From Fusobacterium mortiferum (GTDB taxonomy: Bacteria; Fusobacteriota; Fusobacteriia; Fusobacteriales; Fusobacteriaceae): a stretch of 32,592 bases of DNA. Position numbers and translations under genes: made by a program. Location of the stretch: the NCBI RefSeq assembly GCF_016900045.1, contig NZ_JACSNP010000021.1:1-32592 (forward strand), given 5' to 3'. How positions within the stretch are numbered: the stretch's first letter is position 1; each line of letters opens with the position of its first letter. The notes below the pieces were generated by a model that was not told where the DNA came from, did no database searches, and worked only from the letters and a program-made list of their open reading frames with translations. Shown one piece after another: positions 1 to 32,592 of this stretch.

Positions 1-2
1 AA

Positions 3-209
3 GCGAAATGGTATGGTAAAGAGATAATAAAAATTGATAAATTTTATCCATCAAGTCAAATATGCTCTGTATGTGGTTATAAAGATGGCAAGAAAACTCT
101 TGATGTAAGAGAGTGGACTTGTTCAGTTTGTTATACTCATCACGATAGAGATATAAACGCAGCTAAAAATATATTGACTGAAGGTCTAAGAATAAAACAA
201 GCAGTCTAA
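3..209 (+). CDS. tnpB: TnpB RNA-guided nuclease, C-terminal part (runs in from the left edge)
   Basis: Sixty-eight codons are open from the window edge to a TAA. They contain the C-terminal zinc ribbon (CSVCGYKDG and TCSVC) and the last RuvC motif (HHDRDINAAKNI) with its catalytic Asp. The second zinc knuckle reads CSVCYT where most relatives have CxxCGT, a small deviation. TnpB proteins of IS200/IS605 elements are omega-RNA-guided DNA nucleases that help retain the transposon. Only the end is visible, so intactness cannot be judged. The family assignment is secure from the motifs. Confidence 0.85.
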   Translation, partial: AKWYGKEIIKIDKFYPSSQICSVCGYKDGKKTLDVREWTCSVCYTHHDRDINAAKNILTEGLRIKQAV

Positions 210-221
210 AACTAAAAAGAA

Positions 222-338
222 CCGTAGGAACTACGGGATTAGCTTGGTAAATATAGTTGGCTAACAAAAGCAACTACTTCCCAAGAAGAAGCTCCCACTT
301 CAAAAATTACAAAGTAATTTTAAGTGGGAGAGGTTCAC
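222..338 (+). ncRNA. Probable 3' part of the omega RNA (TnpB guide RNA scaffold)
   Basis: Two hairpins (222-236 and 292-330) lie directly downstream of tnpB and end at GGTTCAC. In characterised IS605-type elements, the transcript covering the tnpB 3' end and the right end forms the TnpB guide scaffold, and the guide begins immediately after the element's end. The guide here would start near 339. This is inferred from position and folding only. Confidence 0.5.
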
Positions 339-389
339 GAAATTATGTTTTGAATTATAATTCTTAGTATATGGGAAATTGAAATAATA

Positions 390-398
390 TGGTATAAT
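390..398 (+). promoter_or_regulatory. Extended -10 promoter for the 424 gene
   Basis: TGGTATAAT is a perfect TG-n-TATAAT extended -10 element. No good -35 stands 17 bp upstream, as is usual for extended -10 promoters. An AGGTGAT ribosome site at 411-417 follows before the ATG at 424. Confidence 0.55.
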
Positions 399-423
399 AT
401 ATAGAGAATGAGGTGATAAGAGA

Positions 424-981
424 ATGAAATATGATAATCTTTTTTATATATTAACTGGTGGAGATAGTTTTAGATTTAATAAAAAAGTTTTAGCCACTTA
501 TGGAGTAGAACAGTGTGCTTTGATAACATATCTTATTGAAAAGGCCTTAAATAAAGAGGAAAAAGATGAGATGACAGAAGATGGGTATTTTTCAATAACA
601 GATACAGAAATATGCTTAAACGCTGGACTAGAAGCAGTAAGACTTCCTAAAATAAAGAAAGTAGGATTAGAGAAGGAGCTATTTTTTATAAAAAAATTAG
701 AGGGAGTGGAGAAAACTTTTTATAAACCTAATTTCCAAAAAATATTTGAAGTGATGATGAGTGAGAAAACTGTATCAGAGCTATCATATGAAAGAATATT
801 TAAAGAGGAAAGAGAGGATGAAAAATTCACTAAAGAGGGATTAGAAGCTTTAAGTTTCAGAGACTTGAGAATGTTATGTAAAAAATTGAATGTAACTTTT
901 AATGGGCGAAACAGAAAAGATGAGCTTATTGAAAAAATACTAATAAATCAAAACAGCTTTAATTTAAAGATAGAGTTTTAG
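424..981 (+). CDS. Hypothetical protein with winged-helix-like N-terminus and SAP-like C-terminus
   Basis: This is a 185-residue soluble protein without signal peptide or membrane segment. Residues about 20-110 resemble the winged-helix domains of replication-initiator/DnaD-like proteins (an ALITYLIEKAL helix, then a FSITDTEICLNAGL recognition-like stretch). Residues about 145-172 (LRMLCKKLNVTFNGRNRKDE) look like a SAP/HeH nucleic-acid-binding motif. It starts 6 bp after an AGGTGAT ribosome site, downstream of an extended -10 promoter. The combination suggests DNA binding, but no function can be named. Confidence 0.7.
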   Translation: MKYDNLFYILTGGDSFRFNKKVLATYGVEQCALITYLIEKALNKEEKDEMTEDGYFSITDTEICLNAGLEAVRLPKIKKVGLEKELFFIKKLEGVEKTFYKPNFQKIFEVMMSEKTVSELSYERIFKEEREDEKFTKEGLEALSFRDLRMLCKKLNVTFNGRNRKDELIEKILINQNSFNLKIEF

Positions 982-1003
982 GTTTATAGTTGAGGTGGTA
1001 AGA

Positions 1004-1348
1004 ATGAAAAAAATACTATTTTTTATTTTAATACTTCAAGTTTTTACATTGAGTTATTCTAGTAATGAGGTAGAAAATAGAATAGAAAAATATAATGAGT
1101 ATAAAAAATTAGTTACAGAAAATAGAGAGAAAGAGATAAAGAAAAATCTTCCCTCTCCACAAGAGATGAATATTTATTATACTAAAGAAAAATTAAAACT
1201 AGAAAAAGAGAAACTTGAGTATGAAAAGAAATTAGCATTTGAGAGAGCTGAAGCAGAAAGAAGAAGAGAGAATTTAATAGATGCTGTTATAGTTGGAGGA
1301 ATAGGTTATGGTGGTTACAGAATAGGTAGACATCATCACTGGTGGTAA
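1004..1348 (+). CDS. Small secreted coiled-coil protein, unknown function
   Basis: The protein has 114 residues. A Sec signal peptide (KK, then ILFFILILQVFTLSYS) is followed by a charged helix rich in Lys and Glu that should form a coiled coil. The tail is Gly-rich (VGGIGYGGYRIG) and ends in HHHWW. An in-frame GTG at 995 lies inside the ribosome site GAGGTGG (992-998), so the ATG at 1004 is the better start. It probably sits in the periplasm or at the inner membrane. It follows the 424 gene by 22 bp and is followed directly by the MORN gene, so the three are probably one operon. Confidence 0.65.
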   Translation: MKKILFFILILQVFTLSYSSNEVENRIEKYNEYKKLVTENREKEIKKNLPSPQEMNIYYTKEKLKLEKEKLEYEKKLAFERAEAERRRENLIDAVIVGGIGYGGYRIGRHHHWW

Positions 1349-1349
1349 T

Positions 1350-1844
1350 ATGAAATTGGAAAAGAAGGTGGAAGAGGTAGGAATCTATCTATATGAGTAT
1401 TATATAGATGAAAATAGTCGTAAGCAGGGGATTTTAAAAAAGTATGATCTTAATAAAAATCTTTGTGAAGAGTTAGAGTATAAAGATGATTATTTAAATG
1501 GTAAAGTTATTAAATATGAGAATGGAATAGTGTATTTGGAATGTAATTACATATTGAATAAGCTAGATGGAATTATGACGGAATACTATTCAAATGGAAA
1601 TATAAAGTCTGTATCAAACTATATTCAAGGAAAACTTCATGGTAAAAAAGAGATTTATTTAGAAAATGGAAGACTTTCAACTGTTACAACTTATTTTGAA
1701 GATAAACTAGATGGAAAGAAAATGAAGTTTTATGAAACTGGAGATGTTGAATTTGAAGGATATTATAGCAAGAATAATATGAGTGGAACTTGGAAATGGT
1801 ATGATAAATCTGGAGAAGTTGTAAAAATAAAGAATTATGAATAG
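1350..1844 (+). CDS. MORN-repeat (YwqK-like) protein
   Basis: This 164-residue protein has about five tandem MORN-type repeats from residue 45 onward, for example GKLHGKKEIYLENGRL, DKLDGKKMKFYETGDV and MSGTWKWYDKSGEV. No signal peptide is seen. Such YwqK-like proteins are often listed as antitoxin-like, but their activity is mostly unproven. The start codon is one base after the stop of the preceding gene, so translation is probably coupled. A strong terminator overlaps the stop codon. Confidence 0.75.
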   Translation: MKLEKKVEEVGIYLYEYYIDENSRKQGILKKYDLNKNLCEELEYKDDYLNGKVIKYENGIVYLECNYILNKLDGIMTEYYSNGNIKSVSNYIQGKLHGKKEIYLENGRLSTVTTYFEDKLDGKKMKFYETGDVEFEGYYSKNNMSGTWKWYDKSGEVVKIKNYE

Positions 1845-1869
1845 GGGGATAAGCCCCCTATTTTATTTT
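1842..1869. terminator. Bidirectional rho-independent terminator
   Basis: TAGGGGG (1842-1848) pairs with CCCCCTA (1854-1860) around a 5-base loop, followed by TTTTATTTT. It lies between two convergent genes and overlaps the stop codon of the MORN gene. The minus-strand antiporter gene ends at 1863, so its transcript also runs into the hairpin. Confidence 0.8.
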
Positions 1870-3038
1870 GTAAGTAATTTTTTATAAGTGAGATCAATAG
1901 CAAAACTTGCTAATGGTGCTGTAATTAAAATTGATAAAACAGCGATAGAAAGAATTAACTCTCCACAAGGTAAGCCCATAGCTAAAGGGATAGAACCAAT
2001 AGCAGCTTGGACAGTTGCTTTAGGGCAGTAAGCTATCATAGAAAAAAGACGTTCCTTTCTATCAAGAGGCGTTCCTAGAAGTGATATAAAAACTCCAAAC
2101 ATACGGAATATAAGAACACCAAGTATAAGAATAATAGCCAAGATACCAGTAGAACTTAAATAATTTATATTCACAGATGCACCAACTAAAACAAAGAGTA
2201 TAAGTTCACTTGCTATCCATAATTTTGAAAACTTATTTGAAAGCCTAATAGCTACCTCTTTTCTAAACTTCTTAATAGTTCCTCCCATAGTCATTATAGC
2301 TAATAAACCAGAGAAACCTATTACTCCTGTTATTGATTTTTCTAAAGTTACTAAAAGAAAAGCAATACTTAATAAAATAATAACTTTATTACTATCACGA
2401 AGATGTATCTTTTCAAAAAAGAGAGCTAAAATTTTTCCGAGAATAGCCCCAGCTAAAAGTCCTAAAATAATAGAAGTAGGTATTTTTATAAATTCAGCAA
2501 ATGAGAGTGCTCCTGTAGTTGCAAGACCAGTGAAAACTGTAAATAAGACTATAACAAATATATCATCTACAGAAGCTCCAGCCATAATTAACTGAGGAAT
2601 ACTGTTCTTCTTTCCATAGCCCTCCTCCATAAGTTTTAACATTTTTGGAACTATTACAGCTGGAGAAACAGCAGCTATTACAGTACCAAGTATAGCGGAG
2701 TCTAAAAATGAAAGTTTAAAAAGGTATGAGGCTAATATAATCATTCCTATTATCTCTAGTGTTGCTGGAATAAAACACATAAAGAAAGCAGGTCTTCCCA
2801 CTTTTTTTAAATCCTGAATATCTAGATTTAATCCAGCTCTAGTTAAAATAATTATTAAAGCAATCTGCCTTAAATCAGCAGAGATATTCAATATAGATGA
2901 ATCTAGAAGATTAAAAAAATGGGGGCCAAGTAAAATACCTGTAAGTAACATTCCAAGCAAAGCGGGAAGTTTTAATTTTTTAAATAAGGAACCTAAAATC
3001 ATTCCTAAAAGAAAAATAAGTGCTAAACTAAATAACAT
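1863..3038 (-). CDS. Cation:proton antiporter (CPA family), fluoride-riboswitch controlled
   Basis: This is a 391-residue inner-membrane protein with about 11-12 hydrophobic segments, the usual core length of Na_H_Exchanger-domain proteins. Family landmarks are RAGLNLDIQDLKKVG, SPAVIVPKMLKLM and the acidic pair in GASVDDIFVIVLFT, probably part of the ion-binding centre. A good AGGAG stands before the ATG. No regulatory TrkA-N domain is attached. It is preceded by a fluoride riboswitch. Antiporters are a known class of fluoride-riboswitch-controlled genes besides crcB and eriC, so the natural role may be protection during fluoride stress, by ion or pH homeostasis. The transported cation cannot be read from sequence. 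Confidence 0.85.
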   Translation of the reverse strand: MLFSLALIFLLGMILGSLFKKLKLPALLGMLLTGILLGPHFFNLLDSSILNISADLRQIALIIILTRAGLNLDIQDLKKVGRPAFFMCFIPATLEIIGMIILASYLFKLSFLDSAILGTVIAAVSPAVIVPKMLKLMEEGYGKKNSIPQLIMAGASVDDIFVIVLFTVFTGLATTGALSFAEFIKIPTSIILGLLAGAILGKILALFFEKIHLRDSNKVIILLSIAFLLVTLEKSITGVIGFSGLLAIMTMGGTIKKFRKEVAIRLSNKFSKLWIASELILFVLVGASVNINYLSSTGILAIILILGVLIFRMFGVFISLLGTPLDRKERLFSMIAYCPKATVQAAIGSIPLAMGLPCGELILSIAVLSILITAPLASFAIDLTYKKLLTK

Positions 3039-3067
3039 AAAAAATCTCCTTTCAAGTTAAAAATAAT

Positions 3068-3112
3068 AAAAAAAGCTGACACTTCTACCATACAAAGTAG
3101 AAGTCATCAGCT
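3068..3112 (-). terminator. Riboswitch expression-platform terminator
   Basis: On the minus strand, the 3' strand of the aptamer (AGCTGATGACTTCTAC) can pair with GTAGAAGTGTCAGCT and is followed by seven T residues. The terminator therefore reuses aptamer bases. Ligand binding would hold the aptamer and let transcription reach the antiporter gene, the expected ON-switch logic for fluoride. Confidence 0.8.
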
Positions 3113-3160
3113 TACTAAGCAGTTTAGGTTTAAAACCAAGGGAGAACTTCATTCCCTTAA
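3097..3160 (-). promoter_or_regulatory. Fluoride riboswitch (crcB motif) aptamer
   Basis: The minus strand reads AGGGAATGAAGTTCTCCCT, then AAACTGCTTAGTAAGCTGATG, then ACTTCTAC. This matches the crcB/fluoride aptamer as known from Thermotoga: a GGG-AUGA-GGCC-type stem-loop, the AAACUGC segment, and GCUGAUGRCYUCUAC closing the pseudoknot. GAAGT in the first loop can pair with ACTTC at the 3' end, as required. The transcript from the promoter at 3165-3193 would begin within a few bases of the aptamer. I am confident from the conserved residues, although no covariance search was run. Confidence 0.85.
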
Positions 3161-3164
3161 AAAA

Positions 3165-3193
3165 ATTCTATCATATTGGATAGAAAAAATCAA
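3165..3193 (-). promoter_or_regulatory. Promoter of the riboswitch-antiporter transcript
   Basis: On the minus strand, TTGATT (-35, 3188-3193) and TAGAAT (-10, 3165-3170) are separated by exactly 17 bp. The predicted start is near 3158, at the first base of the aptamer. Confidence 0.7.
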
Positions 3194-3245
3194 GTCTAAA
3201 GATTAGTAAAAATATTTTATAGTAAATAAAGTAACTATTTAAATA

Positions 3246-3290
3246 AAAACTCAAGGATAACTTTTATATGTAGTTATTCTTGAGTTTTTT
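3246..3290. terminator. Orphan bidirectional terminator-like hairpin
   Basis: A near-perfect 16-bp stem (3246-3261 with 3272-3287, e.g. AAAACTCAAG with CTTGAGTTTT) is flanked by T or A runs, so it could stop transcription on either strand. No gene ends into it on either side. It may shield the antiporter promoter from the AT-rich leader upstream of the receptor gene, or end an unseen small RNA. Confidence 0.55.
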
Positions 3291-3586
3291 ATATTTAAAA
3301 AACTTAATTAGAAAAAAGTTTTAATAAAATACAAAAATTATTTTGATTATTAAAATAATAGCTAGAAAATAATTTAGTTTTATAAAAAAATGAAAAATTT
3401 TAATTTTATAAAAATTAAATAATTCAATAAATTTAATAATTTAGATACAGGATTATAAGGATAAAATCAATTTTATTACTTTAATACTGTAAAAAAATAT
3501 ATTTAAAAATAGAATATTTAATATGAATATTATTTATTATTATATAATTTTAATTTGGAAATAATAATTTTTAAAATCAAAATATC
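3291..3586. other. AT-rich intergenic stretch with no recognisable gene
   Basis: About 300 bases made almost only of A and T. No start codon with ribosome site, no coding-like reading frame and no stable GC-containing hairpin were seen. Short dyads such as TTATTTT/AAAATAA near 3342-3360 vaguely resemble half-sites of iron regulators, but are expected by chance at this composition. Confidence 0.5.
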
Positions 3587-3615
3587 TTGACTAAAATAAT
3601 TTTTTAATATATAAT
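3587..3615 (+). promoter_or_regulatory. Consensus promoter of the iron-uptake operon
   Basis: TTGACT (3587-3592), a 17-bp spacer and TATAAT (3610-3615). The ribosome site AGGGAG lies before the ATG at 3660. Control by an iron regulator is expected from the gene content, but no convincing Fur box can be picked out from the AT-rich background. Confidence 0.75.
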
Positions 3616-3659
3616 AAAAATCATGTGAAAAGTAGATGAAAAAGGGAGAATAAAAAACA

Positions 3660-5591
3660 ATGAAAAAATTAGCAATATTATCATTTTTAATTTGTGCTAG
3701 TGCTGTTGCTAACGCACAAGAGACTATACATCTAGGAGAAACAGTTGTAACATCTATGGGATTTGAAACAACTTTATTAGATGAACCAACAAATATAAGC
3801 ATAATAACACAAGAACAGATAGAGGAGAAAAACTATAAAAATGTTACAGAAGCATTAAGTGATAATCCGGCAATCAATATAGTAAGAACTAAAAATGGTA
3901 CAGCTATAGATATGAGAGGAAGTGGAGAGTCAGCTACAAGCAATGTAAAAATATTAGTAGATGGAGTAGCTATTAATCCACTTTCAAATTCACCAAAAGG
4001 GAGCGGTTTAGATACTATTCCAATGAGTATAATTGAAAGAATTGAAATAGCACCTGGTGGAGGAGCAGTACTTTATGGAAATGGAGTATCTGGTGGAGTT
4101 GTTAATATTATAACGAAATCAGAGTTTAAAAATACTGGATATATAGAAGGGGATTATGATTCATATAACAGTAAAAAAATTGCTACTGGAGCTACAGCAA
4201 AAGTAACCGATAATTTAGCAGTTGGAGTAAACTATGCTGGACAAAATAATAGAGGATATAGAAAAGGAAATAAAGGAGCAAATGACTATATAGATGGAAA
4301 TATCCAATACAAACTTTCTGATAAACACAAATTTAGCTTAAAGGGTTCAAGATTTGTAGAGAATGAAACTACAACATCAATGCCAACAAAATTACAATTA
4401 GAGAGTGATAGAAGAGCTAAGGGAAGTACTTATACAGAAAGAAATATAACAAGAGAAAATTTAACTGGAAAATATGAGTATACTCCTAATAAGGATTTCA
4501 ATTTTACAACAACTCTATATACTACTAAGATGTATAATGATGGACATACTTATGACCCAAAAAAGAAGAAAAATACAGCTGAAGATGATTTACAAGAGAC
4601 TACAAATGGAGTTTTATTAAAAGCTAATCAAAATTATGAAAATGGAAGTATCATTGTAGGGGTAGATGTTATAGAAGGAAAGCATGAAGGTGATGGATTT
4701 TCAACTTCTAAAGGAAAGAGTGTTCCATATGTAAGAGATTATAAAAAAGATACAATATCACCATATATTTTAAATAAATATGATTTAACTGAAAAATTAG
4801 AGTTTACAGCTGGATTTAGATATGAGTGGGCTGATTATGATTTAGTTGGAACAGATATAAATAGAAAATTTGATGAAGAAAATAAATCTTATGAAGGAGT
4901 TTTAAGTTATAAATATAGAGATACAGGAAATATTTTCTTTAGATATGAGAAAGGATTTATGTCTCCAACTCCAGGACAATTAGGAAGTGTAGAGGATAAA
5001 AGTAAAACTTTACAATCAGAGACTTCAGATACTTTTGAAATAGGAGTAAAAGATTATATTACATCAAATACCTTTGTATCTTTAACATTCTATAGACTTG
5101 AGAAAGATAATGAAATAAATTCGTACAAACTAGAACAAGATGGACCAAAATATTATGATAATATAGGAAAAACTAGAAGAAATGGAATAGAGTTTAGTAT
5201 GGAAAATTACTTTGGGAACTTAACACTAACTTCTGGATTTAACTATATAGATGCTGTTGCTAAATCTGATACTGATGATTATAGCACAGGAGATAGATTA
5301 ACTGATATTCCAAGATTTAAAGCTTCAATTGGAGCAAATTATAAGTTTACTCCTAAATTTGACGCAAACATATCATATAGATATACAGGAGATAAAATAT
5401 CAAAAGGGATAACAACACCAGCTGTAAATGTTACAGATATTGGAATGAGATATAAAGTAACTGAAAACTTAACTTTAAAAGCTGGTATAAATAACGTATT
5501 TAATGAAATTTATTATACAACTGAAAAAACTGATTCAGCAACTCCAGCTGATGAAAGAAACTATTACGTTGGATTTAAAATGACATTTTAA
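3660..5591 (+). CDS. TonB-dependent outer-membrane siderophore receptor
   Basis: This 643-residue protein has a signal peptide cut after ANA (residue 19) and a TonB-box-like ETVVTS at 27-32. The plug domain covers about residues 40-155 (ILVDGVAINPL, IERIEIAPGGGAVLYGNGVS, GGVVNIIT). The rest is a strand-rich beta-barrel ending in the aromatic C-terminal signal VGFKMTF. It should bind an iron chelate at the cell surface and pass it to the periplasm using TonB energy. It is first in an operon with a complete ABC importer, which supports siderophore or other iron-complex uptake. The exact ligand (catecholate, hydroxamate or heme) is not readable. TonB/ExbBD are not in the window. Confidence 0.9.
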   Translation: MKKLAILSFLICASAVANAQETIHLGETVVTSMGFETTLLDEPTNISIITQEQIEEKNYKNVTEALSDNPAINIVRTKNGTAIDMRGSGESATSNVKILVDGVAINPLSNSPKGSGLDTIPMSIIERIEIAPGGGAVLYGNGVSGGVVNIITKSEFKNTGYIEGDYDSYNSKKIATGATAKVTDNLAVGVNYAGQNNRGYRKGNKGANDYIDGNIQYKLSDKHKFSLKGSRFVENETTTSMPTKLQLESDRRAKGSTYTERNITRENLTGKYEYTPNKDFNFTTTLYTTKMYNDGHTYDPKKKKNTAEDDLQETTNGVLLKANQNYENGSIIVGVDVIEGKHEGDGFSTSKGKSVPYVRDYKKDTISPYILNKYDLTEKLEFTAGFRYEWADYDLVGTDINRKFDEENKSYEGVLSYKYRDTGNIFFRYEKGFMSPTPGQLGSVEDKSKTLQSETSDTFEIGVKDYITSNTFVSLTFYRLEKDNEINSYKLEQDGPKYYDNIGKTRRNGIEFSMENYFGNLTLTSGFNYIDAVAKSDTDDYSTGDRLTDIPRFKASIGANYKFTPKFDANISYRYTGDKISKGITTPAVNVTDIGMRYKVTENLTLKAGINNVFNEIYYTTEKTDSATPADERNYYVGFKMTF

Positions 5592-5622
5592 TTAAAAGAA
5601 AATTAGATTTAAGGAGAGTTTT

Positions 5623-6576
5623 ATGTACAATATAGTTGTAACTGTGGCTCTTCTACTCCTAGCAGTGATTTCTACATTGCTAGGGGTAGCTTCCACAGAG
5701 ATAAATGAAATCTTTGTTCAAGGAAGTCATAGCTATAATATATTTATATTTAGTAGAATTCCAAGAACAATAAGTATAATAGTAGCAGGATTTGGAATGA
5801 GTATTTGTGGACTTATTATGCAACAGCTCACAATGAATAAGTTTGTATCACCTACTACTGCGGGAACTTCAGAGGCATCAAAGTTAGGAATATTAGTGGC
5901 GATGATATTCTTTCCATATGAGAGCCTTATTGCAAAAATGGTAGTGGCGTCTATTTTTGCCATGGGAGGAACTTTTCTATTTTTAGGGATAATAAGAAAG
6001 ATAAGAGCAAAGGATAATGTTTTAGTTCCATTAATAGGGATTATGATAAGTGGAATAATAAGCTCGTTAACTATGTTCTTTGCTTATAAAGCAGATATGA
6101 TACAAAATCTTAGTGCTTGGTTATTTGGAGATTTTTCAGGGGTAATAAAGGGAAATTATGAATTACTATATCTGACAATACCATTAGTTATAGTAGCTTT
6201 TTTATACTCGAAAAAATTTACAATCTCTGGTTTGGGAGAGGAGTTTGCTACAAACCTTGGGCTGAATTACAAGCAAGTTGTAAATGTAGGGCTTGGGCTA
6301 GTTTGTGTAATCTCATCTTTAATAATAATAACAATAGGATCTATACCATTTTTAGGATTAATCATTCCAAATATTATTTCTATGTTTAATGGAGATAATC
6401 TTTCTAAAAATATATATCTGAGTGGAATTTCAGGAAGTGCTTTTCTATTGCTATGTGATATTTTAGGAAGAGTTATAATTTATCCATATGAGATACAAAT
6501 AGGTTTAGTATCTGGTGTCATAGGAAGTGGAATTTTCTTAATGCTTATTTTAAGGAGGTTAAAACTTGAATACTAA
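5623..6576 (+). CDS. Iron-chelate ABC transporter permease (FecCD family), first subunit
   Basis: A 317-residue polytopic protein with about nine membrane helices. Family features include SRIPRTISIIVAGFGMSICG near the N-terminus and the C-terminal GSIPFLGLIIPNIISMF, which couples to the ATPase. It lies 31 bp after the receptor gene with a clear AAGGAGAG ribosome site. It should form the membrane channel with the next permease. The pair resembles the CeuBC/FatDC/YclNO type of siderophore importers in size and arrangement. Confidence 0.88.
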   Translation: MYNIVVTVALLLLAVISTLLGVASTEINEIFVQGSHSYNIFIFSRIPRTISIIVAGFGMSICGLIMQQLTMNKFVSPTTAGTSEASKLGILVAMIFFPYESLIAKMVVASIFAMGGTFLFLGIIRKIRAKDNVLVPLIGIMISGIISSLTMFFAYKADMIQNLSAWLFGDFSGVIKGNYELLYLTIPLVIVAFLYSKKFTISGLGEEFATNLGLNYKQVVNVGLGLVCVISSLIIITIGSIPFLGLIIPNIISMFNGDNLSKNIYLSGISGSAFLLLCDILGRVIIYPYEIQIGLVSGVIGSGIFLMLILRRLKLEY

Positions 6577-7534
6577 ACATAAACAGATAGAGCACAAGCT
6601 TTCTATTTTATTCTTAATAGTGTTAATTTTTGTAGGATTATTCCTAATGTTAGGGGTAAATTTTAATAATTTTAGATTTCTAATTGGGTTACGTATTCCA
6701 AAACTATTTGGAATTTTATTAAGTGGAATATGTATATCTATCTCTACTTTAATATTTCAAACAATTACTAATAGTAGAATCTTAACACCGAGTGTTATGG
6801 GATTAGATGCTATGTATACATTTTTACAAACAGCAATATTCTTTATTTTCCACAAATTTATACCAATATTATCAGATGATATAGTTAAATTTTTCCTAAC
6901 AATTATAGCTATGATTTTGATAACAAGTAGTTTACAAAAACTTTTTAGTGGAAATTCAAAAGGAAAGATATTGTATATGGTATTGATAGGTATGGTAACA
7001 GGGACTTTCCTAGATAGCTTATCTAACTCTATGCAGGTTATTATGGATCCAAATGAGTTTTTAATTTTACAATCAAGTCTGTTTGCAAGCTATAATGCTA
7101 TAAATATATATTTACTAATTGTAGCTTACGTTATCTTAGGAGGAGTAATATTCTTTATAGTAGGAGAACACAATCAACTTGATGTATTGAGTTTAGGACA
7201 TGACCAAGCTATAAACTTAGGATTAGATTACAATAGAATATTAAAAAAGTATCTAATAGTAATCTCAATTTTAGTTTCAATATCTACAGCTTTAGTAGGA
7301 CCGATAACTTTCTTAGGACTACTTACAACAAATATAGCTAAGGAGCTTTTCTCTACATATAAACATATTTATTTATCTGTGGCAGGTATATTATTGAATG
7401 TAGTATTTTTAATAGCTGGACAGCTTTTAGTAGAGAAGGTATTCAATAACTCAATATCTATAGGGACAATAATTAACTTCATAGGTGGAATATATCTTTT
7501 AAATATACTATTAAAGGAGAGAAAAGTAGCATGA
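6566..7534 (+). CDS. Iron-chelate ABC transporter permease (FecCD family), second subunit
   Basis: A 322-residue protein with 8-9 membrane helices. It has the same LRIPKLFGILLSGICISIST and GPITFLGLLTTNIAKELF landmarks as its neighbour. The start is TTG, placed 7 bp after a perfect AAGGAGG (6552-6558), and overlaps the end of the first permease gene by 11 bp, so translation is coupled. It is the heterodimer partner of the 5623 product. Confidence 0.87.
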   Translation: MNTKHKQIEHKLSILFLIVLIFVGLFLMLGVNFNNFRFLIGLRIPKLFGILLSGICISISTLIFQTITNSRILTPSVMGLDAMYTFLQTAIFFIFHKFIPILSDDIVKFFLTIIAMILITSSLQKLFSGNSKGKILYMVLIGMVTGTFLDSLSNSMQVIMDPNEFLILQSSLFASYNAINIYLLIVAYVILGGVIFFIVGEHNQLDVLSLGHDQAINLGLDYNRILKKYLIVISILVSISTALVGPITFLGLLTTNIAKELFSTYKHIYLSVAGILLNVVFLIAGQLLVEKVFNNSISIGTIINFIGGIYLLNILLKERKVA

Positions 7535-8286
7535 TTGAGATAAAAGGTTTAAGTAAAAAATATCGTTCAAAATATGTTGTAAAAGATGTTACAACTGAGT
7601 TTCCAGATGGAAAGATAACTTGTATAATAGGACCAAATGGAGCAGGAAAAAGTACTCTTTTATCTATGATGAGTAGACTATCCACTCCAGATGAGGGAGA
7701 GGTATTCATAGATGGAAAATCTATAAAAGAGTGGGATAAGCAGGAGCTATCAAAAACTTTGGCAATTTTAAAACAGGAGAATAACACAAACATTAGACTT
7801 ACTGTGTATGAGTTAGTTTCTTTTGGAAGATTTCCACACTCTCAAGGAAAACTTACAGCAGAGGATAGAAAATATATAGATGAAGCTATTGAGTATATGA
7901 ATCTAGTAGAGTTCAAAGATAAATACTTAGATGAGTTAAGTGGAGGACAAAGACAAAGAGCCTACATAGCTATGGTAATAGCTCAAAATACTAAGTATAT
8001 ATTACTAGATGAACCATTAAATAATCTGGATATGAAAAATGCTGTTCAGATGATGAGAACTTTTGAAAAGATGGTTAAGGATTTAAATAAAACAATCATA
8101 ATAGTTATGCATGATATAAACTTTACTTCAGTTTATTCAGACTATATATTAGCTATGAAAAATGGAAGATTAGAGCATATGGATAGTTGTGAAAATATCG
8201 TAGTAAAAGAGAAATTAGAAGATCTATATGAGATGGAATTTGATATAACAAGAATAAATAATAAGAATATTTGTGTATATTTTTAA
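7531..8286 (+). CDS. Iron-chelate ABC transporter ATP-binding protein
   Basis: The 251-residue ATPase carries Walker A GPNGAGKST (residues 34-42), signature LSGGQ (136-140), Walker B YILLDE (156-161) and switch His 194. The spacing is typical of FepC/CeuD/YclP proteins. The start overlaps the stop of the second permease (ATGA). It powers the importer from the cytoplasmic face. Confidence 0.92.
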   Translation: MIEIKGLSKKYRSKYVVKDVTTEFPDGKITCIIGPNGAGKSTLLSMMSRLSTPDEGEVFIDGKSIKEWDKQELSKTLAILKQENNTNIRLTVYELVSFGRFPHSQGKLTAEDRKYIDEAIEYMNLVEFKDKYLDELSGGQRQRAYIAMVIAQNTKYILLDEPLNNLDMKNAVQMMRTFEKMVKDLNKTIIIVMHDINFTSVYSDYILAMKNGRLEHMDSCENIVVKEKLEDLYEMEFDITRINNKNICVYF

Positions 8287-8295
8287 GGAGGAAAA

Positions 8296-9225
8296 GTGAA
8301 AAAGATAATTGCAGGAATAGTAGCTATATTTATACTATTCATAGGATTTATGTATGTAAAAAGCTCTGAACATCAGGGAGAAGAGGTAGAAAAAGTAACA
8401 ATCGAGCACTCTTTAGGAAGTGTAGAAGTTCCTAAAAATCCAAAGAGAATAGTTGTATTTGATTATGGAATATTAGATATCTTAGATACTTTACAAGCAA
8501 AGGTAATAGGTTTACCAAGAGATATGGTACCAGCTCACCTGTCTAAGTATAGTGATGAAAAGTATAAAAATTTAGGAAGTTTAAAAGAGCCAAATATCGA
8601 AAAAATATATGAAGCTAAGCCAGATTTAATAATTATTGCTGGAAGACAGAGAGATTTTTACTCTTCATTATCAAAAATAGCCCCAACAATTTTTGTAGAG
8701 ACATCATCTACTGATTATATGAATGGATTAAAAACTAATGTAGATATGTTAACAAAGATATTTGATAATTCTGAAGTATTAAAAGAAAAATATTCAGAAC
8801 TAGAGAAGAGAATGAATGAGATAAAAAATAAAGTTGAAGCTAAAAACTATAATGCAATGGTACTATTATCTAACAATGGAAGAATAGCTGCCTATGGGGA
8901 AAAATCAAGATTCTCTGTATTTTATGATTACTTAGGATTTAAAACAACTGGAGAGATAGTATCTAGTACTCATGGAAATAAAGTAACATTTGAGTATCTT
9001 TTAGAAAAAAATCCTGATTATATCTACATAATTGATAAGGCTGCTGTTGTTGGAGATAATTTATTAGCTAATAAGGCTTTTGATAATCCAATAGTAAAAT
9101 CTACTAAAGCTGCTCAAAATGGGAATATCATATTCCTAGATTCAGTAGTTTGGTATACAGCTAGTGGAGGACTAAAATCTACAGAGATAATGTTAAATGA
9201 AGTAGAAAAGTCTATCAATAAATAG
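8296..9225 (+). CDS. Siderophore-binding periplasmic protein, membrane-anchored (CeuE/YclQ-like)
   Basis: A 309-residue type III (FepB/BtuF-class) binding protein. The first lobe begins at VEVPKNPKRIVVFDYGILD and has LIIIAGRQRDFYSSLSKIAP; the second lobe includes TFEYLLEKNPDYIYIIDKAA. The N-terminus is one hydrophobic helix (residues 3-20) without a lipobox Cys, so it is either an uncleaved anchor or an ordinary signal peptide, not a lipoprotein. The start is GTG after AAGGAGG (8285-8291). It hands the iron complex from the receptor to the permeases and is the last gene of the operon. Confidence 0.85.
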   Translation: MKKIIAGIVAIFILFIGFMYVKSSEHQGEEVEKVTIEHSLGSVEVPKNPKRIVVFDYGILDILDTLQAKVIGLPRDMVPAHLSKYSDEKYKNLGSLKEPNIEKIYEAKPDLIIIAGRQRDFYSSLSKIAPTIFVETSSTDYMNGLKTNVDMLTKIFDNSEVLKEKYSELEKRMNEIKNKVEAKNYNAMVLLSNNGRIAAYGEKSRFSVFYDYLGFKTTGEIVSSTHGNKVTFEYLLEKNPDYIYIIDKAAVVGDNLLANKAFDNPIVKSTKAAQNGNIIFLDSVVWYTASGGLKSTEIMLNEVEKSINK

Positions 9226-9245
9226 AGTAAATTGAATAGTGAATA

Positions 9246-9283
9246 AAAAATCAAGAGTGGTAGAGATACTGTTCTTGATTTTT
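9246..9283 (+). terminator. Terminator of the iron-uptake operon
   Basis: AAAAATCAAGA (9246-9256) pairs with TCTTGATTTTT (9273-9283) around a 16-base loop and runs into a T-rich tail. It is 20 bp past the stop codon of the binding protein. Confidence 0.75.
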
Positions 9284-9329
9284 GTTGTAAATTGACATTT
9301 TATTAAAAAAGTAAAAGGAGAGGATATGT

Positions 9330-9743
9330 ATGTGGTTTTTTTATGCAATTTTGTCAGCTATATTTGCTGCTTTAACTTCAATATTAGCTAAGATGGGAAT
9401 GGGAGGTATTAGTTCAAATCTTGCAACAGCAATAAGGACAAGTGTGGTAGTGTTCATGGCTTGGGGAATGGTATTTATAACTAAGAGTGGAAATCAGATA
9501 GGGAATATTCCTGGAAGGGAGTGGCTTTTTTTAATTCTTTCAGGATTGGCAACAGGAGCTTCTTGGTTATGTTACTATAAAGCTTTACAGATAGGAGAGG
9601 TTTCTAAAGTTGTTCCAGTAGATAAATTCAGTATTGTTTTAACTCTTATTTTTGCTTTTCTTTTCTTAAAAGAGGTAGCTACTTTAAAAGTTGTTATTGG
9701 AGCTATTTTTATTACGATAGGAACTTTTATAATGATTTTGTAG
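9330..9743 (+). CDS. Small EamA/DMT-family transporter (single domain)
   Basis: This 137-residue membrane protein has about five helices and one EamA unit: ILSAIFAALTSILAKMGM at the N-terminus, then ASWLCYYKALQIGEVSKVVP and LIFAFLFLKEVATLKVVIGA. Canonical family members carry two such units (about 290 residues), so this one should act as a dimer. The ATG at 9330 has AAGGAG 9 bp upstream. An ATG at 9326 is out of frame. It stands alone between a terminator and a gene-poor stretch. The substrate is unknown. Confidence 0.8.
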   Translation: MWFFYAILSAIFAALTSILAKMGMGGISSNLATAIRTSVVVFMAWGMVFITKSGNQIGNIPGREWLFLILSGLATGASWLCYYKALQIGEVSKVVPVDKFSIVLTLIFAFLFLKEVATLKVVIGAIFITIGTFIMIL

Positions 9744-10034
9744 AAAATAGATATGTTGTTAAATAAAAGTGAATAAAAATTGAGAATATAGTGATAAAAA
9801 AGTTATAAAAATGTTGAAATTGAATGAAAATAGATTGTAATTTTGATGAGAATTTGGTAATATATTATAAATATGTAAAGTATATTTTAAAAGATAGGAA
9901 AACTTTATTTATAAGATGAGAATTAGAGCAGGTAAATGATAATGAAAAAATTAAGAGTATTAAGTATATTAATTTAAAAATATATTAAAAACAATTAATA
10001 TTTAATACCAATAATAGAGGAGATATTCTAAAAT
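9744..10034. other. AT-rich spacer with a possible promoter and a vestigial signal-peptide-like mini-ORF
   Basis: TTGATG (9843-9848) and TATAAA (9866-9871) with a 17-bp spacer form a fair plus-strand promoter, probably for the coiled-coil gene at 10035. Inside the leader, ATG at 9942 opens eleven codons (MKKLRVLSILI) ending at 9977. It reads like the start of a signal peptide cut short, possibly a decayed gene. Nothing else is seen. Confidence 0.4.
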
Positions 10035-10370
10035 ATGGCAATACTGGATATATTTTATAAAAATAAAAAACTAATACAGGAGCTAGAGGAATTAAAGTGT
10101 AAGTATAAAAATCTAGAAAGTAAACTTGAAGAAAAAGATAAAGAGTTAGAAACTTTAGTCTTGGAAAAAGAAGTATTAATGAGTAAAAATTTAAAAAAAG
10201 ATAATGAGATACTTAGTTTAAAGAAAAAAATAGGTTTATTTACTGTTAATTATAATACTGATAAATTTAAATATAAAAAATTGGAAGAAAAAATTTTAAT
10301 ATTAGAAAAAGAATATAGAAGAGTATCCGAGGAAAATAAAAAATTAAAAGAAAATTTTTTAGTTAAATAA
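10035..10370 (+). CDS. Small coiled-coil protein, unknown function
   Basis: A 111-residue Lys/Glu/Leu-rich protein predicted to be almost wholly coiled coil (heptad-like ELEELKCKYKNLESKLEEK and KLEEKILILEKEYRRVSEEN), with a short break near GLFTVNYNTD. No signal peptide. The GAGGAG ribosome site is about 12 bp before the ATG, slightly far. It precedes the defence-like helicase by 114 bp and might be a structural or adaptor partner, but nothing in it shows that. Confidence 0.6.
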   Translation: MAILDIFYKNKKLIQELEELKCKYKNLESKLEEKDKELETLVLEKEVLMSKNLKKDNEILSLKKKIGLFTVNYNTDKFKYKKLEEKILILEKEYRRVSEENKKLKENFLVK

Positions 10371-10414
10371 GTAAAATAATTAAGTAAAGTATAAAATATA
10401 AAATTATCAAGTAT

Positions 10415-10423
10415 TGCTATAAA
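10415..10423 (+). promoter_or_regulatory. Extended -10 promoter of the helicase-methyltransferase pair
   Basis: TGCTATAAA is a TG-n-TATAAA extended -10 element and no recognisable -35 accompanies it. Transcription would start near 10430, ahead of an AAGGTG ribosome site at 10441-10446. Confidence 0.45.
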
Positions 10424-10484
10424 ATAAAAAATTGTATTACAAGGTGAAATAAAAAATGGGTTAGTAACAAATAATAAAATAAAC

Positions 10485-12803
10485 ATGTATGAGGTTTTAA
10501 AAAAATCAATAAATGAATCTGATGAAATAATAATGAATGTTTCTTTTATAAGAGATTCTGGGATAAAACTCTTAATTGATGAATTGAAAGAAGCAAAGGA
10601 AAAAGGAAAGAAAATAAAAATTCTTACAAGTGACTATATGAGAGTTACGGAGCCAAATGCACTATATAGATTACTAGAGGTTGGAGGAGTAAAAATTTTT
10701 AATAATCCTTCAAATAAATCTTTCCATTCTAAAACCTATATATTTAAAAGAGAAAATCAGTTTGAGATATATATAGGTTCATCAAATATATCTTATTCAG
10801 CTCTTATAACAGGAGTAGAGTGGAATTACAATTTTATAAAAGAAAAAGATGCTGAAGTTGCCGAAATATTAGAAGAGTTTGGAGAACTCTATGAAAAAAA
10901 TAGTTTTGAATTAACTTTGGAATGGGTAAGAGAGTATGAAAAAAGATATAGAAAAAATGAATATGGTGAACTATTTGATAAAGATGAAAAATTAGAAAAT
11001 AGAGAAATAGAGCCAATAAAATTTCAAATACCAGCTCTTTATGAGCTTTCAAAAACTAGAGAAGAGGGCTACAAAAAAGCTTTAGTTATTGTAGGAACTG
11101 GACTGGGAAAAACATATTTATCCGTTTTTGATTCAAAGGCTTTTAATAAAATTCTTTTTATTGCTCATAGAGATGAGATATTGAGAGAAGCTAGAAAATC
11201 TTTTCAATCATTTTATGGAAATAAGAAAACTTATGGCTTTTTTAATGGTACGAAAAAAGAGAATAATAAGGATATTGTTTTTGCTAGTATTTCAACACTT
11301 TCAAAGGATGAGTACTTGAATGAAACTTGGTTTTCTAAAAAAAGTTTTGATTACATTGTAGTGGATGAATTTCATCATAGTAGCTCAAAAAGTTATTTAA
11401 AAGTTTTAAATTATTTTGAGCCAGAGTTTTTGTTGGGGCTGACTGCTACTCCAGATAGAAATGATAATGGGGATATATATAAACTTTGTGACTATAATAT
11501 AGCTTATGAATGTGATTTTAGAGTTGGAATAAATAATGGTTGGTTAGTTCCTTTTGAATATTTTGGAATATATGATGATACAGATTACTCTTTAATTCCT
11601 TGGAGAAGTGGAAAATATGATTTGTTAGCTTTGGAAAATGCCCTTGTAGTTGAAAAAAGAGTTGAGAATATTTTTAAAAAATATATGGAGTATAGAAAGA
11701 ATTTTACAGTTGGATTCTGTGCAAGTATTAACCATTGTAAAGTTATGAATGAGTATTTTAGGAAAAAAGGGATAAAAAGTGAAATAATAATAGGAGATAC
11801 TCCAATAGTTAAAAGACAAGAGATAATAGAGAGATTTCAGCAAAAGAAAATAGAGGTTATTTTTACAGTTGATATATTCAATGAAGGAGTGGATATTCCT
11901 TGTATAGATACTTTACTATTTTTACGTCCAACCCTTTCTTATACAATCTTTATTCAACAATTAGGAAGAGGACTTAGAACCTTTGATGGAAAAGATAAAT
12001 TAAGAGTGCTTGATTTTGTTGGAAACTATAAAGGTGCAGAGCTAAGACCAGCTTTTCTTACAGGAGAGTACAAAAGAGAAAAAAGTTCAATAAATGTAAT
12101 AGATAAAAATTATTTATTGCCAGAGGGATGTAGTACAGAGTTTGATTTTAAATTAATTGAATATTTTGAAAAGCTGAAAAGAAAGAATATAAAACAGGAA
12201 GAGCTTGTAAAATTGGACTACCAAAAATTAATGGAAGTTTTAGAGAAAGTTCCTACAATTATGGAAACTTATACCTTTGGAGAGATACCAGTACATATGT
12301 ATATAAAGACCTTTAAGAGTTGGTATAATTTTCAAAAAGAAATTGGTGTTCTGAATGAGCAACAAAAAAATTATTCTCAAAAAGCTATTGAATTTTTAAG
12401 CTTTTTAGAGAGTACTTCTATGACTAAATCCTATAAGATGCCTTTATTTTTAGCCTTATTTGATACTTTGAATAGAGAACAATCTATTGAAAAGATAGGA
12501 GAATATTTTAAAAAATTCTATCAAAACAAAAGATATGCTAAAGATTTAAATAATAAAAAACATATGGAATGGGAAAATTGGAGTAATAAAAAATTTGAAA
12601 AATTAGCAGAAGAGAATCCAATAAAGCATCTTACTGAAAAAGGTAAAAATATGGAATATTTTACTTATGAGGATAGAATATTTTCTCTAAATAAGGAACT
12701 TTATGAAGAGATATTGAGAAATAAAGAGCTTTTAAAAGAAATAAGGGAAAGAATAGAGTATAGGGTAATAAATTATTTCAGTAGAAAATATATGGAGGGA
12801 TAA
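10485..12803 (+). CDS. PLD-nuclease/superfamily 2 helicase fusion (defence-type)
   Basis: A 772-residue protein. Residues 1-130 form a phospholipase-D-like domain with one HxK motif (H81-S-K83) and GSSN at 98-101. Then comes an SF2 helicase: Walker A GTGLGKT (204-210), DEFHH box (294-298), LTATP (319-323), and in the second RecA domain GVDIPCIDTLLFLRP and QQLGRGLRT. A 250-residue C-terminal extension has no recognised motif. Such PLD-helicases are frequent in defence islands as restriction factors. The ATG at 10485 has no ribosome site, whereas an AAGGTG stands 39 bp upstream, so the true N-terminus may differ. The methyltransferase gene overlaps its stop codon (TAATG). Confidence 0.85.
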   Translation: MYEVLKKSINESDEIIMNVSFIRDSGIKLLIDELKEAKEKGKKIKILTSDYMRVTEPNALYRLLEVGGVKIFNNPSNKSFHSKTYIFKRENQFEIYIGSSNISYSALITGVEWNYNFIKEKDAEVAEILEEFGELYEKNSFELTLEWVREYEKRYRKNEYGELFDKDEKLENREIEPIKFQIPALYELSKTREEGYKKALVIVGTGLGKTYLSVFDSKAFNKILFIAHRDEILREARKSFQSFYGNKKTYGFFNGTKKENNKDIVFASISTLSKDEYLNETWFSKKSFDYIVVDEFHHSSSKSYLKVLNYFEPEFLLGLTATPDRNDNGDIYKLCDYNIAYECDFRVGINNGWLVPFEYFGIYDDTDYSLIPWRSGKYDLLALENALVVEKRVENIFKKYMEYRKNFTVGFCASINHCKVMNEYFRKKGIKSEIIIGDTPIVKRQEIIERFQQKKIEVIFTVDIFNEGVDIPCIDTLLFLRPTLSYTIFIQQLGRGLRTFDGKDKLRVLDFVGNYKGAELRPAFLTGEYKREKSSINVIDKNYLLPEGCSTEFDFKLIEYFEKLKRKNIKQEELVKLDYQKLMEVLEKVPTIMETYTFGEIPVHMYIKTFKSWYNFQKEIGVLNEQQKNYSQKAIEFLSFLESTSMTKSYKMPLFLALFDTLNREQSIEKIGEYFKKFYQNKRYAKDLNNKKHMEWENWSNKKFEKLAEENPIKHLTEKGKNMEYFTYEDRIFSLNKELYEEILRNKELLKEIRERIEYRVINYFSRKYMEG

Positions 12804-13381
12804 TGTCAGTAAATTTTTATAATGAAAATGCTGAGAACTTTTTTTCTCAAACTGTACGAGCTGATATGGGATTACTATATGAGAAGTTTTTATCTAAACT
12901 TCCAACTACTAAAGGTAAAATTTTGGATTTAGGTTGTGGAAGTGGAAGAGATAGTAAGCACTTTAAAGAGTTAGGATTTGAAGTTGTAGCCCTAGATTTA
13001 TCAGAAGAGTTAGCAAAAAAAGCTAGTGAATATATAGGACAAAAGGTTAATGTCCAAGATATGAGAGATTTAGAATTTGAAGATGAATTTATTGGAGTGT
13101 GGGCTTGTGCTTCAATATTACATTTACCAGTTGAGGATATAGAGATAGTGTTTAAAAAGGTATTTAAAAGTTTAAAAAAAGATGGTATTTTTTATCTATC
13201 TTTTAAATATGGGGAGAATGATTATATAAAAGATGGAAGAGAATTTACTTGCTTTACTCCAGAAAAATTTCTTCAATACTTTCCTCAATATAAAGAGAAT
13301 ATAATAGAAATCTTTGAAACTTCTGATGTTAGAGAAGGTAGGGAAGGGGAGAAGTGGTTTAATATTATAATGAGGGGTTAA
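12803..13381 (+). CDS. Class I SAM-dependent methyltransferase
   Basis: The 192-residue Rossmann methyltransferase has motif I ILDLGCGSG (residues 40-48), an acidic motif II (VVALDLS) and ASILHLPVEDIEIVFKKVFK typical of the small TehB/UbiE-like class. No DNA-methylase NPPY/DPPY motif is visible, so a small-molecule or tRNA substrate is as likely as DNA. It is translationally coupled to the PLD-helicase (TAATG, GGAGGG ribosome site). The stop codon lies at the edge of the inverted repeat that bounds the flipped segment, and overlaps the end of the minus-strand fragment by 4 bp. Confidence 0.85.
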   Translation: MSVNFYNENAENFFSQTVRADMGLLYEKFLSKLPTTKGKILDLGCGSGRDSKHFKELGFEVVALDLSEELAKKASEYIGQKVNVQDMRDLEFEDEFIGVWACASILHLPVEDIEIVFKKVFKSLKKDGIFYLSFKYGENDYIKDGREFTCFTPEKFLQYFPQYKENIIEIFETSDVREGREGEKWFNIIMRG

Positions 13382-13731
13382 AATTCGTATTTGTTTGAAA
13401 AGGTGAACTCTTTTAACGAAAAAATAAGCTTTTCAGGAGAATACTTTTTATAATGCCTAGATGTTATTGTAATAACTTCTCCATCTATAAAATATCTATT
13501 ATTAGATGCCCAAACACTTTTTTCTAAAAAGGCAAGTGGCTTATCTAAAAGTAATTCAATAAGTAATCTTTCTTCTGGAAAAATAGGACGTAAGTCAGAA
13601 GCTAAATAATCTATATTTTTCCCACAACAGGGACAGGTTAATTCCTCTCCCTGTTTTTTTATTATTGGTATTTTACAAGTATTACACCAATATATTAAAT
13701 CTTCATCATTAGTAACTATTTTATTTTCCAT
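13378..13731 (-). pseudogene. Detached N-terminal zinc-ribbon part of the PAPS-reductase-family protein
   Basis: This encodes 117 residues. A zinc ribbon (C16, C19, C33, C36: YWCNTCK and TCPCCGK) is followed by RPIFPEERLLIELLLDKPL and VWASNNRYFIDGE. In full-length relatives of the DndC-like PAPS reductase these elements form the N-terminus, directly before the stretch leading to the PP-loop. Here the ORF ends with FSNKYEF and a stop, while the plus-strand gene at 14007 begins with LSNKCEFFEKYIEKF. The two fit together in frame across a 19-bp inverted repeat. The ribosome site (AAGGA) lies in the end of the 70-residue ORF, 3 bp upstream. It is best seen as an exiled gene start, not an independent gene. 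Confidence 0.8.
13380..13398 (+). repeat. Left arm of the 19-bp inverted repeat (inversion breakpoint)
   Basis: AAAATTCGTATTTGTTTGA is the inverted copy of the right arm at 14028-14046, with 17 of 19 positions identical. It overlaps the stop codons of both the methyltransferase and the detached N-terminal fragment. Confidence 0.8.
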
Positions 13732-13734
13732 ATT

Positions 13735-13947
13735 TTACATTCCTTTTTCAGCTTGAGTAATTTTGTAGTTATCTATTTCTTCAATTTCATATTTTAAATA
13801 ATAGTTATTTCCATTTTTAACAATTCTTATTTTTTCTACATCAATCTCAATTTTATTTTTTATTAATTCCATTTTATTTTCAATGGCTTCTAAATAAGTT
13901 AAATTCTTCATTTTAAAAAGATTTTCTTTAGCTGTTTCTAAATTCAT
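13735..13947 (-). CDS. Small 70-residue protein inside the inverted segment
   Basis: A Lys/Glu-rich soluble protein (MNLETAKENLFKMKNLTYLE start), with a predicted helical N-terminus and beta-rich C-terminus (IRIVKNGNNYYLKYEIEEID). A strong GGAGGT ribosome site precedes the ATG. It is 3 bp upstream of the zinc-ribbon fragment and the two share direction, so they form one translation unit. In the flipped orientation it would be the first gene of the phosphorothioation-like operon. I do not recognise the family. Confidence 0.65.
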   Translation of the reverse strand: MNLETAKENLFKMKNLTYLEAIENKMELIKNKIEIDVEKIRIVKNGNNYYLKYEIEEIDNYKITQAEKGM

Positions 13948-14006
13948 AATTAAATACCTCCATTTATTTAAATAAGAAAATTTTTTATTTTATAAAAAAT
14001 TTACTT

Positions 14007-15353
14007 ATGCAAATAAAATTCTTTTTATCAAACAAGTGCGAATTTTTTGAAAAATATATTGAAAAGTTTATAAAAGCTAACAGAGGAAGACTGAATTATC
14101 TCTATGATGAAGCTTGTGAATTCATAAAGGAAACAAGTAAAGATTATCCCTTAGAAAATATCATCTTATCCTTTTCTGGAGGTAAAGATTCAACTGTATC
14201 AGCAGATTTAACAGTGAGAGCTCTAAGTGAACCAAGTCTTGTACATATTTTTGGAGATACTACTTTAGAATTTCCTATAACTATGGAGTATGTAAAAAGA
14301 TTTAGGGAGAATAATAGAAAGGCAATATTTAAAATAGCTAAAAATAAAGAACAAAATTTCTATAGGGTATGTGAAGATATTGGTCCACCTGCAAGAATGC
14401 TGAGATGGTGTTGTTCAATGTTTAAAACAGGACCAATAACAAGAGTTTTAAATAATCTATATAAAGATAAACAGGTTCTTACTTTTTATGGAATAAGAAA
14501 ATGTGAGTCTGTAAGTAGAAGTAAATATAATAGAGTTGAAAATAGTGCAGATGCTATAAAGATTAATAAGCAAACAGTAGCTTCTCCAATTTTTTATTGG
14601 AAAGATATAGATATTTGGCTTTATATCTTAGGGGAAAAAATTGATTTTAATGATGCTTATAGACTAGGTTATGACAGAGTTGGATGTTGGTGTTGTCCAA
14701 ATAATAATGAAAGGGCACAGTTTTTATCTAGTATATATATGCCAGAGGAGAGTAAAAAATGGAAAGAGTTTTTGATAGAGTTTGCTAAAAAAATAGGAAA
14801 ACCTGACCCAGAGGTATATGTAACTAGTGGGAAATGGAAAGCTAGACAAGGTGGAAATGGTTTGAAAGCCTCAGAGGATATCAAAATAAAATTTGCAAAC
14901 TGTACAGCTGAGGAGCATGCTAAGATTTATCAATTAAATAAGCCAATAGATGAGTGGTTTTATGAACTGTTTTTACCTTTTGGTAGATATGCCCCAGAAT
15001 TAGGAAGAAAATTAGTAAAAGAGAGAGTAATTGTGGATATAAAGACAAATATTCCAATAATATCAATACAGCCATTTGTACAAGAGGGATATGAGTATTC
15101 TGTCAAAGTGAAGACTATGAATATAGAAAAACATGAGGATATTCAAAGAATGATAGCTTATCAAATAAAAAAATATAATGCTTGTAGAAAATGCTTAAAA
15201 TGTGAATCATTATGTAAGTTTGGGGCTATTTCAATAAAATATGATGAATATCATATAAATGATAATAAATGTAAGAGATGTAAGATGTGTGTAACTCCAA
15301 AATACTTAGTTGGAGGATGCTTAATGGATAGATATTTGAAGACAAAAAATTAA
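14007..15353 (+). CDS. PAPS-reductase-family (DndC/BrxP-like) sulfurtransferase, N-terminus displaced
   Basis: The 448-residue body of an ATP-pyrophosphatase/PAPS-reductase protein: PP-loop SGGKDS (57-62), HIFGDTTLEFP, RWCC (133-136), CWCC (227-230), and a C-terminal bacterial-ferredoxin-like domain with C393-C396-C399-C403 and C422-C425-C428-C438 for Fe-S clusters. DndC of DNA phosphorothioation and BrxP of BREX type 4 belong to this family. The ATG at 14007 has no ribosome site. Relatives have about 110 more N-terminal residues with a zinc ribbon, which lie here on the opposite strand. Restoring the inversion gives a 552-residue protein (117 + 435). As read, the protein is probably not made, or is made poorly. 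Confidence 0.85.
   Translation: MQIKFFLSNKCEFFEKYIEKFIKANRGRLNYLYDEACEFIKETSKDYPLENIILSFSGGKDSTVSADLTVRALSEPSLVHIFGDTTLEFPITMEYVKRFRENNRKAIFKIAKNKEQNFYRVCEDIGPPARMLRWCCSMFKTGPITRVLNNLYKDKQVLTFYGIRKCESVSRSKYNRVENSADAIKINKQTVASPIFYWKDIDIWLYILGEKIDFNDAYRLGYDRVGCWCCPNNNERAQFLSSIYMPEESKKWKEFLIEFAKKIGKPDPEVYVTSGKWKARQGGNGLKASEDIKIKFANCTAEEHAKIYQLNKPIDEWFYELFLPFGRYAPELGRKLVKERVIVDIKTNIPIISIQPFVQEGYEYSVKVKTMNIEKHEDIQRMIAYQIKKYNACRKCLKCESLCKFGAISIKYDEYHINDNKCKRCKMCVTPKYLVGGCLMDRYLKTKN
14028..14046 (+). repeat. Right arm of the 19-bp inverted repeat (inversion breakpoint)
   Basis: TCAAACAAGTGCGAATTTT lies within codons 8-14 of the 14007 ORF. It matches the left arm in inverted orientation except for two positions flanking the centre (A/G at positions 9 and 11). 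Weaker similarity continues about nine bases into the segment. Confidence 0.8.
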
Positions 15354-15371
15354 AATAATTTGGAGAAGATG

Positions 15372-16259
15372 ATGAGTAAAATGAAGTTTAGAGGGCATGA
15401 GACCTTTTTTATTAGAAAAGGCTGGCTTAATAAAGGAATGAGAAATATATTAAAAGACCCTTATATTTTTATGGGAAGAAGTGGGAATCCTACTGATGTT
15501 TTAGGAATAGGAACTAATATGGTAAAGTCCTTGAGATATTGGTTACAAGTAGTAGGTCTTACTAATGAAAGAATGGTTGGAAAAAAATTACAAGAGTTGA
15601 CAGAAGTAGGAAAAATAATATATGAAAATGATCCGTATACAGAAGAGTTAGGAACCTTAGCAATACTGCATTATTATCTAGTTACAAATAAAGAAAATGC
15701 TACTTCTTGGTATTTTTTCTTCAATATTTTTAAAAATACAGAGTTTACTAAAGAAGATTTTATTACTCAACTAAAAAATTATATAAAATTAAATGGAGAA
15801 GAAACTTCTGAAAGAGTTTTAGATGATGATACTTCCTGTATTTTAAATACGTATATTCCAAGAGTAAAGCTATCTTCAACAAGAGTAAGTCCAGAGAGTA
15901 ATATAGATTGCCCATTAGGAGAGTTAAACCTATTAAATGTAATGAATAAAAAGGACAAAATTTATAAAAAAACTTCAATAGATGTGGAAAAATTAAATCC
16001 TCTAATAGCTTTAGCAATTATTTTAAAAGAAAATCCAGAGAGAAAAGAGATAAAAATTTCCTCTATACTCTCTGAAGAAAGAGGATTAGGAAAACTATTT
16101 AACTTGGATATGATAAACTTGATTCAAGTGTTATATAAATTAGAGAGAGCTGGGTATATAAAGGTTATAAGGACAGCTGGATTAGATGTAATTAGATTGG
16201 AAAAAGATATAGATTATATTACAGCTATAAAAGAGTATTATAATCTATTGAATAATTAG
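15372..16259 (+). CDS. DUF4007 family protein
   Basis: About 295 residues beginning MSKMKFRGHETFFIRKGWLN, the characteristic DUF4007 opening (F-x-GHETF, then a GWL motif). The ATG at 15372 is preferred, with GGAG 6 bp upstream; upstream in-frame TTG and ATG codons fit less well. DUF4007 genes are known beside PAPS-reductase genes in defence-type operons, but their biochemical role is not established. The C-terminal half (LYKLERAGYIKVIRTAGLDV) looks like a winged helix, which suggests DNA or protein binding. It sits 18 bp after the reductase and directly before the large ATPase. Confidence 0.8.
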   Translation: MSKMKFRGHETFFIRKGWLNKGMRNILKDPYIFMGRSGNPTDVLGIGTNMVKSLRYWLQVVGLTNERMVGKKLQELTEVGKIIYENDPYTEELGTLAILHYYLVTNKENATSWYFFFNIFKNTEFTKEDFITQLKNYIKLNGEETSERVLDDDTSCILNTYIPRVKLSSTRVSPESNIDCPLGELNLLNVMNKKDKIYKKTSIDVEKLNPLIALAIILKENPERKEIKISSILSEERGLGKLFNLDMINLIQVLYKLERAGYIKVIRTAGLDVIRLEKDIDYITAIKEYYNLLNN

Positions 16260-16272
16260 AGTGGAGAGAAAA

Positions 16273-19200
16273 ATGGAAGAGAAAAAGATAAAGACAGTGA
16301 AAGATTTTCAGACCTCAATTAATATAGCTTTTGATTTATATGATGATAGGAAGATAAAAAATTTTATTCCAACTTATTCAGCTATAAAATTGATAGAAGA
16401 GATTTTATTGAGTACGAATATAGATTCAACTCAAAGAGCTAAAATGCTGGTAGGGGCTTATGGTAGAGGAAAATCTCATATAGTTTTAGTGGCACTTTCA
16501 CTGTTATTCAAGAAAGATAAAAAAATATTTGAAAAGATTTTATTAAAAATAAAAGAGTACAATGTACATATGTTTGACTTTATAAATAACTATCTTGAAA
16601 GTGAGAAGAAGATACTTCCTATTATTATTTCAGGAAATAGTTCAACCTTGAGTCAATCATTTCTTTTAGGGTTACAGCAAACTTTAAAAGGTGAGGAATT
16701 AGAGGATTTTATGCCTGATACAAGTTATATTTCAGCAATCAAGGTAATAAAAAATTGGGAAGAAAAGTATCCAGAAACCTATGAAATATTAAAATCTAGA
16801 CTCAATATATCTATTCAAGAGTTTATATTAAAATTACAAGAATACGATGTTCAAAGTTATAGATTTTTTGAAAAAATATATCCAGAATTAACTTCAGGTA
16901 GTTCATTTAATCCTTTTGCTAATGGGGATATAGTAGAGTTGTATGAAGAAGTAGCTAAAAAATTGAGATTGAAAGGTTATTCTGGGATATATGTAGTTTA
17001 TGATGAATTTAGCAAGTATTTAGAGGGCAGTATTGAAAATACAGAAATAAACGAGATAAAACTTCTTCAAGACTTTGCTGAAAAATGTAACAGAAGTGGC
17101 AGCTTACAGATGCATCTTCTTTTAATTAGTCATAAGGATTTATCAAACTATCTTTCTAAGAATTTAAGTAAAGAGAAGATAGATGCTTGGAGAGGAGTAT
17201 CAGGAAGATTTTTAGAAATAGATATACAGGATAATTATGAACAGATGTACGAGATAATTATTCAAGTAATAAAAAAGAATAGAGAATATTGGCAAAATTT
17301 TCAAGATAAGTATGAAAAGAATTTTGAGATTTTAGAAAATAGTATATTAGGAAGAGAAGAATTAGCTAATACAGAAATAAAAAATTTAATAAGGGGTTGC
17401 TATCCATTACATCCTTTGTCAGTTTTTATATTACTTAGATTATCAGAAAGAGTAGCTCAAAATGAAAGGACACTATTTACATTTTTATCTGCAAATCAAA
17501 GATATACATTAAATGATTATTTAGAAAAAAATGATGAAGATCAATTTAAAACATTAACTCCAGACTATATATTTGATTATTTTGATTCTTTATTAAAAAA
17601 GGAAAATTACAATAGTAATATATATAAAAATTATAAACTTTTAAAAACAGTTCTTTTAAAGGTAGAAGAAAATTCTCTAGAGAGTAAAATTTTGAAAACA
17701 ATAGCTTTAATATACTTTATAGAACAGTTTGAAAAATTAGCTCCAACTCAAGATACAATTATGGAAATATTTCAAGGAGAATATACTCCTGAAGAAATAA
17801 TGGAAACTTTAAAAAATTTGCAAGAAAAAGAGTGTATAGTCTATTTAAAATTGAGTAATAATTATCTAAAAATAAAAGAGAGTAGTGGAGTAGATATTGA
17901 AAGTGAAATAATAAAATATAGAGAAAAGTATCTTTCAAAAGTTCAACCTATTGAGTTACTCAATAATTTATCTTTTGATAACTATCTTTATCCTACTAGA
18001 TATAATGATGAAAATGAAATAGTTAGATATTTTGATTTTATTTTCATAAGAAGTTCAGACATATATAGTAATAGATATTTAAATATGAAAGATAAAAATA
18101 GTGATGGAGTGATATTTGGAGTAATTCCAGCTTCACAAGAGGATATAGAAAATTTAAATAAAGCTCTTAATGAATTAGAACAAAATAAGCAGATGGTATT
18201 TATTGTACCAAAAAGGTATAAAAATATAAGTATACAATTGTACAGATACAAGTGTGTAGAAGAGTTGAAAAAATTAGCTGAAGAGGATTTAGTTTTAAAA
18301 GAGGAGTATGAACTTATTTTAAATGATTTACAAGAGGTTATCCTTAATTATATAGATTCTTTTATTAGACCAGAAATGGGAAAAGCAAATTACTTCTATT
18401 TAGGAGAGAAGAAAAAGATAAATAGAAAAGCACATCTTTCAAATCTTCTATCTAAAATTTGTGAAGGGATATTCTATAATACACCAATAATAAATAATGA
18501 GACTATAAATAAAAATTCTTTATCTAAGCAGACAATAAATAGTAGAGATAAAATCATATCTAAATTATTAGAAAATAATTTAGAAGAGAACCTTGGCTTG
18601 AAGGGGACAGGGCAAGATGTTAGTATAATGAGAGCTTTACTTCTAAATAATGGAATTTTAGTAAAAAATCTCTATAATTATTTGGAAATAAATTTAAATA
18701 TTAATGACGGAAAATTGAGAAATGTATTAGAAATTATAGATAATTTCTTATCTCAAGAGGCATTATCTCAATGGAAAAATTTTGATATTCTATATGAAAA
18801 ATTAACATCTCCAAAATGGGCTATAGGGTTAAAAAGAGGAGTAATCCCGATATATTTAGCCTTAATGATACATAAATATAAGAAATTTTTAATCATAAAA
18901 AGTGAGATAGGAGAAGAGAAAATAGATGTTGATATTTTAAATAAAATAAATGAAAATCCTAAAGCTTACTCTGTATATATGGAGAGATGGAATGATAATA
19001 AGGGAGAGTATTTAGAAAAGCTAGCTGAGATATTTGAAGATAACAATTTAAAAGAAAAAAATGAATTAAATTATTTTAAATATCAAGTGATGAGTATGAA
19101 ACATTGGTATCTCTCTTTACCTAAATACACTAAAGATATAGTTAGTGAGTACTTAGGAAATGGAAAGTATAAAGATATAGATAATGATAAAAGAGAATTT

Positions 19201-19875
19201 TTAAGTAGTTTAAAAAGAGAAATAGAAAATCCTAGAGAATATATTTTTGAAGATATATTTAAAATATTTGTATATAAGAGTTTAGATTTGAGCATTTTAA
19301 ATAAATTACAAGAGTGTAAAAATTTCTATGAAAATCTATTAGATAATTTGAAATTGAAGCTAATTGAAGATATTAGATCTATCTTCAATGGAAATAGAGA
19401 TATATCTTTAATATCTTTACTTAAAGATTGGGAAGAAGGATTAAAAGCTAAAACAAGAGAACATATTTTTAATAAAAATGAAAATAGAGTACTAGAACTA
19501 ATCAGAGAAGTTGGACATAATGAGAAAAACTTTGTTGAGAGATTAGCTAGAATGGTAAGCTCTTTAAGAATTGAAGATTGGAGCAATAATAGTATTGAGA
19601 GATTTTTGGAGGAACTAAAAGAACTAAAAATAACTATTGAAGAATTTGATAAAAATCTAGCAACAGAAGATGAAAATAGTAATAACTCCTATAAAATATT
19701 CTTTGTAAGTGAAGAGGGAAGAGAGCAGATAAAAAGTTTTGAAAAAGTTGAGTGTAGTAGAAGAGCCTCTCTTTTATACAATGATTTATTGAGTTCTATA
19801 GATGAAATGGGAGAATCTATTACTCAACAGGAAATAAGGCAGATACTTATGGATATATTAAAAAAATATTGTTAG
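16273..19875 (+). CDS. Large BrxC/PglY-like P-loop ATPase
   Basis: A 1200-residue cytoplasmic protein with Walker A GAYGRGKSH (61-69) and Walker B IYVVYDEFSKY (about 239-249), followed by long helical regions. Size, the GKSH form of the P-loop and the N-terminal position of the ATPase resemble BrxC/PglY of BREX systems and related phosphorothioation-associated ATPases. The ATG at 16273 is preferred over the GTG at 16261, because that codon sits beside the GGAGAG ribosome site. It starts 13 bp after the DUF4007 gene. It probably works as an AAA-type motor or switch on DNA. The exact subfamily cannot be fixed by eye. Confidence 0.75.
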   Translation: MEEKKIKTVKDFQTSINIAFDLYDDRKIKNFIPTYSAIKLIEEILLSTNIDSTQRAKMLVGAYGRGKSHIVLVALSLLFKKDKKIFEKILLKIKEYNVHMFDFINNYLESEKKILPIIISGNSSTLSQSFLLGLQQTLKGEELEDFMPDTSYISAIKVIKNWEEKYPETYEILKSRLNISIQEFILKLQEYDVQSYRFFEKIYPELTSGSSFNPFANGDIVELYEEVAKKLRLKGYSGIYVVYDEFSKYLEGSIENTEINEIKLLQDFAEKCNRSGSLQMHLLLISHKDLSNYLSKNLSKEKIDAWRGVSGRFLEIDIQDNYEQMYEIIIQVIKKNREYWQNFQDKYEKNFEILENSILGREELANTEIKNLIRGCYPLHPLSVFILLRLSERVAQNERTLFTFLSANQRYTLNDYLEKNDEDQFKTLTPDYIFDYFDSLLKKENYNSNIYKNYKLLKTVLLKVEENSLESKILKTIALIYFIEQFEKLAPTQDTIMEIFQGEYTPEEIMETLKNLQEKECIVYLKLSNNYLKIKESSGVDIESEIIKYREKYLSKVQPIELLNNLSFDNYLYPTRYNDENEIVRYFDFIFIRSSDIYSNRYLNMKDKNSDGVIFGVIPASQEDIENLNKALNELEQNKQMVFIVPKRYKNISIQLYRYKCVEELKKLAEEDLVLKEEYELILNDLQEVILNYIDSFIRPEMGKANYFYLGEKKKINRKAHLSNLLSKICEGIFYNTPIINNETINKNSLSKQTINSRDKIISKLLENNLEENLGLKGTGQDVSIMRALLLNNGILVKNLYNYLEINLNINDGKLRNVLEIIDNFLSQEALSQWKNFDILYEKLTSPKWAIGLKRGVIPIYLALMIHKYKKFLIIKSEIGEEKIDVDILNKINENPKAYSVYMERWNDNKGEYLEKLAEIFEDNNLKEKNELNYFKYQVMSMKHWYLSLPKYTKDIVSEYLGNGKYKDIDNDKREFLSSLKREIENPREYIFEDIFKIFVYKSLDLSILNKLQECKNFYENLLDNLKLKLIEDIRSIFNGNRDISLISLLKDWEEGLKAKTREHIFNKNENRVLELIREVGHNEKNFVERLARMVSSLRIEDWSNNSIERFLEELKELKITIEEFDKNLATEDENSNNSYKIFFVSEEGREQIKSFEKVECSRRASLLYNDLLSSIDEMGESITQQEIRQILMDILKKYC

Positions 19876-19884
19876 GGAGAATTT

Positions 19885-21039
19885 ATGAAGATAGCATATT
19901 TTGATAATTCGGCTACTACATTTCCAAAACCTGAAATAGTATACGATTTTATGGATAAATTCTATAGGGAAAATGGGGTAAATGTAGGAAGAGGCCAACA
20001 TAAATTAGCTTCGAAAGCTAGTTTTTTAGTAGATGAAACAAGAAAATTACTTCAAGAGATATTATGTTGTGAAAATAAAGAGATAATATTTACAGCTACA
20101 GCTACTGAAGGAATAAATCTTTTATTAAATGGAATAGAATGGAGAGATGGAATGAATGTATATATCTCTCCTTTTGAACATAACTCTGTGACAAGAACAT
20201 TACAACATTTACAAAAAAAATATCAATTAAATATAAAAAATTTGAACTTTTCAAAAGAGAAACTAGAGTATGAACTTAATGAGATAGAGAATAATTTTAA
20301 AAGAGAGAAACCAGGTCTATTAATAGTAAGTCATTGTAGTAATGTTTTTGGAGTTTTAGCTCCAATAGAGGAACTAACTCATATGAGTAAAAAATATGGA
20401 GCTTTAAATATAATAGATATGTGTCAAACTGCTGGGTTAATAGATATAAATGTTGGAAATGATAATATAGATGCTGTTGTATTTGCAGGACATAAAACAT
20501 TATATGGACCTTTTGGAGTATCTGGGGTAGCAATAAAAAAAGGTATGAACTTATCTCCATTTATATATGGTGGAACAGGAATAGACTCAGCTAATCAAGA
20601 TATGCCAGAAAGCTCTCCAGCTAAATATGAGGCTGGAAGTCACAATATTTTATCAATCTCTGGTTTGAATGCAGCTTTAAAATGGATAAAAGAGATAGGA
20701 GTAGAAAGAATACATCAAAGTGAGAAGAAGATATTTTCTAAATTAATTGAAATTCTAAGAAAATATAAGAATATAGAGATAATAGGATATAAGGAAACAG
20801 CTAAACAAGTTGGAGTTGTATCTTGTAAATTTGAGGGTTATTCTTCTGATGAAATAGGACAGGTTTTAAGTGATATGGATATAGCTGTAAGAACAGGATT
20901 ACACTGTTCTCCTATGGCACATAAATTTTTTGGAACATTTCCAGCTGGAACTGTTAGATTTAGTATAGGATATTTTACTAGTCAAAAAGATTTAGAAAAG
21001 TTAGAAGAAGCTTTAAGATATATAGAGGAGAATTCTTAA
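19885..21039 (+). CDS. Cysteine desulfurase (DndA/IscS-type role)
   Basis: This 384-residue PLP enzyme has the PLP lysine in FAGHKTLYGPFG (K204), the cofactor-binding IIDMCQ (D178, Q181), PFEHNSV (H99), and the catalytic cysteine in RTGLHCSPMAHKF (C341). It converts cysteine to alanine and passes a persulfide sulfur on. In Dnd systems the desulfurase loads sulfur for DndC, and the location inside this operon makes the same job likely here. A GGGAGA ribosome site precedes the ATG, 9 bp after the ATPase stop. Confidence 0.9.
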   Translation: MKIAYFDNSATTFPKPEIVYDFMDKFYRENGVNVGRGQHKLASKASFLVDETRKLLQEILCCENKEIIFTATATEGINLLLNGIEWRDGMNVYISPFEHNSVTRTLQHLQKKYQLNIKNLNFSKEKLEYELNEIENNFKREKPGLLIVSHCSNVFGVLAPIEELTHMSKKYGALNIIDMCQTAGLIDINVGNDNIDAVVFAGHKTLYGPFGVSGVAIKKGMNLSPFIYGGTGIDSANQDMPESSPAKYEAGSHNILSISGLNAALKWIKEIGVERIHQSEKKIFSKLIEILRKYKNIEIIGYKETAKQVGVVSCKFEGYSSDEIGQVLSDMDIAVRTGLHCSPMAHKFFGTFPAGTVRFSIGYFTSQKDLEKLEEALRYIEENS

Positions 21040-21050
21040 GGGTGAGAAAA

Positions 21051-23225
21051 ATGAGTTTAAAGGATTTGGACATAGAAGAGGAATATCGTTCAAGTTATGA
21101 TGATATCATTGATAAATTTTATATTCCACTTTTAAAGGAAAGTATAAGTTATAAAAGAGCTGTTGGTTTTTTTTCTTCATCAGCTTTAAGTGAAATAGCA
21201 AGAGGGATAAGTATATTTGCAAAAAATGGAGGTAAAATAAAACTCATAGCTTCTCCAAAACTTTCAGAGAAAGATATAACAGATATTGAATTAGGATATA
21301 GATTGAGAGATGAAGTTATAAAAGAAAATATTCTTTTTCAATTAGGAACTCCTAAAGATGAAATAGAAGAAAAAAAATTAAGTTTATTAGCTAAATTAAT
21401 AGCTAATAATATTTTAGATATAAAAATAGCTTTTATGGAAAATAATTCTAATGTGGGAATGTATCATGAAAAAATGGGAATTTTTGAGGATATAGAAGGA
21501 AATATGATTGCTTTTTCAGGATCTATGAATGAAAGCTTTACAGCAATGAAGGCTAACTATGAAACAATAGATGTATTTTTTTCTTGGGAAGGGCAGAGAG
21601 CATTAAAGAAAAATAAAGCTTTTGATACAATTTGGAGAAATGAAGAGAAAACAATTAAAATATTAAAATTTCCAGAACTAAAAAAGGAATTTTTAAAGAG
21701 GTACTATATAACTCAAAATAATAGAGATGAAGATCAAAATTTTGAAGTAGAAGAAGTAAAGGTTAAAGAAGTTTTTCCCAAAATACCAAAAGAAATACAA
21801 TTATATGATTATCAATTAGAGGCTATAAAAAAATGGAAAACTAATGGGTATAGAGGAATTTTTGATATGGCAACAGGAGCTGGAAAGACTTTAACTGGAT
21901 TAGGGGCTCTATGTGAACTTGCAAAAGATTTAAATAATAAACTTTTTGTAATAATTGTTTGTCCATATCAACATTTAGTAGAACAATGGGTAGAAGATAT
22001 AGAAAAATTTAATATAAAGCCAATTATTGGATATAGTTCCTCTCCTCAAAAAGATTGGAAAGATAGATTGAGTAGAGGAATTAGAGGACAGAATTTAGGA
22101 TTAAAATTAAAAGATTTTATTTGTTTTATTTGTACTAATGCTACCTTTGCTTCAAATTATGTACAAGATATGATAGATACTGTAAATAGTAAGAAGTTAT
22201 TAATTGTAGATGAAGCACATAATTTTGGTTCAACTAGATTAATGAAAACTTTACATGATGGGTATGAATATAGATTAGCTTTGTCAGCAACTTTAGATAG
22301 GTTTAATGATAAAATTGGAACAGATAGGCTTTATGATTTTTTTGGAGAAAAAGCTATTGAATATAGTTTAGAAAGAGCTATAAAAGAAAAAAAATTAACT
22401 CCATATAAATATTATCCAGTATTAGTATATCTTAGTGAAGAGGAATTACAAGAATATACAAATTTAACTTATGAAATTTGTAGGAATATAATAGTTGATA
22501 ATAATGGAAGGAAAAAGCTTACTGAGTATGGAGAGATACTTACTATTCAAAGAGCTAGAATAATAGCTGGTGCTAGAAATAAATTAGGAAAGTTAAAAGA
22601 TAAGATATTACCATATAAAAATGATAATTTTATTTTGGTATACTGTGGAGCAACTAATATATTAGCTGATAATAAAGATGAATCAAATATTAATGAAAAA
22701 GATTTAAGACAAATTACAGCTGTAACTTCTCTATTAGGAAATGATCTGGATATGAGAGTAGCTAAATTTACTTCCGAAGAGTGTATAGAGGAAAGAAAAA
22801 ACATAAAGGAAGATTTTGAAAAAAAAGAGTTGCAATGTCTTGTGGCAATAAAATGTTTAGATGAAGGAGTCAATATTCCTAATATAAAAACAGCTTTTAT
22901 ATTAGCTAGTACTACTAATCCTAAAGAGTATATTCAAAGAAGAGGAAGAGTTTTAAGAAAATCTAAAAATATGGAAAAAGAATTTGCTGAAATTTATGAT
23001 TTTGTAACTTTGCCTAGACCATTGGAAACAGTACAATATTTAACTTTAAAACAATTGAAATTAGAGATTCCTTTAGTAAAGAAAGAGATTTTAAGGATGG
23101 AAGAGTTTTGTCATTTAGCAATGAATCCATCTACTACTAGAAAAATTATATATGAAATAAAGGATTCCTATAAAGACAACATTAAGTATTTTGAGGAGGA
23201 AGAGGAATATGGAGAGTGTTATTAA
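21051..23225 (+). CDS. PLD-domain SF2 helicase, phosphorothioation-type restriction candidate
   Basis: 724 residues. The N-terminal PLD-like domain has YHEKMG (H139, K141) and SGSMNES (N160). Then comes an SF2 helicase: Walker A ATGAGKT (274-280), DEAH (387-390), LSATLDR, DEGVNIPNI and QRRGRVLRK. Helicases of this build are annotated as restriction enzymes of DNA phosphorothioation systems. The ATG at 21051, after AAGGGTG, is preferred to the GTG at 21042. It follows the desulfurase by 11 bp. It is the second PLD-helicase in the island, only distantly similar to the one at 10485, so they are not a recent duplication. Confidence 0.87.
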   Translation: MSLKDLDIEEEYRSSYDDIIDKFYIPLLKESISYKRAVGFFSSSALSEIARGISIFAKNGGKIKLIASPKLSEKDITDIELGYRLRDEVIKENILFQLGTPKDEIEEKKLSLLAKLIANNILDIKIAFMENNSNVGMYHEKMGIFEDIEGNMIAFSGSMNESFTAMKANYETIDVFFSWEGQRALKKNKAFDTIWRNEEKTIKILKFPELKKEFLKRYYITQNNRDEDQNFEVEEVKVKEVFPKIPKEIQLYDYQLEAIKKWKTNGYRGIFDMATGAGKTLTGLGALCELAKDLNNKLFVIIVCPYQHLVEQWVEDIEKFNIKPIIGYSSSPQKDWKDRLSRGIRGQNLGLKLKDFICFICTNATFASNYVQDMIDTVNSKKLLIVDEAHNFGSTRLMKTLHDGYEYRLALSATLDRFNDKIGTDRLYDFFGEKAIEYSLERAIKEKKLTPYKYYPVLVYLSEEELQEYTNLTYEICRNIIVDNNGRKKLTEYGEILTIQRARIIAGARNKLGKLKDKILPYKNDNFILVYCGATNILADNKDESNINEKDLRQITAVTSLLGNDLDMRVAKFTSEECIEERKNIKEDFEKKELQCLVAIKCLDEGVNIPNIKTAFILASTTNPKEYIQRRGRVLRKSKNMEKEFAEIYDFVTLPRPLETVQYLTLKQLKLEIPLVKKEILRMEEFCHLAMNPSTTRKIIYEIKDSYKDNIKYFEEEEEYGECY

Positions 23226-23367
23226 AATAGATGAGAAGATAGTTAAACAAATAGCTAAACAGATAGTTATGATAGAAAAAAATAATTTAAAAACAAAAGA
23301 ATTATCTGATTCACAAATGATAACAGAAATAAAAAAAATAATTGAGGGAGAGGTGGAAGTAGAATAA
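23209..23367 (+). CDS. 52-residue operon protein, unknown function
   Basis: ATG at 23209, 8 bp after an AGGAGGA ribosome site inside the end of the helicase gene (17-bp overlap). The TAA overlaps the ATG of the DndD-like gene (TAATG). The peptide is helical and charged (IDEKIVKQIAKQIVMIEKNN and SQMITEIKKIIEGEVEVE). The tight overlaps at both ends and the strong ribosome site argue that it is a real, translationally coupled gene. It could be a small structural partner of the helicase or of the ATPase. Confidence 0.75.
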   Translation: MESVIKIDEKIVKQIAKQIVMIEKNNLKTKELSDSQMITEIKKIIEGEVEVE

Positions 23368-25334
23368 TGAGAATTACATATATCGAATTAAAAAACTTTA
23401 GACAATTAAAAGATGCAAGATTTGAATTTTCTACTGATATACAAAAAAATGTAACTATTATTATGGGAAATAATGGGACAGGAAAGACAACATTAGCTCA
23501 AGCCTTTTCTTGGTGTTTGTATGGAGAAACAAGTTTTAAAATAAAAGAGGTTTTAAATAAAGAGATAGAAACAAAATTAGAAAGTGGATTTGGAACAATA
23601 GTAGAAGTTAAAATTGGAATAGAACATGGAGATGTAAAATATGAAATTTTAAGAGAGCAAAGATATCAAAAAAAGGGAAATAAAATTATACAAGAACCAA
23701 CAGAAGTAAGATTAATAATGAAAAGAAAAGATGGAACTATAACAAGAGTAAAAGAGTGGGATAGAGAAATTAGAAAAATACTTCCAAATGAACTTTTAAA
23801 ATACTTCTTTTTTGATGGAGAACGTATTGAAAAGATGAGTAAAGAGATCCAAAGTGGAAAAAGAAGTAACGAGTTTGCTGAAGCTGTTAGAGGTCTTTTA
23901 GGTTTAAATGTAATTATAGCAGCTTTAAATCATTTAAAACCTAGATCTAAAAATAGTATAGTAGGGAGATATGAGGAAAGTTATAATCAAAATAGTAATG
24001 CTAAAGTAAAGGAGTATACACATAAATTAAATATTTTAAGAGAAAAAATAGAAAAAAATGAAAAAAGATTAATAGAGATAAAGGATCAAAAAAGAAATGC
24101 TAAAGATATAATAATTAATTGTAAAGAAAAATTAAAATTTATGGAGGAATCTAAAAAATTACAAGAAACAAGAGATAAAAAAGAAATAGAAAAATTAAAT
24201 TATGAAACTCAAAAAAATGAAAAGACAGTATCTTTATTAAAAGATTTTAATTTAGGAGCACTTTCATTCTTTTCAAGATATTTAATAATGGATACTATTA
24301 ATGAATTAACTAATCTAAAGTATGAAGAAAAAACAATACCTGAATTAAGTTCAAAGGCTATAAAATATTTATTAAAACATCATAAATGTATTTGTGGAAG
24401 AGAAGTAAAAGAAGGAACAGAGGAATATCAAAATTTAGAAAAACTTTTAGAATATTTACCACCAAAATCTTTGGGAACTTTAATTGGACTATTTACAAGA
24501 GAATCAAATATTAAAATTTCACATGAAAATGATGTATATAGACATATAAAAGAAAAATGTGAAGATATAGATAAAATAAATGAAAGAATATTTGAAATAA
24601 GAGATGAATTAATTGCCTTAGATGAAAAACTTTTAGGGAAAGATGTAACTAAAACTGTTAATGATCTAACTCGAGATAGAAAAAACGCTGAAGTAGATTT
24701 AGATAAATTAAAAGAAGAGGAAGATAGAATACAGACAGATAAAATTCAAAGTGAGTATTTAGTTACTAACTTAGAAAGAAAGATAACTGAATTAAATTTA
24801 GCAAATAAAGAAAATAGAAAAATTGAAATATATAAAGCTTATGCTTTAGGAGTTCATGAATATTTAAGTAAAATTTTAAATGATAAGGAAACAGAACTTA
24901 GAAATATTTTACAAGAAGAAATAAATTTAATTTTTAAGACAATTTATGAGGGAGGATTGAGTTTAGATATAGATAAAAATTATGGTATAAAAGTACAAGC
25001 AGATAGTTATGAAACAGAAACTTCAACAGCTCAAAGTATATCAGTTATTTTTGCTTTTATTAGTGGAATTATTAAATTAGCTAGAGAATATCAAAATAAT
25101 GAAAATAAAGAATTAGCTTCAGAGCCATATCCACTAGTAATGGATGCACCACTTTCAGCTTTTGATAAACATAGAATTAAAAAAGTATGTGAAGTCTTAC
25201 CAGAAATAGCTGAACAAGTAATAATTTTTATTAAAGATACAGATGGAGATTTAGCTAAAGAAAATTTAAAAAACAAAATCGGAAAAATGTATAATTTAGA
25301 AAAAATAAATGAATTTAATACTGTAGTAAGATAG
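23367..25334 (+). CDS. DndD-like SMC/RecF ATPase
   Basis: A 655-residue protein: an N-terminal ABC half with FRQLKDARFEF, Walker A GNNGTGKT (34-41) and AFSWCLYGE; the FFFDGERIEKM motif (147-157) typical of DndD; a coiled coil from about 215 to 290 and again after 420; and a C-terminal half with Walker B PLVMDAPLSAFD (D593). A CxCG knuckle (C341, C343) stands between the coiled coils, where hook-type relatives carry CxxC. DndD acts with DndC and DndE in sulfur insertion or DNA nicking, and this length (about 650) fits. The start overlaps the 52-residue gene. Confidence 0.85.
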   Translation: MRITYIELKNFRQLKDARFEFSTDIQKNVTIIMGNNGTGKTTLAQAFSWCLYGETSFKIKEVLNKEIETKLESGFGTIVEVKIGIEHGDVKYEILREQRYQKKGNKIIQEPTEVRLIMKRKDGTITRVKEWDREIRKILPNELLKYFFFDGERIEKMSKEIQSGKRSNEFAEAVRGLLGLNVIIAALNHLKPRSKNSIVGRYEESYNQNSNAKVKEYTHKLNILREKIEKNEKRLIEIKDQKRNAKDIIINCKEKLKFMEESKKLQETRDKKEIEKLNYETQKNEKTVSLLKDFNLGALSFFSRYLIMDTINELTNLKYEEKTIPELSSKAIKYLLKHHKCICGREVKEGTEEYQNLEKLLEYLPPKSLGTLIGLFTRESNIKISHENDVYRHIKEKCEDIDKINERIFEIRDELIALDEKLLGKDVTKTVNDLTRDRKNAEVDLDKLKEEEDRIQTDKIQSEYLVTNLERKITELNLANKENRKIEIYKAYALGVHEYLSKILNDKETELRNILQEEINLIFKTIYEGGLSLDIDKNYGIKVQADSYETETSTAQSISVIFAFISGIIKLAREYQNNENKELASEPYPLVMDAPLSAFDKHRIKKVCEVLPEIAEQVIIFIKDTDGDLAKENLKNKIGKMYNLEKINEFNTVVR

Positions 25335-25345
25335 GAAGTGGAAAA

Positions 25346-25870
25346 ATGTTTGATAAAGAGTATATTTTTAGGGGAAGACATGCTGAATTTGTAAAAGACT
25401 TAACTGGAAGATTTGGTCCAGATTCTAAATTTCAAATTTTAAGTAGAAATTTAGATGTATATTTATTAGCACCGATTATAGGATTTTTATATAATAGACA
25501 AGCAGATATTGATACTTCTATAAATTCAGAAGGAAAAAATGAAAATACTAAAATATTTTTAGAGCAAATGCTAAAAATAAAAGATGAAATGATATATAAT
25601 TACAGATTGATTATGTTAAGGGACAAAAAGTATGAAAGTGATTTTGAAAAGAGAATAGAAAAAGCTTTTAAAAATTTAGGGACTCCAGAAGGAGAAAAAG
25701 ACTATGAACATTTTAATAGATATGTTTTAGGTGGTGTTGAAATTTTATATGAAAAGATTATGCTTTCTGCTAGAAATAGTGAAGATTATATTTTAAATTT
25801 AGTAAATTTTATGAAAGAATTTGATGAGAAGAATAATGTTGATATTGACATATTAGAAATATTAGAATAA
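25346..25870 (+). CDS. 174-residue protein at the DndE position, unknown family
   Basis: An acidic, mostly helical soluble protein beginning MFDKEYIFRGRHAEFVKDLT, with a conserved-looking core NLDVYLLAPIIGFLYNRQAD. The ribosome site is GGAAGTGG, 11 bp after the DndD-like gene, and it is the last gene of the operon. In Dnd operons a small protein, DndE, follows DndD, but this one is longer and I see no DndE-like sequence, so equivalence is only positional. The N-terminal charged segment could bind nucleic acid. Confidence 0.7.
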   Translation: MFDKEYIFRGRHAEFVKDLTGRFGPDSKFQILSRNLDVYLLAPIIGFLYNRQADIDTSINSEGKNENTKIFLEQMLKIKDEMIYNYRLIMLRDKKYESDFEKRIEKAFKNLGTPEGEKDYEHFNRYVLGGVEILYEKIMLSARNSEDYILNLVNFMKEFDEKNNVDIDILEILE

Positions 25871-25876
25871 AGCAAG

Positions 25877-26031
25877 GAACTCTCTTAATATTGAAATTAA
25901 GAGAGTTCTCAGGCTGTAGACAATTAATTTGTCTATGTGTGTTTTGCTGATTCTTTCCAGAGTTAGTTGAGAGAGGTTTTAATCTTTCTCAACTAACTCT
26001 GGAAAGAACCACTAACTACTTGCAAAACACA
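25877..26031. repeat. Three consecutive inverted repeats downstream of the defence operon
   Basis: Hairpin A pairs 25877-25889 with 25896-25908 (GAACTCTCTTAAT). Hairpin B pairs 25917-25923 with 25929-25935 (TAGACAA). Hairpin C has an outer stem 25938-25947/26022-26031 (TGTGTTTTGC) and a perfect 22-bp inner stem 25951-25972/25987-26008. None is followed by a T run, so none is a simple terminator. They could be a structured RNA, a small palindromic mobile repeat, or an mRNA-stabilising 3' end. No coding frame runs through the block. Confidence 0.75.
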
Positions 26032-26088
26032 GTATAAAACTTATATTTTTGAAATAAGGTATAAGTCCTCTAAAGTTTTAGAAGGAAT

Positions 26089-26135
26089 TAAAAAAGCTGA
26101 GTAAAGCATTTTTTAATGCTACTCAGCTTTTTTTA
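26089..26135. terminator. Bidirectional terminator after the hairpin block
   Basis: AAAAGCTGAGT and AAGCATT pair with AATGCT and ACTCAGCTTTT (one bulged A). The hairpin is flanked by an A run upstream and a T run downstream. It can end the defence-operon or hairpin-block transcript on the plus strand and anything arriving on the minus strand. Confidence 0.8.
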
Positions 26136-26195
26136 GATAAAATTATTCAAATTTGTATTTTGGAAAAACTCCTAGTTAAGAATAATGATTTTTTC

Positions 26196-26285
26196 TTAGT
26201 CTATATATTTATTTATAATCTCTTCATATTTTCCATTTTTCTTTAAATTTTCTAAACCTTTGTTTATCTTTATTTTAATATTTAT
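26196..26285 (-). pseudogene. Remnant of an amino-acid ABC transporter binding protein (C-terminus)
   Basis: The minus strand reads INKGLENLKKNGKYEEIINK followed by YID and a stop. This is the typical C-terminal end of family 3 extracellular solute-binding proteins (a final helix plus the G-x-Y-D/E-E-I-x-x-K-Y/W tail). The frame is closed by a stop codon only 30 codons upstream and no start is present. It looks like the last trace of a deleted gene. Confidence 0.6.
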
Positions 26286-26379
26286 TTATGAAAGTATACT
26301 TTATCTACTTTTTAAAATATAAGTCTGTCTATGAGCAAGAGGAACGAAGTATCTACTACTATAAGTTAGGTAAAATATC

Positions 26380-27687
26380 TTATTTATTATATTTTCCTTT
26401 TTCTCTTTCCTTTTCTTTTTCATATAAATGGAAGAAAGGGTTCAAAGCATCTTCTAATTCATAATCAACTATTTCTCCTATAATTGCTTTTTCTAGACTT
26501 GTTAACGGATAAATACTATTAACTGTTATATTATATAATGCTATGTCATATTCTTTTAATCTTAATTTCTTTAAGAACTTTTCTTGATTATAAATTTCAA
26601 CTTCTACATCCATACCGCTTTCAAGTAGATCATGTGCTACATATTGAACGAAATTTCTATTATGAACTGTATTTAGACACATAATTTTAATTTTACTTCC
26701 ATAGATTCCATTCTTTTTTAAAATATTAATAGCTTCTTGCTTGGTATATTTTTTTTCTAATTTACTCGCTTCTTTCCCAAACATCTCAGTAGGATAAATA
26801 GTAGTTGTTTCTCTATTTATAAGTAATTCTAGAGCTTTTCTTTCTTCTAAAGAATAATTTTTCTTTTTTCCAAATACTAGAGATATTATATCATATATAG
26901 TATCTGAAAGTACTTCCTTACCTTTTAAAGCTCCTACTTTTCTAGCAGTGTCAATATCTTCTTTATATAGATCATATGAAAAATAATTATGTAAATTTAA
27001 AGAGTTTATTACTCTTTGATAATTACTTAATTCTCTCTTAATTTCAAGATTTTCTACAAAACAATCTTTTTCAAAATAAAATTCATTTCTTTTTAATTTA
27101 ATATAATTTGGATAAGTTTCTTCTACAACATAACTACCACTTGTTATAATTTCATTATCTACTCTTTTTAATATAGACATCAGTGGATTAGACAATCCTA
27201 CTTCTAGTCTGTTATCAGGATAATTTAATAAAATTAAAAATTCCTTATCACTTAAAACTTGAATTGTTTTTATTGAAGAATACAGGGTATTCATATATCC
27301 TTTCGCCAAATAATCTTCAATTGAAATTTTCACATCTTGAGCTGTTATAGGATCTCCATTTGAAAAATAAATATCATCTCTTAATTTACAATACATCTCC
27401 ATTTCATCATTATACTTGTATTCTGATAATAAATAAGGTTCAATCTTATTATCTTTATTGACTCTAAATAATTGAGCATATATATAATTCATAGCTCTTT
27501 TAGAATAAGTATCTCTTAATAATACTGGATCAATTGTTTCAACTTTTAATTCTTGTTCTATTATAAGAGTATTTCCATATTCTAAGTTTTCTTCATCAAA
27601 TAAACTATTAATTTCACTTTCAAATGCTGAAAAACTAGTTATAGTAACCAGAAAAAAAATTGCAAATTTAGTTATAATATTTTTCAA
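26380..27687 (-). CDS. Oligopeptide-binding-like protein (SBP family 5), short form
   Basis: A 435-residue exported protein: signal peptide (MKNIITKFAIFFLVTITSFS) without lipobox Cys, then the family-5 pattern NTLIIEQELKVETIDPVLLR, QLFRVNKDNKIEPYLLSEYK, DIYFSNGDPITAQDVKISIE, and a C-terminal lobe with KYTKQEAINILKKNGI. OppA/DppA-type proteins usually have 500 or more residues, so a C-terminal part is missing or reduced; the tail is a charged run (YEKEKEREKGKYNK). The start is TTG with a GAGGT site 8-10 bp upstream. No permease or ATPase gene is near, so it may be an orphan binding protein or a decaying gene. Confidence 0.72.
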   Translation of the reverse strand: MKNIITKFAIFFLVTITSFSAFESEINSLFDEENLEYGNTLIIEQELKVETIDPVLLRDTYSKRAMNYIYAQLFRVNKDNKIEPYLLSEYKYNDEMEMYCKLRDDIYFSNGDPITAQDVKISIEDYLAKGYMNTLYSSIKTIQVLSDKEFLILLNYPDNRLEVGLSNPLMSILKRVDNEIITSGSYVVEETYPNYIKLKRNEFYFEKDCFVENLEIKRELSNYQRVINSLNLHNYFSYDLYKEDIDTARKVGALKGKEVLSDTIYDIISLVFGKKKNYSLEERKALELLINRETTTIYPTEMFGKEASKLEKKYTKQEAINILKKNGIYGSKIKIMCLNTVHNRNFVQYVAHDLLESGMDVEVEIYNQEKFLKKLRLKEYDIALYNITVNSIYPLTSLEKAIIGEIVDYELEDALNPFFHLYEKEKEREKGKYNK

Positions 27688-27723
27688 GTCTTTACCTCTT
27701 TCCTTTATATGATTTATTGTTTT

Positions 27724-27741
27724 AAAGTTTATATAAACTTT
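27724..27741. promoter_or_regulatory. Perfect 18-bp palindrome in the leader of the SBP gene
   Basis: AAAGTTTATATAAACTTT is a perfect 18-bp palindrome. It lies between the predicted start of transcription (about 27768) and the coding region. It is a candidate operator or an RNA hairpin. Confidence 0.45.
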
Positions 27742-27774
27742 TTTGAAGAAAACACTAAAATTTAATTGTCAATG

Positions 27775-27804
27775 TTATAACAGTGTACCAAAAAAAAAAG
27801 TCAA
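27775..27804 (-). promoter_or_regulatory. Promoter of the SBP gene
   Basis: On the minus strand, TTGACT (27799-27804) and TTATAA (27775-27780) have an 18-bp spacer containing a T9 run. The -10 lies within a perfect palindrome TGTTATAACA (27773-27782), a possible repressor site. Confidence 0.6.
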
Positions 27805-28116
27805 GGTTTAATACAAATAAAAATTGATAAAAAATTTAAAATTATAAATCGTGCTAAAATTGATAATAAGTATGACAAGAAGATGAGAGATAGTATATAA
27901 GGTAAGATTATTTATAGAAATTTGAATAAATAATTGAAAAGAAAATAAAATTATGATAAAATTTGTTTATTAAAAGAGTTGGTAATATACCAATAATTGG
28001 GAACTAAAAACAAGAAAGTGTCGTAGACACTTTTTTTTTATAAAATAAAATTTTATAAATGAGAATAGTTGAACTTGATGAAAATATTATATAAATATTA
28101 GGAGGTAGAGATATAG
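27805..28116. other. AT-rich intergenic region before sbcD
   Basis: No coding frame is seen. It contains a small hairpin TTGGTA-ATA-TACCAA (27979-27993) followed by an intrinsic terminator (28015-28037), which together could be an attenuator or the end of a short transcript. A strong AGGAGGT ribosome site precedes sbcD. A -10-like TATAAA is present near 28090, but no convincing -35 was found. Confidence 0.45.
28015..28037 (+). terminator. Intrinsic terminator upstream of sbcD
   Basis: AAAGTGTC-GTA-GACACTTT followed by a run of nine T residues in total. It lies about 80 bp before the sbcD start and no gene on the plus strand ends before it, so it may belong to a leader or a small RNA. Confidence 0.8.
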
Positions 28117-29340
28117 ATGAAAGTATTACATACTTCAGATTGGCATTTAGGAAAAAAATTAGAGGGCTTAAAAAGGATAGAGGAGCAGGAGAAATTTATA
28201 GATAGATTAGAAAGTATTGTATTAGAAGAAAATCCTAAATTAATATTGATTGCTGGAGATATATTTGATACACCTATTCCAAGTTCAGAAGCCGAAAAAT
28301 TATTTTTTGATGCTATAAAAAAGCTATCTAATTATGGTGAAAGGGGAATAGTTATTATTCCAGGGAATCACGATAGTGCAGAAAGATTAGTAGCTTCAAA
28401 GAACTTAGCTAAGGAATTTGGAGTTATCATATATGAAAATATTTTAGAAGAAAAAGAAATAGGAACTTATGGAAAGTTTCAAGTTGAAAAAACAACAAAG
28501 GGTGGAGTAATTTTAAATATAGATGGAGAAAGGGCATTTATTTACTCATTACCATATATTAGTGAAGCTTATTTAGATGAAGCATATAAAAATATTTTAC
28601 CTGAGCAGATAGAAGAGTTAGGAGAGGGAGTAGAGGAAAGTCTAACTTATTCACAAAAAATAGGTGCTCTTCTAAAAAGAGGATTATTGGAAGTAGAGTG
28701 TGAAAATATTCCTAAGATTATAATGGCTCATCTTTTTATAATGGGTAGCTCAGGAGATGGAGATGAAAGGGAAGCAGAATTAGGTGGAAGTAAGGGTGTA
28801 GATATAAATGATTTACCAGAAGTTGATTATATTGCTTTAGGACACATACATAAGCCTATGAAGTACCTAAAGAAGAGAGCTTGTTATTCAGGCTCACCAA
28901 TAGAGTATAGAGTAACAGAGAATAAGTACAATAAAAAAGTATTGATAGCAGAGGTAAATGGTGGATTAGATACAGAAATCAGAGAGATAGAGCTAGAAAA
29001 TTATAAACCGATTAAAAGATATGAGGTAGAAGGGGTTGAAGAAGCTATAGAACTATCTAAATCTCTTATTCAAGCTAATGAGTGGATATATCTTAAGATC
29101 ATTACTGATAGATGGCTTGCAGGAAGTGAATTAAAAGAACTTCGTAAGAATAAGAATATTGTAGATATAAATGTAGTTTATAGAAATGGAAACGATTTAG
29201 AGGAAGTTACTTATTTTGAAAATGGAGAGTTAGATATTAAAGAGAGTTTCAAAGAGTATTATAAAACTTTTGATGGAATAGAACCTAGTGAAGAGATAGT
29301 AGAGTTATTTATGCAACTATTAGAGGGGGAAGATGAGTAA
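28117..29340 (+). CDS. sbcD: Exonuclease subunit SbcD (Mre11-type)
   Basis: A 407-residue metallophosphoesterase with the Mre11/SbcD motifs in order: DWHLGK (residues 8-13), GDIFDTP, GNHDS, AHLF and GHIHKP. A C-terminal capping domain follows. Together with SbcC it forms the ATP-dependent nuclease that opens DNA hairpins and trims DNA ends. The AGGAGGT ribosome site and a TAATG overlap with sbcC indicate a two-gene operon. The length is normal for the family. Confidence 0.96.
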   Translation: MKVLHTSDWHLGKKLEGLKRIEEQEKFIDRLESIVLEENPKLILIAGDIFDTPIPSSEAEKLFFDAIKKLSNYGERGIVIIPGNHDSAERLVASKNLAKEFGVIIYENILEEKEIGTYGKFQVEKTTKGGVILNIDGERAFIYSLPYISEAYLDEAYKNILPEQIEELGEGVEESLTYSQKIGALLKRGLLEVECENIPKIIMAHLFIMGSSGDGDEREAELGGSKGVDINDLPEVDYIALGHIHKPMKYLKKRACYSGSPIEYRVTENKYNKKVLIAEVNGGLDTEIREIELENYKPIKRYEVEGVEEAIELSKSLIQANEWIYLKIITDRWLAGSELKELRKNKNIVDINVVYRNGNDLEEVTYFENGELDIKESFKEYYKTFDGIEPSEEIVELFMQLLEGEDE

Positions 29341-32300
29341 TGAGACCATTATTATTAGAGATAGAAGGGTTACAAAGTTATGAAGAGAGACAAGTAATTG
29401 ATTTTGAAAAACTGTGTCAAAATGGATTATTTGGAATTTTTGGAGAAACAGGAAGTGGAAAATCTACAATATTAGATGCAATGATTTTTGCACTATATGC
29501 TGAAATTCCAAGAGGAGCAGAGATTTCAGGAGAAAAGAATAGTATAAAAAACTTTTTAAATATCTCTTCTAAAAAATTGGAGGTATATTTCAAATTTGCT
29601 TTAGATGAAAATATATACGAGATAACTAGAAAATATGCCCTTGGTAAGAGTAAAGGAGAAGATGTACTAAATGAAAAGGTGACTCTTCTTATTAGAAATG
29701 GTGAGTTATTAGCTGATTCAAAAACTAAATTAGCTAAGGTAATAGCTGATGATTTTGGATTATCTATGGATGATTTTACAAGAACGGTAGTCCTTCCTCA
29801 AGGAAAATTTAGTGAATTTGTAAAACTAAAAGGTTCAGATAAAAGAGCTATGTTAGAGAATATATTTAATATGGAGAGATATGGAAAAAATCTTCAAATT
29901 AAGATAAAAAGAGAAGCAGATAGATGGAAACAAAAAGATGAAGAGCTAACTGTAGAACTAGAAGAGCTAGAAAATGTAACTCCTGAGGGAATAGAGTTAT
30001 TAGAGAAGGAAAAAGCTCTAAAAGAGGACGAGGTAAAGAGAAAACAGCAAGAGCAACAGGAGATTGAAAGTAGATATCATGAACTAAAAGCTTTAAAAGA
30101 GGAGATAGATAAATACAACCAATATCTAGAAAAGCAAAGAGCTTTAGAGAATCAAAAAGCAGATATAGAATATATTCAAGAAAAACTTAATAGAGGAAAA
30201 AATGCAAATGAGATAAAAAAATATATAGACGAGTCTGAAAAAATTCAAAAAGAGGAATCAAATTTAGTAAAAGAGTTGCAAGAATTAGAGCTTAAAAAGT
30301 TAAGCTTGAATAGTCAAATTGAAAAGTTAGAAAAAGATATTGAGATACAAAAAATTGAAATCTCTCAAAAGGAGAAAGAAAAGTCTCAAATATATTTTGA
30401 TAAATCAGAGGAAGATATATTAAATGAGGTAATAAGATATAGAGGAAATCTTCAATATGAGAGAAAGAATTTAGAAAATGATTTGAAAGAGTTAGAAGCA
30501 AGTAAAAAAGAGGGAGAAAATTGTACTCAGGAACTAGCTCATAATTTAGAAACTTTAAATTTAAAGAAAAAAGAATTGGAAGAAACTCCAAATATCTCAA
30601 GAGAGGTTTTAGATAAATATAGGGATAAAATTGAAGAGTATCAAAGAGTTATAAGAGATTATAAAGAGAAAAGTTCATTAAAATTATCTTACTTAGAAAA
30701 ACTTGAAGATTTAGAGAGAAAGTTAGTTAAGTTGAGTGATGAAGAAAAAGAGATAGATAATGAACTGGAAAGTTTAGAAGAAAAGAGAAAAGAGAATCTT
30801 GCATATGAATTGGCTAAAAATTTAAAGGAGGGAGAAGCCTGTCCAGTATGTGGTTCTGTACACCATATAAAAGTTGAGCATAATAGTTGTGAAGATATAG
30901 AGAAGATTCAAAAAGATTTAAAAATAGTAAATGAAAGAAAGAGTAAAAATATTGCTGAGATAGGGAAGTTACAAGGAAGTATAACTTCTTTTAAGGAAAG
31001 TATTAAAAATCTAAATGTAGTATATGAAGAGAGAGTTATAGATGAGATTTTCTATCAAGATTTGGTTGCAAAAAAAATAGAATTGGAGAGTAACTATTTA
31101 TCTGAACAACAAAAATTAGCTGAATTAGAAGAGAAAAGAAAAGAGATAAATAATTCTATTATACAGTTAAATGAGAAATGTAAAAATCTTCAATCAGAGA
31201 AAGAAAAATTAAATAATAAAATTGAAAATCTACAAATTAAAGTATCTGGATATAAAGAGAATATTGAGAGATTAGAAGTTTTAATAAATAATCTTGGAAA
31301 AGAATTTGTTCTTATTGAAATGGAAGAGCTTGAAGCTAAGAAAGATATTTTAAAAAGAAATTATGAAAATATACAAAAATATGAAAGCGAGATTGTTAGT
31401 TTAAAGAGAGATATAGAAAGTAGAACAACTCAAATAGCTAAAATAAAAGAAAACCTAGAGACAATAAAAATTGATATTAATGGTTGCCAAGTAAAAATAT
31501 CAACATTAAACTCTAGAGAAAAAGAGATTAATGAGCAGATAGAGGGATTATTAAATAAACATCATTTTACTACTTTAGATGAAGTAAGAGATAGTTATAT
31601 CTCCGAAGCTGAAGAAAGAAACTATACTCAAAGAATAGAAAGCTATGAGATAAATTGTAGAGATATAGCCACTCTTTTAAATGATTCAAGAAATAGAGTT
31701 GAAGGAAAAGAGTTTTCTTCTGAGATATGGGAAGAAGTTTTAACTTTAAAAGAGGAGATAAAGGACGAGGTATTAAATACTTATAAAAGAATAGAGCAAC
31801 TTTCTAGTGAGATAAATCTACAAAAAGCTAAGCTTAATGAGTTTAAAGAGAAAAAAGAGTTACAAAAAGAGATTAGAAAGAAAAGAAGTATGGTAGAAGA
31901 TTTGAATAAAAAATTCACTAAAGGTAGATTTTTAAATTTCTTAACTACTAAGAAATTAAAGGGAATTATTGAAAATGCCTCATATTATATCAATAAGATA
32001 ACTAATGGAAAGTATAGACTATATAGTGATAATGAGTGTGATTTTTATGTAATAGATATGTTTAACGATGGAGTTAAGAGAAGAGTTGCAACTCTTTCAG
32101 GAGGAGAGGTATTCATTGTTTCGTTATGTCTTGCACTAGCACTTTCTAAACAGTTACAACTTAAAGGAAAAACTCCTTTAGAGTTCTTCTTCTTAGATGA
32201 AGGATTTGGAAGTTTAGATAGTAGACTTTTAGATAAGGTTATGGAAGCTATTGAGGGAATAAGAAGAGAGGAAAATATTAATATAGGAATTATTACCCAT

Positions 32301-32390
32301 CTAGAAGATCTAAAAGTCAGAATAGATAAAAAACTTCAAGTAGAGAGAGCTATTCCAAGAGAGAGAGGAACAAGAGTTAGAATAATATAA
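29340..32390 (+). CDS. sbcC: Exonuclease subunit SbcC (Rad50-type)
   Basis: A 1016-residue SMC-like ATPase: Walker A GETGSGKST (35-43), a Q-loop segment VVLPQGKFSEF, two long coiled coils separated by the zinc hook CPVC (501-504), then signature LSGGEVFIVSL and Walker B EFFFLDEGFGSLD near the C-terminus. It bridges DNA ends and controls the SbcD nuclease. The start codon overlaps the sbcD stop. It appears complete and intact. Confidence 0.96.
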   Translation: MRPLLLEIEGLQSYEERQVIDFEKLCQNGLFGIFGETGSGKSTILDAMIFALYAEIPRGAEISGEKNSIKNFLNISSKKLEVYFKFALDENIYEITRKYALGKSKGEDVLNEKVTLLIRNGELLADSKTKLAKVIADDFGLSMDDFTRTVVLPQGKFSEFVKLKGSDKRAMLENIFNMERYGKNLQIKIKREADRWKQKDEELTVELEELENVTPEGIELLEKEKALKEDEVKRKQQEQQEIESRYHELKALKEEIDKYNQYLEKQRALENQKADIEYIQEKLNRGKNANEIKKYIDESEKIQKEESNLVKELQELELKKLSLNSQIEKLEKDIEIQKIEISQKEKEKSQIYFDKSEEDILNEVIRYRGNLQYERKNLENDLKELEASKKEGENCTQELAHNLETLNLKKKELEETPNISREVLDKYRDKIEEYQRVIRDYKEKSSLKLSYLEKLEDLERKLVKLSDEEKEIDNELESLEEKRKENLAYELAKNLKEGEACPVCGSVHHIKVEHNSCEDIEKIQKDLKIVNERKSKNIAEIGKLQGSITSFKESIKNLNVVYEERVIDEIFYQDLVAKKIELESNYLSEQQKLAELEEKRKEINNSIIQLNEKCKNLQSEKEKLNNKIENLQIKVSGYKENIERLEVLINNLGKEFVLIEMEELEAKKDILKRNYENIQKYESEIVSLKRDIESRTTQIAKIKENLETIKIDINGCQVKISTLNSREKEINEQIEGLLNKHHFTTLDEVRDSYISEAEERNYTQRIESYEINCRDIATLLNDSRNRVEGKEFSSEIWEEVLTLKEEIKDEVLNTYKRIEQLSSEINLQKAKLNEFKEKKELQKEIRKKRSMVEDLNKKFTKGRFLNFLTTKKLKGIIENASYYINKITNGKYRLYSDNECDFYVIDMFNDGVKRRVATLSGGEVFIVSLCLALALSKQLQLKGKTPLEFFFLDEGFGSLDSRLLDKVMEAIEGIRREENINIGIITHLEDLKVRIDKKLQVERAIPRERGTRVRII

Positions 32391-32422
32391 CCTGTATATT
32401 TTATAAATTGATTATAAAAAGA

Positions 32423-32452
32423 GAGAGATTGTCAAAGATCTCTCCTTTTTTT
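32423..32452 (+). terminator. Terminator of sbcDC
   Basis: GAGAGAT (32423-32429) pairs with ATCTCTC (32438-32444) around an 8-base loop, followed by C and seven T residues, 30 bp after the sbcC stop. Confidence 0.8.
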
Positions 32453-32476
32453 GTTTGTTGATAATCTTAATATAAA

Positions 32477-32592
32477 ATGATAAACTTAGAAGGGAAAATT
32501 ATAATTTTGGGGTGGAAATTTAGAAAACAATTAGAAGATAAACTAAAAAGAGAACAGAGAAAACTTTCTAAAAGACTTCTAATTGCTAAAAA
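32477..32592 (+). pseudogene. tnpB: 5'-truncated tnpB fragment running off the right edge
   Basis: From about 32505 the frame reads RKQLEDKLKREQRKLSKRLL, then IAK. This is the conserved segment that follows the first RuvC motif in TnpB proteins (R-K-L-x-x-L-x-x-x-Q-R-x-L-S-R-K). Upstream in the same frame only about ten unrelated residues separate it from an ATG at 32477, and none of the N-terminal TnpB domain is present. It is therefore probably an IS remnant. What follows lies outside the window. Confidence 0.6.

What the first reader, a model, noticed from the sequence alone, without database searches (positions are those of the whole stretch)
13378..14046. Inverted segment splits the PAPS-reductase gene: candidate phase-variation switch of a DNA-modification system
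The zinc-ribbon N-terminus (117 residues, minus strand) and the PP-loop body (plus strand) of one protein family face opposite directions. A 19-bp inverted repeat, 17/19 identical, sits exactly at the two ends: TCAAACAAATACGAATTTT (minus, 13398-13380) and TCAAACAAGTGCGAATTTT (plus, 14028-14046). Both arms are read in the same codon frame, so flipping the 13381-14045 segment joins ..FSNKYEF to FEKYIEKF.. without a frameshift and gives a 552-residue protein. It also gives the gene ribosome sites (GGAGGT before the 70-residue ORF, AAGGA before the zinc ribbon) that the present ATG at 14007 lacks, and makes all genes from 10485 to 25870 co-directional. An inverted copy of gene-internal sequence placed just upstream of the same gene is the design of an invertible ON/OFF switch. 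Known phase-variable inversions occur in hsdS and BREX/R-M loci, but I know of none in a DndC/BrxP-like gene. No recombinase gene is in the window, so one would have to act from elsewhere.
Basis: partly seen in the sequence, partly recalled or inferred. Interest (0 to 1): 0.88.

Follow-up and report, generated by a model that had tools for sequence, protein, structure and literature searches.

The report
Invertible switch splits DNA-sulfur defence gene
A 0.6-kb DNA segment carrying the start of a gene for DNA-sulfur marking, a type of defence against viruses, sits backwards in this genome and the right way round in a related species, with recombinase-type sites at both ends, so the bacteria can probably switch this defence on and off by flipping it.

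Summary
The inverted repeat is real. A site model trained only on invertible-promoter sites elsewhere in the genus ranks its two arms first and second of all positions in the window. Among 61 genomes of the family, 12 carry this PAPS-reductase gene (BrxP/SspD-like). Ten have it whole, 549-591 codons with the N-terminal domain. Only the window and one other species (G005) have it split at this point. A third species of the genus (G004) has the same segment in the opposite (ON) orientation, giving a 552-residue protein that aligns without a gap to the in-silico flip of the window. Sites in all three species fit RTTCGC-N14-GCGAAY, a motif forming inverted pairs 142-231 bp apart upstream of surface genes in sister species. 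The motif tracks with a short tyrosine recombinase encoded beside an HU gene. The detached domain is still under purifying selection (dN/dS about 0.17). The gene lies in a phosphorothioation defence operon (Ssp-type modification genes plus pbeA and pbeC). Caveats: reads could not be checked; in the window's strain the half-sites are worn and the candidate invertase is frameshifted at a poly-T tract, so it may rarely flip.

The parts
13383..13408 (-).
   Evidence: Fits RTTCGC-N14-GCGAAY with 2 mismatches; top PWM score in the window, 9.8, against 0.6 maximum in 242 kb of background
14018..14043 (+).
   Evidence: 3 mismatches to the consensus; second-best PWM score in the window, -2.0, not above background on its own
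13381..14045 (.). Invertible segment, now OFF: carries leader, 70-aa ORF and first 117 codons of brxP
   Evidence: Same segment in opposite (ON) orientation in G004 and OFF in G005
13378..13731 (-). N-terminal zinc-ribbon domain of brxP, 117 codons, detached and reversed
   Evidence: 68% identical, gapless to residues 1-117 of the intact G004 protein; dN 0.19, dS 1.14
13735..13947 (-). 70-aa ORF of unknown family, first gene of the ON transcript; ribosome site GGAGGT at 13957-13962
   Evidence: 54-56% identical ORF at the same place in G004; dN 0.31, dS 1.01
13948..14017 (-). AT-rich leader (presumed promoter region when ON) with a strong hairpin 13963-14017
   Evidence: Inverted repeat I1; DNA fold of 13948-14030 z = -3.9 against shuffles; no promoter better than shuffles was found
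14007..15353 (+). Body of brxP/sspD-like PAPS reductase (PP-loop plus ferredoxin-like C-terminus), lacking its N-terminal domain in this orientation
   Evidence: PADLOC BrxP 6e-72, Pfam PF01507 2.6e-31; 93% identical to G004 and G005
15360..16259 (+). SspB / DUF4007
   Evidence: PF13182 7.5e-82, PADLOC SspB 4e-56
16261..19875 (+). SspC-like ATPase
   Evidence: PADLOC SspC 1e-125
19885..21039 (+). SspA/DndA-like cysteine desulfurase
   Evidence: PADLOC SspA 3e-45; TIGR01977 over cut-off
21042..23225 (+). PbeA-like nuclease-helicase
   Evidence: PADLOC PbeA 7e-242; TIGR04095 below its cut-off
23367..25334 (+). PbeC/DndD-like ATPase
   Evidence: PADLOC PbeC 6e-103
25346..25870 (+). 174-aa last gene of the operon, family unknown (a DndE/PbeD-type partner would be expected here; inferred)
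   Evidence: No PADLOC or NCBIfam hit; 77% identical ortholog in the same place in G005
10485..13381 (+). Upstream helicase (772 aa) and small methyltransferase (192 aa), the fixed left flank of the switch
   Evidence: Same pair on the same side in G004 and G005, divergent in G029

Best explanation
This is an ON/OFF switch made by site-specific DNA inversion in a phosphorothioation (DNA-sulfur) defence operon. Two 26-bp sites of the type RTTCGC-N14-GCGAAY, in inverted orientation and 635 bp apart, bound a segment carrying the leader (presumably with the promoter), a 70-aa ORF and the first ~117 codons of the PAPS-reductase gene brxP/sspD. In the ON orientation (seen in G004) the segment is fused in frame to the rest of the gene and the operon would read 70-aa ORF, brxP, sspB, sspC, cysteine desulfurase, pbeA, pbeC. 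In the OFF orientation (window, G005) brxP loses its N-terminal domain, its ribosome site and the leader; the downstream genes probably lose their promoter too, which would turn off modification and restriction together. The recombinase most likely belongs to the short (about 185 aa) tyrosine recombinases encoded beside an HU gene in this genus, acting in trans, which would also serve dozens of invertible promoters in sister species. Shown: both orientations in related species, the in-frame fusion, the sites and their membership in the genus-wide site family, and purifying selection on the detached domain. Inferred: which recombinase acts, where the promoter is, shut-off of the whole operon, and present-day flipping in this strain.
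For: ON orientation with a 552-aa ORF in G004, 552/552 gapless against the in-silico flip of the window. OFF in G005, whose two contigs both end at or near the inverted repeat, one exactly at the inner edge of the 20-bp repeat, with the segment itself missing from the assembly, as expected if both orientations were present in the sequenced DNA. Inverted repeats of 17-20 matching bp at the same codons in all three species, with different sequences. Whole-genome scans with the site consensus give exactly two hits each in G000, G004 and G005, all at brxP; 10-44 hits per genome in four sister species; 0-2 hits in 15 other genomes, including the same-species genome G100, which lacks brxP. A PWM built only from non-brxP sites ranks the window's two arms 1st and 2nd. 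The 22 sampled sister-species loci all lie outside ORFs and have an inverted partner at 142-231 bp, the classic invertible-promoter layout. The genus genomes without the recombinase (G006, G007) have no sites. Detached domain dN/dS 0.17. The whole gene with N-terminus is the norm: 10 of 12 in the family and most of 20 in other phyla.
Against: Only three genomes carry the arrangement and each is a different species, so flipping within a clone is not shown. The window's right-hand site scores at background level alone, and both its left half-sites have drifted from TTCGC. The candidate invertase in the window's species is out of frame at a T8 tract in both genomes examined. No promoter above chance was found in the segment. 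G009 has the recombinase but no sites.
Confidence: 0.82

Rival explanations
1. The inversion happened through the same site system, but in this strain it is now fixed: a relic locked OFF, with worn half-sites and a disabled invertase.
For: Half-sites TTCTTT and TTCACC have drifted from TTCGCT and the right site scores only -2.0; the recombinase is frameshifted in G000 and G100.
Against: The detached 117-codon domain is intact, in frame and under purifying selection; the 8-bp core TCAAACAA is identical in both arms; the recombinase reading frame after the frameshift is itself conserved (dN/dS about 0.18 for G000-G010).
Confidence: 0.3
2. The two halves work as separate proteins: the 117-aa zinc-ribbon protein and the 448-aa PP-loop protein form a split enzyme in this orientation.
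For: Both halves have start codons and open frames.
Against: The 448-aa ORF has no ribosome site; the family is fused in the other genomes examined; the breakpoints carry recombination sites.
Confidence: 0.04
3. The inversion is performed by another recombinase (one of the 290-350-aa Xer/integrase-type proteins, or the 466-aa serine recombinase), not by the short HU-linked one.
For: G000 encodes four other tyrosine recombinases and one serine recombinase, and the short one is out of frame.
Against: Paired sites occur only in genomes that have the short recombinase; the sites are palindromic with N14 spacing, unlike serine-invertase sites (established knowledge).
Confidence: 0.2
4. Assembly artefact: the contig joins the segment in the wrong orientation.
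For: The genome is a 283-contig draft.
Against: A 17/19-bp repeat is far shorter than sequencing reads; the OFF junction also occurs independently in G005.
Confidence: 0.03

Closest known systems
FimB/FimE- or RecV-type invertible promoters (tyrosine-recombinase invertons)
   Same: Two short inverted sites, recombinase acting in trans, ON/OFF control of an operon; the site family here is used that way elsewhere in the genus.
   Different: One site lies inside a coding sequence, so the flip also removes the first 117 codons; the segment is 635 bp rather than 142-231 bp; the target is a DNA-modification defence system, not a surface structure.
Gene-altering inversions and intragenic invertons (Milman et al. 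and Chanin et al., known here only from the reference list of PMC11892184)
   Same: An inversion breakpoint lies within a gene and changes the encoded protein.
   Different: Here promoter region and N-terminus travel together as an all-or-none switch, and there is no alternative partner segment; I could not read those papers to see whether a BrxP/SspD gene is among their cases.
Phase-variable type I R-M systems with invertible hsdS (e.g. PMC4948785)
   Same: DNA inversion diversifies a modification/restriction system within a population.
   Different: hsdS inversions swap specificity; this one turns a sulfur-modification enzyme on or off.
Ssp (SspABCD) and type-4 BREX phosphorothioation systems (PMC12839542, PMC8092258)
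   Same: Cysteine desulfurase, DUF4007/SspB, SspC and a PAPS reductase with a ferredoxin-like region.
   Different: Paired here with pbeA and pbeC instead of SspE/SspFGH or PglZ/BrxL; inversion control is not mentioned in the passages examined.

Membership tests
Site-specific inversion switch (inverton) | Inverted recombination sites at both ends of the segment | tested here: met
   also in G004 and G005
Site-specific inversion switch (inverton) | Both orientations occur in nature | tested here: met
   G004 ON, G000 and G005 OFF, in different species
Site-specific inversion switch (inverton) | Reversible flipping within one clone | not testable with these tools
   No raw reads available; contig breaks at the repeat in G005 are only suggestive
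Site-specific inversion switch (inverton) | A cognate recombinase is encoded in the genome | tested here: inconclusive
   Short tyrosine recombinase beside HU; every genome with paired sites has it, but it is out of frame in G000, G005, G009, G010, G100
Site-specific inversion switch (inverton) | A promoter or coding start inside the segment is connected or disconnected | tested here: met
   First 117 codons are joined or cut off; a promoter was not found above chance
Ssp phosphorothioation system | SspA, SspB, SspC and SspD homologues in one operon | tested here: met
   PADLOC hits for all four roles, the PAPS reductase scoring best as BrxP
Ssp phosphorothioation system | Restriction partner SspE or SspFGH | tested here: not met
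   None among the operon's proteins; PbeA and PbeC are there instead
BREX type 4 | PglZ and BrxL present | tested here: not met
   No PglZ or BrxL hit among the genes from 10485 to 25870
PbeABCD module | PbeA, PbeB, PbeC and PbeD | tested here: inconclusive
   PbeA and PbeC strong; the 174-aa gene in the expected place has no family hit
Any phosphorothioation system | Phosphorothioate actually present in the DNA | not testable with these tools
   Needs mass spectrometry or iodine cleavage

The most novel reading that the evidence does not exclude
A two-tier switch: the invertase that flips the sulfur-modification operon is itself gated by a poly-T tract (T8-T10, out of frame in all four species of one group but with a conserved body), through slippage in replication or transcription. 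Bursts of invertase then reset the defence state of a few cells, and the operon-wide flip keeps modification and restriction coupled so that OFF cells do not attack their own unmodified DNA.
Probability: 0.2. Interest if true: 0.82.

Novelty: new variant of a known kind. Interest (0 to 1): 0.72.

Why it matters
Phosphorothioate marks are typically present at only part of their possible sites and systems are scattered unevenly among strains. A genetic ON/OFF switch for the whole system in a clone would give a direct, testable reason for population-level variation in this epigenetic mark and defence, and for the cost/benefit balance of keeping it. I found no report of inversion control of a BrxP/SspD/DndC gene in the open-access library; that library is incomplete. 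The work also reveals a large family of candidate invertible promoters in this genus with a defined site motif and a candidate invertase.

Tried and rejected
A first site pattern with the wrong spacer (15 instead of 14) gave almost nothing and was corrected. The same-species genome G100 was searched for the opposite orientation, but it lacks the island. Viral, plasmid and phage collections gave no close relative with this arrangement. Promoter and terminator scans of the segment found nothing beyond chance. Two key papers on gene-altering and intragenic inversions are not held. Rejected: split-protein reading, assembly artefact, serine-invertase reading (see rivals). The tyrosine recombinase next to brxP in G029 was considered as a cognate invertase, but G029 has no matching sites, so it is more likely an island integrase.

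Full report
What is there. The inverted repeat and the three ORFs are at the stated places; the 19-bp arm occurs only twice in the 2.04-Mb draft genome, at this locus. In 100 dinucleotide-preserving shuffles of the locus, the best 19-bp inverted match between the two end regions was 15; the real one is 17. Flipping 13381-14045 in silico gives one ORF of 552 residues.

The gene. The 448-residue plus-strand ORF is the body of a PAPS-reductase-type protein, best hit PADLOC BrxP (6e-72), with PF01507 and a ferredoxin-like end. The whole G004 protein also scores best as BrxP, SspD second. Downstream genes are SspB/DUF4007, SspC, an SspA/DndA-like cysteine desulfurase, PbeA, PbeC and a 174-aa gene. 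So the locus is a DNA phosphorothioation system: an Ssp-type modification module joined to a Pbe-type module. PglZ and BrxL, which define BREX type 4, were not found among these genes. The literature notes that type-4 BREX and a subset of Ssp PAPS reductases share the extra domain and ferredoxin region (PMC12839542).

Relatives show both orientations. A search of 61 genomes of the family found this gene in 12. Ten have the complete frame (549-591 codons) including the N-terminal domain; only the window's genome and G005 lack it. Of 20 loci found in other phyla, 19 matched from about residue 7-13 to the C-terminus; 17 of these have one open frame, two are broken further in, and the twentieth is a distant PAPS reductase. 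In G004, of the same genus, the order is methyltransferase, site, 70-aa-like ORF, N-terminal domain fused to the body; its 552-residue protein aligns without a single gap to the flipped window protein. In G005 the end of the contig shows the start of the small ORF, reversed, joined to the body: the OFF state. The rest of the operon follows in the same order as in the window. A second G005 contig ends at the inner edge of the same 20-bp repeat, on the methyltransferase side, and the segment between is absent from the assembly. A 20-bp repeat is too short to break an assembly by itself, so a mixture of orientations in the sequenced DNA is the simplest explanation, but this is inference.

The sites. 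Aligning the arms of the three species gives RTTCGC, 14 bases, GCGAAY. Scanning whole genomes with up to three mismatches, G000, G004 and G005 each have exactly one forward and one reverse hit, all at the ends of this segment; reversed-pattern controls gave 0-1. Four sister species have 10-44 hits. In 22 sampled loci, each site lies outside ORFs and has an inverted partner 142-231 bp away. Neighbouring genes include a sugar-nucleotide dehydratase and an HU-family protein by Pfam, and large secreted-looking proteins with no Pfam hit; calling the latter autotransporters is my reading of their N-termini. This is the layout of invertible promoters. Fifteen other genomes of the family, including a second genome of the window's own species that lacks the island, have 0-2 unpaired hits. 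A weight matrix built only from the sister-species sites, without any brxP site, ranks the window's two arms first (9.8) and second (-2.0) of all positions in 32.6 kb; the maximum in 242 kb of background was 0.6, and the G004 sites score 20.3 and 18.9. The second window site is therefore not significant by itself; its significance comes from the pairing. The start-to-start spacing is 635 bp in both G000 and G004 although the small ORF differs in length.

Selection. Between the window and G004 the detached N-terminal domain has dN 0.19 and dS 1.14, the small ORF 0.31 and 1.01, the body 0.04 and 1.67 (NG86). A domain that is cut off for good should not stay in frame and constrained, so it has probably been used in the ON state in the recent past of this lineage.

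The recombinase. G000 has five tyrosine recombinases and one large serine recombinase. One is a short protein (185 residues in G004) encoded beside an HU gene in the five genomes whose surroundings were read. It occurs in 10 of 12 genomes of the genus and is missing from the two, G006 and G007, that also have no sites; G007 is only 71% complete. It is in frame in G001-G004 and G008, but in G000, G100, G005, G009 and G010 the first 16 or so codons are separated from the body by a frameshift at a run of 8-10 T; the bodies keep the catalytic residues (R, K, HxxR, H, Y, read by eye) and show dN/dS near 0.2. Either the tract changes length between cells, or slippage in expression restores the frame, or these genes are very recently lost. 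Four species out of frame is not by itself unlikely if the length drifts freely.

How it probably works. ON: the operon is transcribed from a promoter in the segment and the full PAPS reductase is made. OFF: the leader and the N-terminal coding part point the other way; the body has no ribosome site at its present ATG and lacks a conserved domain. Because phosphorothioate-linked restriction modules can act on unmodified DNA (established for DndFGH and SspFGH; stated in PMC11931770), turning off only modification could be harmful, which favours loss of transcription of the whole operon; this is inference. Read-through from the upstream methyltransferase gene was not excluded: no terminator was found between.

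Comparison with the known. It works like FimB/RecV-type phase switches and its sites belong to a genus family that looks used that way. It differs in that one breakpoint lies inside the gene and in its target, a DNA-sulfur defence operon. No paper in the open library described inversion control of a BrxP/SspD/DndC gene, but key papers on gene-altering inversions could not be read. I file it as a new variant of a known kind.

Noticed in passing
G000:C44 about 8840-9393 (L090); L091, L093, L094, L192: Short tyrosine recombinase gene frameshifted at an 8-10 T tract after about 16 codons in five genomes of four species, yet with a conserved body; the sister group has T7 or no tract, in frame.
   Followed up: partly
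L139-L142, L147-L164 (G001, G002, G003, G008): Large set of candidate invertible promoters, inverted pairs of GTTCGC-N14-GCGAAC 142-231 bp apart, upstream of surface-type and HU-like genes; spacings cluster near 142, 152 and 200 bp.
   Followed up: partly
window 13963-14017: 26-nt, 88% complementary AT-rich hairpin in the leader of the invertible segment, folding better than all 200 shuffles (z -3.9).
   Followed up: no
L089:6951-7184 (G009:C2): A homologue of the 70-aa ORF in another context, near a TraF-like signal peptidase gene, suggesting a small mobile-element protein family.
   Followed up: no
L079 about 9950-11000 (G029:C1): A tyrosine recombinase gene lies between divergent brxP and the helicase/methyltransferase pair, without matching inversion sites; perhaps an island integrase.
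   Followed up: partly
window 10485-13381 and L088: The helicase plus small-methyltransferase pair also occurs without the sulfur operon in G009, so it may be an independent defence module.
   Followed up: no
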